Positions 1 to 64,000 of a stretch of DNA of 64,000 nt are shown here, piece by piece (positions within the stretch are counted from its first letter, which is position 1; every line of letters begins with the position of its first letter). The notes below the pieces were generated by a model. It had not been told where the DNA came from and searched no databases. It worked only from the letters and a program-made list of their open reading frames with translations. A program made the position numbers and the translations under genes. The DNA is from Cellvibrio sp. KY-YJ-3 (GTDB taxonomy: Bacteria; Pseudomonadota; Gammaproteobacteria; Pseudomonadales; Cellvibrionaceae), in NCBI RefSeq assembly GCF_008806955.1, contig NZ_CP031727.1:2122001-2186000 (forward strand), given 5' to 3'.

Positions 1-1665
1 CGTGTTAACGCCGCCGAGCAATTAATGGCGCTCGACCCAGCGCAGGGCCCACGCATTATTTTGGCGACCAATATTGCTGAAACTTCATTGACGATTGCCG
101 ATGTCACACTGGTGATTGATTCGGGTTTGGCGCGCCGCGCTGATTACGAACAGCGCACTGGCGTTACTCGCTTACGCAACACACGCATCAGCATGGCCAG
201 CGCCGAACAGCGGCGCGGTCGTGCGGGGCGCGTGCAAGCCGGCCACTGTATTCGTCTCTGGTCGCAAGACCAGCCGCTCGCCGCTGCGGATTTACCGGAA
301 ATTCGCGCGACGGACTACCTTCCGCTGATGTTGCGCATCGCCCACTGGGGCAGCCCCGCCCAATCCTTACCTTGGCTTGAAGCACCGAATGCGCTGGCAT
401 TAGCTTTTGCGCAGCAACAATTGCAAAAAATGCAGCTGCTGGATGAACAGGGCGTAATTACCCCTGCGGGTGAAAAAGTCAGCGCGCTGGGTACTCACCC
501 GCGCATTGCCGCGTTTTTGTTGCTGCATAAAAATGTGATCGCCACTTCATCTCTATTGCTCGCTTTGGCGTTACATTTTGAATTGGCGGGCGATCAGGAT
601 CTGGAGCAGTGGCTTGCAGATGCGGCGCAAGAATTAAAACGCAATCACCACTGGCAGCGACAACAAAAACGTTGGCTTTCGGTATTGGCGCTGCAGGAAG
701 AAAATGCCGCAATCGATTCGTTATTGATTGCGCGGGCGTTCAGTGATCGTATCGGTTTTAAACAGGAGTCTGGCCGCTACCGTTTAAATTCGGGCATGAG
801 TGTGGAGCCGCAGGGAAATTTGGAATCCAATTGGGCGGTGTTTTTACTCATCAATACCAAGCCCAAAAGTCACTCGGGTATTGGTCTCGCCTTATCACTT
901 GCGCAGGCGCAACAGCGCGAGTTAAGTCAGTTGAACCAAAGCATGGTTTTCAAACAGCAGCGCTGGCAAGAGCACAGCTGTTGGACCATGGGCGGTGTGG
1001 TTATCGACGAGCAGTTTCAACCCATTGACTCTACAGAGTTGAGCGCAAAATTGGTGGCCCATGTTCAACAGCTTGCGCGCGAAAAAAGTTTAGCGCAACT
1101 ATCATGGAGTGACAGCGCACGCGCTTTACTCGAACGTGCACGATTATTAAATACACATCAGTTGTTGGATTGTCTCGCACTGGACGATGCGTCACTTATC
1201 GAGAAGATGCCGCAGTGGCTATCACCCTTTTTGAATGAAAGCACACAACTGGAACGCTTGCCGCTGCGTGAAGCGTTGGAATTTTATTTGGGATATGAAC
1301 AGTGCCAAAAAATTGCGCAGCTGTTGCCCGATAAAATTACTTTACCCAGCGGGCGCAGTGTAACTATTGAGTTTACCAGTGAAGGCAGCGCGCAAATCTC
1401 GGCCAAGTTGCAGGAGTTTTTTGGCTGCGAACAGTTGCAACTGGGTAATGGCAAAATCCCGCTAAAAATCCATTTGCTTTCACCCAATGGCAGCCCGCTC
1501 GCCATTACCACTAATTTGCAAACCTTTTGGCAGCAGGCCTACCCCGAGGTACGCAAAGAAATGCGCGGCCGCTACCCACGCCACCCCTGGCCGGAAAATC
1601 CGCTGGAACACGAGGCGACTGCACTAACCAAGCGAAAATTAGCGCAGCAGCAAGTGCCGCAATAA
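1..1665 (+). CDS. hrpB: ATP-dependent RNA helicase HrpB, 3' part (5' end outside window)
   Basis: The reading frame is open from base 1, so the first in-frame ATG at 25 is internal and the gene begins upstream of the window. About 554 residues are present out of roughly 820 usual for HrpB. The visible part starts in helicase domain 2, with the ATNIAETSLTI segment (motif V region) and QRRGRAGR (motif VI, arginine finger). It continues through the HA2-like helical region and ends in the conserved HrpB C-terminal domain with the RYPRHPWPENP stretch. HrpB is a cytoplasmic DEAH-box helicase. Its role in most bacteria is unclear, though RNA processing and surface traits have been reported in some. 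It converges on the dioxygenase-like gene, with 23 bases between them and no obvious hairpin. Confidence 0.93.
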   Translation, partial: RVNAAEQLMALDPAQGPRIILATNIAETSLTIADVTLVIDSGLARRADYEQRTGVTRLRNTRISMASAEQRRGRAGRVQAGHCIRLWSQDQPLAAADLPEIRATDYLPLMLRIAHWGSPAQSLPWLEAPNALALAFAQQQLQKMQLLDEQGVITPAGEKVSALGTHPRIAAFLLLHKNVIATSSLLLALALHFELAGDQDLEQWLADAAQELKRNHHWQRQQKRWLSVLALQEENAAIDSLLIARAFSDRIGFKQESGRYRLNSGMSVEPQGNLESNWAVFLLINTKPKSHSGIGLALSLAQAQQRELSQLNQSMVFKQQRWQEHSCWTMGGVVIDEQFQPIDSTELSAKLVAHVQQLAREKSLAQLSWSDSARALLERARLLNTHQLLDCLALDDASLIEKMPQWLSPFLNESTQLERLPLREALEFYLGYEQCQKIAQLLPDKITLPSGRSVTIEFTSEGSAQISAKLQEFFGCEQLQLGNGKIPLKIHLLSPNGSPLAITTNLQTFWQQAYPEVRKEMRGRYPRHPWPENPLEHEATALTKRKLAQQQVPQ

Positions 1666-1688
1666 TTTCCCGGGCTGGATGGGTTTCG

Positions 1689-2537
1689 CTACACCGAGAT
1701 ACCCACTTCCAGCTCCGCAACATAGCCCTCTTCTACACTTCCGGTCACCGTTGCTAATTGATATTCCACTCCATCGCTAAATACATTGTCTGCGGCAAAA
1801 CTGGTTACGGAAGTATTTTGCCCCTTGGTATAAAGCGAAGAATTATAAACAGCAGTTGTTACTGCGGCGGGAAATGCCATTTGTGAAATGGCAGTGGACT
1901 GCGCGGTGCTGCTGTAAGTGGTTAGGAAAATCTGAAAGTGAATGTGAGTGATGCGCCCTGCATACCAACCGGGGTAGATGGTAGTGAAATGGGCCACGCC
2001 ATTGGTGTCGGTGTACTGAATGCCGCGACAATAGGTTTGGCCAGCTTGCCCGGCGTTATTGTTGGTGGAATATCCCGAGTACAAACCGTCTTTATCACAG
2101 TGCCAGATATACACATATGCCGAAACCGGACTGCAATTGTTATTGACATTCACCAATTTTAATTTGACTTGCAAGGGCACACCGGTTTTATCCTCTGCGA
2201 TATTTTCACGCAGTACCAGTGAATTATTTAGTAGGGTTGATAATGGAAAGGGACCAATGGTCTCGGTGGGAATTAATGTACAACTGCCCGAGCTGCTACT
2301 GGTTGCGGCGTTGGTGCTTGTTGAGCTAATACTGGCGGTGGATGCAGTAGAGCTACTGCTGGTGCTGCTATTACTTGAGCCTCCACCACAACTGATTAAA
2401 CCGGTAGCGCCCATAAGGCTAAATAGTCCAAGTGTACCAAGCGTTTTACGACGGTCGCTATCGACTGTACTTTTCGCTGTATTTGCATTGCTATTTGTAT
2501 TTCCGTTTCTGTCCTGCTGGTTCGGCTGCTGATGCAT
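1689..2537 (-). CDS. Intradiol ring-cleavage dioxygenase-like lipoprotein
   Basis: The 282-residue protein has a polar Q/N-rich start, a twin Arg in SDRRKTLG, a hydrophobic stretch, and a lipobox-like LISC followed by GGG and a long Ser/Thr linker (about residues 50-85). The rest matches the intradiol dioxygenase fold: TETIGPFP near the start of the domain, YIWHCDKDGLYSGYS, and YPGWYAGRITHIHFQ, which would supply the Tyr/His iron ligands. Characterised relatives cleave catechol or protocatechuate in the cytoplasm. The export signal and linker suggest a membrane-anchored, outward-facing enzyme, possibly acting on plant phenolics; that substrate is inference. No aromatic catabolism genes lie nearby. 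Family assignment is fairly sure, activity is not. Confidence 0.82.
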   Translation of the reverse strand: MHQQPNQQDRNGNTNSNANTAKSTVDSDRRKTLGTLGLFSLMGATGLISCGGGSSNSSTSSSSTASTASISSTSTNAATSSSSGSCTLIPTETIGPFPLSTLLNNSLVLRENIAEDKTGVPLQVKLKLVNVNNNCSPVSAYVYIWHCDKDGLYSGYSTNNNAGQAGQTYCRGIQYTDTNGVAHFTTIYPGWYAGRITHIHFQIFLTTYSSTAQSTAISQMAFPAAVTTAVYNSSLYTKGQNTSVTSFAADNVFSDGVEYQLATVTGSVEEGYVAELEVGISV

Positions 2538-2661
2538 AATTATTTTCCTGTGCTGATAAGTAGTGGCTGTTGTTAGCAGTAGCGCTTAATGGCGCAACTG
2601 TTATTGACAACAACTATGACCAGATTCCGAAAAGCTTGTTATGGGCAGATTGTGAAAGCAA

Positions 2662-2680
2662 TTTGCATAATTTGTGCAAA
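2662..2680. promoter_or_regulatory. Possible operator dyad upstream of the dioxygenase-like gene
   Basis: TTTGCA, 7 bases, TGCAAA forms a perfect 6-bp dyad about 125 bases upstream of the dioxygenase-like start. A second TGTGCAAAAA follows at about 2690-2699. This could be a repressor or activator site, but no cognate regulator is identified. Confidence 0.3.
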
Positions 2681-2828
2681 CTTTATGACTGTGCAAAAAC
2701 TATGGAACTTGATGGGGCGCGGGAAAAAGAGCAAGAAAAGTCAGTTTTTTGCGCAGTTTCTTACCTGGGTTCTTGCGAATGGGAGGGGACATCGCGCCGT
2801 CCGTGGCGCCGGTGTATCGTCAACTGTA

Positions 2829-3491
2829 TCAAGGCAGTTGCAGGCGATAGCCAACACCGTAAACCGAATGAATCAAATCGTCGCTGCAAATGGGCAGTAA
2901 TTTTTTTCGCAACTTGGTGATGTGAGAATCCATGGTTCTATCACTCACAATGCGGTGGTCGGTGTAGGCATTTTTGAGCAATACATCGCGTGAAATAACA
3001 CGCTGCTTGTTAAGCAGCAATGTTTCCAAAATGCGAAACTCAATACTGGTTAATTCAACACATTGATCACCAACGCAGGCATATTGGCGCTCTTTATCCA
3101 AACGAAAGCCGGTGTCTTGTTGCTCGTCAGTTTTATTGCTGCGGCGCAATACAGCTTTTACGCGTGCAATTACTTCGCGTGGACTAAAGGGTTTGCAAAT
3201 GTAATCGTCGGCGCCCAATTCCAAACCGAGCAATCGGTCTATTTCTTCCACTTTTGCGGTAGTCATAATTATGGGCACTTGCGAGGTTTTGCGAACCTCT
3301 TGGCAAATACTTAAACCATCGCGATTGGGGAGCATTAAATCCAGTAATACCAAATCCCATTTTTCATTGAGTATTTTTTGCAGCGCCACCTCGCCATCAC
3401 TGACCAGTGTAGCGGTAAAGTTTTCACTGACTAAATAATCTTGCAGTATTTCACCCAGATCAATTTCATCTTCAACAATTAATATATTCAT
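2829..3491 (-). CDS. OmpR/PhoB-family response regulator
   Basis: The 220-residue protein has a receiver domain (1-115) and a winged-helix DNA-binding domain (125-220). The acidic pocket is at VEDE near the N-terminus. The phosphoacceptor is Asp51 in LVLLDLMLP, and the switch Thr and the Lys in CKPFSP are present. The C-terminal half has the typical LTSIEFRILETLL and VYGVGYRL segments. The start overlaps the last four bases of the sensor kinase gene (ATGA), so the pair is translationally coupled. It resembles BaeR/RstA-type regulators, but target genes cannot be named from the sequence. Confidence 0.93.
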   Translation of the reverse strand: MNILIVEDEIDLGEILQDYLVSENFTATLVSDGEVALQKILNEKWDLVLLDLMLPNRDGLSICQEVRKTSQVPIIMTTAKVEEIDRLLGLELGADDYICKPFSPREVIARVKAVLRRSNKTDEQQDTGFRLDKERQYACVGDQCVELTSIEFRILETLLLNKQRVISRDVLLKNAYTDHRIVSDRTMDSHITKLRKKLLPICSDDLIHSVYGVGYRLQLP

Positions 3492-5032
3492 GCGGATTCC
3501 TGCAGAGGTAAATAAACAGATACTTTCAGGCCGCCCAACTCGCTGTTAGCAATGTCAATGCAGCCTTCGTGGGCTTCACAAATGTTTCGACAAATACTCA
3601 GACCTAAACCTGCGCCACCGGTTTCACGGCTGCGTGATGATTCGGCACGATAGAGTCGCTCAAATAATTTTTCATGTAACGTTGGGTCTACACCCGGTGC
3701 CGAATCTTCAATCATAAATACTGCATGGGCTTTATTGTTCTTTACCGCAGTATCGAGTTGCACACGAATAGTGCCGGGACTTTGCGTGTAATTAATGCTG
3801 TTGTTAAACAAATTTAAAAACAGCTGGTGCAAACGTTCGGGATCGGCAAAGGCAAGCAGGGGATTTTTGGGTGTTTTTAATTCCAGCGAAAGCCCTTGTT
3901 GCGTGGCTTTATCCTGCAGGGAAACCCTGATTTCCTCGATAATTTCTCCTAAATCGCACTCGCGTTTGCGATAACTCATGGCACCTATATCGGTGAGCGA
4001 GAGGTGATACAAATCGTTTACCAGATTGGCGAGGCGCTCAGCATGTTTTTGCAGGCGGGTAATCGCTTTTGCATCAAACTTGCGCACGCCGTCTTCCAGT
4101 GCTTCCAAATCTGCTTTGAGCACCGCGAGCGGGGTACGCAATTCGTGAGAAATATCCGCAACCCAGCGTTTGCGTGCCTGTTCACTTTGCGCCAGGGTGT
4201 GGGCTAAGTGATTAAGGTGTTCGGCCAGGGTAGAAATTTCATCCTGACCTTTGCTTTGCAAGCGCTGGGTGTAATCGCCACTGCTTAAGCGCTGCACGTG
4301 AGTCGCTAGTTTTTTTACCCGCTGGGTTAACAAATAGGACAGCGGAATAGCGCAGAAAAGTGCAATTGCCAGTGCAACCAGTGCAGTTAATAAAAAATGC
4401 TGTTGCTGGCGTTTGGCGAATTCATTGTCGCGCAAGTCGCGCAATGCCGGATTCATCGGCGTACCGAGATAACCTACTACTTTTTTTTCACCATCGATTG
4501 TAAGTATCAAGTCGTTAAAAAAATAAGTTTCATTGCGCCACTTTTTACCACTGAGTAAATTTTTGTCGGCATCCAACAAAATAAAACGTTTGAAGGGTTG
4601 ATGACGCAAAAAATCATCGGGACGCACGGGGCGGTCGCGATCATCACGACGATTCTCCTGGGTGTTGCGACGCAACAGAAAAGATTGCAGCGCATCGGTA
4701 TTATCGTCCGGTGCGAAGGAGGGATTTATCTCTGGCGGCAGTGGCAGCGGAATAGGGCGCTCATTGCGCTGCCGCCAGGTGGTGGAATATTGCCAGACAA
4801 ACATTTGCCAAAAATGACGATTATTTTTGAAGCTATCCCAGTTTCCATAGAGTGCATAGTGATGCTCTAGGGCGTTGATTAATTTGGCGTTGCGCGCCGC
4901 TTCTTTTTGCTCCATGTAATTATTGAAGCTGTGCTCAAAACTCAAGCGTGAGTAAAGGTAAAGCCCGCCGGTTAACAGCAGCGCAAATAGCGCAAAGGCG
5001 GCAAATAATTGGACACGTAAATTAAACTTCAC
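3488..5032 (-). CDS. Membrane sensor histidine kinase (BaeS-like)
   Basis: I place the start at GTG 5032, giving 514 residues beginning VKFNLRVQLF directly before the first membrane helix. A GAAGG stretch lies 11 bases upstream. The frame stays open to 5206, but that extra N-terminus is Arg/Cys-rich and unlike the family. Order of parts: TM1 (about 8-28), a periplasmic region of about 150 residues rich in Arg/Asp, TM2, HAMP, HisKA with the H-box DISHELRTPL, and HATPase_c with N, G1 and G2 boxes (NNSINYTQ, GAGLGLSICRN). It should phosphorylate the response regulator encoded by the overlapping next gene. The signal sensed is unknown. Confidence 0.9.
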   Translation of the reverse strand: MKFNLRVQLFAAFALFALLLTGGLYLYSRLSFEHSFNNYMEQKEAARNAKLINALEHHYALYGNWDSFKNNRHFWQMFVWQYSTTWRQRNERPIPLPLPPEINPSFAPDDNTDALQSFLLRRNTQENRRDDRDRPVRPDDFLRHQPFKRFILLDADKNLLSGKKWRNETYFFNDLILTIDGEKKVVGYLGTPMNPALRDLRDNEFAKRQQQHFLLTALVALAIALFCAIPLSYLLTQRVKKLATHVQRLSSGDYTQRLQSKGQDEISTLAEHLNHLAHTLAQSEQARKRWVADISHELRTPLAVLKADLEALEDGVRKFDAKAITRLQKHAERLANLVNDLYHLSLTDIGAMSYRKRECDLGEIIEEIRVSLQDKATQQGLSLELKTPKNPLLAFADPERLHQLFLNLFNNSINYTQSPGTIRVQLDTAVKNNKAHAVFMIEDSAPGVDPTLHEKLFERLYRAESSRSRETGGAGLGLSICRNICEAHEGCIDIANSELGGLKVSVYLPLQESA

Positions 5033-5245
5033 AGCAACGAATACCTTCAAAGGGCGGGAGAGACAGCGAACAGACTTATCACAGAATAAGCAAAAACCGC
5101 GATTTGGCAATCGCCCCCGATTGGCCTGCAGCGGTCGGCTAGGGTAAAATGGCAATACTTGAGCAAAATACTCGGATATACCGACCTTGCCCAGTTGCCC
5201 CCTCATTCCCAGAAGACATCCCTAAAGATCATCGAGGTAGTTAAG

Positions 5246-5563
5246 ATGGACGTGTTAGATACAATCAAGCAGCAAATTAGTGACAATGCTGTGATCCTTT
5301 ACATGAAGGGTTCACCCAGCGCGCCGCAGTGCGGCTTTTCTATGCGTGCGTCACAAGCACTCATGGCCTGCGGCCAGCGCTTCGCCTATGTGGACATTTT
5401 GACCAATCCGGATATTCGCTCTGAATTGCCAAAATTTGCTAACTGGCCAACCTTCCCGCAACTGTGGGTTAAGGGTGAGTTGATCGGTGGTTGCGACATC
5501 ATCACCGAAATGCACGAGAAGGGTGAATTAAAACCTTTGATCGATGCGGCGGTTGCCGCTTAA
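5246..5563 (+). CDS. grxD: Monothiol glutaredoxin GrxD
   Basis: The 105-residue protein carries the monothiol CGFS active site in SAPQCGFSMRASQ and the WPTFPQLWVKGELIGGCDI glutathione-binding region. Members of this family carry [2Fe-2S] clusters with glutathione and BolA partners and deliver them in the cytoplasm. The chosen ATG at 5246 follows a GAGG ribosome site at 5234-5237. An in-frame ATG at 5159 would add a 29-residue tail absent from the family. It diverges from the two-component genes and is followed by a clear terminator. Confidence 0.97.
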   Translation: MDVLDTIKQQISDNAVILYMKGSPSAPQCGFSMRASQALMACGQRFAYVDILTNPDIRSELPKFANWPTFPQLWVKGELIGGCDIITEMHEKGELKPLIDAAVAA

Positions 5564-5586
5564 TTAGTTAAGTGGTATTACCCTTG

Positions 5587-5618
5587 GCCCGGCGACGCAC
5601 TGCCGGGCTTTGTATTTT
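5587..5618 (+). terminator. Rho-independent terminator after grxD
   Basis: GCCCGGC (5587-5593), an 8-base loop and GCCGGGC (5602-5608), followed by a T-rich run. Confidence 0.85.
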
Positions 5619-5636
5619 GCACCCATTTGCGGTGTG

Positions 5637-5942
5637 TTATTGCAGGGCAAAATAGACCAGTGCTACTGCGCCTATCAAACTCAGCCCACACATAATCAAC
5701 CCTGTCATGCGTTGCCGTGCACGGCGTTGATCATCATTATCGTCGCGCAGTTGATGGGCGCGCCAGGCAATGTCTTTGGACTTGAGCAGCTTGTCGCGTA
5801 TCTGGTTCAGTGCCGTCATCTCATCCACCAATTGTTGATCTGGTGTCTGTTGATGTTGTTTTTCCAGTTGTTTTAATTGGTGATCCAGCTGCACGAGTTT
5901 GGCATCCAGGGCGGCGGATATCTGGCGAATTTGCATAATCAA
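5637..5942 (-). CDS. Small coiled-coil protein with a C-terminal membrane helix
   Basis: This 101-residue protein is not a family I recognise. Residues 1-50 are Gln/Leu-rich with a heptad-like pattern (LDHQLKQLEKQHQQ). A basic patch follows (DDQRRARQRM), then one hydrophobic helix (about 80-99) ending at the C-terminus. This is a tail-anchored layout with the coiled coil predicted in the cytoplasm. It is convergent with grxD and separated from it by the terminator. It could be a scaffold or envelope-associated factor, but nothing in the sequence shows which. Confidence 0.7.
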   Translation of the reverse strand: MIMQIRQISAALDAKLVQLDHQLKQLEKQHQQTPDQQLVDEMTALNQIRDKLLKSKDIAWRAHQLRDDNDDQRRARQRMTGLIMCGLSLIGAVALVYFALQ

Positions 5943-6082
5943 AGCTCAAAATAGTGGCTGCTCAACCTTAGCAGAATTGCACCGGCTTTGCTGTTAGCGC
6001 AAGGCTGTCATCCGGTAAATCGGCTGGCCCTCTGAAAAACCAAAAAAAAATAATCGCCTAGGGCGAAAACCTAATAAAATAC

Positions 6083-6110
6083 TTTAACTGTATTGGCGCT
6101 GTGCTATAAA
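6083..6110 (+). promoter_or_regulatory. Possible corA promoter
   Basis: TTTAAC, 16 bases, TATAAA lies about 80 bases before the corA start. The leader that follows shows no recognisable magnesium riboswitch. Weak call based only on box similarity. Confidence 0.35.
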
Positions 6111-6187
6111 GCCGCCCTAAAACCGCTCGCCCGACTATGACGTAGGGGGAGATACCTTAGGCCTTGAGCTGCAGGAGATGAACAACG

Positions 6188-7144
6188 ATGTTAAGAATGT
6201 TTAAAGTTCAAGGTAATACCCTGCGAGAGGATAAGGAGTCGGATGAAAGCCCGCGCTTGGCATTGAATAATGCGCTCTGGATTGATGCCCACGAACCCTC
6301 CGACGAAGAGCGCGATGAGCTGAACGGCTTCTTACGTGCCGAACTACCTGAGTCAGATGATGTTGAAGAGATTGAGTTCTCGGCGCGCTACTTTCAGGAC
6401 AGCGTAGGTATTCACGTGCACTCCCTGTTCCTTGCTCCCGGTGAATCTGGCCGCCACAGCACTGCTACGGTTGCATTTATTCTGCAAGAGAAACGTTTGA
6501 TCAGTGTGCGCGATGGCGACCTAGCGGATTTCCGTCTGTTGCGTATGCGCGCCCGCGCCGGTCAGGTGCAAGTGGCGTCCCCCCAGGATTTGCTGGTGAC
6601 CATGTTTGAGCAGAAAGTGGAAAACCTCGCTGATGCCCTAGAGGATATCCATCGCAAACTCGAAGATGTGAGCCATATGGTGCTGGAGGATGAGGACGCC
6701 GAGCTGGAAGATGCCATCGATAAACTGGCAAAACTGGAAGACAGTAACGGTAAGATTCGTCTGTGTTTGATGGATACCCAGCGCTCCATTTCTTTTTTGC
6801 AGCGCCATTTGCGCGAGTCGTTTGAGTTGCAGGAAACGGCACGGGAGATTAAACGCGATGTGGATACCCTGATGTCGCACACCGCGTTTTTGTTCGACAA
6901 GATTAACTTCCTGATGGACTCCACCCAGGGTTTTATCAATATTGAACAAAACCAGATTATTAAAATTTTCTCCATTGCCGCGATGGTGTTCCTGCCGCCT
7001 ACCGTGGTAGCCAGCGCTTATGGGATGAACTTTGAGTACATTCCCCATACTGACTGGAAATACGGTTTTGTAGTCGCAGTAGTATTGATGTTGCTTTCGG
7101 CGGTCTTGCCCTATTGGTATTTCAAGCGCAAAGATTGGCTCTGA
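6188..7144 (+). CDS. corA: CorA-family divalent metal ion channel
   Basis: The 318-residue protein has a soluble N-terminal domain, a long helical region and two C-terminal membrane helices. The diagnostic GMN motif sits in AYGMNFEYIPH at the end of TM1. TM2 ends in the basic YFKRKDWL tail, which faces the cytoplasm. CorA forms a pentamer in the inner membrane and admits Mg2+ (also Co2+ and Ni2+). An AGGAG ribosome site lies about 10 bases upstream of ATG 6188. It is transcribed alone and ends at a strong hairpin. Confidence 0.95.
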   Translation: MLRMFKVQGNTLREDKESDESPRLALNNALWIDAHEPSDEERDELNGFLRAELPESDDVEEIEFSARYFQDSVGIHVHSLFLAPGESGRHSTATVAFILQEKRLISVRDGDLADFRLLRMRARAGQVQVASPQDLLVTMFEQKVENLADALEDIHRKLEDVSHMVLEDEDAELEDAIDKLAKLEDSNGKIRLCLMDTQRSISFLQRHLRESFELQETAREIKRDVDTLMSHTAFLFDKINFLMDSTQGFINIEQNQIIKIFSIAAMVFLPPTVVASAYGMNFEYIPHTDWKYGFVVAVVLMLLSAVLPYWYFKRKDWL

Positions 7145-7165
7145 TAAGCCCCATGGTTACCAATA

Positions 7166-7204
7166 AAAACGCCACAGTGAGTGATCGCTGTGGCGTTTTT
7201 TTTG
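7166..7204. terminator. Bidirectional terminator between corA and the small basic protein gene
   Basis: AAAAACGCCACAG, a 10-base loop, then CTGTGGCGTTTTT and further T residues. The A-run on the left and T-run on the right suit convergent genes. Confidence 0.92.
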
Positions 7205-7234
7205 CGCTATTAGCGCTTAAATTGTTGCGAATGC

Positions 7235-7552
7235 TTACTCCTCGACCCACTCCCAGCGCAGGGGTTGACCAAAATCGTCGAGAATCACTTTTTTGCGTGG
7301 GCGCATTTTTTTTGTTTTTTGTGCCAGTTGCGGTTTTTTGCGCGCCTCGATGGCTGCAACTACTTCCGGCAGTGGTGTGCGATCCTCTTGGCCGCTGCCA
7401 TCAAAGATACTGATCAATGGTCCATTGGCATCGGCGCGGCCACTTAAACCGCGCGGCACTTCATTTACCTGACCGCCATGGGTCAGAAATTCCTGGATTT
7501 GCGCTTCCAGTTCCTGATGCAATTGGCGACGAGTTTTGGTTGGTTTGATCAT
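7235..7552 (-). CDS. Small basic protein, possibly SutA-like RNA polymerase partner
   Basis: The 105-residue protein is highly charged, with a helical N-terminus, the motif EFLTHGGQVNEVPRG, a variable middle and a Lys/Arg-rich stretch (KKPQLAQKTKKMRPRKK) before an acidic-aromatic end (LRWEWVEE). The motif recalls, from memory, the conserved core of pseudomonad SutA, which binds RNA polymerase in slow-growing cells. The acidic SutA N-terminus is missing and overall similarity looks limited, so the link is tentative. It diverges from queE. Confidence 0.65.
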   Translation of the reverse strand: MIKPTKTRRQLHQELEAQIQEFLTHGGQVNEVPRGLSGRADANGPLISIFDGSGQEDRTPLPEVVAAIEARKKPQLAQKTKKMRPRKKVILDDFGQPLRWEWVEE

Positions 7553-7782
7553 TGAATTCAGAATATTTCAGTTAATAAACGCGATGGGCGGAAAAAACGG
7601 CATCTGCCAGCATAACAGCGCGCCTGACATCAGGGCAAACCTTGCGATGGACTGATCCTCGCATCAGTGGCGGCGTTTGGGGTAAACTGCGCGCCACATT
7701 TACTCGCTGGGCCGCCTGGCTGCACTATCCAACCGGTTCAGGCGCTCTAGTTCATCCCGCCAGCACGCCAGCGTGCAGTCAC

Positions 7783-8451
7783 ATGACCCAAACCAGCACC
7801 ATGACCCAAGCCAGTTTAAAAATTACCGAGATTTTCTATTCGCTGCAGGGCGAATCCAACACTGTGGGTTTGCCCACGGTGTTTGTGCGCCTGACCGGCT
7901 GCCCGCTGCGCTGCGGTTATTGCGATTCTGAATACGCATTTTATGGTGGCGAGCGATTATCCCTTGATGAAATTCTTGCCAAGGTTGCCAGCTTTAATCC
8001 CCGTTACATTTGTGTCACCGGCGGTGAACCGCTCGCCCAGCGTGAATGTTTGACCCTTTTAGGTGCATTGTGTGATGCAGGATACAGCGTATCCCTCGAA
8101 ACCAGTGGCGCCTTGCCGGTGGATGATGTGGACCCGCGGGTGGTGAAAGTCATGGATTTAAAAACCCCCGGTTCCGGTGAGGTAGGGCGCAACCGCTGGG
8201 AAAATATCCCACTTCTGAGTGGGCAGGATCAGGTTAAGTTTGTGATTTGCAGCCGGGAAGACTACGAATGGGCTCGTTTCAAGGTTGATGAACACCAGCT
8301 GGTTGGCCGTGTTGCTGAGGTGTTGTTCTCCCCCAGTTTTGGTCAAGTAACACCGCTTTCACTTGCGGAGTGGATTCTGGCCGATAATTTGCCTGTGCGT
8401 TTCCAACTGCAATTGCACAAGCTGTTGTGGAACGACGTGCCAGGCCACTGA
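7783..8451 (+). CDS. queE: 7-carboxy-7-deazaguanine synthase QueE
   Basis: A radical SAM enzyme that converts 6-carboxytetrahydropterin to 7-carboxy-7-deazaguanine in queuosine and preQ0 synthesis. The cluster-binding motif is TGCPLRCGYCDSEY (Cys-x3-Cys-x2-Cys), preceded by EIFYSLQGES; the TGGEPL segment follows. The start is ambiguous: ATG 7783 gives 222 residues and ATG 7801 gives 216, the latter fitting the usual N-terminus better. Neither has a good ribosome site. The open frame reaches back to 7642, but those 47 residues are unlike the family. queC follows 57 bases downstream. Confidence 0.95.
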   Translation: MTQTSTMTQASLKITEIFYSLQGESNTVGLPTVFVRLTGCPLRCGYCDSEYAFYGGERLSLDEILAKVASFNPRYICVTGGEPLAQRECLTLLGALCDAGYSVSLETSGALPVDDVDPRVVKVMDLKTPGSGEVGRNRWENIPLLSGQDQVKFVICSREDYEWARFKVDEHQLVGRVAEVLFSPSFGQVTPLSLAEWILADNLPVRFQLQLHKLLWNDVPGH

Positions 8452-8508
8452 TTCCTACAAAGTTTCTCATGCCTGGCTAATCCTTTATTTGTTTTGGTTG
8501 ATCGAGTT

Positions 8509-9183
8509 ATGTCGCAAAAAAAAGCAGTAGTTCTTGTCTCCGGTGGTTTGGATTCCACTACCGTGCTCGCCATTGCCCGTAGTGAGGGTTATGCCTGTTA
8601 TTCCATGAGTTTTGATTATGGCCAGCGCCATCGCTCCGAGCTGTTAGCTGCCGAGCGCACCGCCAAGGCGCTGGGCGCAGTGGAACACAAGGTGATTAAG
8701 CTGGATTTACGTGCCATTGGCGGCTCTGCGCTGACTGATGACACTATTGCGGTACCGGAAGAGGAGACCGGCGGTATTCCGGTGACTTATGTACCGGCGC
8801 GCAATACGGTGTTTTTATCTATTGCGCTGGGCTGGGCGGAAGTGCTGGGTTGCGATGATATTTTTATCGGCGTGAATGCGGTGGATTTTTCCGGCTACCC
8901 AGATTGCCGCCCTGAATACATCGCCGCTTATGAAGTGATGGCTAACCTTGCCACTCGCGCGGGCGCTGAGGGCAATAAACTACATATTCGCACACCACTT
9001 ATTCATCTGAGTAAGGGAGACATCATCAAGCAAGGTGTAGCGCTGGGTGTGGATTACGGCCTGACGGTATCCTGTTATCAGGCCAATGATGAAGGCGAGG
9101 CTTGCGGCAAGTGCGATAGTTGTCGCCTACGCAAGCAGGGCTTTGTGCAGGCCGGTATTGCTGATCCCACTCGCTATCAATAA
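8509..9183 (+). CDS. queC: 7-cyano-7-deazaguanine synthase QueC
   Basis: The 224-residue protein has the PP-loop SGGLDSTT near the N-terminus and a C-terminal zinc site [20 protein letters not shown]. QueC uses ATP and ammonia to turn 7-carboxy-7-deazaguanine into preQ0, the step after QueE. ATG 8509 gives the family N-terminus [13 protein letters not shown]; a TTG at 8494 is in frame but unlikely. The queE-queC pair is probably one transcript. queD is not in the window. Confidence 0.97.
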
Positions 9184-9219
9184 TGCTGTGCTAGCAATAG
9201 CGCATCTACATCAACTGTT

Positions 9220-12200
9220 TTAGGAGCAATAGCCTCGTGCCAGCAACTCACTTTCGAGTTGCTCCAGCGGCATGGGGCGGCCAAAAAAGTACCCCTGAAA
9301 CAAACGACAACCGTTTTGTTCCAGAAACACTTGCTGCTGGTCTGTTTCAACTCCCTCCGCTATCACTTGCAAATTCATGTTTTGCGCCATAGCGATAATA
9401 GTGCGCGCAATAATTGCATCGTTTGGGTCTATGGCGATATCGCGCACAAAGGTTTGGTCAATTTTTAATTGATCCAGCGGCAGACGTTTGAGGTAGGAAA
9501 GTGATGAATAGCCTATGCCAAAGTCGTCCATTGAAAAGCCTATACCGCGATCCTGCAGCAGTTGCATTTTGACAATGCTTTGATCGACATTTTTAAGCAG
9601 AGAACTCTCTGTCAGCTCCAGCTTAAGCCGGCGAGGATTAACCCCGCAACTGTCGACAATGGTCAGTACCTCTTCCACAAAGTTGGGTTGGTTGAATTGG
9701 ATTGGGCTGACATTCACTGCAATGCTCAGGTGTGCAAATTCAGCGCGCTGCTGCCAGCGCTGTAATTGTTGGCATGCCTGGCGAATTACCTCGCGTCCCA
9801 TGGAGACAATTAACCCGGTTTGTTCCGCAACGGGAATAAAGTCGGCGGGCGAAATCATCCCTTTTTGAGGGTGTTGCCAGCGCAGTAATAACTCCACACC
9901 TATGGCTTTGCCTTGTTCATCAACCTGCACTTGATAGTAGGGAATTAACTGTTTGCGCGAATCGTGAGCACTGCGTAAATCCTCCTCTATGGCTGCGCGT
10001 TTCTCCAAATGGGATTGCATGTTGGGGTCAAAAAAACGGATGGCATTGCGGCCACTGTCTTTGGCTTGATACATGGCGGCATCGGCATGGCGTAGCAGGT
10101 CATCGATGGAGCGGTTTTGGCCGTTAAACAGGCTTACCCCGATACTGATGGTGCAGTGATAGACCGACTGGCGCAATGCATAGGGCAGGCTCACTAACTC
10201 GTGTAACTGCTCGGCGCGTTTTTTGGCTTCCTGGGCCGCGTCTTGCGGGTTATCCCCCAGATTATCAAACACCACCACAAACTCATCGCCGCCCAACCGG
10301 GCTGCCAGGTCAGAGCTCCGGATAATGCTCTCAATGCGCTCGGCTACCTGCACCAAAAGTTGATCGCCAATATGGTGGCCGCGAGTATCATTCAGCAGTT
10401 TGAAGTGATCCAGATCGATAAAAAGTAAAGCGCCGTACTGTTGGCTGCGGGTGCTTTGCGAGACAACTAATTTGAGGCGGTCTTGCAGCATGCGACGATT
10501 GGGTAAGCGGGTCAGTGGATCAAAAAACGCAAGGTTGTAGATTTTTTCCTGATCCTGCGCGCGGCGCAGCTCGCCGCCAATACGCTCTGCAAAAATTAAC
10601 AGAAGCGAACTTAATTGCGCAGAAACAGGGGTGGGGTGCTCGGCCATGGCAATCAGGATGCCGATGGGAATCCCTTCCGCATCGCGGATGCCCACACCCA
10701 AATAACTCTCAATCTTGTGCTCGCGAAACATTTCATCCAAGGGGTAGTGCGCGGTGGCCGCACTGCTGACAAAACACAGATTTTCATCCATCACATCGGC
10801 GCAGGGTGTGTGTTCAAGTGAATAGCTGAAGTTGGGCTGCAACTCACCGCACCGGAGATAGGTGTGGGTGTGCGCTGTCATCGGGTCATCTTGGTCTATA
10901 AGGCTAATGAGCACATGCTCCACGCACATTGCATCGCCCAGGGCGCGCAAGATGGTGACAAAAAAATCCGGTGCTGAAGCGGCATCAGCAGCCGCAGCGG
11001 TCAGTGCCAAATCGAGGCGCTTGCGCTCGCTGATATCCTGCATTGTGCCCTGCAATACTATGCCTTCTGTGGTGGGTGTTTTATCGGCCTGTAGTTGCAA
11101 CCAAAAACGTTGATTGCCGCCCGGTTCAAGCCGCAGATCCAGGGACAGCGGTTGTTGTTGGTCAAGTGCTGAGTTGAGTGCGATTTGTAGCAGCAGGCGA
11201 TCATCCGGGTGGATAAAGGAACCAATAAAATCCTCCATCTTGCCGCTTAACGCCTCTGCTGGCAGGCCGAATAGTTTGCTCATGGATTCGCTGAACTGGT
11301 AGTTCCCGGTGTGCGGGTTCCACTGCCAATGAGCCAGACGTGCCATTAATTGCGCGCGTTTCAGTTGCGCTTGCTGCTGTTCCTGATGAAGGTCTGATTG
11401 TGCGAGTTGCTGGTAGCTATGGGTAATCTTGATGTGTGCAGCGGTGATCATAAAACCAATGATCACCATACTTGCGGTATAGAGCCAAATCAGCCAAAAA
11501 CTCAGCGTCATACTGGGCAACACAAATGGCCCCCATTGGTTCACGGTTGCCCATATGGCTAAAAAACAAAAGCCTATGGTGGTGATCGCGCTGCCAAACA
11601 GGCCGAACCAGAGGGCTGCCCATGCAATGCAAATAAAAGTGATAAACACTATGGGCAGGTGCGCACCATTGACAAAATTGTTGAGCGGGAAGCAGATTAA
11701 TCCAACGATCAGACTTGTGCTGATCACCAATAAAAAATCTATCCTGCGCGTATTGACCCGGTTCAGATAGTCGCGATTCATATTGACCAAGAACGGCATG
11801 GCCAGAAACACGCCCAGACTGTCGCCCATCCACCATGCAAGAGCGATGTAGGCAGCGGTCTCCAGAGATAACTGATGGTAAATACCAATTAAACTTGCGC
11901 CCACCAGCGCCGAGAGTGTCATGCCCAGAGCGCTGAGCAGCAAAAAGCCGAGGGTGTGTTTACGATCAAGGCTGGATAGGTCGCAATTAAATCGGTGCAG
12001 CAGCCAGACGGTTGCCAGAGGCGAGAGGGTATTACCGGCGGCGAGTAGCAGGTTCATTTGCAGATTGTTGCCGGAGGTCATGTTTATCAGCAGTGCAGCA
12101 ATAAAAACACTGGGCCAGAGTTTGGGTGTCCAGCGATAAAACGCCGCTGCAGCTATACCACTTGGCAACCAAAATAGTGTGACCTTTTCATTTTCAAACG

Positions 12201-12315
12201 GAACCAGCAAGCCTAACCAGCCGGTAGAGAAATAAGCCAGTAGCAGTATTAAAAACTGGCTCGGCTTGACCCCTGCAGGCCTTAGTGTGTTTTCTCCGGA
12301 GGGCGCAAGCGGCAT
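9220..12315 (-). CDS. MASE1-PAS-GAF-GGDEF-EAL cyclic-di-GMP protein
   Basis: The 1031-residue membrane protein starts with a MASE1-type sensor of about eight helices (1-300). A PAS domain (about 320-430) and a GAF-like domain (about 440-590) follow. The GGDEF domain has an intact ARLGGDEFVVVF. In the EAL domain the signature reads ELL (GVELLLRWQHP), with the other catalytic-loop motifs intact: NVSPIQF, LELTESSLL, DDFGIGYSSL, IAEGVETDQQ, FQGYFFGRP. Both diguanylate cyclase and phosphodiesterase activity are therefore possible; which dominates cannot be told. It probably acts as a stand-alone sensor at the inner membrane. It overlaps no neighbour and converges on queC. Confidence 0.93.
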   Translation of the reverse strand: MPLAPSGENTLRPAGVKPSQFLILLLAYFSTGWLGLLVPFENEKVTLFWLPSGIAAAAFYRWTPKLWPSVFIAALLINMTSGNNLQMNLLLAAGNTLSPLATVWLLHRFNCDLSSLDRKHTLGFLLLSALGMTLSALVGASLIGIYHQLSLETAAYIALAWWMGDSLGVFLAMPFLVNMNRDYLNRVNTRRIDFLLVISTSLIVGLICFPLNNFVNGAHLPIVFITFICIAWAALWFGLFGSAITTIGFCFLAIWATVNQWGPFVLPSMTLSFWLIWLYTASMVIIGFMITAAHIKITHSYQQLAQSDLHQEQQQAQLKRAQLMARLAHWQWNPHTGNYQFSESMSKLFGLPAEALSGKMEDFIGSFIHPDDRLLLQIALNSALDQQQPLSLDLRLEPGGNQRFWLQLQADKTPTTEGIVLQGTMQDISERKRLDLALTAAAADAASAPDFFVTILRALGDAMCVEHVLISLIDQDDPMTAHTHTYLRCGELQPNFSYSLEHTPCADVMDENLCFVSSAATAHYPLDEMFREHKIESYLGVGIRDAEGIPIGILIAMAEHPTPVSAQLSSLLLIFAERIGGELRRAQDQEKIYNLAFFDPLTRLPNRRMLQDRLKLVVSQSTRSQQYGALLFIDLDHFKLLNDTRGHHIGDQLLVQVAERIESIIRSSDLAARLGGDEFVVVFDNLGDNPQDAAQEAKKRAEQLHELVSLPYALRQSVYHCTISIGVSLFNGQNRSIDDLLRHADAAMYQAKDSGRNAIRFFDPNMQSHLEKRAAIEEDLRSAHDSRKQLIPYYQVQVDEQGKAIGVELLLRWQHPQKGMISPADFIPVAEQTGLIVSMGREVIRQACQQLQRWQQRAEFAHLSIAVNVSPIQFNQPNFVEEVLTIVDSCGVNPRRLKLELTESSLLKNVDQSIVKMQLLQDRGIGFSMDDFGIGYSSLSYLKRLPLDQLKIDQTFVRDIAIDPNDAIIARTIIAMAQNMNLQVIAEGVETDQQQVFLEQNGCRLFQGYFFGRPMPLEQLESELLARGYCS

Positions 12316-12533
12316 GCGAGTGTCTCAATAGCAGTCGTTCAGTGAAGAGGCCTATGCAGTGAATAATAGGTCAATTTTTACACGCAGGAGTGGAAAGTTT
12401 TATCTTGCTCGCCGTTCAAACCGGTGTTCCAGCGTGAATAGCAGGTGTTTGTGCATTAGAAAAACAAATCGTTTTTTATATAACCGGCCACCGCAGAAAT
12501 TTGTGGTTCGTTATGAAATGTTTAAAAAAACGC

Positions 12534-12563
12534 TTGTCTTTTTTTATCAAAACCTTATTATAC
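12534..12563 (+). promoter_or_regulatory. Promoter of the tRNA-Lys pair
   Basis: TTGTCT, 18 bases, TTATAC, followed by a GC-rich discriminator (GCGCC) of the sort found at stringently controlled stable-RNA promoters. It lies about 15-45 bases before the first tRNA. Confidence 0.65.
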
Positions 12564-12577
12564 GCGCCTCGCATTTA

Positions 12578-12653
12578 GGGTCGTTAGCTCAGTCGGTAGA
12601 GCAGTTGGCTTTTAACCAATTGGTCGCTGGTTCGAATCCAGCACGACCCACCA
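12578..12653 (+). tRNA. tRNA-Lys (anticodon TTT), copy 1
   Basis: A full 76-base cloverleaf: acceptor GGGTCGT pairing with ACGACCC, D-arm GCTCAGTCGGTAGAGC, anticodon arm GTTGG-CTTTTAA-CCAAT with TTT anticodon, T-arm GCTGG-TTCGAAT-CCAGC, and an encoded CCA end. Confidence 0.97.
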
Positions 12654-12696
12654 CTCAACTCTGTTGTGGTGATGTTTTTGTAAGTGCGACACCTGT

Positions 12697-12772
12697 GGGT
12701 CGTTAGCTCAGTCGGTAGAGCAGTTGGCTTTTAACCAATTGGTCGCTGGTTCGAATCCAGCACGACCCACCA
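12697..12772 (+). tRNA. tRNA-Lys (anticodon TTT), copy 2
   Basis: Identical over all 76 bases to the first tRNA-Lys, with encoded CCA. The 43-base spacer has no promoter-like boxes, so both are probably processed from one transcript that stops at the hairpin 36 bases downstream. Confidence 0.97.
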
Positions 12773-12810
12773 CATTAAATGCTGCAGTTAATTCGTGTGG
12801 CAGAGTCAAA

Positions 12811-12839
12811 AAAGGGCGCTTACAGGCGCCCTTTTTTTA
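12811..12839 (+). terminator. Terminator of the tRNA-Lys operon
   Basis: AAAGGGCGC, loop TTACAG, GCGCCCTTT and a T-run. A textbook intrinsic terminator. Confidence 0.92.
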
Positions 12840-12957
12840 TTAGATCGAAAACATGTCTGGCGCTGTTTATTCTCCCGTCAACGATTCGGCTCTGTGATAA
12901 AATTTCGCGCAAATTTGCTCTTCGCCATCGCGAGTGAGCGTCCAGTGAGGCGATTTT

Positions 12958-14013
12958 ATGTCTGAACTTCTTAATGTGGCCAAGCGCGATGCCAATGCGC
13001 AAGATGTTGTAAAACAGCATCTCGCCCGCGCTTGGAGCGCTCCGCAATATACCCCCGAACAAGAGGCTGGCTACAAGGCGCGCATCAAGGCGTTGTTGAA
13101 GCAGCATAATGCGGTATTGGTTGCGCACTATTACACCGATCCATTGATTCAGGCGCTTGCCGAAGAAACCGGTGGTTGTGTATCGGATTCGCTGGAAATG
13201 GCGCGTTTCGGTAAAAATCATCCGGCAGATACCTTGATTGTTGCCGGTGTGAAATTCATGGGCGAGACCGCCAAAATCCTCACTCCTGAAAAGCGTGTTT
13301 TGATGCCGACGTTGGAGGCTACCTGTTCGCTCGATCTCGGTTGTCCTATCGATGAATTTTCTGCGTTTTGCGACCAGCACCCGGATCGCACAGTGGTGGT
13401 TTATGCCAATACCTCCGCTGCGGTAAAAGCCCGTGCTGATTGGGTAGTGACCTCCAGTATTGCGCTGGATGTCGTTGATTATCTCGATCGTCAGGGTAAA
13501 AAAATCCTCTGGGCGCCGGATAAACATCTGGGCGCTTACGTACAGCAAAAAACCGGTGCCGATGTATTGCTCTGGGACGGCGCTTGTATCGTGCACGAAG
13601 AATTTAAAGCCAAGGGCATTGAAGATCTAAAGTTGCTTTACCCTGATGCGGCTGTATTGGTGCACCCTGAATCGCCCAAAGCGGTAGTTGATTTGGCCGA
13701 TGTGGCGGGTTCCACCTCGCAGTTAATTAAGGCGGCGCAAACGCTGCCTAATCGCGAATTTATTGTGGCGACAGATCAAGGCATTTTTTACAAAATGCAG
13801 CAGCTTAATCCGGATAAAATTTTCCATATCGCTCCCACCGCAGGTAGTGGCGCGACCTGTCGTTCTTGCGCAAATTGCCCTTGGATGGCGATGAATGTGT
13901 TGGACAATCTGGCCAATGTGTTTGAGCAGGGTGATAACGAGATTCATGTTGATCCCGAGTTGGGTCGCCAGGCTATGATTCCGTTGCAGCGTATGCTCGA
14001 TTTTAAAAAATAA
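12958..14013 (+). CDS. nadA: Quinolinate synthase NadA
   Basis: The 351-residue protein condenses iminoaspartate with dihydroxyacetone phosphate to quinolinate in NAD synthesis. It is a cytoplasmic [4Fe-4S] enzyme. Visible family features are [40 protein letters not shown] and the C-terminal [13 protein letters not shown], which includes a cluster ligand. Length is normal for the proteobacterial form. A GAGGCG ribosome site lies just before ATG 12958, and a GATAAAAT -10-like box about 60 bases upstream suggests its own promoter. Confidence 0.97.
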
Positions 14014-14156
14014 CTCTTTCGCGGCGATTCCGCTGCTCTTGATGGTGTTTTGCTTGTTTCGTCAGGCCCCACTCAGTACCATGGCGCCTTTCGTTTGTTG
14101 ACCTGTTGTTTCCACCTTTATATCGCTACTTTTTTCGCTAGCTAACGGAGCTCTCG

Positions 14157-15029
14157 ATGATTCAAGGCAGTATGGTTGCCCTGGTAACCCCAATGAATGC
14201 AGATAATTCCCTCGATTGGGCGAGTTTGCATAAATTGGTGGACTGGCATCTGGAGCAGGGTACTCACGCCATTGTTGCGGTGGGTACCACTGGCGAATCA
14301 GCCACTTTGACGGTTGATGAACATTTGGCGGTTATTAAGAAAGTGGTCGATCAGGTCAATGGTCGCATACCGGTGATTGCGGGCACGGGTGCCAACTCTA
14401 CCTCGGAAGCGGTCGAACTCACCCAAGCGGCGAAAGATGCCGGCGCTGACGCCTGTCTGCTGGTCACACCTTATTACAACAAACCTACCCAAGAAGGTTT
14501 GTTTTTACATCATGCGCATATCGCTAATGCTGTTGCTATTCCGCAAATTCTTTACAACGTGCCAGGTCGTACCGGCGTTGATATGAAATCAGAAACAGCA
14601 CTACGTCTGGCAAAAGTGCCAAATATCATCGGCATCAAAGAAGCTACAGGCGATTTGGCTCGGGCTAAAATCCTTATCGATCAAGCACCTGAGAGCTTTA
14701 GTATCATCTCTGGCGACGATGCCACTGCAGTCGATTTAATTCTTTTAGGGGGTAAAGGGGATATTTCTGTCACCGCGAATGTCGTACCTGCTGCCATTGC
14801 ACGTATGTGTGAGTTGGCCTTGGCGGGTAATGACGAAGAAGCGCGTGCCATTAATGAACGTTTGCTGCCTTTGCATACTGCTATGTTTGTTGAATCCAAC
14901 CCCATTCCGGTCAAGTGGGCTGTGGAGCAATTGGGTTTGATTCAATCAGGTATTCGCCTGCCACTGACACGTTTGTCAGAGCAGTATCACCAACAGCTTA
15001 AAACAGCCATGCAGGCAGCGGGTCTTTAA
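14157..15029 (+). CDS. dapA: 4-hydroxy-tetrahydrodipicolinate synthase DapA
   Basis: The 290-residue TIM-barrel aldolase condenses pyruvate with aspartate semialdehyde in lysine and diaminopimelate synthesis. Family features: GTTGESATL, the catalytic Tyr region LVTPYYNKPTQEGL, YNVPGRTGVD, and the Schiff-base Lys in IIGIKEATGD. ATG 14157 begins MIQGSMVALVTPM, the usual start. bamC follows 39 bases later, the order seen in many gammaproteobacteria. Confidence 0.98.
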   Translation: MIQGSMVALVTPMNADNSLDWASLHKLVDWHLEQGTHAIVAVGTTGESATLTVDEHLAVIKKVVDQVNGRIPVIAGTGANSTSEAVELTQAAKDAGADACLLVTPYYNKPTQEGLFLHHAHIANAVAIPQILYNVPGRTGVDMKSETALRLAKVPNIIGIKEATGDLARAKILIDQAPESFSIISGDDATAVDLILLGGKGDISVTANVVPAAIARMCELALAGNDEEARAINERLLPLHTAMFVESNPIPVKWAVEQLGLIQSGIRLPLTRLSEQYHQQLKTAMQAAGL

Positions 15030-15068
15030 TTCCCGCCACTTGTCTTGTTGTTGTCGATGAGATGATTC

Positions 15069-16280
15069 ATGAGTTTACGTAACGCAATGACGATAAAAAT
15101 ATTTGGTACACGCTTCACCCCTCCGCTCAACATGTTGTTGTTGGCGAGTGTGGGGTTTTCCCTGTCTGGCTGCGGCATGTTTTTTGGTGATGAGGGCGTT
15201 TTTCGTAATCGCGAAAGCGATTATCTGAAAGCAGATAATATTCCTCCCTTGGTTCTGCCAGCCGGCAAGCACTCCGAAGCCATGGGTGAGTTGTATCCCA
15301 TTCCCCCAATTACCGCGACAGACTTTGGTTACGACCCAAATTCGGTTGATAACGAAATTCCCCGCCCTATGCCTTTGTCTGCCAACCTTGAGCAGGAAAA
15401 CGTAAAAATCCAACGTGTGGGTGGCGAGAGCTGGATTTTGCTTAACGCTGCTCCCGGAGAGGTCTGGCCACGCATTCGTAACTTCCTCAACGTAAACAAT
15501 TTGGCGGTTAGTCGTGCGGATATTAGTCGCGGCATTATTGAAACCAGCTGGTTGCAATTCAAAACTGATCTTTCGACCTATGATCGTTATCGCCTGCAGA
15601 TTGATCAGGGGGTACAACCGGAAACGACGGAAGTGCATATCACGCACATGAGTGTACCTAAAGCGGAAAAACCCGCTGCCGATTTGGGATGGCCGCGTAA
15701 ATCGGTTAATCCTGAGCGTGAAAAATGGTTGTTGGATGAGCTGGCTGCAACACTTGCAAGTGAAACAGCCGAAGGCGGCACTTCACTCTTGGCCCAGTCT
15801 ATTGGCGGTTCAGTAAAAGCCAGTTTGACCATGTTGCGCGGTGAGCCGGCAATGCTGATCAAGTTGGACCGCACTCGCGCCTTTGCCACTTTGGCTTATG
15901 CAGCTAAACAAGATGGTTTTACTACCTTTGAAGCTGATGCCGATGCGGCCATCTACTATGTTCATTATTTGGATCCAGAAGAGGCCAAGCCAGGCTTTTT
16001 CAAGCGTCTTTTTAGAATTGGTTTGAAACCCAAAGCGCCAACCACCCCCTACAGCTTGGCGCAAATTAAAACAAACATGTTGACGGGTAGTGAGTTTGAA
16101 GCAGCTCCACGCTCGGAGCGTAAAAAGGAAAAAATACTACCCAAAGCACCTGGTTATCTCATAGTAATCACGGGTGAAAACAACGATTATGTTGTGAGGG
16201 TACGCGACCCTTATGGCAAGCGCTTGACTACCAGCGAAGCACGCCATTTAGTCACTTTATTACGTAAAAACCTGATTTAA
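15069..16280 (+). CDS. bamC: Outer-membrane assembly lipoprotein BamC
   Basis: The 403-residue protein has a signal peptide ending in the lipobox LSGC, an unstructured Pro-rich N-terminal region (ADNIPPLVLPAG, ELYPIPPI) known to contact BamD, and two helix-grip domains (about 110-200 and 255-400). BamC is a periplasm-facing lipoprotein of the BAM complex that inserts beta-barrel proteins. Two earlier Mets sit in the signal region; ATG 15069 gives a long n-region and the Met at residue 7 is an alternative. The next gene starts on the base after its stop codon. Confidence 0.92.
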   Translation: MSLRNAMTIKIFGTRFTPPLNMLLLASVGFSLSGCGMFFGDEGVFRNRESDYLKADNIPPLVLPAGKHSEAMGELYPIPPITATDFGYDPNSVDNEIPRPMPLSANLEQENVKIQRVGGESWILLNAAPGEVWPRIRNFLNVNNLAVSRADISRGIIETSWLQFKTDLSTYDRYRLQIDQGVQPETTEVHITHMSVPKAEKPAADLGWPRKSVNPEREKWLLDELAATLASETAEGGTSLLAQSIGGSVKASLTMLRGEPAMLIKLDRTRAFATLAYAAKQDGFTTFEADADAAIYYVHYLDPEEAKPGFFKRLFRIGLKPKAPTTPYSLAQIKTNMLTGSEFEAAPRSERKKEKILPKAPGYLIVITGENNDYVVRVRDPYGKRLTTSEARHLVTLLRKNLI

Positions 16281-17051
16281 GTGACAGCTCCCCTGCGTTT
16301 TGCATCGCTTGGTAGCGGCAGTCGCGGCAATTCTACGTTGGTGGAGTGGGGGGCAGGCACTTTGCTCATTGATTGCGGGTTTAGCGTCAAACAAGCAAAT
16401 GAGCGCCTGCAGCGGTTGGGCAAACGTCCGGAAGAGCTGACCGCTATACTGGTCACACACGAGCACACAGATCACATCAAGGGCGTTGCCGCTATGGCGC
16501 GACGCTATGATTTACCGGTGTATATGACACCCGGTACTTATCACAGTCGCAATTTGGGTGATTTACCGGATTTACGTTTGATTGAAGCGTACCAGCCGTT
16601 TGAGATCAATCAGCTGCTGGTGACGCCAGTGGCGGTGCCACATGATGCGCGCGAACCCTCACAATTTGTATTTGAGTATGCCGGGTTGCGCCTTGGTGTG
16701 TTGACGGATTTGGGCAGTATTACCGCTCACGTTGAAGCACATTATCAGGATCTGGATGCGATGGTATTGGAAGCAAATCATGATCCCGTGATGCTCGCGT
16801 CGGGTGATTACCCGCCATCGCTCAAGCAGCGTGTAGGTGGTTTGTGGGGGCATTTGAGTAATCAGCAGGCCGCTGGGTTTTTGCAGCGTTTGGATTGTGC
16901 CCGCTTGCAGCATTTGGTGATTGCTCATATAAGCCAACAAAATAATTCGCTGGAGCTGGCGCAAGCCACTCTGGCACCCGTCACAGCAGAGGTCAAACAA
17001 GTGACTTTTGCGTGTCAAAACCAGGGGTTTGACTGGTTATCCGTTTCTTAA
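16281..17051 (+). CDS. Metallo-beta-lactamase-fold hydrolase (YycJ-like)
   Basis: The 256-residue protein has the metal-binding motif THEHTDH and further ligand regions (VPHDARE, VLTDLGS, LEANHD, IAHIS). It resembles YycJ/WalJ-type enzymes, which have exonuclease-like activity in some species. The GTG start directly follows the bamC stop, so translation is probably coupled. The gene sits between bamC and purC, a conserved arrangement in pseudomonad relatives. The biological substrate is not shown here. Confidence 0.88.
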   Translation: MTAPLRFASLGSGSRGNSTLVEWGAGTLLIDCGFSVKQANERLQRLGKRPEELTAILVTHEHTDHIKGVAAMARRYDLPVYMTPGTYHSRNLGDLPDLRLIEAYQPFEINQLLVTPVAVPHDAREPSQFVFEYAGLRLGVLTDLGSITAHVEAHYQDLDAMVLEANHDPVMLASGDYPPSLKQRVGGLWGHLSNQQAAGFLQRLDCARLQHLVIAHISQQNNSLELAQATLAPVTAEVKQVTFACQNQGFDWLSVS

Positions 17052-17094
17052 ATTCAGTTTCTTACATTTTTACTTTTGAATAGCAGGCCTATCA

Positions 17095-17805
17095 ATGGAA
17101 AAGCGCGAACAACTCTATGCTGGCAAAGCCAAATCCATCTATAAAACTGATGATCCGGATCACGTAATCATGTTGTTCCGCAACGATACCTCCGCTTTTG
17201 ATGGCAAGCGTATCGAGCAGTTGGATCGCAAAGGCATGGTGAACAACAAGTTCAACGCGTTCATTATGGGCAAGCTGCAAGCTGCCGGCATTCCTACCCA
17301 TTTTGTAAAACTCCTGTCAGATACCGAAGTGCTGGTGAAAACTATGCAAATGATTCCGGTCGAGTGTGTGATACGCAACTTGGCAGCCGGTTCTTTGGTG
17401 CGTCGTCTGGGGGTGCAGGAAGGCATGGAGTTAACTCCACCTACATTCGAATTGTTCCTCAAAAATGATGCTTTGGGTGACCCTATGGTCAACGAATCCC
17501 ACGTTCAATCCTTCGGTTGGGCGACGCCCGAGCAATTGGCGCGGATGAAGGAGTTAACCTTTAAGATCAATGACATACTTAAAGCCTTGTTTGCTGAAGG
17601 CAATATGTTGTTGGTTGATTTCAAAGTGGAGTTTGGTCTGCATAAGGGAGAGGTTATCCTCGGTGATGAGTTCTCTCCAGACGGTTGCCGTCTGTGGGAC
17701 AAAGACACTCGCGAGAAGTTGGATAAAGATCGTTTCCGCCAGAATCTCGGTAATGTGGTGGAATCCTATGAAATGGTGGGCCAGCGCTTAGGGCTGACTT
17801 TCTAG
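17095..17805 (+). CDS. purC: SAICAR synthase PurC
   Basis: The 236-residue protein matches the family from [16 protein letters not shown] to the C-terminus. Features are [39 protein letters not shown] and KDRFRQNLG. It couples CAIR with aspartate using ATP in purine synthesis. It is the last gene of the dapA-bamC-MBL-purC run and ends at a strong terminator. Confidence 0.98.
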
Positions 17806-17823
17806 TTGTGTTCTTCGATCGCC

Positions 17824-17849
17824 AAAAAGGGGCTTTCGGCCCCTTTTTT
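17824..17849 (+). terminator. Terminator after purC
   Basis: AAAAAGGGGC, loop TTTCG, GCCCCTTTTT and one further T. Confidence 0.93.
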
Positions 17850-17948
17850 ATTGCCGTGTGTTCTGGGAATTAGTATCTATACTCAAACGGTAAAAAGTAA
17901 TTTGATCGGTTATTGCGCACTAATGGAGAACAAAATGGAGATTGAACA

Positions 17949-18224
17949 GTGAACGAACGTCGCGTTTTTGAGCGCACCTCAACCTCAGTCAGGGTCGAGA
18001 TGTCCAACCCCAGTTTTGGCATGATCGTGGGTTTTGCAAAAGACATTTCAGATGGCGGCGCACAAGTGCAAATTGAAAATCAGGTTTGCCCGCCGGTTGG
18101 AACTGAAGTGATGGTGAAATTCAAAAAGGCTGTGGGTGCAATTAATGCGGAGCCAGTCCGCATGCGCGTAGTGCATCAGCTGCGCAATACCATTGGTTTA
18201 ATGTTTGTGCGCAGCAGTAGTTGA
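17949..18224 (+). CDS. Single-domain PilZ protein
   Basis: The 91-residue protein is one PilZ domain. The RRVFERTS segment gives the Arg-rich cyclic-di-GMP-binding loop and DISDGGAQVQ the second motif (D/N-x-S-x-x-G). PilZ proteins bind cyclic-di-GMP and pass the signal to motility or surface machinery. It has its own upstream gap after the purC terminator. The GGDEF-EAL protein elsewhere in the window could supply the ligand, but no direct link is visible. Confidence 0.88.
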   Translation: MNERRVFERTSTSVRVEMSNPSFGMIVGFAKDISDGGAQVQIENQVCPPVGTEVMVKFKKAVGAINAEPVRMRVVHQLRNTIGLMFVRSSS

Positions 18225-18297
18225 CGGGGTTCTGGGTTGGAGAGTTTGCGCGTACCTTCACTGCGCGCAATTATTGTGCGCAGTGAATATTCTTTTA

Positions 18298-18840
18298 TTA
18301 TTTAATACATTGTGTAGGTAATAAAAACTCAGTAGTGGTTTTGTTGTAATTGGCGATAAGTTGTGGCAAATCTTTGCAGTCCAGCGCGCTATTGTTGCGT
18401 ATATCCAATGTTTTTAAGTGCAGTAGGTGCAACAGCGGTGCGGTATTTTTAATATTATTGCCACTTAGCTTTACTATTTCCAAGCGCCCCAAACTCCCCA
18501 AAGTGGTAATGTCTGTAAGTTGATTATCCGCTAAATTTAATTCCTTCAGCGCAAAAAACTTTTCCAGTCCTTGTAGTGATTTAATGCCTGCATTGCTGCA
18601 ATTTAGCGTGCTTAGATCTTCTGCGCGCGTGATGTGTGCGTCGTAAATAGTTTGTTGTACGCAATCGAATAATTGTTGGTCCGCTATTTTAAAATCTTTA
18701 AAAATAGAGGGTGGTACATACACCATGTTGTCGTTGACGCTCACAGAATAATTTTTACAGCCACTCATTAACAGACTGATGAGTAGAGCACAAAATATCC
18801 ATAGCGATTTAATTTGAATAAGTGGAAGCTTGCTTTGCAT
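18298..18840 (-). CDS. Leucine-rich repeat lipoprotein
   Basis: The 180-residue protein has a hydrophobic signal and lipobox (LLMSGCKN, Cys at about 28). Internalin-like leucine-rich repeats of about 22 residues follow: IKSLQGLEKFFALKELNLAD, LTDITTLGSLGRLEIVKLSG, IKNTAPLLHLLHLKTLDIRN. Two Cys residues near the C-terminus may cap the repeats. It is probably a periplasmic or surface lipoprotein with a binding role. No partner is evident. It diverges from the OmpA-like gene. Confidence 0.8.
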   Translation of the reverse strand: MQSKLPLIQIKSLWIFCALLISLLMSGCKNYSVSVNDNMVYVPPSIFKDFKIADQQLFDCVQQTIYDAHITRAEDLSTLNCSNAGIKSLQGLEKFFALKELNLADNQLTDITTLGSLGRLEIVKLSGNNIKNTAPLLHLLHLKTLDIRNNSALDCKDLPQLIANYNKTTTEFLLPTQCIK

Positions 18841-19093
18841 ATCAACTTTACCTAGATTGCGATGCTGGTGGATTTGGCGCTGAGTAAATAAGTGTTACTA
18901 GCCACTTTAATCAGATACACCGGTGACAGCAATGGTAGAATCGCGAATTCAGTATTGGTTCAGTTCCTGTTGTTAAAAATCAATACTCGATCAACCATGA
19001 GCATGGATTGAACCTTGGCACCTGCTTGGGCGATATCGATTTTTATTCACCCGCAGCATCTATTCGTTACTTTTGTTTTATTGGAGACTCATC

Positions 19094-19750
19094 ATGAAAT
19101 ACCTAATTGCGCTTTTGTTATCTGTTGGCTTGATCGGTTGTACAACTACTGATCCTTACACTGGCGAACAAAAAACCAGTAAAACTGTAAAAGGTGCCGG
19201 TATTGGTGCCGTAGCGGGTGCGGTATTGGGCGCAGCTACTGGCGATAATGCCAAGGATCGCCGTGAGCGTGCGCTTAAAGGTGCTGCCCTGGGCGGTGTA
19301 GTGGGTGGTGGTGTAGGTAACTACATGGATCGCCAGGAAGCCAAACTGCGTGCCGAATTACAGGGCACCGGTGTGCAAGTAAGACGAGAAGGTAATAACC
19401 TGTTTTTGGTTATGCCGGGCAACATTACCTTTGCAACCAACAGTGCTGACATTCGCTCAGACTTCTTTTCTGTACTCAATTCTGTAGCCAAAGTATTGGC
19501 CGAGTTCAATCAAACCTCTATTCGCGTAACTGGCCATACCGATTCTACTGGTAGCGATAGCATCAACCAGCCGCTGAGCCAGCGTCGTGCCGACAGTGTG
19601 GCCATGTACTTGCGCAGCCAAAAAGTGGCGAGTGCGCGTATCCAGTCTTATGGTTACGGCTCGCGCTACCCGGTTGCTAGCAACGACAACGCTATGGGTC
19701 GCGAACAGAACCGTCGTGTAGAACTGGAACTGGTACCTAACGAACAATAA
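19094..19750 (+). CDS. OmpA-family lipoprotein (YiaD-like)
   Basis: The 218-residue protein starts at ATG 19094, after GGAG at 19083-19086; an upstream in-frame codon at 19073 would add seven unlikely residues. It has a lipobox LIGC, then glycine-zipper repeats (GAGIGAVAGAVLGAATG, GAALGGVVGGGVGNY) and a C-terminal OmpA peptidoglycan-binding domain (TGHTDSTGSDSINQPLSQRR, NRRVELELV). It probably links outer membrane and peptidoglycan. It is a single-gene unit closed by a terminator. Confidence 0.92.
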   Translation: MKYLIALLLSVGLIGCTTTDPYTGEQKTSKTVKGAGIGAVAGAVLGAATGDNAKDRRERALKGAALGGVVGGGVGNYMDRQEAKLRAELQGTGVQVRREGNNLFLVMPGNITFATNSADIRSDFFSVLNSVAKVLAEFNQTSIRVTGHTDSTGSDSINQPLSQRRADSVAMYLRSQKVASARIQSYGYGSRYPVASNDNAMGREQNRRVELELVPNEQ

Positions 19751-19766
19751 CTTCGACTGCTCGTCC

Positions 19767-19799
19767 AAAAGCCGCTCGGGTAACCGCAGCGGCTTTTTT
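19767..19799 (+). terminator. Terminator after the OmpA-family gene
   Basis: AAAAGCCGCT, an 11-base loop, AGCGGCTTTT and further T residues. Confidence 0.9.
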
Positions 19800-19839
19800 A
19801 TTGCCCATATTTTGTATGGGCAACGATTATTTTTAACGG

Positions 19840-19857
19840 GTGCTGCTTTTTTAGCAT
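19840..19857. promoter_or_regulatory. Operator-like dyad 1 upstream of the BlaI-family gene
   Basis: GTGCTGCTTTTTTAGCAT: the same GTGCT-N8-AGCAY frame as two further sites downstream, 43 bases before the second. Probably bound by the BlaI-family repressor encoded next. Confidence 0.65.
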
Positions 19858-19882
19858 CTTTTACTTGACCGGTGAGTTAAAG

Positions 19883-19900
19883 GTGCTAATTTAATAGCAT
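19883..19900. promoter_or_regulatory. Operator-like dyad 2 upstream of the BlaI-family gene
   Basis: GTGCTAATTTAATAGCAT, a near-perfect dyad. It overlaps the likely -10 (TAATTT at 19887-19892), which sits 16 bases after a TTGACC -35 at 19865-19870, so a bound repressor would block RNA polymerase. Confidence 0.75.
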
Positions 19901-19901
19901 G

Positions 19902-19919
19902 GTGCTAAAAAAATAGCAC
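19902..19919. promoter_or_regulatory. Operator-like dyad 3 upstream of the BlaI-family gene
   Basis: GTGCTAAAAAAATAGCAC: GTGCTA and TAGCAC arms around an A-rich centre, starting 19 bases after site 2, so the two sites lie nearly on the same DNA face. Probably cooperative binding. Confidence 0.75.
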
Positions 19920-19956
19920 TTTCAGGTAACTCAGCAAATAGAGTGCGAGTAGAGAT

Positions 19957-20418
19957 ATGACTTCAGATGATATAGAAAAAGCAGCTGCCTCACAGCTCAG
20001 TCGGCGCGAGCGGCAAATTATGGATGCCTTATTTGAGGCGGGCGAGTTGTCTGCCCAGGATGTTCGTGAGGCCATTCCCGATGCGCCAAGTTATTCGGCT
20101 GTCAGGGCATTGTTGGCCAAGTTGGTGGAAAAGCAAATCGTGGATTTTCGTGAAGAGGGGCCTCGCTACATTTATTTTCCGCGAATCGCCCAGGAAGAGG
20201 CGCGTACGTCCGCATTGCAAAAACTGCTGAAAACTTTTTTTGGGGGGTCTACTGCGGCGGCAGTCAATGCGTTATTAGGGATGAATAAGGACAAACTCAG
20301 CGCCGATGAAATTGTCCAGCTGCAGCAAGCAATCGATGAAGCCGCTAATGTGGAAGTAAATTCATCCGCTGTGCATTCAACCGTAAAAGAGCCATCGTCA
20401 CCGAAAAAAAGCCAATAA
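19957..20418 (+). CDS. BlaI/MecI-family transcriptional repressor
   Basis: The 153-residue protein has a winged-helix N-terminal domain (LSRRERQIMDALFEAGELSA, then YSAVRALLAKLVEKQIV and the wing EGPRYIYFP) and a C-terminal dimerisation part. In classical systems BlaI represses its own operon and is cut when the M56 sensor peptidase is activated. Here the sensor-like gene follows 57 bases downstream. No beta-lactamase gene is present in the operon, so the signal is probably different. Three matching dyads precede the gene. Confidence 0.92.
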   Translation: MTSDDIEKAAASQLSRRERQIMDALFEAGELSAQDVREAIPDAPSYSAVRALLAKLVEKQIVDFREEGPRYIYFPRIAQEEARTSALQKLLKTFFGGSTAAAVNALLGMNKDKLSADEIVQLQQAIDEAANVEVNSSAVHSTVKEPSSPKKSQ

Positions 20419-20475
20419 TAATCGCACACAAACATTATTTTTGCGTGTAAGTGCCCATTAATACGAGGCAGAGTT

Positions 20476-22056
20476 ATGGATACCGCAACAACCATAGATG
20501 TTCTGGTGACCGGCTTGATTAAGCCTGCATTGTTATTATTGATAATTATGATGTTGTGGCTATTGGTGCGTAATAAATCGGCTGCCTTGCAGCATTTTGT
20601 GCTGAGTCTTGGTTTCCTTTGGATGCTCTTATTGCCGCTGCTCGCAAATATTGCACCGGTTATCCCGCTGAGCTTTGAATCAACACCGCTGATTACCCAA
20701 TGGATATCACATGAATACTTTGTATCAGTGGGTTCGTTGTTGGAGCAAGGGTTGACACAGGTGCAATGGTTAATTCTTCTCTCGCTGTATTTATTTCCCG
20801 CCAGCAGTTTATTGTTCTATTTATTGCTGGGAGTAATTGGTCTTTGGCAGCAACAAAAATCGGCACAAAAAATTATCGATCCCGAATTACTCGCACAAGC
20901 TGCCGTGTTGTGCGAATTAGTGGATGTGCAGCGCCCGGTTCAATTATTGACGTCGCCCGATGTGAAATCACCGTACACTTGGGGGCTTTTTCGCCCGGTT
21001 ATTGTATTGCCGCGCGCGGTGTTGTTGTGGGATGAAGACAAACGCGTGAGCGTGTTGATGCATGAGTTGGGGCATATCGCGCGTTGGGATTGGCTAATTA
21101 GTTTGTTGGTAAAAATTACCTGCGCTTTTTTTTGGTTTTTGTTGCCAATCTGGTGGGTGGCCCATCAACTATTCTTACAAGCTGAAATCGCGTGTGATGA
21201 TTACATCTATAAGTTGCGCGACAAGCATCTTAGCTATGCTAAAAATTTATTGGCGTTTGCGACATTAGAGGGAAATCATCCGGTCGATGATAGCGCAATG
21301 TATATGCGTGGCCATTCAGATATTCATCAGCGTATTTTGGCTGTGTTGGATAAGCAGCGGCCACATCATTCCATCGCTACTGAATCAGCGCAGTACTGGG
21401 TGCTTATTGGTGCATTGTTGCTAAGCATTTTTGCGAGTGTGCAGTGGATTCCCTTGCGCGCGCAAATGAATGCCTCAGTGGATGATGTATTGAAAATCCA
21501 GTGGGAAGATAATCAAGATGCATTGCTCCATAACACAGAAGTGCGCAGCGAAATATTCAGCTGGGCGTTAGTGCAATCATTAAAACCTGTATTGTCTGAT
21601 GCCCCATCGCCTCTGGAAATAATAGAACAGGTACATGTTGAGGCGGTTAAACCAGATAAAACCGAACTGACCCAACTCTCCGGTATTGAACTTGGTTCCC
21701 CTTCAGCCTTGCCCATCCCTCGCATTCAAGTCGAAGGTTTTTTGCCGGTAACGTTGGTTACACCCGTGTATCCCGCGCGCGCGCTGAGTAAGGGTATCGA
21801 GGGCTGGGTGGAGGTTGAATTTACGATTGATACCACCGGCCATATTATCAATCCGCGTATTATTAACCGTTCGCCCTCGCGTGTGTTTGACCGCAGTGTT
21901 TTAACTGCATTAAAAAAATCCCACTACCGTCCGCAAGTAATTGATGGGCAACCTATTGTTGTGCAAGGTGTAACAGAATTGTTCCGCTTTACGCTCTTGC
22001 ATGATGATTCAGCTACGGGTGCAAGGCCCGCTGATGTCGCCACACGACGACGATAA
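20476..22056 (+). CDS. M56 (BlaR1-like) membrane peptidase with C-terminal TonB domain
   Basis: The 526-residue protein has about four membrane helices in the first 230 residues, with the zinc-peptidase motif HELGH (His196, Glu197, His200) and the downstream ligand Glu237 in AEIACDDYIY. A further helix lies near 400. Instead of the penicillin-binding sensor of BlaR1, the C-terminus (about 430-515) is a TonB C-terminal domain (PVYPARALSKGIEGWVEVEF, SRVFDRSVLTALKKSHYRP). It probably senses something in the periplasm and cleaves the co-encoded repressor. TonB-dependent partners are not identified. Confidence 0.9.
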   Translation: MDTATTIDVLVTGLIKPALLLLIIMMLWLLVRNKSAALQHFVLSLGFLWMLLLPLLANIAPVIPLSFESTPLITQWISHEYFVSVGSLLEQGLTQVQWLILLSLYLFPASSLLFYLLLGVIGLWQQQKSAQKIIDPELLAQAAVLCELVDVQRPVQLLTSPDVKSPYTWGLFRPVIVLPRAVLLWDEDKRVSVLMHELGHIARWDWLISLLVKITCAFFWFLLPIWWVAHQLFLQAEIACDDYIYKLRDKHLSYAKNLLAFATLEGNHPVDDSAMYMRGHSDIHQRILAVLDKQRPHHSIATESAQYWVLIGALLLSIFASVQWIPLRAQMNASVDDVLKIQWEDNQDALLHNTEVRSEIFSWALVQSLKPVLSDAPSPLEIIEQVHVEAVKPDKTELTQLSGIELGSPSALPIPRIQVEGFLPVTLVTPVYPARALSKGIEGWVEVEFTIDTTGHIINPRIINRSPSRVFDRSVLTALKKSHYRPQVIDGQPIVVQGVTELFRFTLLHDDSATGARPADVATRRR

Positions 22057-22153
22057 GTTTTAACTTCCCCTCCATCCACACAGATCGTTAATCATTTTTT
22101 GTATGCCATAACCGGGCAGGGATTTTCTTTGCCCAAAAACCGAGGAAATTATT

Positions 22154-22801
22154 ATGAACGCTATACCTATCCCCGTTTTAGTTGATGGTCATCTATTTAC
22201 CCATTCCCTAATAGCTCGTCTGTTGAGTATTTTTCCCGCCGCATTGTTGATGACTTTGTGCCTGCTATTTGCGATGTATTCGCTGGTGCATAACGATTAC
22301 CCATTGCAGCCTGCAAAACCAACACCGCCTATACCGACAGTTACCATGGAAGTTCCTGAAACCATTGAGACGATAAAACAAGAGCCGCCTGTGCGCCCGG
22401 TTGAGCAATTGCCACCGCCAGTCATTAATACGCAGGAGACCATCGAGGTTAAAGTAGACCCCGGTATGAATTTCGGCGAGCCACCGCTTGCAGCGAAACC
22501 ACCCATTGATGGTGTGTTTGGTTTTGCTGGGCAAATGGTACCCATTATCCGCATTGCGCCCCAGTATCCGCAGGCGGCAGTTGCGCGAGGCGTCGAAGGT
22601 TATGTGGATATTATGTTTGATGTGACTGCATTGGGGACTACCGAAAATATTCGAATTATCGCCGCCGTACCCTCCAGTGTGTTTAACCGCAGTGTGATCA
22701 AAGCGGTGAAAGGCTGGAAGTACAAACCTAATGTGGTGGATGGTGTTGCGGTAAAAACGCCAGATGTGAGAGATAGGGTTCGTTTCAACATGGAAAAATA
22801 A
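22154..22801 (+). CDS. TonB-family energy-transducing protein
   Basis: The 215-residue protein has one N-terminal membrane helix (about 22-45), a Pro/Glu-rich periplasmic spacer (residues 50-115) and a C-terminal TonB domain (APQYPQAAVARGVEGYVDIM, SSVFNRSVIKAVKGWKYKP). No exbB or exbD lies beside it. It ends the blaI-like/M56 operon, with a 97-base gap after the peptidase gene. The C-terminal domain closely parallels that of the preceding protein, which suggests duplication of the domain. Confidence 0.9.
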   Translation: MNAIPIPVLVDGHLFTHSLIARLLSIFPAALLMTLCLLFAMYSLVHNDYPLQPAKPTPPIPTVTMEVPETIETIKQEPPVRPVEQLPPPVINTQETIEVKVDPGMNFGEPPLAAKPPIDGVFGFAGQMVPIIRIAPQYPQAAVARGVEGYVDIMFDVTALGTTENIRIIAAVPSSVFNRSVIKAVKGWKYKPNVVDGVAVKTPDVRDRVRFNMEK

Positions 22802-22878
22802 CGCGACCGAACAAATGATTGCGGCGGTTTCGCTGTGAGTCGATAATGCCGCATCTTTTTCACGTTGTTTTTGCTGCT

Positions 22879-23706
22879 ATGTCCAATCCTATTGCCCTGT
22901 TGTGTAATCACCCGGAATCCATGCTGCACGCTGAAACCCTGGCCATGCAGTGGTCTTTGCCTTTATTGCGTGAGCTTGAGGTGGAAACAATTAGCGATAT
23001 TGATTTTGTATTGGTGGTCGCGCCTCACGCCATTGAGTTGCAGCAAACCGGGCGTAAAGCACCGGGCCCGATTCGTGCGGAATTTACGGAAGGGGCAGTG
23101 GATCATCGGCGTAAATTTGGTGGCGGCAAGGGGCAGATGATAGCCAAAGCGGTCGGCATTAAAGCCGGTGTTTACCCATGGGTGTTGGATGCAACGGCGG
23201 GTTTGGGCAAAGACAGCTTTGTATTGGCAACACTGGGTAGCACAGTGACTATGATTGAGCGTTCGCCCATAGTGCACTGTTTGTTAAACGACGGTTTGCA
23301 GCGTGCACGCGATTATGCGCTGCAAGATCCGGAATTGTTTGCGGTGTTACAACGGATGCACTTGGTGCAGCAAGATAGCCGCGATTATTTGCAATCGCTA
23401 ACCGCAGGCAATTTTCCGGATGTAATTTATTTGGACCCTATGTTTCCCGAACGCCACAAGACGGCCGATGTTAAAAAAGACATGGCCGCGTTTCATTTGC
23501 TGGTGGGTAAAGATGAAGACGCCGATGCACTGTTGCCACTGGCGCTGGCACACGCCAATTATCGCGTGGTGGTGAAGCGGCCGCGCAAGGCGCCCTTATT
23601 AAATAATCAAGCGCCGTCTTATCAGCTGGAAGGAAAATCGAGTCGCTACGATATTTATACGTTAAAAAAATTACCGGAGCGACTCAATAATACGGGTGAT
23701 ATTTAG
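22879..23706 (+). CDS. rsmJ: 16S rRNA m2G1516 methyltransferase RsmJ
   Basis: The 275-residue SAM-dependent methyltransferase has the family segments APGPIRAEF, HRRKFGGGKGQ, LDATAGLGKDSFVLA (SAM-binding loop) and YLDPMFPER (catalytic motif). It modifies G1516 of 16S rRNA. ATG 22879 gives MSNPIALL; Mets at 22846 and 22819 are in frame but less likely. Its stop overlaps that of the convergent MFS transporter by four bases. Confidence 0.94.
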   Translation: MSNPIALLCNHPESMLHAETLAMQWSLPLLRELEVETISDIDFVLVVAPHAIELQQTGRKAPGPIRAEFTEGAVDHRRKFGGGKGQMIAKAVGIKAGVYPWVLDATAGLGKDSFVLATLGSTVTMIERSPIVHCLLNDGLQRARDYALQDPELFAVLQRMHLVQQDSRDYLQSLTAGNFPDVIYLDPMFPERHKTADVKKDMAAFHLLVGKDEDADALLPLALAHANYRVVVKRPRKAPLLNNQAPSYQLEGKSSRYDIYTLKKLPERLNNTGDI

Positions 23707-24935
23707 TGGCCGCCGTACTGGCTAATTTCCAATTGTGATAAATGTTTTTCCGCAGGGTTTTTGATCCAGTTGTAAATCATGGCAATACATAATAAACCCG
23801 CAAAACCGGTTGCCAAATAAAAGCCGTATTTCACGTGGCCAAATAAATCCCCCACGGCACCCATTAATAGTGGGCCAAGTGCAGCGGCCACGGCGGTGAA
23901 AAATAAAATAACACCGGCGACTGTGCCGTGTTCACTTTTATTGAAACAGCTGATGCCTTTTGAATTAAGTGTTGGGTAAATCATCGACATAAATAAACCC
24001 GAAAGCGGCAATAGAAAAACCGCATAGTTCACACCGCCCAACATGCTGCCTAGAAAGCATAAAAAAATGCAGCTGCTAAACAGTGCCATTACCGATGTCC
24101 AGTTGAATTTAGTCAGAATCCAGGCGCCCAGAAAGCGTCCGCCCGCGCGCAGCACAAAAAATATTGTCAGCGCATAGGTAGCAAACCACAGGGCGTTGCC
24201 GGAATAGTCTTTGAGGAAAGTTGGCATCCACACATAAATTGCAACTTCGGTGGCAACATACAGGGCAATTGCTCCCGAAAAGCCGGCGGCATAGGGGTTG
24301 CCAATCATTTTTATCGTGCGTTTAACATCAATTTTATCCTGTGCACTGGCGGGTTTATGCTTGGGATAATTTACCCGTGATGCGATGACAATCAGCAGCA
24401 AGCACACAAATCCGGCAAAAATATATAAATAAATCCACGAGACTTTTGCTGCTAGTAAATAGGCGACAATCGCTGGACCGATAATGGCACCGACACCAAA
24501 AAAGCCTTCCACCGTATTCATGGTGCGTGTGTGTTCGCGGCTGGAAGTAGAAATGTCGCCAATCAGTGCGAGTGCACCGGTTTTAAAAATGCCAATCGCA
24601 CAGCCGGAGATTAATAGCAGCCCGACAAAAAACTCAAAGTAACTGCCGAGCGCAAATAAAAAACAGGAAATGGCAAACAGCGCCAAGCCGATCAAAATCG
24701 TGTACTTGCGCCCGATGCGATCCGCTAAAAACCCAAAGGCGATACCGCTAAAGGCGATGGCAATCATCGGTGCGTAGTGAAACGCACTGGCCTGGGTGAG
24801 GTTGAGGTTAAATTCCTTGATGATTTCGGGAATGATCACACCCACCGCATCGGTGGTCATGGCAAACATGGTGAACATTAAAAACGTGAGCCAGCGGATA
24901 AGAACCAGATTGTGTTCTTGGTGTGCAGATGTCAT
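23703..24935 (-). CDS. MFS transporter, probable sugar permease
   Basis: The 410-residue protein shows twelve hydrophobic segments and the MFS loop motif GFLADRIGRKYT between helices 2 and 3. A cytoplasmic His-rich N-terminus (TSAHQEHN) and a short GGH end are present. It is read divergently from the ROK repressor, from a shared symmetric promoter region, so it most likely imports the sugar used by the GH32/GH68-like enzyme and the fructokinase. Sucrose or a short fructoside is my inference; the substrate is not fixed by the sequence. Confidence 0.88.
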   Translation of the reverse strand: MTSAHQEHNLVLIRWLTFLMFTMFAMTTDAVGVIIPEIIKEFNLNLTQASAFHYAPMIAIAFSGIAFGFLADRIGRKYTILIGLALFAISCFLFALGSYFEFFVGLLLISGCAIGIFKTGALALIGDISTSSREHTRTMNTVEGFFGVGAIIGPAIVAYLLAAKVSWIYLYIFAGFVCLLLIVIASRVNYPKHKPASAQDKIDVKRTIKMIGNPYAAGFSGAIALYVATEVAIYVWMPTFLKDYSGNALWFATYALTIFFVLRAGGRFLGAWILTKFNWTSVMALFSSCIFLCFLGSMLGGVNYAVFLLPLSGLFMSMIYPTLNSKGISCFNKSEHGTVAGVILFFTAVAAALGPLLMGAVGDLFGHVKYGFYLATGFAGLLCIAMIYNWIKNPAEKHLSQLEISQYGGH

Positions 24936-25135
24936 GGGGCAGCCCTGTGCAAAATAGATAATTTATTGTGAATTATTAGGCTCTGGTTGCGAGCAAATCA
25001 GGTATGTCTTGATTCCGGTCTGATTGATCCCTGTGTATCAATTCCAGTTGCATTTATCCCGTTTTATTAATCTCGGTTTATTAATGCTAGTACAGCATTT
25101 GAGTCTGGCACCCAAAAGCGTATGATTGGAAAAGT

Positions 25136-25175
25136 AGTTGACTTATTTATTCACAGTGGTTTAATTAAGTCAACT
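25136..25175. promoter_or_regulatory. Symmetric divergent promoter with embedded operator (MFS / ROK regulator)
   Basis: AGTTGACTTA (25136-25145) and TAAGTCAACT (25166-25175) form a perfect 10-bp inverted repeat 20 bases apart. Each arm supplies a TTGACT -35. On the + strand it pairs with TTAATT (25161-25166), on the - strand with ATAAAT (25150-25145), both at exactly 17 bases. The centre carries TCACAGTGGTTTAATTAA (25151-25168), shared with the fructokinase promoter. A protein bound here would block both promoters. Confidence 0.7.
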
Positions 25176-25229
25176 CGATTACATGATAAAAAATAGTTTT
25201 TATATTCTCTAAAGGTAATAGGGGTCGCT

Positions 25230-26447
25230 ATGAGTAAGGGTAGTAATTCGAGTGGTTTGCGCCGTTATAACGAACGGGTGTTGATCAGTTCATTGCGTAG
25301 CCTGGGCATGGCTTCCAAGTTTGAACTGGCGCGGCTCTCCAACCTTACCCCACAAGCGGTCACACGTATTATCGACGACCTGGAAGCGGCGGGGCTGGTG
25401 GCACAACGGGGCAAGTTACAGCGCGGTCTCGGCCAACCTTCCACCATGTACAGTATTGATCCCAAGGGGGCTTTTTCCATTGGGGTGAATGTGGGTCGCA
25501 ATGACATCCAAATATTGTTGATGGATTTTGGCGGCAATGTGATAAATAAAGTCGCACATGAATTTAGCCTGCCTAACCCAGACTTTCTGCTGGAAAAAGT
25601 AGAGCTGGCGATAACGCATTTACAGGGCTTGTTAGACCCCAGCGAACGCCCGCGTTTGGTGGGGGTTGGCTTGGCCATGCCCTGGTTTATGGGTGGTTGG
25701 CAGCAGGAATTAAATATGAGCGATGAACTGGCCGCGCGCTGGAATTCACTCAAGTTTGATCAGGAGCTGGCCAAGCGTATCAGCCTGCCGATTTTTATCG
25801 AAAACGATTGCTCCGCCGCCGCCATCGCCGAGTTGCAATTTGGTTTGGGCAATCAGGTTAAAAACTTTTTGTACATTTTTATCGGCACCTTTGTTGGTGG
25901 CGGGGTGGTATTGCAAGGCAATTTGGAAAGTGGTGTGCATGGCAACTCCGGGGCTTTGGCCTCTATGCCGGTGTCGCCCTCCACTCTGGATTCCTGCCCG
26001 CCGGTGAAAGGGCCGTTTGAAGTGTTGGCTAATCGCGCCTCTATTTATGTATTGCGCCGTCATCTCAAAGCACGCGGTTTTGCGATCAACAATATTTCGG
26101 AATTACCGCGCATATTGCCGCAGGCGCAAGTGGCGGTTGACGAGTGGATAGAAGATTGCGCCCAGGCACTGACCTTTGCGATTTTTTCTGCAACGGGGGT
26201 GCTGGATTTTGAAGCCATAGTGCTGGATGGCAATTTGCCCCGCGTGATTGTGTTGCAATTGGTGGAGCGTTTGCGCACCACCCTGGCTGAACTCACGCCA
26301 CCCGGTGTGTTTTTGCCGGATATTTTCTGCGGCATTATCGGTGTTGATGCGCGCGCGATTGGCGGTGCGATATTGCCGTTTTATGCCAATTTTTCACCGG
26401 ATACTACGGTGATGCTGACCAATCAGGGCAGTAACGATCAGCGCTGA
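25230..26447 (+). CDS. ROK-family transcriptional repressor
   Basis: The 405-residue protein has an N-terminal winged helix (VLISSLRSLGMASKFELARL, LTPQAVTRIIDDLEAAGLV) and a ROK sugar-kinase-like domain (SIGVNVGRNDIQILLMDFGG, IENDCSAAAIAELQFG, FIGTFVGGGVV). Members such as NagC or Mlc lose DNA binding when sugar or a partner binds. It sits at the start of the sugar cluster, with the enzyme gene 61 bases downstream, and is likely to regulate its own promoter and that of the kinase. Confidence 0.92.
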   Translation: MSKGSNSSGLRRYNERVLISSLRSLGMASKFELARLSNLTPQAVTRIIDDLEAAGLVAQRGKLQRGLGQPSTMYSIDPKGAFSIGVNVGRNDIQILLMDFGGNVINKVAHEFSLPNPDFLLEKVELAITHLQGLLDPSERPRLVGVGLAMPWFMGGWQQELNMSDELAARWNSLKFDQELAKRISLPIFIENDCSAAAIAELQFGLGNQVKNFLYIFIGTFVGGGVVLQGNLESGVHGNSGALASMPVSPSTLDSCPPVKGPFEVLANRASIYVLRRHLKARGFAINNISELPRILPQAQVAVDEWIEDCAQALTFAIFSATGVLDFEAIVLDGNLPRVIVLQLVERLRTTLAELTPPGVFLPDIFCGIIGVDARAIGGAILPFYANFSPDTTVMLTNQGSNDQR

Positions 26448-26508
26448 TATTTAGCCCTGTTCAGTAGTGCAACCTGATTTTTTTCAAGTTTGTTTGAGGG
26501 TTATATTC

Positions 26509-27477
26509 GTGTTGCAGCTGACTGATAAATGGGTATGGGATTTCTGGTTCGCCGTGGATGGCGAGGATTACCACATGTTTTATTTGCAGGCCGATAAGGC
26601 GCTGCAAAATCCGGATTTGCGCCACTGGAATGTGTCGGTCGGCCATGCGGTTTCTAAAAATTTGCGCGACTGGACACTGCTGCCAGATGCCATCGCACCC
26701 ACCCAAGGCGATGATAATGCGCCCGATTCTTTTACCACCTGGACTGGCTGCGTTATTAACGTCGGCGCTGAGTGGTACATGTATTACACCGGCACCAAGC
26801 GCGCAGAAAAAGGGTTGGTGCAGCGCGTATGTTTGGCTAAATCCCCCGATTTAATTCATTGGACCAAACACAATAGCAATCCGGTGGTGGAGCTGGATGA
26901 GCGTTGGTACGACGGTTTGAATTTGGATTATTGGCACGATGCGTCCTGGCGCGACCCCTGGGTGATGAAAGATCCACAAACGGATTTGTACCATATGCTG
27001 GTTACTTGCCGTGTTAATCGCGGTGAGCCGGATGGTCGCGGTGCGATTGGCTATGCTTCTTCCACCAACTTGCTCGACTGGGCAGTGGGCGATGCCTTTC
27101 TGGCACCGGGTTGGTTTGGTGAAATGGAAGTGCCGCAGATCGAAAAAATTGGCGACCGCTATTATTTATTCTGTTCGGTATCCACACGTTTCCACTCCGC
27201 AAAACACAAAGCCGAACCTGGTTGTGAACCGCAAACTGGCGTGAAATATTTTGTCGCCGACTCCATGATGGGGCCTTACGAATGCATGGGTAATGGCTTT
27301 TTGACCGGCCCCAAACAAGACGGCCTCTACTCTGGTCGTTTGATTAAAGGCCCGGATCAAGCCTGGTATTTGCTGGCCTTTATGGGCAACGATGCGCAGG
27401 GGCAATTTACGGGCAATATTATCGACCCTATCAAAGTTGTCGTTGCAGATGATGGTAGTTTGTCGCTGCTGGATTAA
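26509..27477 (+). CDS. GH32/GH68-like five-bladed propeller glycosidase, intracellular
   Basis: The 322-residue protein starts at GTG 26509 after a GAGG site; an upstream GTG at 26467 has no good signal. There is no signal peptide. Clan GH-J hallmarks are present: VWDFW with Asp11 as likely nucleophile, WRDPW (148-150) as transition-state stabiliser, and Glu207 in GEMEVPQIEK as probable acid/base. The VWDFW start is closer to the GH68 type than to the WMNDPN of invertases, and GH43 is a further alternative. With a fructokinase next door, beta-fructosidase activity on an imported sugar is the best guess. Confidence 0.8.
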   Translation: MLQLTDKWVWDFWFAVDGEDYHMFYLQADKALQNPDLRHWNVSVGHAVSKNLRDWTLLPDAIAPTQGDDNAPDSFTTWTGCVINVGAEWYMYYTGTKRAEKGLVQRVCLAKSPDLIHWTKHNSNPVVELDERWYDGLNLDYWHDASWRDPWVMKDPQTDLYHMLVTCRVNRGEPDGRGAIGYASSTNLLDWAVGDAFLAPGWFGEMEVPQIEKIGDRYYLFCSVSTRFHSAKHKAEPGCEPQTGVKYFVADSMMGPYECMGNGFLTGPKQDGLYSGRLIKGPDQAWYLLAFMGNDAQGQFTGNIIDPIKVVVADDGSLSLLD

Positions 27478-27518
27478 TGCCCGCTTCATTCCTCGTTTAA
27501 ATTTCTGTCCAATTAAAT

Positions 27519-27561
27519 GCCCAGTCGCCGAATCCACATCGGCGGCTGGGCGTTTGTATTT
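27519..27561 (+). terminator. Terminator after the glycosidase gene
   Basis: GCCCAGTCGCCGA, loop ATCCACA, TCGGCGGCTGGGC, followed by a T-rich stretch. 13-bp stem with one wobble pair. Confidence 0.8.
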
Positions 27562-27617
27562 GATGGGGTAGATGCCCGTTTAATTCTGGTTACTCAAAAA
27601 AATAAACGCTGCACCTC

Positions 27618-27649
27618 TTGCCAATACTAAATCACAGTGATTTAATTAA
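27618..27649 (+). promoter_or_regulatory. Fructokinase promoter with ROK-cluster operator
   Basis: TTGCCA (27618-27623), 17 bases, TTTAAT (27641-27646). TCACAGTGATTTAATTAA (27632-27649) matches the site in the MFS/ROK divergent promoter at 17 of 18 positions and overlaps the -10. AAATCAC-A-GTGATTT (27629-27643) is a perfect dyad. Confidence 0.7.
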
Positions 27650-27716
27650 TCGCATTGGTAGCCCTTAGTGGTATTCAACAATAAAGCAAGTGGCACTAGC
27701 CGTTTAAGAGATATGT

Positions 27717-28661
27717 ATGCAGCTTGAGTCTCCCCAAATCGATAAGCGTTTACTGGGTGCCATTGAAGCGGGTGGCACCAAATTTAATTGTGCCGTGGCG
27801 GATATGCAGGGCAAGGTGCTGGCGCAAGCGGCATTTCCCACGACAACCCCGGCAGAAACACTGGCTCTAGCGCGCAATTTTTTCAGTGGTGCTTTGCGTG
27901 AGCACGATAGCTCACTGGCAGCGATGGGCATTGCCAGTTTTGGCCCGGTGGAATTGGATCGCGGTGCGCCTAATTATGGTTTTATCACCAAAACGCCCAA
28001 AGCCGGTTGGTCAAATACCGATATTTGCGGTTATTTCCGCACAGCCTTTAATGTGCCCGTTGCTTTTGAAACCGATGTTAATGGTGCGGCTTGGGGTGAG
28101 TTGGTCGCTGGTGCTGCACGTGATTGCAGCCATTTTATTTATGTCACTGTTGGTACCGGTATAGGTGCCGGCATAGTAGTGAATGGCAAATTGTTGCAGG
28201 GCGTCACCCATCCGGAAGTCGGGCACATGCTGATGCCGCGCGCTTCGCTGCAGGACGACTACCAGGGTTGCTGCCCGTTTCACAAAGGCTGTTTGGAAGG
28301 TTTGGCATCTGGCACCGCCATCAATAAACGCTGGGGTATTAACGGCAAAGACCTACCCGACGACCACGCTGCCTGGGACTATGAAGCCCATTATTTGGCG
28401 ACTATGTGCGTGAATTTAACCCAGTGTTTTGCACCGCAAAAAATTATTTTAGGCGGTGGGGTGATGGATAAAAAATTACTCTTTCCGCTGGTGCGTAGTA
28501 AGTTTCTGGAATTAATTAATGGCTACGCGCCGGAATCGATTTTAACGCGGGTGGATCAATACATAGTGCCTACTGGCCTTGATGGTAAAGCGGGAATTGT
28601 GGGGGCGATTGATTTGGCGTTAATGGAGTTAGGCACTGCACAAGTGCCGCACTCGTTTTAG
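27717..28661 (+). CDS. ROK-family fructokinase
   Basis: The 314-residue protein has the ATP-binding start GAIEAGGTKFNCAV, the zinc-binding stretch GHMLMPR followed by DYQGCCPFHKGCLEGLASG (one His, three Cys), and a catalytic Asp in FETDVNGAAWGE. This matches YdhR/ScrK-type ROK fructokinases more than glucokinases. It would phosphorylate fructose in the cytoplasm. It has its own promoter sharing the cluster motif and its own terminator. Glucose or mannose kinase activity cannot be excluded. Confidence 0.9.
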   Translation: MQLESPQIDKRLLGAIEAGGTKFNCAVADMQGKVLAQAAFPTTTPAETLALARNFFSGALREHDSSLAAMGIASFGPVELDRGAPNYGFITKTPKAGWSNTDICGYFRTAFNVPVAFETDVNGAAWGELVAGAARDCSHFIYVTVGTGIGAGIVVNGKLLQGVTHPEVGHMLMPRASLQDDYQGCCPFHKGCLEGLASGTAINKRWGINGKDLPDDHAAWDYEAHYLATMCVNLTQCFAPQKIILGGGVMDKKLLFPLVRSKFLELINGYAPESILTRVDQYIVPTGLDGKAGIVGAIDLALMELGTAQVPHSF

Positions 28662-28726
28662 TTTTTTAGTTCTTGTTTGTTTTTTTGCTCGTCTAGCTTG
28701 TCGTGGCAGATTCGTCTGCCTTTTGT

Positions 28727-28757
28727 GCCCGATGCGGTAATCGCATCGGGCTTTTTT
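28727..28757. terminator. Terminator between the fructokinase gene and hemN
   Basis: GCCCGATGCG, loop GTAAT, CGCATCGGGC, then T6. Lies between convergent genes. Confidence 0.9.
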
Positions 28758-28778
28758 ATTTTGGCTAGAGAGATATTT

Positions 28779-30182
28779 CTAAATAATTTTAGAATAGCGA
28801 ATCTGTGCTGAATCCTGTTTGGCTTTTTGCAGATATTCATCAAACACCATACACACCCGACGAATTAATAAACGTCCTTTATTGTGTACGCTAATGCCTT
28901 TCGCATCGATATTGAGCAACCCATCTTCTTGCATAGGTTTTAATTGCGCGAGCTCATTTGCAAAATAATGGGCAGCTTCTATATCAAACACCTCCTGTAA
29001 TTCGGCGAAGTCCAATTTGCAGTGACAAATGAGGCGATTAATCACAAAGCGGCGCAGCAGGTCTTCATCGTTCAGGGTAAAACCTTTATTGATGGGCAAT
29101 AAACCCATGTCCATTTTTTGCTGATAAGCATTTAATTCCTTGGCGTTTTGCACGTATACATTGTCGATCATGCTGATGGAGGAAACACCCACGGCCAATA
29201 AATCGCAATCACCGTGGGTGGAGTAGCCCTGGAAATTGCGTTGCAGTTTTCCAGCGTCTTGCGCGCGCGCCAATTCGTCATCGGGTTTCGCGAAATGATC
29301 CATACCTATGTAGCGATAGCCTGCTGCTTCCAACGTTTGAATCGCGAACTGCAGCATTTCCAGTTTGGCGCTGGCGGAGGGTAAATCCTGCTCGTTAATT
29401 AATTGCTGGCTTTTAAACAGATGCGGCATGTGCGCGTAGTTAAATAGCGATAAGCGGTCCGGATTCAGGTCGATCACCTTATTTAAGGTATCGCGCAAAC
29501 TGTTAATGGTTTGTAGCGGCAAACCGTAAATTAAATCCATGCTGATGGATTTATATTGCTGTGCGCGCAATGCCTGGGTGAGTTCACTCACTTGTCCCAC
29601 GGTGTTGTAGCGATTAACGGCATTTTGTACGCGCTCATCAAAATCCTGCACGCCCATACTGACACGATTGAAACCCAGCTCACGCAAATGCCCCATGGTT
29701 TTTGTGCTCACCCGACCAGGGTGAATTTCCACCGAAAATTCTCCGCTATCGTCATCGGCCAAAGTAAATAACCGGCGTGTAGCGTGCATCAATAGCGACA
29801 TTTCATCATCGCTAATAAAGGTTGGCGTGCCGCCGCCCCAATGCAATTGTTTAACGGTTTTATCCGTGTCAAATAAATCCGCATAGAGCGCCAACTCTTG
29901 AATCATGCGCTGTAAATAGGGCAGGGCGCGGCTTTTATTGTTAGTCACAATTTTGTTGCAGCCGCAGTAGTAACAGAGGCTATCGCAGAAGGGGATGTGA
30001 AAATACAGCGAGAGCGGGCGGCCAGCTTTATTGCTACGGCCGATGGCATTGCGCAGCGACGTTTCGCTGAAGGCTTCTTGGAATTGCGGTGCAGTAGGGT
30101 AGGAGGTGTAACGCGGCCCGGCCAGATCGTAACGCTGCAGCAGTTGTTTATCCCAATCCAGCGGTTGAACAAAGAGTGACAT
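28779..30182 (-). CDS. hemN: Oxygen-independent coproporphyrinogen III oxidase HemN
   Basis: The 467-residue radical SAM enzyme has the cluster motif FCDSLCYYCGCNK, the LHWGGGTPTFIS segment and the C-terminal HemN domain. It decarboxylates coproporphyrinogen III to protoporphyrinogen IX without oxygen. Start ATG 30182 (MSLFVQPLDW) matches the family; the frame stays open to 30308 but crosses the promoter. An ANR/FNR box centred 41.5 bases upstream of the inferred start of transcription indicates activation at low oxygen. Confidence 0.97.
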   Translation of the reverse strand: MSLFVQPLDWDKQLLQRYDLAGPRYTSYPTAPQFQEAFSETSLRNAIGRSNKAGRPLSLYFHIPFCDSLCYYCGCNKIVTNNKSRALPYLQRMIQELALYADLFDTDKTVKQLHWGGGTPTFISDDEMSLLMHATRRLFTLADDDSGEFSVEIHPGRVSTKTMGHLRELGFNRVSMGVQDFDERVQNAVNRYNTVGQVSELTQALRAQQYKSISMDLIYGLPLQTINSLRDTLNKVIDLNPDRLSLFNYAHMPHLFKSQQLINEQDLPSASAKLEMLQFAIQTLEAAGYRYIGMDHFAKPDDELARAQDAGKLQRNFQGYSTHGDCDLLAVGVSSISMIDNVYVQNAKELNAYQQKMDMGLLPINKGFTLNDEDLLRRFVINRLICHCKLDFAELQEVFDIEAAHYFANELAQLKPMQEDGLLNIDAKGISVHNKGRLLIRRVCMVFDEYLQKAKQDSAQIRYSKII

Positions 30183-30209
30183 TGGCAATTTTCCCGATGA
30201 GTTTTGCCC

Positions 30210-30260
30210 ATGGTAAAAACTTGTGCTGTGCAGTGACTTGATATGGATCAAGCCTATAAT
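30210..30260. promoter_or_regulatory. ANR/FNR box and divergent promoters of hemN and the 2OG oxygenase
   Basis: TTGATATGGATCAA (30238-30251) is a perfect TTGAT-N4-ATCAA box. For hemN, a -10 TACCAT (minus strand, 30215-30210) puts the box at about -41.5, the class II activation position. On the + strand TATAAT (30255-30260) lies so close that the box would be near -22, where a bound regulator would block transcription. Confidence 0.85.
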
Positions 30261-30331
30261 GCGGGCTATCTGAATAATTGCGCCGATTTTTACTGGCGTG
30301 CGCGCCATTTCTTTTTATTGACGATTTACCC

Positions 30332-30964
30332 ATGACCAATTCTCTCGATACTGTTTACGCTACCGACCTCGATTTGCTCTACGACGAGATCGCCGATGCC
30401 TTGGCCGGGTCGGGTTATATAGTGTTGCAAAACCCGCTGCCGGACGATTTATGTAATGGCTTATTGCTGAATTTGCAGCAGCAAGACACGGCGTTAAACC
30501 CCGCCGGTGTAGGGCGGCAGGGTGATTACCAGCGCAATAACACCATTCGTGGCGACGCAATCCAATGGTTGGAGCCAGGTGTTCCCGCTGTCACTGAATT
30601 TTTATGCTGGATGGATAAACTGCGTGAAGCCATGAACCAGCGTTTGTTTCTCGGTTTGTTTGATTACGAAAGCCACTATGCGGTTTATGAGCCGGGTGCG
30701 TTTTACCAAAAGCACCGCGATGCATTTCGCGGTAAACCCGGACGCAAGTTGTCCAGCGTGCTGTATTTGAATCCTGAGTGGGATAAAACCCAGGGCGGTG
30801 AATTGGTGCTCTATGATGAGGCGGGTGAGAATGAATTGCTGCGCCTTGCACCAGAATATGGCAGGCTGGTGTTGTTCTTGAGTGAAGATTTTCCGCATGA
30901 AGTGCTGCCGGCCACCGCCCGGCGCCAGAGTATTGCGGGTTGGTTTCGGATTAAACCCCTGTGA
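30332..30964 (+). CDS. 2-oxoglutarate/Fe(II) oxygenase, prolyl-hydroxylase type
   Basis: The 210-residue protein has the iron triad His128-x-Asp130 (YQKHRDAF) and His189 (FPHEV), and Arg198 in TARRQSIAGWF as the 2-oxoglutarate ligand. This is the SM-20/PiuC-like double-stranded beta-helix family. ATG 30332 is preferred; the frame opens at 30278 but runs through the likely start of transcription. Such enzymes hydroxylate proteins (for example a ribosomal protein or EF-Tu in pseudomonads). The divergent arrangement with hemN and the shared box suggest opposite control by oxygen. Confidence 0.88.
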   Translation: MTNSLDTVYATDLDLLYDEIADALAGSGYIVLQNPLPDDLCNGLLLNLQQQDTALNPAGVGRQGDYQRNNTIRGDAIQWLEPGVPAVTEFLCWMDKLREAMNQRLFLGLFDYESHYAVYEPGAFYQKHRDAFRGKPGRKLSSVLYLNPEWDKTQGGELVLYDEAGENELLRLAPEYGRLVLFLSEDFPHEVLPATARRQSIAGWFRIKPL

Positions 30965-31145
30965 TGCCCGCTTGACCCAAATTGCGTATGCGTTGGCAGC
31001 TTTATTGCAACGGTTGGATGTAGCCTGCTGAAATTCTCCGGGGACGGGAGAAACGGACATCAGGGAGGAGACTTCGGCGGGCGCTATAACAATGCTAAAA
31101 GCGCATACTCTAGAGAGCGAGGCCGCGATGTTAAAGGAAGTCACT

Positions 31146-32600
31146 ATGAGTGAAATGAAAATAGATTGGCAGAATTATCACTCTGGCCATTTCTATGATG
31201 AACTGATTCGCGCGCCCGGCCAAGCCCGTCCGGAAACCCGTCACCTCGCCCAGTATCTCGCCTCGCTCAGTGGTGCAGAATTACAAGAGCGAAAGTTGTC
31301 GGCCGAACTCGCTATTAAAACCATGGGCATTTCATTTACCGTTTACAGCGATGCTGGCAACATCGACCGCGAATGGCCCTTTGATATTATTCCGCGCATT
31401 ATTCCGCAACGTGAATGGCAAAAAACCGAACGCGGATTAATCCAGCGTTTAACCGCGTTAAATTTATTTATTAATGACATCTACAACGATCAAAAAATTA
31501 TTAAAGATCGTGTTGTGCCCGCTTACCTCTTTGAAGATTCGGTCAATTTCCGCAAAGAATGTATCGGCATGAAACCCGCCTATGGCGTGTGGTCGCATAT
31601 TTGCGGCAGCGATTTAATTCGCGACGACAAAGGTGAATTTTTTGTGCTGGAAGATAACTTGCGTGTCCCTTCCGGCGTGTCCTACATGCTGGAAAACCGC
31701 AAGGTGACCAAACGAGTATTTCCGGAGCTGTTTGAAAATCACAATATTGTGCCGGTTACCGAATATCCCAATCAATTATTTGACACACTTGCATCGCTTT
31801 CACCGCGTCAATCCGAGCGCCCGGAAATTGTGGTGCTTACGCCCGGTATTTATAACTCCGCTTATTTTGAACATTCTTATCTCGCCCAACAAATGGGTGT
31901 GGAATTGGTGGAAGGCAGTGATTTAGTGGTAGATAGCGATGACTGCGTTTATATGCGCAGCATCGATGGTTTAAAACGCGTGGATGTCATTTACCGCCGT
32001 ATCGACGATTTATTTTTGGACCCGGACATGTTCAACCCGGATTCAGTACTCGGTGTGCGCGGTTTAATGCGCGCTTGGTTAAAAGGTAATGTTGCACTTG
32101 CCAATGCACCCGGCGCCGGTGTGGCAGATGACAAAGTCATCTACACCTTTGTACCGGACATGATCAAATATTATTTAGGCGAGGAGCCCATTCTGCCGAA
32201 CGTGCCCAGCTATTTGTGTGTGGATAAAAAGCAGTGCGATTATGTGCTCACTAACCTCGATAAATTAGTCGTGAAACCCGCGAACGAATCGGGCGGCTAC
32301 GGCATGATTATCGGCCCGCAAGCGAGCAAAAAAGAACTCGCTGAATTTGCTGAACGTATTAAAGCCAATCCGCGCAACTACATGGCGCAGCCCTTAATTT
32401 CATTATCAACTGCACCGATTCTTACCAATGGCAATGCCGAGGCGCGCCATATTGATTTGCGCCCCTTTGTCTTGCAGGGGCGCGAGCATCATGTAACGCC
32501 GGGCGGTTTAACCCGAGTGGCGATGCGCAAAGGTTCCTATGTGGTGAATTCATCGCAAGGTGGCGGTAGTAAAGATACCTGGATTGTGGTGGAGGACTAA
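31146..32600 (+). CDS. Circularly permuted type 2 ATP-grasp protein
   Basis: The 484-residue protein starts at ATG 31146 after AAGGAAG; ATGs at 31128 and 31092 are in frame. It carries the family segments LNLFINDIYNDQKI, LEDNLRVPSGVSYMLENRKV, LTPGIYNSAYFEHSYLAQQMG and the glycine-rich nucleotide loop VVKPANESGGYGMIIG. ATP-grasp enzymes of this type are predicted to join amino acids or peptides by an acyl phosphate. The next gene (alpha-E) starts 3 bases later. The pair normally travels with a transglutaminase-like gene and Anbu, here found 8-18 kb away. Confidence 0.93.
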   Translation: MSEMKIDWQNYHSGHFYDELIRAPGQARPETRHLAQYLASLSGAELQERKLSAELAIKTMGISFTVYSDAGNIDREWPFDIIPRIIPQREWQKTERGLIQRLTALNLFINDIYNDQKIIKDRVVPAYLFEDSVNFRKECIGMKPAYGVWSHICGSDLIRDDKGEFFVLEDNLRVPSGVSYMLENRKVTKRVFPELFENHNIVPVTEYPNQLFDTLASLSPRQSERPEIVVLTPGIYNSAYFEHSYLAQQMGVELVEGSDLVVDSDDCVYMRSIDGLKRVDVIYRRIDDLFLDPDMFNPDSVLGVRGLMRAWLKGNVALANAPGAGVADDKVIYTFVPDMIKYYLGEEPILPNVPSYLCVDKKQCDYVLTNLDKLVVKPANESGGYGMIIGPQASKKELAEFAERIKANPRNYMAQPLISLSTAPILTNGNAEARHIDLRPFVLQGREHHVTPGGLTRVAMRKGSYVVNSSQGGGSKDTWIVVED

Positions 32601-32603
32601 ACC

Positions 32604-33587
32604 ATGTTGTCTCGTGTTGCGGAACGTATTTATTGGTTGGGTCGTTACATGGAGCGCAGTGAAAATATTGCGCGGCTGGTCAATGTTAACTCGAATTTAT
32701 TATTGGATTTACCCTCTGGTGTGCGCGTGGGCTGGGGGTCATTAATTGATATCAGCGGTACTGGCAGTTATTTTGAACGCGGCGATACCCAGCTTGCGGA
32801 TGAAAAAACGGTGGTGAATTTTATTTTGGCGGACAAAAAAAATCCCGCCTCATTAATTAATTCCCTCAGCTTTGCCCGCGAGAATGCACGTATCACGCGC
32901 GAAACAATGCCCATGGAAGCCTGGGAGTTAATCAATGATTTGTATCACTACATTCGCGAGCGTGCTGACAAAGTCACTTCGCGTCGTGATCGCAGCACAA
33001 TTCTGCTGCATGTAATCAGCAGTGTGCAGCAATTTACGGGTTTGCTCTCTGGCTGCATGAGTCACAACAACGCCTACGATTTAATTCGCATTGGCCGCAA
33101 CCTTGAGCGCGCCGATATGACCACGCGCATTGTGGATGCCGGCTTGGTGAATTTATTGCCGCACTTATCCATTGGCGGCACCGAAGTCCTGGAGCCTTAC
33201 GACAATATTTTATGGATGAGTGTATTGCGTTCACTCAGCGCTTATCAAATGTATCGCCAGCAAGTGCGCGACCGGGTGAACGCCAACGCAGTGGTTAAAT
33301 TTTTATTGCAAAACGAGGATTTCCCCCGCGCCGTCGCTCACTGCCTAAAACAATTGGAACAGTGTTTGTGGGCGCTGCCCAACAGTGAAAAAGTGTTGGC
33401 CTCTATTGTGAGTATTCAACACAAATTGGATGAAGCTGATTTGGACGAGCTACTGCAATCCGGCTTGCACGAATACATCGACGAGCTGCAATTAGCCATT
33501 GGCAATTTGCATTTCAGTATCGCCGAAACCTGGTTCTTGCCGGTAGTAGTTGCGCAGTCGCAATCACAAGAGCAAAAATCCGCGTGA
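32604..33587 (+). CDS. Alpha-E domain protein
   Basis: The 327-residue, mostly helical protein starts MLSRVAERIYWLGRYMERSE, the hallmark of the alpha-E domain, with repeats of the pattern in LIRIGRNLERADMTTRIVD. It has no known catalytic motif and probably partners the ATP-grasp protein, with which it is translationally close. The C-terminus ends in a Gln/Ser tail (AQSQSQEQKSA). A strong terminator follows at 33660. Confidence 0.92.
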   Translation: MLSRVAERIYWLGRYMERSENIARLVNVNSNLLLDLPSGVRVGWGSLIDISGTGSYFERGDTQLADEKTVVNFILADKKNPASLINSLSFARENARITRETMPMEAWELINDLYHYIRERADKVTSRRDRSTILLHVISSVQQFTGLLSGCMSHNNAYDLIRIGRNLERADMTTRIVDAGLVNLLPHLSIGGTEVLEPYDNILWMSVLRSLSAYQMYRQQVRDRVNANAVVKFLLQNEDFPRAVAHCLKQLEQCLWALPNSEKVLASIVSIQHKLDEADLDELLQSGLHEYIDELQLAIGNLHFSIAETWFLPVVVAQSQSQEQKSA

Positions 33588-33659
33588 TGGAATTTTAATG
33601 GCGGGAGTTATCCAGTATTTGTGTTGGTTTTTAAGTATTGCGTATAGTCCGACTAGGAC

Positions 33660-33685
33660 AAGACCCCGCGGGGTCTTTTTTTTGA
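33660..33685 (+). terminator. Terminator of the ATP-grasp/alpha-E operon
   Basis: AAGACCCCGCGGGGTCTT is a perfect 18-base palindrome followed by six more T residues. Confidence 0.9.
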
Positions 33686-33691
33686 CAGATG

Positions 33692-33707
33692 TTGACAACG
33701 TTGTCCA
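33692..33707. promoter_or_regulatory. LacI-type operator-like dyad upstream of the chitinase-like gene
   Basis: GACAACGTTGTC (33694-33705) is a perfect 12-bp palindrome with a central CG, as in LacI/GalR-family operators, extending imperfectly to TTGACAACGTTGTCCA. It is about 400 bases before the chitinase-like start. No LacI-family gene is in the window. Confidence 0.45.
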
Positions 33708-34107
33708 TGAGGCGTAAGTTAAACGCTACCGGCATCCCGTTCGGGTGTTGTTCTGTAGTTGGTTGTCTAGGTTTGTTGGAAAAAGTTATTGCACCTGTTG
33801 GGCAATAACAACGGAATAATAAAAATCTGACGAATTACGGGTTAATCGCTGAATAGTCTGCGAATGAATTGTGAATTTGAGTTGCTCAACTCGAAGGGGT
33901 TTTTTTGCCTGAAATAACCAGTTCATTACGCCCGCTGCAGTATTTGTTGTAGCCCCCTTTCTGTTATGCAGGGCCTGTTTTTTTGAATTGGTGTCACTGC
34001 GGTTCGTGTGTGTGTCTTTTGCGTTTGTGTGTTTGTTTAAAAATCTCCTGCACAGGAGCGGGCACCCTTTTGCCTGAAAAAAATCATCAACCATCGAGGG
34101 GAAAATA

Positions 34108-37100
34108 ATGAAGACAAAATCAATGCTGATGCTCTTGTCATCGGCGGGCTTATGGGTGGGGGCCAATGCCCATGCCTATAATTGCGCGCCCTTGCCTCAG
34201 TATGCACCAGGCACTTATAGCGCGGGTGCGCTGGTTAAAAATATCAATAAAGCATTTCGCTGCGACGTAGCGGGTTGGTGCAGTGTTGGTGGCCCCTATG
34301 AGCCGGGTGTGGGTTGGGCGGCCAGTAATGCCTGGACGGATCTAGGTGCGTGTGATGCAAACAATAATTCCAGCAGTATTGCATCCAGTGTCGCACTTTC
34401 CAGCATCGCACCATCCAGTGCAGCGCCATCGAGTATTGCCTCCAGTGTTGCGCTATCTAGTGTAGCTTTATCAAGTATTGCTTTATCAAGTGTCGCGCCT
34501 TCAAGCGTGGCTTCCTCCGTAAATTCCAGCACTCAGGGCGGCACTTGCCCCGGTATTAATATCTACCCCAATTGGACGCAAAAAGATTGGGCGGGTAATC
34601 CATCCCACGCGGCAGGTGGCGATCAAATGCAATACCAAGGCAAGGCCTACCGCGCCAATTGGTGGACACAAAGTATTCCCGGTAGCGATGGCTCCTGGAC
34701 ATTTGTCAGCAACTGCAGCGGCGGTGTGAGCAGTACAAGTTCATCCAGTGTGGTTTCTGTCAGCAGCAGCAGTGCAAGCTCTGCGAGTGTAATTTCACTC
34801 AGTAGTTCTTCAAAAAGTTCATCTTCCAGCTCTTCATCCAGTTCAGTCATTGTTGCTTCCTCTTCTTCTGTATCGGTGAGCAGCAGTAGTGTGAGTGTCG
34901 TGATTAGTGGTTATTATCCGACGCGTGTGAATCCGGTAAGCCTGAAAGTGAAAGGCTGGCCAAGTGATTTGGCGATGGGTTCTTTCACTGATAACAACGC
35001 TGCAGCAAACGATGCCTTGGCTGCGTCAGGTGTGGATTCTATTTTCGCTAACGAAGGCAATGGCACCGGCGATCGCGGTCAGGTCATTACGCCCGCTGTT
35101 ACTACACAAACCATTTTGCAGGCCCGCAATATTGAAAATGTCAGTGGGCGTTCGGTATTGCCGGTGATTGGTGTGGCGACTGCCGACGCAACCGGTATTG
35201 GCGCAGAGGATATTTTAAATAACGCCAATCTGGTCAAACATTTCCAAAATCTGATTCGTATTGCCGCTACTGTGCAAGCCAATAAAGATTCAACTCACGC
35301 GAATCCTGGTGCGTTGGTGCTGAACGCTGGCTTGTTGGCGCAATGGCAAACTAATCAAAATGGCAGCTTTAAAACTGCATTTGGTAGTGCAGGCAATTGG
35401 GTTGCGATTGATGTTAAACAAGCGGTGAAAGATGCGTTAACTAACGAAGCAAATTATGCGCTTGGCAGCCAATCACTGTCGGCTATTTACAATCTGAATA
35501 GTTTGAAAACCGAAGTGGACAGTGCATTGCAAAACAACATCACCGGTTGGGTACAGGCGCATAACTTATTGATCAAACGTTTAAGTCCGGATGTATCTTT
35601 CGGTTGGGTTGCTAGCGTATCCAGCCCAGGCAATAACACCTGGGTGCACACGGATTTTGATGGCTTGCAAGATGTGTGGGATGCCGCTGCATTTTCAGTA
35701 TCTACCTTTGCAAATGCAATTGGTGCTTATACGACGAATAATTATCGCCCTGACTTTTTAGCCTTTGATAAATCCGCTGATGATGGCTTATCGCCCTCTG
35801 CGCGTGCGGCTTATGCCTATGGCGCAAAAGAGTGGGAAAATTATTTGAACTATGTGCGTCAAGTAACCGATTCGTTATCGATTCCTGCAATGTTATGGCA
35901 AATTTCCGGCGGCCACTTGGCGAGCGTAAGTGAATCAATTGGCAGCTACAACTTAGCCAATGATTCGGGTACCGCTGGTACTTATTTTATGGGCGATAAA
36001 AGTATTGGCCGCAATATTAGTAATGTGCGCAGCGAAGTATTAAATATTCCGCTCAATGCTTCTGTGTATGCCGGTGCGATTAATGTAAATGCACTGTTAC
36101 AGCAAACTCCTGACTATGATTGGGGAACTTCTGGTTTGCGTCGTGCTGCATTTAGCAATGTGTTTGCAATTCTTTGGGGAAGCAAACAAGGTACTGCTGT
36201 TGTTCCAACCGCAACCAGTGCAACGGATAACGGCTGGTTGAAAAATAAAATTGCAGCCAACAAAGCCGCTGGTGGTATGCCTCTGTATGGTTCAGGCCAA
36301 TTAACAACGGCGAGTGCAATCACCTCAATTCCGCAATTGAATAGTGAATTGCTCAGCGTTGAAAATGCGATGAACAATCAGGCATTCCTTTACACAACAC
36401 CATCCAACGGTAAGGAGCCATCCAGCATCTATAAATGGGCGGATTTCTTGATGGCGCTCAATGCCATGCACAACGTTGGTGTGGGTCCAACCAAGTACTG
36501 GTTGCTTGATCCAACCAAAGACGACGCAACCAACATCAAGTACGCCAAAGTGGCGATTGCAGCGTTCCTCTCGCAAAGTATGAAAGAAACGATTCAGTAT
36601 GATGCCTGCGATGAAAACAACTGGTCGATCAACACCGGCGATCCTGTTAATTATCCAATCTCGGCGTCTTGCGGTCAGTTGCAACAGGATTATGCATCCT
36701 ACGGCCAGGATCCAATTACCGGTCGCGACAACCCATACTCCTGCCCGCGCAATCCTAAAATGGAAGTCACCGCCAACACCAACGCCAAGTGGTACGGTGC
36801 GCCGGGGCCTTTGTTTGCAGCACCCGACAGAGTGTTAGAGAAAAAAGGTTTGTTGGTTAACGGCAGTGTTGGCTACTGGGATTACGGTGCCTGGTTCCCG
36901 GCAGTAACCACGGTTGATAAATCAGCACAGGCTTACCTGCGTGAAGACGGTAAAGTTTACGATGGTCAAAAAGCCGGTAAATTTGTCTGGAACGGTAGTG
37001 CAGGTAAAAGTGTAGAAGGTTGTGGCTGGTGGGGGCGCGGTGTAATTCAAACCACCGGTCGCTTGAACTTTGGTAAGTTGAATCACTTCCTCGGCCGCAG

Positions 37101-37503
37101 TCATGTTGATCCCGCGTATGCCGGTCAAGTGGTGGATGGCATTGAAGTAACCCCAGCGCCGACTGAACCTTTGTATGCCGATATGGATCTCTGTTCAAAT
37201 CCACAATTGATTTGTTCATCGACAGAACACGGTGAGATCAAGTGGATTGCCGGTTTGTTCTTCTGGATGAATGAAGTGCAAGGCTACAACGATCCTGCGT
37301 ACAACTGGAATTACCATGCACAATTGCAAGCCTATGTGGATGGCGGCTTGAAAGGCGATGCGTTTATCAATGCAATCTCCGGCATTGTTAATCGCGGTTG
37401 TCCTGAATCTACTTGCCCGATTAGCGGTGCAGTGGATGGATTGGCCGATAGAAAAGCAAACTTTGTTAAAGTGTTGCAAATTATGGGTTTGAATCCGCAG
37501 TAA
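34108..37503 (+). CDS. Secreted multidomain GH19-type chitinase with an unassigned central domain
   Basis: The 1131-residue protein has a signal peptide ending at AHA-YN, and a GAGGGG ribosome site precedes ATG 34108. Parts in order: a small Cys/Trp-rich module (24-83), a pentapeptide-repeat Ser/Ala linker (88-140), a CBM5/12-like chitin-binding module (146-203, WTFVSNC end), a second Ser linker (205-266), an unassigned region of about 460 residues (268-730), and a C-terminal GH19-like domain (about 735-1131). In the last, SQSMKET places Glu826 as likely general acid, and WWGRGVIQTTGRLNFG matches the family's YGRG-IQ motif. It probably degrades chitin outside the cell, though the GH19 part is divergent. 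Confidence 0.82.
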   Translation: MKTKSMLMLLSSAGLWVGANAHAYNCAPLPQYAPGTYSAGALVKNINKAFRCDVAGWCSVGGPYEPGVGWAASNAWTDLGACDANNNSSSIASSVALSSIAPSSAAPSSIASSVALSSVALSSIALSSVAPSSVASSVNSSTQGGTCPGINIYPNWTQKDWAGNPSHAAGGDQMQYQGKAYRANWWTQSIPGSDGSWTFVSNCSGGVSSTSSSSVVSVSSSSASSASVISLSSSSKSSSSSSSSSSVIVASSSSVSVSSSSVSVVISGYYPTRVNPVSLKVKGWPSDLAMGSFTDNNAAANDALAASGVDSIFANEGNGTGDRGQVITPAVTTQTILQARNIENVSGRSVLPVIGVATADATGIGAEDILNNANLVKHFQNLIRIAATVQANKDSTHANPGALVLNAGLLAQWQTNQNGSFKTAFGSAGNWVAIDVKQAVKDALTNEANYALGSQSLSAIYNLNSLKTEVDSALQNNITGWVQAHNLLIKRLSPDVSFGWVASVSSPGNNTWVHTDFDGLQDVWDAAAFSVSTFANAIGAYTTNNYRPDFLAFDKSADDGLSPSARAAYAYGAKEWENYLNYVRQVTDSLSIPAMLWQISGGHLASVSESIGSYNLANDSGTAGTYFMGDKSIGRNISNVRSEVLNIPLNASVYAGAINVNALLQQTPDYDWGTSGLRRAAFSNVFAILWGSKQGTAVVPTATSATDNGWLKNKIAANKAAGGMPLYGSGQLTTASAITSIPQLNSELLSVENAMNNQAFLYTTPSNGKEPSSIYKWADFLMALNAMHNVGVGPTKYWLLDPTKDDATNIKYAKVAIAAFLSQSMKETIQYDACDENNWSINTGDPVNYPISASCGQLQQDYASYGQDPITGRDNPYSCPRNPKMEVTANTNAKWYGAPGPLFAAPDRVLEKKGLLVNGSVGYWDYGAWFPAVTTVDKSAQAYLREDGKVYDGQKAGKFVWNGSAGKSVEGCGWWGRGVIQTTGRLNFGKLNHFLGRSHVDPAYAGQVVDGIEVTPAPTEPLYADMDLCSNPQLICSSTEHGEIKWIAGLFFWMNEVQGYNDPAYNWNYHAQLQAYVDGGLKGDAFINAISGIVNRGCPESTCPISGAVDGLADRKANFVKVLQIMGLNPQ
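34373..34527 (+). repeat. Pentapeptide-coding linker repeat
   Basis: About ten units of SS-[VI]-A-[LPS] (for example SSVALSSVALSSIALSSVAP) encoded in tandem with silent variation. An extended flexible linker between the two small N-terminal modules. Confidence 0.85.
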
Positions 37504-37545
37504 AACGCGAGTGTAAAATAGAGCACCTGTTAGCGAAGGTGCAAT

Positions 37546-37578
37546 AAAAAACCCGGCACTAAAACGCCGGGTTTTTTT
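37546..37578. terminator. Bidirectional terminator between chitinase-like gene and aqpZ
   Basis: AAAAACCCGGC, a 9-base loop, GCCGGGTTTTT and more T. A second smaller hairpin (GCACCT...AGGTGC, 37523-37542) precedes it. Confidence 0.9.
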
Positions 37579-37621
37579 GTTATGCGTCTTACTAAATAAT
37601 AAAGCGCACTTCACTTTTACA

Positions 37622-38314
37622 TCATTGTTTTTCACTGCCAATAAAACGATAAATTACCGCACCTAGAATTGCGCCGACAATCGGTGCTACCCAAAATACC
37701 CACAGTTGTGCAGTTGCCCAATCCCCCACATAAATTGCTACACCTGTACTGCGTGCAGGGTTTACTGAAGTGTTGGTGACCGGAATGCTGATTAAATGAA
37801 TCAAAGTAAGTGCCAAACCAATTGCGATGGGAGCAAAACCAGTCGGTGCGCGTTTATCCGTCGCCCCTAAAATAATGATGAGGAAAAATGCAGTGAGCAC
37901 TACCTCGGCGATAAGTGCAGATTGCAGTGAGTAACCGCCGGGGGAGTGATCGCCATAGCCATTGGAAGCAAAACCACCGGCAACATCAAAACCGGGTGCA
38001 CCGCTGGCAATCAGGTATAAAACCCCTCCTGCAGCTATGCCGCCTAGCACTTGCGCAATAATGTAGGGGAGTAATTGTGTTGCGGGAAAACGGCCGCCTG
38101 CCCAAAGGCCAATTGAAACGGCGGGGTTCAAGTGACAACCGGAAATGTGGCCAATGGCAAATGCCATAGTGAGTACGGTTAAACCAAACGCGAGCGACAC
38201 GCCCAGTAAACCTATGCCAACCTCGGGGAACGCTGCTGCAATCACTGCACTGCCACAGCCACCGAAGATCAACCAAAAAGTACCAAAAAACTCAGCGCCA
38301 TACTGTTTCATCAT
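37622..38314 (-). CDS. aqpZ: Aquaporin Z
   Basis: The 230-residue inner-membrane channel has six hydrophobic helices and both NPA motifs, HLNPAVSIG and SVNPARSTG. The Arg after the second NPA is present, and the bulky residues near the filter fit the water-selective AqpZ type rather than glycerol facilitators. It begins [21 protein letters not shown], typical of AqpZ. It stands alone, with a 213-base upstream region in which I see no clear regulatory motif. Confidence 0.95.
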
Positions 38315-38527
38315 GTGCTCCTGCTTAACGATGTCTATTAAAAAAATAGATAGTTATTGCGGCTTGTCATCCCAGCGCAGTTTGATACCTCTTAACCCTG
38401 AGGCGGCAGGGCGCAAACTATCCTTTTGATTTCAAACAGAGTTTCGCGAACGGTCAATCAAGTGCCATCATCAATAGAACAGCACCTTTGCGGATCATAT
38501 ACCACTATAGTTGTGTTTTTGTTGTAT

Positions 38528-39085
38528 TCAAAACGTAAGGCCAGTGCTTACATACAAATTCCAGTAATGCGCTTTGGTATCGCCGGGTTCACCAAACAAT
38601 TGGTAGTCCACACCCACACCGAGCAACAAGTTTTCCTGAATCCGCAAACCCACTTCGCCGTTAGCTTCAAACATGGCTTCCCAGTCGTTTAAATCAGGGT
38701 TTTTGAATTTAAATTTACCAATGCCCGCGCCCACACTGCCCAGTAAATACAAACCGGAGTCATAGGCGTAGGGATCATAATTAATTCCACCAAAACCAAC
38801 GGAATAGGTTTCCACTTTTACATCCGGTATCTCTTGCTCCAGCTGCGTCACATTCTGGTTCGCGGCAAGATAAACCGGTATGCGCGGCAATATAAGTTTT
38901 ACGCCCAAACTCCGCTCAAAATTCATATCGTATTTTTCATAATCCGAATACTCAAACTCATCTTCATCCGCAATGATCGTACCCCAGGGTGCAAACTTAA
39001 ATTGCACAACCATCGGTAAATCGTCCTGCGCATGACTTAGGTTGGTAGTTAGACCTAATAACAATATGAATAAAAAACGTTTCAT
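38528..39085 (-). CDS. Small outer-membrane beta-barrel protein
   Basis: The 185-residue protein has a signal peptide (KRFLFILLLGLTTNLSHAQ, cleavage after SHA). The rest alternates polar and hydrophobic residues in short strands (YSVGFGGINYD, LYLLGSVGAGIGKFKF, ENLLLGVGVDYQLFG) and ends in a C-terminal Phe, as outer-membrane barrels do. Start ATG 39085 is chosen; the frame continues to 39172 through a palindromic element. Probably an 8-strand barrel; the function is unknown. Confidence 0.75.
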   Translation of the reverse strand: MKRFLFILLLGLTTNLSHAQDDLPMVVQFKFAPWGTIIADEDEFEYSDYEKYDMNFERSLGVKLILPRIPVYLAANQNVTQLEQEIPDVKVETYSVGFGGINYDPYAYDSGLYLLGSVGAGIGKFKFKNPDLNDWEAMFEANGEVGLRIQENLLLGVGVDYQLFGEPGDTKAHYWNLYVSTGLTF

Positions 39086-39128
39086 TATTTTCCTTGAATA
39101 ATTAAGACACATTAGGTTGAAGTAGTAG

Positions 39129-39152
39129 GGCGGCTTCGCGAAGCAAGCCGCC
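39129..39152. repeat. GC-rich nested palindrome (REP-like)
   Basis: GGCGGCTT and AAGCCGCC (outer arms) enclose and overlap GCTTCGCGAAGC, a perfect 12-bp palindrome (39133-39144). Two alternative hairpins can form. A GTAGGATGGGTAG stretch nearby recalls half of a dispersed repeat. Lies just upstream of the outer-membrane protein gene. Confidence 0.5.
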
Positions 39153-39222
39153 GAAGGTCGTAGAACGGCCAAAAGCGGAAGTTGGCACTTATGTAGGATG
39201 GGTAGAAAATACCTTCTACAAC

Positions 39223-40009
39223 TTAATTAGCACTAGCTTTATAAGTTAGCATTGCTCTATCAGAAGAAACATCATAACTCCAAATATGAGTTACTGAACG
39301 GCCAGATATAGCAATTAACGCAATTGAGTCTCCATTGGCAATAACCTTTAACGGTGAAGCACGATAATTATTGCGATCATAAATGCGGCCATAGCCCACA
39401 AGCTTGTCAGCAACTCTCTTACTTTTTAAATAAGCCCCTTCACCGCTAAAGATCACAATTTCGCCCGAAGCGCTCCAGCCGACATAACGATCCATAGTTT
39501 CATCATAGAATATAGAATTTATGTCGTGATTTTGTGCCGAATAAGCGTCAAGCCAAGCATCTTTTGCTGGAAAATATCGATAAAGATACCCTTCACCACC
39601 AAAGGAAATAATCGACAGTAAATCTCTTTTACTATCATAGGTAATGTCTGTACCCCAAGAAATTTCTGGTAAATTTTGTGGTACTGCGGAGCTACTGTGC
39701 TTAGCTCCGGACTTATCGATGGACTCGATCTTCCCGTTCTGCAATTTATAGATAATATTGCTTTTAGTCGAAACCGCCACACCTTGGTTTACGTAAGCGC
39801 TTTTACTGTCGGCCTTAGGCCCTTGCAACGTCCATTCAACAAAATCATTGTTGATAGTCAATAATCGAAACGATAAATCTTTTGTCGGCTTTTCTACCGG
39901 AGGCCAATCCAAACTAAGTTTTTTATTAACACTATCAACGGGAGAAACAACAATCTGGGTAGCAATTTTGTAAGAACCACTAAAGTAATCAACATGGTTG
40001 GTAGAGAAA
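39223..40009 (-). pseudogene. 5'-truncated beta-propeller-like gene, cut by the IS element
   Basis: About 262 codons remain; the reading frame runs into the IS end at 40009 without any start codon of its own. There is no ATG before the late DETMDRYVGW region. The protein shows repeated short motifs of the kind ISFGGEGYLYRYFPAKDAW and WSASGEIVIFSGEGAYL, which look like propeller blades. Base composition is more AT-rich than the neighbours, which hints at transfer. The missing N-terminus is not on the other side of the IS, where the corresponding frame has a stop after a few codons. Confidence 0.75.
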
Positions 40010-40024
40010 TGGACTTCCCAGATT

Positions 40025-40867
40025 TTACTCGACACTTTCGAGCCTCTGAAAAAACGCCTCTTCGTATTTAACGGGAGATAACCCGCCGTTATGAGAGTGG
40101 CGTTTGACCGGATTGTAGAACATCTCAATAAAATTAAATATTTCTGTTTTGGCTTCTTCCCTTGTGCTGTAAATCTTTCTGCGGGTTACGCGCTTCTTAA
40201 ATGTCGAAAAAAAGCTTTCCGCAACTGCGTTGTCATGACAATTTCCTCGGCGACTCATGGATGGAATGAAATTGTTAGCGTCCATAAAGGCCGTATAATC
40301 GTGACTCCCATATTGACTGCCTTGATCACTATGAATGAGTACGGTATCTCTTGGCTGACGCCGTAGCTTTGCCATGAGCAGTGCATCAATTACCAAGTGG
40401 CGATCAATATTCTTTCCCATAGACCAACCAACTATGCGCCGAGAAAATAAATCCAGTACCGTTGCCACGTACAAAAAGCCTTCGTAAGTTCGCACGTAAG
40501 TAATGTCACTAACCCACGAAACATTGGGCGCTTCAGGGTTAAAATTCCGGTTCAACAAATTGGCTGCAATCTTGGCGGTTTTGCTTCCTTTGATGTAGCG
40601 TCGCTTATAGCCAATCTGCGCTTTTATCCGGTGTTTACGCATGATTTTAGCTACGCGATGCACACTGCATGTCTCGCCCGCTTCACGCAAATCTTTGTGT
40701 ATCCACGGACTCCCGTAAGTGCCGCCACTCGCCAGGTAATGCTCTTTAATTAATATCAATAACCGCTGATCTTCCTGCTCGCGTTTTGATACCGGATTTT
40801 TTAGCCAAGCGTAGTAGCCACTGGGGTGAAGCTTTAAAACATGACACATCAAACGTACTGAATGCAT
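40025..40867 (-). CDS. IS3-family transposase OrfB (DDE integrase)
   Basis: The 280-residue protein has the HTH_21-like region (ASGGTYGSPWIHKDLREAG) and an rve integrase core. The catalytic acids are in SWVSDITYV, LIHSDQGSQYGS and DNAVAESFFSTFK, so the D-D-(35)-E triad is complete. It is normally made as an OrfAB fusion by -1 frameshifting. The frame is open upstream of its ATG back to the slippery site, as expected. It appears intact. Confidence 0.95.
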   Translation of the reverse strand: MHSVRLMCHVLKLHPSGYYAWLKNPVSKREQEDQRLLILIKEHYLASGGTYGSPWIHKDLREAGETCSVHRVAKIMRKHRIKAQIGYKRRYIKGSKTAKIAANLLNRNFNPEAPNVSWVSDITYVRTYEGFLYVATVLDLFSRRIVGWSMGKNIDRHLVIDALLMAKLRRQPRDTVLIHSDQGSQYGSHDYTAFMDANNFIPSMSRRGNCHDNAVAESFFSTFKKRVTRRKIYSTREEAKTEIFNFIEMFYNPVKRHSHNGGLSPVKYEEAFFQRLESVE

Positions 40868-40896
40868 TTTGATGTGAGCCCTGATAAAGGCGTACT

Positions 40897-41181
40897 TTAT
40901 TCGTGCTCCCTTGCAAAGTACGCGGCGGCCTTTTTTAAAATATCGCGCTCCTCGGTCACCCGTCTGAGTTCTGCTTTGAGTCGCGCGATTTCGGCTTGCT
41001 CGTCAACGTGGGTCGCCTGGCGGGGTTGTGGTTCGTTGTATTTCTTGAGCCAGTTGTACAGGCTGTGGGTGGTGGTTCCCAGCCGTTCCGCAACTTCCGC
41101 AACGGAATAGCCTCGTTCAGTAATTTGCTTGATGGCTTCTTTCTTGAATTCTTCAGTAAATCGTTTGCCTGACATAGACAC
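40897..41181 (-). CDS. IS3-family transposase OrfA
   Basis: The 94-residue protein has an N-terminal helix-turn-helix (YSVAEVAERLGTTTHSLYNWLKKY) and a C-terminal leucine-zipper-like helix (AEIARLKAELRRVTEERDILKKA). It binds the IS ends and forms the N-terminus of the OrfAB transposase. Confidence 0.94.
   Translation of the reverse strand: MSMSGKRFTEEFKKEAIKQITERGYSVAEVAERLGTTTHSLYNWLKKYNEPQPRQATHVDEQAEIARLKAELRRVTEERDILKKAAAYFAREHE
40930..40936 (-). other. Programmed -1 frameshift site of the IS
   Basis: On the minus strand the orfA frame passes through AAAAAAG (A6G), the standard slippery heptamer of IS3 elements, about 40 bases before its stop. Shifting -1 here enters the open orfB frame. 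Confidence 0.85.
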
Positions 41182-41309
41182 CTCATCTTGGAGTTAGATT
41201 ATGAGGCTTTTAGGTGTCTAGTGATATCTGGGAAGTCCAAGGCTCGGAGGAAAAGGTCAATTACACAATATAACCAAGGGGGAATTCGTGGGTTTTATCT
41301 GGCTGGAAG

Positions 41310-41346
41310 CTACAGTTACCAAAAAATCAGAATGTGGTAACTGTAG
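41310..41346. repeat. 11-bp perfect inverted repeat beside the IS
   Basis: CTACAGTTACC, a 15-base loop, GGTAACTGTAG. It lies between the IS right end and the transglutaminase-like stop. The T-run lies in the loop, not after the stem, so it is not a standard terminator for the minus-strand operon. Confidence 0.6.
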
Positions 41347-41368
41347 ATATCACCGGTGGGGCGGGTAT

Positions 41369-42286
41369 TTAGCTTTGGCTTTGGCTTTGCGTTTGAAAAA
41401 AATCTTCTTCGATTCTTCTTACATCTACCGAGACAAATAATTGCGGTGAAACGCCGCCGCCAAAAATAACGCCTTTGAGTGGGGTTACATCGGAATAGTC
41501 GCGGCCCCAGGCGGTGGTGATGTGTTGTTCGCCGGTGACTTTGTTGTTGGTGGGGTCAAATTCGTACCAGCCTTCGCCGGGTGAATAAACGGCGAACCAG
41601 GCGTGGGTGGCGTCAGCGCCGATTAATTTTTCCTGGCCGGGGGCGGGTAGGGTTTCTAAATAGCCGCTGACGTAACGCGCAGGGTAGCCGAGTGAGCGCA
41701 GGCAGCCGATGGCGAGGTGGGCGAAATCCTGACAGACGCCGCGTTTGTGTTTGAGCACATCGGCGAGTGGTGTGGCGACGTCGGAAAATTCCGGGTCATA
41801 AACGAAATCGGTAAATATGCGTTGGGTTAAATCCATCACCGCCGATAAAAACGGGCGGTCGTCGCTGAAGGAGGCGGCGGCATAATCGGCAAGATCCTGA
41901 TGCTGTTGCACCATGGGGGAGTCGAGCATAAATTCGCGCGCGCAGAGTGTTTCCCAATCTTTACTGTGCTGCAGCAAATATTTTACGTAGCTGCAGGGGT
42001 TGCCAAAATCCAGGTTGATACTGGTGCTGCTGTCCTTAATGGTGATTTCGCTGGTGATACTGACATCCAATTCGCTGTGCGCTTTTTCAATCGAAAATTG
42101 TAAAAACTGATTGCCAAAATAATCGCTGCGGCTATTGCTGGTGGTGGCCGGTGGTGAGAGTTTTATATCGATAGTGTCTACGCGCTGGCGATCAGTGGAG
42201 CGCGGTAAAACATAGGCCAGGTTGTAGCAATGGCTCACCGGTAATGCGTAGGCATAGCGAGTGGTATGGCGAATGCGATATTTCAT
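41369..42286 (-). CDS. Transglutaminase-like protein (short form)
   Basis: The 305-residue protein has the bacterial transglutaminase N-terminal beta domain (MKYRIRHTTRYAYALPV, 1-80) and a catalytic core with Cys185 in GVCQDFAH, His228 in ATHAWFAVY and Asp244 in EFDPTNN. There is no signal peptide, so it acts in the cytoplasm, as cysteine peptidase or amide-transferring enzyme. The ATP-grasp/alpha-E fusion gene lies 12 bases upstream. The C-terminus is a QTQSQSQS tail. Confidence 0.93.
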   Translation of the reverse strand: MKYRIRHTTRYAYALPVSHCYNLAYVLPRSTDRQRVDTIDIKLSPPATTSNSRSDYFGNQFLQFSIEKAHSELDVSITSEITIKDSSTSINLDFGNPCSYVKYLLQHSKDWETLCAREFMLDSPMVQQHQDLADYAAASFSDDRPFLSAVMDLTQRIFTDFVYDPEFSDVATPLADVLKHKRGVCQDFAHLAIGCLRSLGYPARYVSGYLETLPAPGQEKLIGADATHAWFAVYSPGEGWYEFDPTNNKVTGEQHITTAWGRDYSDVTPLKGVIFGGGVSPQLFVSVDVRRIEEDFFQTQSQSQS

Positions 42287-42298
42287 AATCCCGGCTTC

Positions 42299-44857
42299 CT
42301 AGAGCTGCTCTTGCCACTCGGTATTTTTTACCAGCAGCTGTGGCCCTTCGGTGTGATCGAAGTAGCGCTGCCCAATGGCCTTGGCCACTTGCGTCATTAA
42401 ATACTGCAAGCGCGACAGCAATTGATCCAGTTCGGTGCGAATACTATTGTGGGTTTTTACCAGCGCGCTAATGTCACTTAGTTTCAACGCGGTAGTCGCT
42501 TCCAATAATAATTTGTGTTCGCTGCTGAGAATTTCGCGGTCATCGGGCAAGTCAGAAAAATGATGTTCCAATTCGTTGAGTTGATAAATTAACGAGCGCG
42601 GATTTTTGCTATTCAGCATTAACATTTCCAGAGCTTGTTCCAATCGAATACCGTTTTGATAGCGGCGGCGATAGGGAATAAGCGCTTCACTGCACAGCAA
42701 ACTGGATTCGATAAGCGTTTCCTGTTCTATCTCATCAAATTCGGTGGCAAGCAGTGAACGCAGGGTATTAATAATTTGCAGCGCGCGCTCCAAACGGCGG
42801 CCCATTTCCATAAAGTGCCAGCCATTGCCGCGTGTCATGCTTTCGTGAATTAATCCGGCAAAAGCAAGTAGCGTGGTAATGAGCGGCGCCAGTGCTTCTT
42901 CCGGTGCGGAAAGCGAGCTGGGCTCCAAGGCTAATTTTAATTGCTCCAGTTCATCGCCAATATCGTTAATCACGCGCTGGGTATCGCTGGAGAGTTGCTC
43001 TTTGACTTGTTCGGCGGCTTCAATCATCGCCGTTAAATTATTGGCGACACTGCCGAGGCGGCGACTGTCCAAAATAATTGCAATCATTTCCGGTTCAGGG
43101 TTCTTGAACAGTTCCGGTTGCAAACTGGTAAAGCCGGGGTAGGTGGCAGTGACGTGGGTAACGGCACTCAGCAGTGTGCGACATACCGCGTCGGGCAATT
43201 TTTCGGTTTTATTTAATTGAATAAATACCGTGCGCAATAAACGCATGGCGGATTCTGCGCGCTCGGCGTAGCGGCCCATCCAAAATAAATTTTCTACCAC
43301 GCGGCTGGGCAGTGCACTGCTGCCTTCTGTGGATGATTGCATATCCAGGGTGCGCAGGCTAATTTGTTTTTCCGGTTCCGAGGCGAGCACCCAGGTGTCT
43401 TTGGAAACAGAGCCGCGTTGGTTGGAAATAATTTTTTTATCCGGGTCCAGGTTTACGCGCGTAAGGCCGCCGGGCATTACCGCGTAAGAACTTTCACTGG
43501 CAACTGCGAAGGTGCGCAATACCGATGCACGCGGTTGGATTTGCCCCTGATGCCAGGTGGGCGTTTGTGCGCCGGCCACATATTCCTGCGCCGCAAATTG
43601 CAGCGGATTTTTACGAATGCGATTTTGCCAGGCTTGTAATTTTTTATCGTCTAGATCCGCGCCGTACACTTCATACAAACCGGGGCGACGATAGGTAGGT
43701 TTAATCAGTAAATTTTTTAAATTGCTACACACATATTCCAAGTCGTCGCTATTGCCACACCACCAGGTTTTCACCGAGGGCATTTGTAAATCGCGCCCGA
43801 GCAAGGCTTGGGCAACCGCGGGTAAATAACGCAATAGCGCCGGGTTTTCCAATACGCTGGAACCGAGTGGGTTGGCGATAGCAACATGGCCGAGGCGCGC
43901 CACTTCCAGCAGGCCGGGCACACCTAGGCGTGAATCGCCTTTTAATTCAACCGGATCGCAATAGACATCATCCACGCGGCGCAAAATTACATCGACACGT
44001 TTTAAACCGTCGAGCGCTTTCATCCACACATAACCATTGCGCACACTTAAATCGCCGCCTTGTACTAATTGGAAACCCAAATAGTTGGCGAGATAGGCGT
44101 GCTCAAAATAGGCTTCGTTATAAATGCCGGGGGTGAGTACAACAATGCGTGCAATACCACCGTTGGGATTTAATTCCTGCAGGCGTTGACGCAAGCGCGA
44201 AAAAAATAATGACAGTCGATGCACATGACTATCGCGAAACAAACTGGGGAATACGCGGTTCATGACCGTGCGATTTTCCAGCGCATAACCTGCGCCGGAA
44301 GGCGCTTGGGTGCGGTCGGCCATCACCCGCATTTGACCGTCATGGGCGCGCACCAGGTCGGCGCCGTGCACAATTAATTGTTGTGCGCCGGGCAATTTTA
44401 TATTTTGACAGGGGCGTAAAAACCCCTGATGGGAAAATAATAATTCTGGCGGGATAACACCACGGCGCACCAGGCTGCGTTCGCCGTAAATATCTTGCAG
44501 CAGTAAATTAAATAATTCGGCGCGTTCAACCAGTGCGGTTTCAATGTTGTTCCATTCGTCGCTGTGAATTAACAGCGGAATAGGATTGAGTTGCCAGCTT
44601 TGGCTCGCATCCGGCTCGTCGTAAATTTTGTAGGTGGCACCATCGTCGCGCAGAATGCGGCGTGCTTTTTTCTGCCGCTCTTCAATGGCATCGTGCCCCA
44701 GCGTTTGTAAGCTGTGTAACAGGTAGCGCCAATGCGGGCGAATACCGCCTTCAGTATCGTAGGCTTCATCCACCCCCGCTTGTGGGGATGGATAAGTGAA
44801 TGCCTTACTGCTCATTGTATTGCCCTGATTGTCCATAAGCGCGGAAGAGAGGTTCAT
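42299..44857 (-). CDS. Fused circularly permuted ATP-grasp / alpha-E protein
   Basis: Up to 852 residues. Residues 40-495 are the ATP-grasp half (NLLLQDIYGERSLV, APSGAGYALENRTVMNRVF, LTPGIYNEAYFEHAYLANYLG, GGLTRVNLD). Residues 516-830 are the alpha-E half (SRVVENLFWMGRYAERAESA). The two halves match the separate genes at 31146 and 32604. The glycine-rich loop of the separate ATP-grasp protein (ESGGYGM) is replaced here by YRRPGLYEV, so nucleotide handling may differ. Start is uncertain: ATG at 44857, 44836 or 44815. It is in an operon with both transglutaminase-like genes. Confidence 0.92.
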   Translation of the reverse strand: MNLSSALMDNQGNTMSSKAFTYPSPQAGVDEAYDTEGGIRPHWRYLLHSLQTLGHDAIEERQKKARRILRDDGATYKIYDEPDASQSWQLNPIPLLIHSDEWNNIETALVERAELFNLLLQDIYGERSLVRRGVIPPELLFSHQGFLRPCQNIKLPGAQQLIVHGADLVRAHDGQMRVMADRTQAPSGAGYALENRTVMNRVFPSLFRDSHVHRLSLFFSRLRQRLQELNPNGGIARIVVLTPGIYNEAYFEHAYLANYLGFQLVQGGDLSVRNGYVWMKALDGLKRVDVILRRVDDVYCDPVELKGDSRLGVPGLLEVARLGHVAIANPLGSSVLENPALLRYLPAVAQALLGRDLQMPSVKTWWCGNSDDLEYVCSNLKNLLIKPTYRRPGLYEVYGADLDDKKLQAWQNRIRKNPLQFAAQEYVAGAQTPTWHQGQIQPRASVLRTFAVASESSYAVMPGGLTRVNLDPDKKIISNQRGSVSKDTWVLASEPEKQISLRTLDMQSSTEGSSALPSRVVENLFWMGRYAERAESAMRLLRTVFIQLNKTEKLPDAVCRTLLSAVTHVTATYPGFTSLQPELFKNPEPEMIAIILDSRRLGSVANNLTAMIEAAEQVKEQLSSDTQRVINDIGDELEQLKLALEPSSLSAPEEALAPLITTLLAFAGLIHESMTRGNGWHFMEMGRRLERALQIINTLRSLLATEFDEIEQETLIESSLLCSEALIPYRRRYQNGIRLEQALEMLMLNSKNPRSLIYQLNELEHHFSDLPDDREILSSEHKLLLEATTALKLSDISALVKTHNSIRTELDQLLSRLQYLMTQVAKAIGQRYFDHTEGPQLLVKNTEWQEQL

Positions 44858-44912
44858 GATAATCAGTAATTGTTATGAATATGGCCCCGATTGTAACCCT
44901 ATTCACCTCGCT

Positions 44913-47900
44913 TTACTTGCGCAAATCCAGTGTGTGTGGATATTCGTCCGCCGGTTCCTCTGGCGGTGGCGCCATGGGTCTGGGTGGATGTTTGTGTTCA
45001 AAAAATTCGCGCAAGATTTTTCCGGCCGGTGTGATCGGTAATGCACCGGGTGTGTAGTTGATATCAAAAAAGCGATTACCACGGCGCGATTCAGCTTCAT
45101 TGGCGTTCACCGGGAAGCGCTCGTAACTGCGCCCACCGGGGTGGCTAACGTGATAGGTGCAGCCGCCGATGCTCTTGCCGTTCCAGGTGTCGATTAAATC
45201 AAATACCAGCGGCGCGTGAATGCCAATGGTCGGGTGCAATGCGGAAGGCGGTTGCCATGCGCGATAGCGCACGCCGCCCACAAATTCACCGTGTTTACCG
45301 GTGGGATTCAAACACACACGGCGACCATTACACGCGAGCACATAACGGCCCGGCGTTAAACCAGTGACCTTGACTTGCAATCGCTCCAGTGATGAATCCA
45401 CATAGCGCGAGGTGCCAAAGCTGCTGACTTCTTCGCCCAGCACATGCCAGGGTTCAATCGCCCAGCGCAATTCAATTTGAATATCATCCAGCTGCACACG
45501 GCCATAGTGAGGGAAACGAAATTCCTCAAACGGTGCGAGCCATTCCAATTGAAAGGGGTAGCCGTGTTCATTCAAATCGTTCACTACATCGCGCAGGTCT
45601 TCCCACACATAATGCGGCAGCATAAATTTATCGTGCAGCGCGGTACCCCAACGCACCAGTGGTTTTTTGTAGGGCTCTTTCCAGAAGCGGCTGATCAGAC
45701 TGCGCAGCAACAATACCTGCACCAGCGACATACGCGCGTGCGGCGGCATTTCAAAACCACGGAATTCCAGAATACCCTGGCGACCGCTGGCAGAACCCGG
45801 TGAATAAAGTTTGTCGATACAAAATTCGGCGCGATGAGTATTGCCGGTAATGTCGATTAATAAATTGCGCATTAATCGGTCCACTAACCAGGGCTGCTCC
45901 ACTATGCCATCGGGCATTTGTTGGAAGGCGATTTCCAACTCGTAGAGCATTTCCGCACGGCCTTCATCTACCCGCGGCGATTGACTGGTCGGCCCGATAA
46001 ATAAACCGGAAAATAAATAAGAAAGCCCCGGGTGATGCTGCCAAAACGTCACCAAACTGCGCAGTAAATCCGGGCGGCGCAAAAACGGGCTATTGGCTGG
46101 TGTTGAGCCGCCGAAGGTGACATGGTTGCCGCCGCCGGTGCCGGAGTGACGGCCATCGAGCATAAATTTCTCGGTGCCCAAACGGCATTGGCGTGCATCT
46201 TCATACAGGGCTTCGGTGTTGTTGACCAAATCCGCCCAGGTTTCTACCGGGTGAATATTCACTTCAATCACACCTGGGTCCGGCGTAATTAAAAATTTCT
46301 TCAGGCGATAATCTTTGGGCGGTTCGTAACCTTCCAGTACCACCGGCATATTGAGTGTTGCCGCGGTATCTTCAATCGCTTCAATTAACGCCACGTAATG
46401 TTCGAGGTAGGTGAGCGGTGGCAAAAATAAATGCAAACGGCCATCGCGCGCTTCAAAACACATGGCGGTGCGAATGACATAACCTGCTTCTATGTAGTTA
46501 GGTTTGGTTTTGTGCGTTGGATTTTTTTCACTGTGCTTTTCAATATTGTTGTTGCTGCCAAGAGGTTGCGCGGTAATTTTTTGCGCAGCCAGATTGGCAA
46601 ATTGTTGTCCGCTGGGTGCCAAAGGTGCACGCGAGCGCAGCGGGTCACTTTCCGGTTGATAGCGTTCGTAATCGTGTTGCGGAAATTCCAGTGAATTTAA
46701 TGGCAAACGTAAACCGAGTGGTGAGTCGCCGGGAATTAAAAATAAATTGTCATTGCGCAATTTCCAGCGGCCGCTCAGCCAGCTTTGATTCAAATAATTC
46801 CATTCGATGGGCAGCACATAGCCGCTTTCGGTATTTAAGCCGCGCGTTAATAATTTGGCGATGCGGCGGCGCTCCAGGTCATCTTTTAAATCGGCTGTTA
46901 ATGGATCTATATTGCTGGGTAATTGTTGTTCGGCCCAGAGGTAATAGAGCACATCTTCATAGGCGGGAATTAAATGCTCGCTATTCACACGAATTTTTTC
47001 ACACAGTGTCTGCGCGAATTTTTTCGCATCCAAATGCGTGAGGCCGTAACTTTTATCGGCGCGTGCGAGTAAATCCGGGTTGCTCCACAGGGCTTCACCA
47101 TCGGTGCGCCAAAAACAACCCAGCGCCCAGCGCGGTACTTCTTCACCCGGATACCATTTGCCTTGGCCGTAATGCAGTAAACCATTGGGGGCAAAGGTGT
47201 TGCGCATCCGCAGCAATAAATCTTTTGCAAGGCGCAATTTGTCGGCGCCCAGTGCGCCGGTGTTCCACTGCTCGGATTCCATATCGTCGATCGATACAAA
47301 CGTGGGTTCACCACCAGTGGTTAAACGCACGTCCTGCTCAAGCAGTTCTTTATCAACGGCGGCGCCGAGGGCATTGATGGTTTGCCATTGGTCTTCGGTA
47401 TAGGGTTTGGTGACCCGCGGGTCTTCAAGGATACGGAAGACTTCGTTGCTGTAGGCGAACTTCACTTCACATTTGCTGGTGGCGCCGGTAATGGGTGCGG
47501 CAGAAATGGGGTCAGGTGTGCAGGCGAGGGGAATATGGCCTTCGGTAGCCAGCAAACCCGAGGTGGGGTCAAGGCCGACCCAACCTGCGCCGGGAATAAA
47601 TACTTCAGTCCAGGCGTGTAAATCGGTGAAATCTTTTTCCGGGCCGCTGGGGCCGTCGAGGGCTTTGATGTCCGAGGTCAACTGCACCAAATAACCCGAG
47701 GCAAAACGCGCGGCGTAACCCAAGTGGCGAAAAATTTGTACCAGCAGCCAGGCGCTGTCGCGGCAGGAACCTTTGGCTAGGGTGAGTGTTTCCTCACAGC
47801 TTTGAATGCCCGGCTCCAAGCGCACACCGTAGCCAATATCCTGTTGCAGTTGTTGGTTTATCTGCACCAGAAAATCGTTCACATGCCAGGGTTTATCTTG

Positions 47901-48329
47901 TTTTTCGCGCTGCGCTATTTCCGCTTTAATCGCCGCGACTCGCGCACTCAGCAGTGGGCCAGCTTCGGTGACTTCCAAATAAGGAATTAACTCGCGTTGG
48001 AGCTGTTCGGCGTAACTAAATGGAATTGTTTCAGCGTAGTCTTCTACAAAAAAATCAAAGGGGTTGATGGAGGTCATGTCGGCAATGACTTCGACTTCAA
48101 TTGCCAAACTTTTCGTCTGCTCGGGAAAAACCAAACGCGCCTGAAAATTGCCAAAGGGATCTTGCTGCCAATTGAGGAAATGGTCTTCTGGCGTCACCTT
48201 GAGCGAATAACTGTGGATTTTGGTGCGGCTGTGGGGCGCCGGGCGCAAACGCAGGACGTGGGGAAATAAAGTGGTCAAGCGATCAAACTGGTATTCAGTT
48301 TTATGGTGGATGGCAACGCGAATAGCCAT
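44913..48329 (-). CDS. Large transglutaminase-like protein with DUF2126 region
   Basis: The 1138-residue protein has a transglutaminase N-terminal domain (1-110), a catalytic core with Cys189 in KGSCRDSAW, His238 in LHAWTEVF and Asp254 in GLDPTSG, and a C-terminal region of about 850 residues matching DUF2126 (VRLTTGGEPTFVSIDD, FRGFEMPPHARMS, NPTGKHGEFVGGVRYRAW). It has no signal peptide. It starts the operon that continues to the ATP-grasp/alpha-E fusion and the short transglutaminase. The role of the DUF2126 part is unknown. Confidence 0.92.
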   Translation of the reverse strand: MAIRVAIHHKTEYQFDRLTTLFPHVLRLRPAPHSRTKIHSYSLKVTPEDHFLNWQQDPFGNFQARLVFPEQTKSLAIEVEVIADMTSINPFDFFVEDYAETIPFSYAEQLQRELIPYLEVTEAGPLLSARVAAIKAEIAQREKQDKPWHVNDFLVQINQQLQQDIGYGVRLEPGIQSCEETLTLAKGSCRDSAWLLVQIFRHLGYAARFASGYLVQLTSDIKALDGPSGPEKDFTDLHAWTEVFIPGAGWVGLDPTSGLLATEGHIPLACTPDPISAAPITGATSKCEVKFAYSNEVFRILEDPRVTKPYTEDQWQTINALGAAVDKELLEQDVRLTTGGEPTFVSIDDMESEQWNTGALGADKLRLAKDLLLRMRNTFAPNGLLHYGQGKWYPGEEVPRWALGCFWRTDGEALWSNPDLLARADKSYGLTHLDAKKFAQTLCEKIRVNSEHLIPAYEDVLYYLWAEQQLPSNIDPLTADLKDDLERRRIAKLLTRGLNTESGYVLPIEWNYLNQSWLSGRWKLRNDNLFLIPGDSPLGLRLPLNSLEFPQHDYERYQPESDPLRSRAPLAPSGQQFANLAAQKITAQPLGSNNNIEKHSEKNPTHKTKPNYIEAGYVIRTAMCFEARDGRLHLFLPPLTYLEHYVALIEAIEDTAATLNMPVVLEGYEPPKDYRLKKFLITPDPGVIEVNIHPVETWADLVNNTEALYEDARQCRLGTEKFMLDGRHSGTGGGNHVTFGGSTPANSPFLRRPDLLRSLVTFWQHHPGLSYLFSGLFIGPTSQSPRVDEGRAEMLYELEIAFQQMPDGIVEQPWLVDRLMRNLLIDITGNTHRAEFCIDKLYSPGSASGRQGILEFRGFEMPPHARMSLVQVLLLRSLISRFWKEPYKKPLVRWGTALHDKFMLPHYVWEDLRDVVNDLNEHGYPFQLEWLAPFEEFRFPHYGRVQLDDIQIELRWAIEPWHVLGEEVSSFGTSRYVDSSLERLQVKVTGLTPGRYVLACNGRRVCLNPTGKHGEFVGGVRYRAWQPPSALHPTIGIHAPLVFDLIDTWNGKSIGGCTYHVSHPGGRSYERFPVNANEAESRRGNRFFDINYTPGALPITPAGKILREFFEHKHPPRPMAPPPEEPADEYPHTLDLRK

Positions 48330-48558
48330 AAAGTCTTCCTTCCTGCAGCGAGCGGTTTATGGATCATGCTGGTGCACTCAAGTGTGCACCAGGCGGGGAA
48401 AAGGGCAAGTTATCATCATCCACTGAGCATATGACGCTCTTGCGGTTACGCTAAGCCAGTGTTTAGTGTGCGGTTTTCCTGGCGGCTCTGGTTAGTCAAT
48501 CACACGCAATAACTGCACCATAAGTGCTCTGGGCGATGAAATGCTGCGCTAAAAACAC

Positions 48559-48592
48559 AAAAGCGCCAGTATCGGAGGATAGTGGCGCTTTT
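48559..48592 (-). terminator. Terminator after anbu
   Basis: AAAAGCGCCA and TGGCGCTTTT pair around a 14-base loop, followed on the minus strand by GTGTTTTT. It separates anbu from the downstream transglutaminase operon. Confidence 0.85.
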
Positions 48593-48610
48593 GGCATGAG
48601 CAGTTTGGAA

Positions 48611-49330
48611 TTAGTTTTGTGGTGGCGGTGGCAGCTGTAAAAAAGCTTCCACTATCAAGCGATCCCAGGACTTGGTGAGTTCGCGTAAGTATTGATTGTC
48701 AGCCTCAAAAATACTGTGCTGCATCAGACCGCTGTTGGTGACATAGCTCATCAATTCGATTGGCGGGCCTACAGTGAGATTGGATTTCATTGTGGAATCC
48801 ATGGACACCAAGGCGCAGAGTGCGGCTGTATCCAGCCCGGTTTCCGGTTTGAGGATACGGTCGAGAATTGGTTTGCCGTATTTACTCTCACCAATTTGCA
48901 GGTAGGGCGTTTGGTCGGACGATGTGATGTGGTTACCCTGAGGATAAATCAGCATAACCGCCGGGGTTTCCGTGCCAATTTGGCCGCCCAGCAAAAAGCT
49001 GGCTTCAAAACTGACGTTACTGTTGTTGTGTGCGTGTTTCTCTTGAATAGCCACACTTATTTCGCCTACATAGTCGGCGGCGTCGTGGATGCTATCGACA
49101 GTCGCGAGGCTTACATCGGCACCTTCTTTGATGTCCTTGCGAATTTTGGCGATAACTGATTGGGTAGTGGCGAGGTTGCCAGCAGAGTTGATCACCAGTT
49201 GGCGGTCGCCATCGATACCAAAATGGTACATCTTGCTGTAGGTGCTGACCTGATCAACACCCGCATTGGTCCGTGAATCTGAACAAAAAATCAGACCCGC
49301 ATCGACTTTAATCGCAACGCAGTAGGTCAT
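48611..49330 (-). CDS. Anbu, ancestral proteasome-type peptidase
   Basis: The 239-residue protein starts MTYCVAIKVDAGLIFCSDSR when ATG 49330 is used, putting the proteasome-type N-terminal Thr at residue 2. Other features match Anbu: NAGVDQVSTYSKMYHF, VINSAGNLATTQSV, and LDTAALCALVSMDSTMKSNL. The open frame to 49393 would bury the Thr and is rejected. Anbu assembles into open helical rings in species studied and is found with ATP-grasp, alpha-E and transglutaminase genes, as here. It has its own terminator, so it is probably a separate transcript. Confidence 0.93.
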   Translation of the reverse strand: MTYCVAIKVDAGLIFCSDSRTNAGVDQVSTYSKMYHFGIDGDRQLVINSAGNLATTQSVIAKIRKDIKEGADVSLATVDSIHDAADYVGEISVAIQEKHAHNNSNVSFEASFLLGGQIGTETPAVMLIYPQGNHITSSDQTPYLQIGESKYGKPILDRILKPETGLDTAALCALVSMDSTMKSNLTVGPPIELMSYVTNSGLMQHSIFEADNQYLRELTKSWDRLIVEAFLQLPPPPQN

Positions 49331-49505
49331 AACAGCAACCGGGCTCAAGAAAAAAAGGGCGTGTAGGTTAAGAGCAGGGGCGGTGAGCGTCAAGGCTAAT
49401 TTGGCGCATTAAATCGAACGGTGAATCATGCACCAAGGTGGGGCGCGTTCTTGGAGGATGGGCAGTGAAACCTCTGTCTCACCGCCCGGTAAGCCCTAGT
49501 AGTGC

Positions 49506-50336
49506 TTATTCGGTGGGTTTGTTCCAGTGGATATCCATCTGCGGGAAGGGAATGCTGATGCCATTCTCATCAAATGCCAGTTTGATTTGTTCGGTCAACG
49601 CAAATTTCACATCCCAGAACTCATCGGCTTTCACCCAGGGGCGCACATAGAAGTTCACGCTGTGTGCACCCAGTTCTCCCACTGCAATCAAGGGTTCCGG
49701 CTCGGGTAAAACCCGTGCATCGGCGCTAATTACTTTGGCAATGACATCGCGCGCCAAACGTATATCGTCGCGGTAGCCAATACCAAAAACCATGTCGATA
49801 CGACGGGTGCCACGGGCGGAGTAGTTGATGATATTGCTGCTGTAAATGGTGCCGTTGGGAATGATGACCTGCTTGTTGTCACCGGTGTGCATGTTGGTGG
49901 AGAAAATACCAATCTTATCGATAATTCCCGATACGCCGGCAGCCTCAACAAAGTCGCCGGATTTAAAGGGGCGAAATATCAGCAACATAAAACCCGCCGC
50001 AAAGTTTTGCAGTGATCCCTGCAGCGCCAAACCAATCGCCAAGCCAGCAGCACCGAGTACGGCAATCACGGAATTGGTATTTACCCCCAGCTGGTCCAGG
50101 GCGGCGACAATTACAAATACCAACAGCAGGGCATTTACCAGCGATTGGATAAATTCCACCAGAATTTTATCGAGCTTGGTGCGCCCGAGGATCTTGCCTA
50201 GCATTCCTGCCACAAATTTTGCGACTAACTGGCCGATAACAAATATCAGCAAGGCAATCAGAATTTTAATACTCCACGGAGCTACAAATTTATCGTAAAA
50301 CGCCAGCAGTTGGGCGTGGTCAAGCTTGTCGAACAT
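49506..50336 (-). CDS. Small-conductance mechanosensitive channel (MscS family)
   Basis: The 276-residue protein has three N-terminal membrane helices. The pore helix is Gly/Ala-rich (NSVIAVLGAAGLAIGLALQGSL), followed by NFAAGFMLLIFRPFKSGDFVE and the soluble beta/alpha domain with IPNGTIYSSNIINYS. It opens under membrane tension to release solutes. Length equals that of the minimal MscS form. It is downstream of rsxE, in the same direction, with a 42-base gap, so it may be transcribed with the rsx operon. Confidence 0.95.
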   Translation of the reverse strand: MFDKLDHAQLLAFYDKFVAPWSIKILIALLIFVIGQLVAKFVAGMLGKILGRTKLDKILVEFIQSLVNALLLVFVIVAALDQLGVNTNSVIAVLGAAGLAIGLALQGSLQNFAAGFMLLIFRPFKSGDFVEAAGVSGIIDKIGIFSTNMHTGDNKQVIIPNGTIYSSNIINYSARGTRRIDMVFGIGYRDDIRLARDVIAKVISADARVLPEPEPLIAVGELGAHSVNFYVRPWVKADEFWDVKFALTEQIKLAFDENGISIPFPQMDIHWNKPTE

Positions 50337-50378
50337 TGCAAATCTCCTTGGGATTGCTAAACAGGTATGGCGTGACTA

Positions 50379-51098
50379 TCAAGTAACACTGCCGGTAGTG
50401 CGCACACGTTTACTGCCTTTCACCGCGTGTGTTTTACGGGCGTCCGCACGTTTTTTAAGTTGGGCATCTATGGTGTTTTTGGCCGCAATTAAAAACCCCA
50501 CCACAATAAACGCTCCCGGTGGCAGCAAGGCAAAAATCACATTGGGAAAACTGCTGCCAAAGACATTCAGTTGCCAGCTGCGTGCGGATTCACCAAAGAG
50601 TAATTGCATATCGGCAAACAGATGTCCGGTGCCGAGCAGTTCGCGTACAGCGCCCACACAAACAAGTACTAACAGAAACCCCATCCCCATCATAAAACCA
50701 TCGATGGCGGAAGGTAGGAGAGTATTTTTGCTGGCAAAGGCATCAGCGCGACCTAATACGGCGCAGTTGGTCACGATTAACGGGATAAATAATCCAAGTA
50801 TTTGGTACAACTCGTAGGTGTAAGCTTTCATCAGCAATTCAATACAGGTAACCGCTGAGGCGATAATCATCACAAAGGCGGGCAGCCTTACTGCGTCGCT
50901 TACATAGTGGCGGATCAGTGAAACCACTGAGTTGGTGGTGGTCAGAACCAGTAATGTAGCCAGCCCCAGGCCGAGCGCGTTAACAACGGTAGAGCTGACC
51001 GCAAGCAGGGGGCAGAGGCCGAGAAGCTGCACTAACGCGGCGTTGTTACCCCACAGGCCCTTTTGGGTAATTTCTGTGTAATTCACGCCATTACTCAT
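50379..51098 (-). CDS. rsxE: Electron transport complex subunit RsxE/RnfE
   Basis: The 239-residue membrane subunit has six hydrophobic helices, with [16 protein letters not shown], containing a conserved Cys, at the N-terminus and [14 protein letters not shown] in the middle. Start ATG 51098 ([10 protein letters not shown]) overlaps the end of rsxG by 8 bases; the frame continues to 51134. It belongs to the Rnf/Rsx complex, which moves electrons between ferredoxin or NADH and targets such as SoxR. The nth gene that often follows rsxE is absent; mscS is there instead. Confidence 0.95.
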
Positions 51099-51744
51099 GT
51101 TGTTCACCTGCGCTTGGCTGTTGATTCGCATCAAACAAGGTTTGATGGTTGGTATTCACAAATTCCAGCACGCGTTTTACTTGTCCCACTACGGCGCGCG
51201 GAGTGATGGTGGCACCGGCAAATTGATCAAAGGTACCGCCATCTTTTTTAACTTTCCATTCCTCGATAACAGGAACAGTCAGACTTTTGCCATTAAAACT
51301 TAAAATCCACTGATGCTTTTTTAGCTCGATTTTGTCGCCCAGTCCGGGGGTTTCTTTGTGCAGTAATACACGCACGCCGGCAATGGTGCCATCAGTTTTT
51401 ACCCCGACAATCATACTGATATCGCCGGAGTAACCATCGTGTGCCGTGGCGGGAACGATCAAGGCGGTGATTTGCCCTTGCTGGCGCGCGCGATAAATCT
51501 TACTGGACTCGCTGGCGCCCAGCGGCTCCCATGCGCTATCCGGCACGGGTATGGTGTCATTGAGCAGATCGTTATCGTGATCTTGCAGGGGAATTATTTC
51601 AAATAGTGCGCGCTGTTGTGCGGCGCGCTCTGAAGCTGCAATACGATCCTGGGTGCCGAGGTTGGTCAGCGCCAGTGCGCCTGCCGTGCAAATCGCAAAA
51701 GCGGCGAGGATAAAGCTGTTTTTACTTATGGATTGGCCGAGCAT
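51091..51744 (-). CDS. rsxG: Electron transport complex subunit RsxG/RnfG
   Basis: The 217-residue protein has one N-terminal membrane helix and a periplasmic FMN-binding domain. The Thr in [12 protein letters not shown] is the likely site of covalent FMN attachment. [12 protein letters not shown] is also typical. Start and stop overlap with the flanking rsxD and rsxE, indicating tight coupling. Confidence 0.96.
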
Positions 51745-52820
51745 TAGTGACCTCCATCCTGTTTGCTACTGTCGGTCGCACGGCGCGGTTTTTTGTGGCC
51801 GTAGGTGCGCGGAGTAGTGTAGTAATCAATAAAGGGGGCGGCGAAATTCAGCAGCAAAACTGCAAAACCAACTCCGTCGGGGTAGCTGGTGCCCCAGGCG
51901 CGAATCACATAAATCACCACACCAATCAACGCGCCATAAACAATGCGCCCACGGGTGCTCACCGCCGAGCTGACCGGATCGGTCACAATAAAAAATGCGC
52001 CGAGCATAGTGGCACCGGACAGCAGGTGAAAAATGGGTGAGCCGCCGGAATTGGAGCTGCCTGAGTCGTAAAACAGCGCGGCCATCAGAGCCAGCGCCAG
52101 CAGCATGGAAACCGGGGCATGCCAGGTAAAGACTTTTTTGTAGAGCAGATAGATGCCGCCAATCAAAAAGGCGATGTTGACCCATTCCCAACCAGCACCG
52201 GCCCAGCGGCCTTCGGTAAATACAGGCTGTTGTTGATAGAGGGCATCCAGCGTCAGGCCGGAGTTTTGTTTCATAATGTCCAGCACTGTCGCCGAGCTGT
52301 AGCCGTCGATGGGGGTGCCAAAAAAGATCTTATCCAGCGCCGCGACCAGGCTGGGTGCAGTATGTCCATCGGCCAGCATGGGTAATGGCGTGGCCCATTG
52401 GGTCATCTGTACCGGAAAGGAAATCAGCAGCAGCACATAGGCCACCATCGCCGGATTAAAGGGGTTAAAGCCCATGCCGCCGTAAAGCTGTTTAGCCAAG
52501 ACAATCGCGACAAAACTGGCGCTGATCACCAGCCACCAAGGGCAATAGGGCGGAAGGGATACACCGATCAGCACGCCGGTCACCAACGCGCTGCAATCGC
52601 GTAGGTAGAACATCACCGGACGTTCACGCAGTTTCATCACCAGTGCTTCAAAGGCGATGCAGCTCAAGCTCGCCAGCAACACATTGATTAACACCCCTAT
52701 ACCAAAAAAGTGAGTCAGTGCGGCAATACCGGGAAACGTGGCATAGACCACCAGGCGCATAACGCGCCCGGTACGATTGGCCCCGTGGGTGTGGGGTGAG
52801 GTGATATTTAATAACGCCAT
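51744..52820 (-). CDS. rsxD: Electron transport complex subunit RsxD/RnfD
   Basis: The 358-residue integral membrane subunit has about nine helices. The segment DGYSSATVLD holds the probable FMN-bound Thr, and FFIVTDPVSSAVSTRGRIVYG is the family signature. The gene shares its last base with the start of rsxG and lies 39 bases after rsxC. Confidence 0.96.
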   Translation of the reverse strand: MALLNITSPHTHGANRTGRVMRLVVYATFPGIAALTHFFGIGVLINVLLASLSCIAFEALVMKLRERPVMFYLRDCSALVTGVLIGVSLPPYCPWWLVISASFVAIVLAKQLYGGMGFNPFNPAMVAYVLLLISFPVQMTQWATPLPMLADGHTAPSLVAALDKIFFGTPIDGYSSATVLDIMKQNSGLTLDALYQQQPVFTEGRWAGAGWEWVNIAFLIGGIYLLYKKVFTWHAPVSMLLALALMAALFYDSGSSNSGGSPIFHLLSGATMLGAFFIVTDPVSSAVSTRGRIVYGALIGVVIYVIRAWGTSYPDGVGFAVLLLNFAAPFIDYYTTPRTYGHKKPRRATDSSKQDGGH

Positions 52821-52859
52821 TCGTTTATCTCGTTAAGAATCGCCGTGATGAACACTGCC

Positions 52860-55229
52860 CTAGGCCAGTTCTTGCAGCTTTTCTTCCAGTTTGGTGACGC
52901 CGGCGCGGAAGGCGTCGATATTGGCGTCGTTTTCAGTTTCTGCCTTGGCTAAACGCTCGCGTGCTTTGGTTAAACGGTTTTGCAGGGATTGAATCTGCTC
53001 GGCGCGTTTTTCCTCATCACTCATACTCGCCATGGCAGCTGCCTTGGCTTTTGCTTTTTCAATCGCGGCTTGCGCTGCGTTTTGCTCTGCGCTCGCAGGT
53101 TCAGCAGTTACTGGCGCAGCGGCAACGACCGGCTCGTCTTTAATGCCCAATGCCTTGAGTTCAGCCAGCGCTTCCGTAATTTTTTGCTGCAGCTTTTCGG
53201 CGCCTTGTTGTAAGGCATCCAAATTGGGGCTGCCGTCGGCTTTGGCGGCGGCAACTTTCTCTTCGGCTTTGGCCAACCGTGAGCGCAGGGATTCCAGATT
53301 TGCGCGCGCTTTGTCTTCCGGTGACATGGTCAGTTTTGCCTGCGCGCGGGCAATCGCCGCCGCGACGGGATCATTAGGGTCTACTGCCGGTGCGCCCGCC
53401 GCTGGAGCGGCGGTGGTGCCGGGTTCGATGCTGGTAGTGACGGAGTTATTGGCAACAAACTCGGCCAGTTTCTTTTCCGCCTCTGCAACTTTTTGCTCGG
53501 CTTGTTTGATGCGCGCCTGCTGTTTAACCAGCTGTTCTTCGGTAATTACCGGGTTGGTTTTGTTCGGAACCAAGGTTTTTTGCGCAAACTCCAAGCCATT
53601 TTTGGCCGCGTTAAGCAGGCGCTCCAGCTTGGCTTTTTCTTCTTCACTGGAAGCCTGCGTCGCACCCACTTTAACCACGGCTGCGGTAATGACATCAGTA
53701 GCCGCTGCCGGATTCTTCGCCGCCTCAGCCGCTTTTTCGGCCAGTTTCTTTTTGGCTTCTTCCGCTGCCTTTTGACGTGCTAGACGTTTGGCTTCTTTTT
53801 CGGCTTCTTCTTTGGCGATGCGCTGCTGGCGGAATTCAAAACGCTGACGCGAACGATCCGATTTCTCCTTCTCGATCTCGTGCAGGCGAATAGTGCCCTT
53901 GGCGGCGCGATAGTACTGCACCAGCGGAATAGTGCTGGGGCAAACGTAAGAACAGGCGCCGCATTCAATGCAGTCGAACAGGTTGTGCGATTCGAGCCGA
54001 TCAAAATCCTCCGCCTGTGCATACCAGAACAACTGTTGTGGCAACAGGCTTGCCGGGCAGACCTCGGCGCACATGCCGCAGCGAATACAGGCTTGTGCGG
54101 GTTGTGGTTCAGGCAGTTCTTGGGTGCTGGGCGCCAGAATACAGTTGGTGGTTTTGATTACCGGCGCGGCCAAATCCAGCAGGGTAAAGCCCATCATCGG
54201 CCCCCCCATGACTACCCGCGATGCTTGTTTCAAGTTAAAACCGTGCTGCTCCAGCACATAGTCGATAGGTGTTCCCAACAGCACATTGATATTGCGCTGG
54301 GTTGTTAATGCCTCACCGACTACCGTAGTAATGCGCGAAATGAGCGGCTCACCAAAACGCACAGCGCGCCAGGCGGCAGCGGCGGTGGCGACATTCACAC
54401 AGATAACCCCCACATCGGCCGAGTGATGGCCGCTGGGAATCTCCCGCCCGGTCAAAATTTGGGTCAGCTGTTTGGCACCACCGGAGGGGTACTTGGTGGG
54501 AATCACCACTACCTGAATATTGGCGGCTTCGCTGCGCAGGGCTTTGGCGCCAGCAACCGCAGCTTTTACCGCAGCAATGGCCGTGGGTTTGTTGTCCTCA
54601 ATGCCAATCAGCAGGTTTTTGGGGTGATGCAAAATATGACTCAGCAGCAAGGTTCCGGCGACTAACTCCTGCGCCTGGGTTTGCATCAGCATGTCATCGG
54701 CGGTGATGTAAGGCTCACATTCGGCACCGTTGAGGATCAATGTGTCGATCACTTGCGTCGATTTGGGTGCAAGTTTTACGGCAGTGGGGAAACCTGCGCC
54801 CCCCAAACCTGCCACACCGGCCGCGCGGATTTTATCCAGCAGTTGCAAGCGATCCAGCTGTAGGTAGTCTTCACAGGGAGTTAGTTGAACCCACTCGTGT
54901 TTGCCATCCGGTTCAATAATAACGGATTCACTGCTCATGCCGGACGGATGTGGAATCGCACGTGATTCAATGGCTAATACAGTCCCCGAGGTAGACGCGT
55001 GGGTATTGGCGCTAAAGGTGCCATCGGCGATACCAATCAATTGCCCGGCGAGCACGCGCTCACCCACTTGCACAATGGCGCGTGCGGGGGTGCCCATATG
55101 TTGGTTTAGCGGAATCACCAGAAACGGAGGCAGGGGAATTTCGCCCAGCGGCAATTGCAGGGATTGGCTTTTGTGTTGGGGCGGGTGAATACCGCCCGGT
55201 AATTCCCAGACTTTGATCAGGCTTGTCAT
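52860..55229 (-). CDS. rsxC: Electron transport complex subunit RsxC/RnfC with long repeat tail
   Basis: The 789-residue protein has an N-terminal Nqo1-like NADH/FMN-binding part (GGAGFPTAVKL, FEAECEPYI-like region GAECEPYI) and two [4Fe-4S] ferredoxin motifs (CIRCGMCAEVCP, CIECGACSYVCP). From about residue 450 the C-terminus is a long Ala/Lys/Glu-rich coiled region containing at least two related units of about 67 residues. It is a peripheral subunit facing the cytoplasm. The tail is much longer than in short Rnf complexes but similar in kind to that of enterobacterial RsxC. Confidence 0.96.
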   Translation of the reverse strand: MTSLIKVWELPGGIHPPQHKSQSLQLPLGEIPLPPFLVIPLNQHMGTPARAIVQVGERVLAGQLIGIADGTFSANTHASTSGTVLAIESRAIPHPSGMSSESVIIEPDGKHEWVQLTPCEDYLQLDRLQLLDKIRAAGVAGLGGAGFPTAVKLAPKSTQVIDTLILNGAECEPYITADDMLMQTQAQELVAGTLLLSHILHHPKNLLIGIEDNKPTAIAAVKAAVAGAKALRSEAANIQVVVIPTKYPSGGAKQLTQILTGREIPSGHHSADVGVICVNVATAAAAWRAVRFGEPLISRITTVVGEALTTQRNINVLLGTPIDYVLEQHGFNLKQASRVVMGGPMMGFTLLDLAAPVIKTTNCILAPSTQELPEPQPAQACIRCGMCAEVCPASLLPQQLFWYAQAEDFDRLESHNLFDCIECGACSYVCPSTIPLVQYYRAAKGTIRLHEIEKEKSDRSRQRFEFRQQRIAKEEAEKEAKRLARQKAAEEAKKKLAEKAAEAAKNPAAATDVITAAVVKVGATQASSEEEKAKLERLLNAAKNGLEFAQKTLVPNKTNPVITEEQLVKQQARIKQAEQKVAEAEKKLAEFVANNSVTTSIEPGTTAAPAAGAPAVDPNDPVAAAIARAQAKLTMSPEDKARANLESLRSRLAKAEEKVAAAKADGSPNLDALQQGAEKLQQKITEALAELKALGIKDEPVVAAAPVTAEPASAEQNAAQAAIEKAKAKAAAMASMSDEEKRAEQIQSLQNRLTKARERLAKAETENDANIDAFRAGVTKLEEKLQELA

Positions 55230-55260
55230 CTATGCAGATTTCTCGTCGTCAATGCGGCGC

Positions 55261-55953
55261 TTAGGCAGCTTTTTCACCGTCGGGCTTGTCGCTATTTAGC
55301 GCACTACCACGGCCAAGGTCAGTGGCAATTACATTCGTTTCCAAAGGAATTACCGGGACTTCCTGGGCGATCACATGGAACACCGGTTTTTGGTTGGTGG
55401 CCGGTAGATCCCACTTCCAGGTTTTCAGGTCAGTTTCAACCGGGATCATATCGATACAATCCACCGGGCAGGGCTCCACGCACAAGTCGCAGCCGGTGCA
55501 TTCATCGGCAATCACTGTGTGCATGTGTTTGGCGGCGCCGAGGATTGCATCCATTGGGCAGGCCTGAATACATTTGGTGCAACCTATACATTCGTCTTCG
55601 CGGATAAAAGCGACACGTTTCACGTCCAAATGTTCGCCGTGTTCCGAGTCCAGGGAGGGAGCCTCTACATCCAGCAAATCCGCCAAGGCATTAATAGTTG
55701 CCTGACCGCCGGGCGGACATTTGTTGATGGCTTCACCGTTAGCGATTGCCTGGGCGTAGGGGCGGCAGCCGGGGTGGCCGCATTGACCGCATTGAGTTTG
55801 CGGCAACAGCGCGTCGATCTGCTCGACGATGGGGTCGCCTTCCACTTTGAATTTGACTGCAGCAAAACCCAATACCGCGCCAAATAGCGCCGACAGGCCG
55901 CCGAGTGCAATCAGGGCGCTGAGGATAGGGTTCTGGAAAATAAATTCGATCAT
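55261..55953 (-). CDS. rsxB: Electron transport complex subunit RsxB/RnfB
   Basis: The 230-residue protein has an N-terminal membrane helix, a cluster-binding Cys region [13 protein letters not shown], and two ferredoxin [4Fe-4S] motifs, [12 protein letters not shown] and [12 protein letters not shown]. It passes electrons within the Rsx complex on the cytoplasmic side. It lies between rsxA (18 bases upstream) and rsxC. Confidence 0.96.
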
Positions 55954-55971
55954 GAATGCCAGACTCGTCAG

Positions 55972-56562
55972 TTATTGCAGGCTTACCAGCCCGCCAAAGC
56001 CCATAAAGGCCAGTGCCATCAAACCGGCAGTGATCATGCCAATCGCCGCGCCTTTAAAAGGCACCGGCACATCGGCCACCGCTAAACGCTCACGCATCGC
56101 GGAAAACAATACCAACACCATCGCAAAACCGAGGGCGCCGCCAAAACCATACATTGTGGATTCAAAAAAGCTGTGGGCTTTTTGCGTGTTCAGCAAGGCA
56201 ACACCGAGCACGGCGCAGTTCACAGTAATTAGCGGCAGAAACACGCCAAGTACGCGATAGAGCAGCGGGCTGGTCTTTTCCATAAACATTTTGACGAATT
56301 GCACCACCGCCGCGATTACCAAAATAAAGGCGATAGTGCGTAAATATTGCAGCTCCAGCGGCGCCAGCACCCAGGTGTCCACCAGATAGGTACAAATAGA
56401 AGCGAGGGTCATTACAAAGGTAGTTGCACCCGCCATGCCGATGGCGCTCTCCAATTTATTGGATACGCCCATAAACGGGCAGAGGCCGAGGAATTGCGCC
56501 AATACAAAGTTATTCACCAGCACGGTACTGAGCAAAATGATTGCTAATTCGCTGAAACTCAT
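55972..56562 (-). CDS. rsxA: Electron transport complex subunit RsxA/RnfA
   Basis: The 196-residue membrane subunit has six helices and is homologous to RsxE but inserted the opposite way. [18 protein letters not shown] near the N-terminus holds the conserved Cys, and [16 protein letters not shown] is typical. It starts the rsxABCDGE operon. A gap of 175 bases separates it from the metG stop. Confidence 0.96.
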
Positions 56563-56704
56563 GATGTTTGTCCAATGAAGGAAAGCCGCTGAAGTGAATG
56601 CCCGGAGTCAAAGGGCTGCGTATTATCGGCAAGTAGAGAGGCATTCTCAATAAATAAAGCGCTAAAGGTTTAGCTTGTTTGTTTATATCCTTATGACGGG
56701 AGCT

Positions 56705-56727
56705 CCTCCCCTTTAAAAAAGGGGAGG
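56705..56727. repeat. Strong hairpin between metG and rsxA
   Basis: CCTCCCCTTT, loop AAA, AAAGGGGAGG: a 10-bp perfect stem just after the metG stop. On the minus strand no T-run follows, so it is not a typical intrinsic terminator. The flank GGTTGGGGGGA suggests a dispersed repeat. Confidence 0.6.
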
Positions 56728-56737
56728 TTGGGGGGAT

Positions 56738-58774
56738 TTACATAACCCGTTGGCCCGGCTTTGCGCCAGCATGCGGTTCCAGCAAATAAATTTCCTTATC
56801 ACCTGGGCCAGCGGCCAGCACCATGCCTTCGCTCATACCGAACTTCATTTTGCGCGGCTTGAGGTTGGCAACTACTACAGTTAGCTTGCCGACCAAGTCT
56901 TTCGGGTCGTAAGCGCTTTTGATGCCGGAGAACACGTTGCGGGTTTCGCCGCCCAAATCCAGAGTTAAACGCAACAGTTTGTCGGAACCCTCTACATGTT
57001 CAGCGTTGGCGATCAGGGCTATACGTAAATCCACCTTGGCAAAATCAGTAAAGTCGATTTCAGCGGCGATAGGTTCAACGTCTGAGGTTTTCTCTTCCGC
57101 TTTTGGCGCAGCAGTCGCCAAGGCTTCTTTACTGGAATCGATCATGGCATCTACCTTGTCTTTTTCAATGCGGGTGAGCAGTGGTTTGAACTCGTTGATC
57201 TTCTCACCGGCACGGAAACTGATCGGCGCATTCCAGCTCAGGGTTTCGCCCAAAAAGGCTTCAGCATCGGCGGTCAGCGCGGGTAATACCGGCTTCAAAT
57301 AAGTCAGTAAGGCACGGAACATATTGATACCCAGGGTACAAACCGCTTGGGTTCGCGCTTCGGCACCGGCCTGTTTGGCCAGCTTCCACGGTTCTTGGGT
57401 AGCGATATATTCGTTGGCGGCATCGGCCAACGCCATAATTTCGCGCATGGCTTTACTGTAGTCGCGAGTTTCGTAGTAATTGGCAATAGTCTCGCCGCCA
57501 TCCACAAATTTTTGCCACAAGTCAGCATCGGCAATCTCGTTGGTCAGCACGCCACCGGCGTTATTGATGAATTTGGCAGTGCGGCTGGCGATATTCACTA
57601 CCTTACCCACCAAATCCGAATTCACGCGCTGAATGAAATCTTCCAAATTCAGGTCGATATCATCAACATTGCTGGTGAGCTTGGCGGCGAAGTAGTAACG
57701 CAGGTATTCCGGATTCAAATGATCAAGGTAAGTGCGCGCATTGATAAAGGTGCCGCGCGACTTGCTCATCTTGGTGCCGTTCACGGTGAGGAATCCGTGC
57801 ACACAGATTTTGGTTGGCGTGCGTAAATTGGCGGAATGCAACATTGCAGGCCAGAACAGCGCGTGGAAATTCACTATGTCCTTGCCGATAAAGTGATACA
57901 CCTCTGCAGTGGAGTCTGGCTTCCAGTACTCATACCAATCTTCGCCTTTCTTATCGAGCAGGTTTTTCAAGCTGGCGATATAACCGATGGGCGCATCCAG
58001 CCATACATAAAAATACTTGCCGGGTTCACCGGGAATTTCAAAGCCGAAGTAGGGCGCATCGCGGGAGATATCCCAAGATTGCAAACCGGCGTCGAGCCAT
58101 TCGGCCATCTTGTTGGCCACTTCATCCTGCAAATGACCGGCGCGCGTCCAGCCCTTCAGGAAATCACTGAATTCAGGCAGGGTAAAAAAGAAGTGTTCGG
58201 AGTCTTTGGCAACAGGTGTTGCACCAGAAATCGCCGATTTGGGATTGATCAAATCCATTGGTGAATAAGTCGCGCCGCACTTCTCGCAGTTATCGCCATA
58301 TTGATCTTCGGTTTTACATTTCGGGCAGGTGCCTTTGATGTAACGGTCGGCGAGGAACAGCTGCTTTTCCGGATCGTAAGCTTGGGTAATGCTCTTGCTG
58401 GCGATATGGCCATTGGCCTTCAACCGGCCATAAATCATGTTCGAAAGTTCGTGGTTTTCAGTGCTGTGCGTTGAATGGTAATTATCAAAGGCGATATTAA
58501 ACGCAGCGAAATCCGCCTCATGCTCGGCTTTTACATTGGCGATTTGCTGCTCGGCCGAGTGACCCAACTGCTCGGCTTTGAGCATGATCGCTGTGCCGTG
58601 GGCATCGTCGGCGCATACGTAAGTGCAGTCCACACCGCGCAGTTTTTGGAAGCGCACCCAAATGTCGGTCTGGATATATTCCACCAAATGGCCGAGGTGA
58701 ATAGCACCATTGGCATAGGGCAGGGCGCTGGTAACTAAAATCTTACGAGCAGGATTGTTGGATGAGTGAGTCAT
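56738..58774 (-). CDS. metG: Methionyl-tRNA synthetase
   Basis: The 678-residue class I synthetase has the HIGH-type motif [10 protein letters not shown], the zinc knuckle [17 protein letters not shown], the KMSKS loop [11 protein letters not shown] and a C-terminal tRNA-binding (OB-fold) domain beginning [12 protein letters not shown]. This is the long dimeric form. It charges tRNA-Met in the cytoplasm. Its position just upstream of rsxABCDGE is conserved in pseudomonad relatives. Confidence 0.98.
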
Positions 58775-58870
58775 GGATAAAAACCTGTCAACGCTGAAAT
58801 CTGGAGCTGGCAGCAGCCAGCCGAAAAAATGGGGCGCACTATAGCATTTTGTGCTGCAGCTGTGGCGCGA

Positions 58871-59383
58871 CTAATCCTGATCGTAGGGTTTGTATTCAAT
58901 CGCGGTGATGTAAAACAGCTCTTCCCCCTCTGGTTTTTTCAGCACAATTTCATCGTCCAGGCGCTTGCCGAGCATGGCTTTGGCGAGCGGTGAATCCATA
59001 CTGAGTTTTTGCCGCGCGACATCAAATTCGTCGGGGCCGACGATTTGGTAAGTTTTTTCATTGCCGTCTTCATCTTCCAGAGTCACCCAAGCGCCAAAAA
59101 AAACTTTGCTGTGGTCTTCGGGTAAACGATCAACCACCGTGAGTACTTCCATACGCTTGGATAAAAAACGCACGCGCGAATCAATTTCACGCAGGCGACG
59201 TTTACCGTAGATGTAATCGCCATTTTCACTCCGGTCGCCGTTTTTGGCGGCTTCGTGCACTACCTGGGTGACTTGGGGGCGTTCTATTTTCCATAGCTGG
59301 GTAACCTCATCTTTCATGCGTTTAAAACCGGCGGCGGTAATATAGGCTGAACCTTTTGCACTGGGTGGGCGCCAACGTCCCAT
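58871..59383 (-). CDS. greB: Transcription elongation factor GreB
   Basis: The 170-residue protein has the N-terminal coiled coil (ITAAGFKRMKDEVTQLWKIE) with the acidic tip NGDRSENGDYIYGKRRLREID and a C-terminal FKBP-like domain. The tip acids stimulate RNA cleavage by backtracked RNA polymerase. The KGSAYIT start and the RLREID segment point to GreB rather than GreA. It begins 16 bases after the S9 peptidase stop, so the two are probably co-transcribed. Confidence 0.96.
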   Translation of the reverse strand: MGRWRPPSAKGSAYITAAGFKRMKDEVTQLWKIERPQVTQVVHEAAKNGDRSENGDYIYGKRRLREIDSRVRFLSKRMEVLTVVDRLPEDHSKVFFGAWVTLEDEDGNEKTYQIVGPDEFDVARQKLSMDSPLAKAMLGKRLDDEIVLKKPEGEELFYITAIEYKPYDQD

Positions 59384-59399
59384 GACTTCTCTCCAACAA

Positions 59400-61313
59400 T
59401 CAATGGTTACTAAAAACAGTGTGATAAAACGCTAACTCTTCATTGAGTGCGCGTTGCATATTGTGCGCTTGGCGAAAGCCGTGACCCTCTTCTTCAAAGG
59501 TTACGTAGCGGGTCATTATGCCTTTTTCTTGTAGTGCAGCGACCATGGCTTCTGCTTGTGCCGGTGGTACGACTTTGTCTTGCAGCCCCTGCAAAAAAAT
59601 CACCGGGCAATTGAGTTGTTCTATGTGATAAATGGGTGAGCGGTCGCGATAAATCTTTTGTTGCGCGGGGTATTCACCCACCAGCGAATCCAAATAATGC
59701 GCCTCAAATTTATGGGTGTCGCGCGCGAGGGCTTCCAAATCGCCTATGCCGTATAAACTCGTACCGGCTTTAAACACATCGCCAAAAGTCAGGGCGGCGA
59801 GCACGGTATAACCGCCAGCGCTGGAGCCGCGAATGGCAACTTTATTTTTGTCGATGCGCTGCTGCGCCACCAAATAATCCACCCCGCTGCACACGTCGAT
59901 GACATCGGTGATGCCCCAATTATTTTTTAACCGGTCGCGATATGCTCTGCCGTAACCGGTGCTGCCGCGATAATTCACATCCAGCACCGCAAAACCGCGG
60001 CTGGTCCAAAATTGGATTTTTAAATTAAGCGAGGTCTCGGTGGCGCCGGTAGGGCCGCCATGACACATCACCAACAGCGGCGGTAAATTAGCTGGCGCAA
60101 TTTTATAGTCGGCATTGGTCGGAGCGTAAAAAAATCCGTGCGCAGTTTCGCCATCGCGCGTGGGAAAAGTAATTGCTTCGGCTTGGGAGAGGTAGCGACT
60201 GTCCAGTGCAAATTGAGTGTTATGTAGCGGCGCGCAAACACCTGAGTGATAGTGTCCTGATTCATAAAACCACAGCTGCGCCCCCTGGGTTACCGTTGCG
60301 CCGAGAAAATAAGCCTGGCCTTTGTTTTCACTGTCTCCATTATTCATGGCTTGGCAACACACAGCAGAAATATCGCGCAGGGGTTGTGCAATTTGCTGCA
60401 AGGTTTTTTGCGCGATATTAATAACGCCCAATTGCCACACGCCTTGCTGGCTAAAACAGCAAAAAATTTCACTCGCGGATAAAAAACCGTAAGTGCTCAT
60501 GCCAAACACCCATTGCGGTGTGGCGAATTCGGCATCGAGTGCACAAATGGCTTCGGCCTCTGCACCCGTCCAGCGATAAATATTCCACCAGTTGCTGCGA
60601 TCCGACACAAAAAATAATTCGCCGGCCGGTGACCATTGCGGCTGAAAAATAGATTCATTATTTCCGCCGGCAATTGCCACGCTCCTAATAATGTCACCCT
60701 GCGCATTTAATTGGGCGATAACACACTCCGTGTTATCCCAGGGCATATGGGGGTGAAACCAGCGCAAAAAACTGAGTTGCTCGCCGTTGGGTGACAAGCG
60801 CGGGTTGGAATAAAAATCGGCGCCGGAAACCAATACCTCAAGCTGCACATTATCCAGCGGGATAGCGATAATCTCACTGGTAGGATGCTGGTTATCACTG
60901 CTGCAATTCTCGCGTATTGCCAGCAGGCGGTTGCGTTTTGAGTCAATACAAAAATCGGCGTAGCGATAAGCGCCTTCCGGGGTCAGTGCACGGCTGGTTT
61001 GAGTGTGTAAATCGTAGGCGTAAATGCGTTGGTCGCTATCCAGCACATAAAAAATCACATCGGCGGTGGCCAGGTAGGGCGCGCCGCCGTATTCCTGAAT
61101 GCGGGTGCGAATGCTATGGGGGGCGGGCAGTAAATCACGGCGCTCGCCCTGTTTTTCACACACCAACACACTGCGGCCTTTTTCCTGCGGGCGGCTTTCC
61201 AGCCAGTAAAGTGTATCGCCCACCGCTTGCGGGTCGCTCAAGCGTATACCTTGACTGGTGAGCAAGTCGGCGGTGATAGGTGATGGCCAATGGCCGTAAC
61301 TGGGCTGGGTCAT
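59400..61313 (-). CDS. S9-family prolyl-oligopeptidase-like peptidase
   Basis: The 637-residue protein has an N-terminal beta-propeller (about 20-370) and a C-terminal alpha/beta-hydrolase domain. The catalytic triad is Ser498 in GSSAGG, Asp579 in GLQDKVVPP and His611 in EEGHGF. The oxyanion region is CHGGPTGATE. There is no signal peptide, so it is probably cytoplasmic and cuts short peptides, as an acylaminoacyl- or dipeptidyl-type peptidase. It is upstream of greB in the same direction. Confidence 0.93.
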   Translation of the reverse strand: MTQPSYGHWPSPITADLLTSQGIRLSDPQAVGDTLYWLESRPQEKGRSVLVCEKQGERRDLLPAPHSIRTRIQEYGGAPYLATADVIFYVLDSDQRIYAYDLHTQTSRALTPEGAYRYADFCIDSKRNRLLAIRENCSSDNQHPTSEIIAIPLDNVQLEVLVSGADFYSNPRLSPNGEQLSFLRWFHPHMPWDNTECVIAQLNAQGDIIRSVAIAGGNNESIFQPQWSPAGELFFVSDRSNWWNIYRWTGAEAEAICALDAEFATPQWVFGMSTYGFLSASEIFCCFSQQGVWQLGVINIAQKTLQQIAQPLRDISAVCCQAMNNGDSENKGQAYFLGATVTQGAQLWFYESGHYHSGVCAPLHNTQFALDSRYLSQAEAITFPTRDGETAHGFFYAPTNADYKIAPANLPPLLVMCHGGPTGATETSLNLKIQFWTSRGFAVLDVNYRGSTGYGRAYRDRLKNNWGITDVIDVCSGVDYLVAQQRIDKNKVAIRGSSAGGYTVLAALTFGDVFKAGTSLYGIGDLEALARDTHKFEAHYLDSLVGEYPAQQKIYRDRSPIYHIEQLNCPVIFLQGLQDKVVPPAQAEAMVAALQEKGIMTRYVTFEEEGHGFRQAHNMQRALNEELAFYHTVFSNH

Positions 61314-61484
61314 AACATCTGCAATCCATTTAATAACGGGCGTGGGAGTGGGGCATTTTGCCCGCCGGATGCCGGCAGGGGAAGGCAGACCTTTTATTTA
61401 CTTGAGGTGGATGGTATTTACCGGGCGTTGGGTTTTATTTATGTGACCGTTGGGCTTTAATGCGCGCATTAATCAGGTACTGCT

Positions 61485-62780
61485 ATGACTTCCTCTGCCC
61501 CTATTTTCTCGCCCGCAGCACTGCGCGCTTATTTGCCGGATAGCGGTAATAGCGCAGACGCGGTCTATTGGGTGGGTTTTAGCGGCGGGTTGGATTCTAC
61601 CGTGCTGCTGCATGCGCTAGTGCAATTACAGTTGCCGGTAACTATTCGCGCGCTGCATATCAACCACCAAATTTCGCCCCATGCCGATCAGTGGCAGGCT
61701 CGGTGCGCAGTAATTTGCGCGCAGTTGGGTATTGAATTTACGGCAGAAAAAGTCAGCGTTATCAACAGCGGTAAAGGTATAGAAGATGCCGCACGCGCAG
61801 CGCGCTACGCAGTATTTGAGAGCTATGCGGGCGCGGGGGATTTTCTGCTCACTGCCCATCACGCCAACGATCAAGCCGAGACATTACTGCTGCGCTTATT
61901 GCGCGGTACCGGCCCGCGTGGGCTGGCAGCAATGGCTGTACAGCGCCCCTTGGGCCAAGCGACGCTGGTACGACCACTGCTGAATTTTTCGCGCGCGCAA
62001 TTGGAAAGCTATGCCCGTGAACATCAGCTGCAGTGGGTGGAGGATGAAAGCAATCAGGATGATGCTTACGACCGCAACTTTCTGCGCAATCAGGTACTGC
62101 CGCTGCTGGCGATACGCTGGCCGGGATTTATGCGTAAATGGCAGCAGACTGCTGAGCTTTGTGCCGAACAGGAGTTGCTGTTAGAGGCTATTGCGCAAGA
62201 GGATTTGGCCGCTGCTGCGCCGCGCGCCGCGCGCATCGGGCAGAGTATTGATCTGGCTTTTTTGCGCGCGTGTGCGCCGGCGCGCCAGCAAAACCTGCTG
62301 CGCTATTGGCTGCGCAGCGACGGTTGCAGCACCCCTGAGCAAAATCATTGGCAGCAAATCCAGGCGCAGTTGTTACAGGGGCGAGAGGACGCCGAAGCCA
62401 ATGTGACTTGGGGCGATGTATCGCTGCGGGTCTTTCGCGCGCGTTTGTATTTGCTGCCCGTACCATTACCAGAAATGGCGCTGACATTGATCGAGACGAG
62501 TGACAATCAATCGCTCCGTTTGAAAATGGGTTTACCCAATCTGCATATTCGCACCCGGGTGGGCGGCGAGCGCTGCAAACCGGCCGGGCGCAACCACTCC
62601 CAAACCCTGAAAAAATTGTTGCAGGAATACAGTTTGGAACCCTGGCTGCGCGAGCAGTTGCCGCTGGTCTATAGCGGCGATGAACTGGTAGCGGTGGGGG
62701 ATTTATGGGTTTGTGATGGGGTTGTGGCAGGGTGTGATGAAGCCGGTTATCGATTGGTGTGGACGGGTGGTGCGGAATAG
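61485..62780 (+). CDS. tilS: tRNA(Ile)-lysidine synthase TilS
   Basis: The 431-residue protein has the PP-loop VGFSGGLDSTVLLHAL, the LHINHQISPHADQW and TAHHANDQAETLLLRLLRG segments, and a C-terminal TilS domain with RVGGERCKPAGRNHSQTLKKL. It attaches lysine to C34 of tRNA-Ile, changing its codon reading from AUG to AUA, an essential step. It is transcribed alone and ends at a strong terminator. Confidence 0.97.
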   Translation: MTSSAPIFSPAALRAYLPDSGNSADAVYWVGFSGGLDSTVLLHALVQLQLPVTIRALHINHQISPHADQWQARCAVICAQLGIEFTAEKVSVINSGKGIEDAARAARYAVFESYAGAGDFLLTAHHANDQAETLLLRLLRGTGPRGLAAMAVQRPLGQATLVRPLLNFSRAQLESYAREHQLQWVEDESNQDDAYDRNFLRNQVLPLLAIRWPGFMRKWQQTAELCAEQELLLEAIAQEDLAAAAPRAARIGQSIDLAFLRACAPARQQNLLRYWLRSDGCSTPEQNHWQQIQAQLLQGREDAEANVTWGDVSLRVFRARLYLLPVPLPEMALTLIETSDNQSLRLKMGLPNLHIRTRVGGERCKPAGRNHSQTLKKLLQEYSLEPWLREQLPLVYSGDELVAVGDLWVCDGVVAGCDEAGYRLVWTGGAE

Positions 62781-62827
62781 TCGCTCAATTCAAGTCATAC
62801 GAGTTGCCCTGCAGGCGCTTGACCAAT

Positions 62828-62857
62828 AAAAACGGGATGCATCAGCATCCCGTTTTT
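62828..62857. terminator. Bidirectional terminator after tilS
   Basis: AAAAACGGGATGC, loop ATCA, GCATCCCGTTTTT. Perfect 13-bp stem between convergent genes. Confidence 0.93.
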
Positions 62858-62876
62858 ACGAAGGGCAGTTAATTAC

Positions 62877-64000
62877 TTAGTAGAGATAGACTGCACCTGA
62901 GGCTTCGAGGTTGTTGTCGCTCTGATCCAGACCTGCACTGCTAGCGGCTGAACTGGTACTGGCGCCGCTGGAGGCAGCAACGGAGGTGTAGCCACGACCC
63001 GATTCGCGGTGCGCGCCAACCAACATATTTTTACCGTCGCCCGAGAGTTCAACATTCAACCCAAAGCGATCACTGGCATCAGGGTTGGATGCTTTTACAT
63101 AACTCTTTTGTGACCAAACGGTATTGTTGCGGGTGAATACAAACACGGCGCCGGCATCCGCTTTGCTGGTATCACCTTCGTCGCCATTAATACCGGTGGC
63201 GTAGCTGCTTTCACGGAATGAACCCACAGCCAGGATATTGCCGTCGTCAGACAGGCTTACACTATTACCAAATTGACCACCGCCGTTTATCTGGATGCTG
63301 TAAGTCACACTGGTAACGGCTACCAAACTGATACCAGTGTGTTTGGTTAGTGTTGAAGGTTTAACGATTGCTTCTTGCGACCAACTTTCGCCCGACTTGG
63401 CAAACACATAGGCTGCGCCGGTATTGGCAAATTCAATATCTTGTGCGACATCGCCATTAATAGTTGTTGCTTTGCTCGCATCACCAGGTGCACCGATCAC
63501 CAGGGTATTACCATCGCCAGAAACATCCACGCTGGTGCCAAAGGCAGTGTACATATAAGTGCTGGCAGGTTTTAAGTAGGCTTCCTGATTCCACAAGTCT
63601 GCTGTGCGCTTAAAGACATAAGCTGCACCGTTATCAATTACGCCGCGCACTTGGTAGCGACCCGCTTCTTCGCACTCGGCGTCAATCACATAGGCGCCTT
63701 CGTTGAAGTAATAGCAAGAGTTCTTGGATTGATCGCCATTAACACCGGTTGCATTACTATCTTCACTGATTGCGCCAACCACCATGGTATTGCCATCGGT
63801 AGACAGGGCAATGCTCACACCAAAGGCGTCGTTTTGTTCCGCATTGGATGCTTTAACATGGGACTCTTCCTTCCAGCCATTCTCGCCTAAACGGAAGGTA
63901 TAGATCGCACCTGAAGCTGAGCCACCGCGATAGCTGCTACCGGCGGAAGAGCTGCTTGAAGTAGTGCTGCTGCTTGAACTGCTGGTGCTGCTGGTAGATG
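62877..64000 (-). CDS. Secreted FG-GAP/beta-propeller protein, C-terminal part (start outside window)
   Basis: The frame is open on the minus strand through base 64000, so the gene begins beyond the window. About 374 codons are visible. A Ser/Thr-rich linker (STSSTSSSSS type) comes first, then four related propeller blades: FGVSIALSTDGNTMVVGA, FGTSVDVSGDGNTLVIGA, FGNSVSLSDDGNILAVGS and FGLNVELSGDGKNMLVGA. Each is separated by Gly/Asp-rich loops like those that bind calcium in FG-GAP repeats. The end YLY is short. It is probably a cell-surface or secreted adhesion or scaffold protein; ligand unknown. Confidence 0.85.
   Translation of the reverse strand, partial: STSSTSSSSSSTTSSSSSAGSSYRGGSASGAIYTFRLGENGWKEESHVKASNAEQNDAFGVSIALSTDGNTMVVGAISEDSNATGVNGDQSKNSCYYFNEGAYVIDAECEEAGRYQVRGVIDNGAAYVFKRTADLWNQEAYLKPASTYMYTAFGTSVDVSGDGNTLVIGAPGDASKATTINGDVAQDIEFANTGAAYVFAKSGESWSQEAIVKPSTLTKHTGISLVAVTSVTYSIQINGGGQFGNSVSLSDDGNILAVGSFRESSYATGINGDEGDTSKADAGAVFVFTRNNTVWSQKSYVKASNPDASDRFGLNVELSGDGKNMLVGAHRESGRGYTSVAASSGASTSSAASSAGLDQSDNNLEASGAVYLY

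Follow-up and report, generated by a model that had tools for sequence, protein, structure and literature searches.

Gene content of the locus

The window analysed here is the whole 64,000-nucleotide stretch of the genome of Cellvibrio sp. KY-YJ-3 (contig NZ_CP031727.1, positions 2,122,001 to 2,186,000, forward strand), and coordinates refer to it unless a genome position is given. Within it, a gene for an MFS transporter and a gene for a ROK-family transcriptional regulator are transcribed away from each other, and the latter is followed by genes for a glycoside hydrolase and a fructokinase:

23703–24935, − strand: MFS transporter gene (Pfam MFS_1, E 7e-49), syntenic in seven Cellvibrio genomes
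25230–26447, + strand: ROK-family transcriptional regulator gene (Pfam ROK, E 8e-24)
26467–27477, + strand: glycoside hydrolase gene of the GH32/GH43 clan (Pfam Glyco_hydro_32N, E 6e-18), with a true start probably near 26510; its orthologues adjoin the ROK gene
27717–28661, + strand: ROK-family fructokinase gene, ScrK-like (NCBIfam FrctkaseScrK, E 1e-84; its 284 bits fall short of the curated cut-off, 400)

The regulator comprises a ROK domain and an N-terminal winged-helix part, like solved ROK regulators; it matches the solved ROK protein 7rhe_A over its full length (E 7e-97) and Mlc from residue 14. Against the NagC and Mlc models it scores 66–70 bits, far below the equivalog cut-offs. The zinc motif CxCGxxGC, which is typical of Mlc, is absent from this protein and from the 12 relatives checked, and scores and motif together place the regulator outside the Mlc/NagC subgroup. 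The region corresponding to the missing motif reads GVHGNSGALASMPVSPSTLDSCPPVKG; therefore, the effector pocket may differ from that of Mlc-type ROK proteins.

Elsewhere in the window, 20476–22056 encodes a fusion of a BlaR1-type M56 peptidase with a TonB C-terminal domain, and another TonB C-terminal protein follows at 22154–22801. There are two copies of a circularly permuted ATP-grasp/Alpha-E gene set (31092–33587 and 41369–44857), with separate genes in one copy and fused in the other, beside a transglutaminase-like gene. In a protein of 1131 residues (34108–37503), Pfam matches only a small carbohydrate-binding domain, CBM_5_12_2, close to the N-terminus, and a transposase-like gene at 40025–40867 is of the IS3 type judging from its domains, an rve integrase core and HTH_21.

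A conserved inverted repeat between the divergent genes

The sequence between the MFS transporter and ROK regulator genes contains the following element, which reads AGTTGACTTATTTATTCACAGTGGTTTAATTAAGTCAACT:

25136–25175, no strand: predicted composite operator and divergent promoter element, an inverted repeat with a conserved block at 25138–25173

As a preliminary description of this DNA had stated, the ends of the element, AGTTGACTTA (25136–25145) and TAAGTCAACT (25166–25175), form a perfect 10-bp inverted repeat, with a gap of 20 bases, and TTGACT is found within the arms in both directions. The description "perfectly symmetric" is correct for these arms but not for the 40-mer, which pairs at 14 of 20 positions; 40-mers as symmetric as this one arose in 38 of 2000 dinucleotide shuffles of the 294-bp region, and 19 of the 2000 contained a perfect 10-bp repeat whose loop was no longer than 40 bases. 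By itself, the inverted repeat is moderately unlikely by chance, which is suggestive, not decisive. In a genome-wide pattern search, TTGACTTA-N14..26-TAAGTCAA was found once in 4.49 Mb.

Close orthologues of the ROK regulator (69–100% identity) are present in 7 of 21 Cellvibrio genomes, each time accompanied by the divergent MFS gene. All seven genomes contain TTGACTTAWTTATTCACAGTGGTTTAATTAAGTCAA, in which 35 of the 36 positions are invariant and one varies. Mean identity is 99% in this 36-bp block, versus 49% and 41% in the 60 flanking bases; the alignment was crude and left end gaps free, and shuffled sequence is expected to give about 35%, with broad scatter. Among the 21 Cellvibrio genomes, the element is absent from those without a close ROK orthologue, including three which have only a homologue of 45–47% identity. 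Sister genomes are not independent of one another; the conservation of the block is the strong evidence that the element is real. A chance origin of the repeat, which the 19 shuffles would on their own permit, is refuted by the nearly complete conservation of the block across seven genomes whose flanks have diverged, and can be given almost no weight.

The predicted operator core and regulon

The centre of the element is palindromic, and a related palindrome lies in a second site upstream of the fructokinase gene:

25147–25163, no strand: predicted ROK operator core, TTATTCACAGTGGTTTA, of the palindrome type TAAATCACAGTGATTTA
27618–27646, + strand: predicted second, one-way composite site, TTGCCA-17-TTTAAT, with the operator core at 27628–27644

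The core at 25147–25163 is a variant of TAAATCACAGTGATTTA, which occupies 27628–27644. This match bears out the earlier claim that the centre holds a motif found across the cluster. A third likely operator lies at genome position 4368603, upstream of a gene for a TonB-dependent receptor, where TTGATT-16-TTTAAT reads toward the receptor. A wider regulon in the source genome, sought among sites with up to three mismatches, was rejected (25 matches, on a par with the 20 for a control pattern, most of them inside genes); of these sites, only those at 25147, 27628 and genome position 4368603 fit the promoter rule, i.e., a TTG element ahead of a TTTAAT arm.

The same core precedes fructokinase genes in Cellvibrio relatives, and in one Cellvibrio genome (G017) it is also upstream of a TonB receptor and a GH13 enzyme. 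A one-mismatch site in another genome (G015) was rejected, as it is inside a protein-coding gene. In a second genus, the core is upstream of a TonB receptor, which lies just before the kinase, and of a sodium-solute symporter; a weaker form precedes the fructokinase in two further genera. More distant ROK homologues, of Paraburkholderia and Caballeronia (41–42%), have a palindrome resembling TAAATCA..TGATTTA directly upstream. Taking into consideration this recurrence before the sugar genes of the regulon, and its absence where there is no close ROK orthologue, the ROK regulator very likely has its operator at the palindromic centre; the comparison thus supports the repressor site that had been proposed there.

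The operator sites are found at ScrK-like kinases, with GH32-family enzymes adjacent. The gene content of the regulon (ScrK-like kinase, GH32-related enzymes, TonB receptor) points, by protein family, to the use of sucrose or fructose. Mannose had been considered as the sugar of the cluster, and was dropped after the GH32 and ScrK-like matches.

The outer arms and the direction of transcription

Each arm of the inverted repeat contains a hexamer which would serve as the −35 element of a promoter reading across the operator:

25138–25143, + strand: predicted −35 (TTGACT) toward the ROK gene, invariant in seven genomes
25168–25173, − strand: predicted −35 (TTGACT) toward the MFS transporter gene, invariant in seven genomes

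The one-way sites of the regulon offer a comparison. When 17 of these, from about six independent groups, were set in the direction of the gene served, with their TTTAAT/TTTACT arms in register, a TTG began exactly 23 bases upstream of the arm in 15 (a 17-base spacer after TTGNNN), at the place equivalent to the TTG of 25138–25143; at every other offset TTG occurred at most once. The two remaining sites, which belong to two genomes of a single genus, carry TTTACT at this position. A mirrored CAA was found in none of the 17, and the only site of the regulon with TTGACT on both sides is the two-way Cellvibrio site. Thus, the TTG arm tracks the direction of transcription rather than the symmetry of the repressor, and the role of the outer arms is probably that of −35 elements, not of additional half-sites for the repressor. 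Comparison therefore favours the original assignment of the arms as −35 elements in both directions.

Assignment of the two predicted promoters

The corresponding −10 elements would overlap the operator, and a further promoter candidate lies just upstream of it:

25160–25165, + strand: predicted −10 of the ROK promoter (TTTAAT with TGG before it) at a spacing of 16 bases from the −35, with transcription expected to begin at about 25172
25145–25151, − strand: predicted −10 region of the transporter promoter, read either as AATAAA at spacing 16 or as TGA-ATAAAT at spacing 17, with transcription expected to begin at about 25138–25139
25099–25126, + strand: candidate second ROK promoter from a consensus scan, TTGAGT-16-TATGAT, scoring well only in the source genome and its nearest relative

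Promoters were scored with approximate E. coli sigma-70 weights, on a crude scale where shuffled regions average 9.9 and the 95th percentile is 12.4. TTGACT-16-TGG-TTTAAT (25138–25165) scores 12.9 and ranks first on the + strand in each of the seven orthologous intergenic regions. The −10 elements chosen previously were TTAATT (25161–25166, + strand) and ATAAAT (25150–25145, − strand). Both are indeed 17 bases from the TTGACT hexamers but are poor, each matching the −10 consensus at three of six positions, whereas TTTAAT matches at five of six and has TGG before it, as in an extended −10. On the ROK side, TTAATT (score 8.4 at 17 bases) is best replaced by TTTAAT, which is one base nearer, scores far higher and fits the regulon rule.

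The − strand promoter within the element scores 8.5 as TTGACT-17-TGA-ATAAAT and 7.5 with AATAAA at spacing 16, rising to 11.3 in the two genomes which have AATAAT; AATAAA, or AATAAT in those two, is the − strand choice that matches the ROK side. This promoter ranks first in five of the seven intergenic regions and second in the other two. With its mediocre −10, the transporter promoter is the less certain of the two. Two TTGACT hexamers and their −10 candidates lie within 36 conserved bp, as expected of overlapping divergent promoters, the transporter-side −10 being weak. The predicted starts are within one base of those first proposed; they point away from each other, so that the promoters would be divergent and overlapping, not "face-to-face".

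A TAnnAT hexamer (TATGAT at 25121–25126) has been kept 8–12 bases upstream of the repeat in all seven genomes, in surroundings that vary. It may be the −10 of a second ROK promoter, or part of the transporter leader; in the source species and its nearest relative, TTGAGT-16-TATGAT could be such a promoter. A search of the intergenic region by eye for CRP or sigma-54 sites gave nothing convincing.

A probable shared operator in overlapping promoters

The sequence, its conservation, its co-occurrence with the regulon and the fixed spacing between −35 and operator are direct observations, and they are best accommodated if the 36-bp block is a single ROK operator embedded in two overlapping divergent promoters of the sigma-70 type, subjecting both genes to shared repression, which we consider likely. 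The operator core would lie within the spacer of both promoters: its right arm (TTTAAT with TGG) would supply the ROK promoter with an extended −10, the left arm would overlap the weaker −10 of the transporter promoter, and each flanking TTGACT would be the −35 of the promoter that reads across the operator. ROK binding, the start sites, repression and the inducer are inferred. Without inducer, a ROK dimer bound at the core would mask the spacer and the −10 element of each promoter and so block both, and the ROK protein would repress its own gene and the transporter gene together. A sugar signal arising from sucrose or fructose uptake would release the protein, and this release would also free the fructokinase and TonB-receptor promoters, which appear to be built on the same operator. 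Polymerase would be seated in one orientation at a time, the exclusion probably being a by-product of compactness.

The symmetry of the outer arms could be read differently: TTGACTTA and TAAGTCAA might be further repressor contacts, in an operator of 36–40 bp with half-sites about three helical turns apart, with the promoters elsewhere. The centre of symmetry of the arms nearly coincides with that of the core, and arms and core are equally invariant. However, a symmetric contact should show on both sides, whereas the one-way sites lack a mirrored arm and have TTG only upstream relative to the gene served, a fixed 17 bases from TTTAAT, and we consider such contacts unlikely. Separate promoters would also be required if the block were an operator only, downstream of them, with the repressor acting as a roadblock. 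Suitable candidates score about 10–10.6, namely TTGAGT-16-TATGAT (25099–25126) for the ROK gene and TAGAGA-17-TATCAT (25211–25183) for the transporter, and the TAnnAT upstream of the repeat is common to all seven genomes. Yet the nearest relative is the only other genome to keep the −35 of the ROK candidate, the transporter candidate occurs only in the source genome, and the invariant TTGACT arms would be left unexplained; a roadblock is improbable.

The preliminary description saw in the element a compact switch whose exclusion is built in. The 40 bp of 25136–25175 are too short for two polymerases, which by this geometry would exclude each other; a single repressor, however, would silence both genes together. 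A true toggle, in which the two promoters compete and transcription of one gene keeps the other off, would draw on this geometric bar to two polymerases at once, and competition has been seen at E. coli acrA/acrR on strong activation of one side (PMC12825309). Against it, the five E. coli bidirectional promoters tested had basal transcription too low for polymerase competition, which was seen only under strong activation (PMC12825309). In addition, the Cellvibrio locus yielded no activator site, and a shared operator predicts co-repression and co-induction. We accord the toggle little probability.

Comparison with known systems

A shared operator in overlapping promoters is a familiar kind of control element. 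In E. coli bioO (bound by BirA) and in Tn10 tetA/tetR, a palindromic operator lies inside overlapping divergent promoters, and one repressor silences both; the repressor families are unrelated to that of the Cellvibrio site, and the operator sequences differ. The ROK repressors Mlc, NagC and XylR use AT-rich palindromic operators, a feature common to the Cellvibrio site, and share with its regulator the ROK fold with an N-terminal DNA-binding part and a regulon of sugar genes, whereas the operator centre (CACAGTG) and the regulon content (fructokinase, GH32-like enzyme, TonB receptor) set the Cellvibrio site apart.

The bidirectional promoters of the E. coli acrA/acrR type (PMC12825309; PMC10268837) are similar in having divergent repressor and transport genes with overlapping elements, in binding polymerase in only one orientation at a time, and in a repressor which acts on both genes (predicted, in Cellvibrio). 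Bidirectional promoters share a −10, and by definition their opposite-strand starts are 7–25 bp apart, usually 18 bp (PMC12825309; PMC10268837). The Cellvibrio site falls outside this 7–25 bp definition: the starts predicted from hexamer positions are 33–35 bp apart, and each −10 is near the −35 of the other promoter, with the operator between.

Implications

The regulon is predicted to belong to a ROK regulator that controls sucrose or fructose use. A literature search gave no description of such a regulator and found nothing directly relevant on a ROK regulator of sucrose genes or on sucrose regulation in Cellvibrio. More tentatively, and less probably than not, the ROK operator could be a direction-neutral cassette of operator plus −10, with direction set only by the side on which the TTG −35 lies. 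The TTTAAT arms would then be usable as an extended −10 on either strand, and selection would maintain both directions at the two-way Cellvibrio site, where competing polymerases would adjust how much repressor is made relative to transporter. The 36-bp element would combine a repressor site with two opposed promoters, and has natural one-way relatives on the same operator as controls. This set of two-way and one-way sites is suited to asking how the direction of a promoter is encoded.
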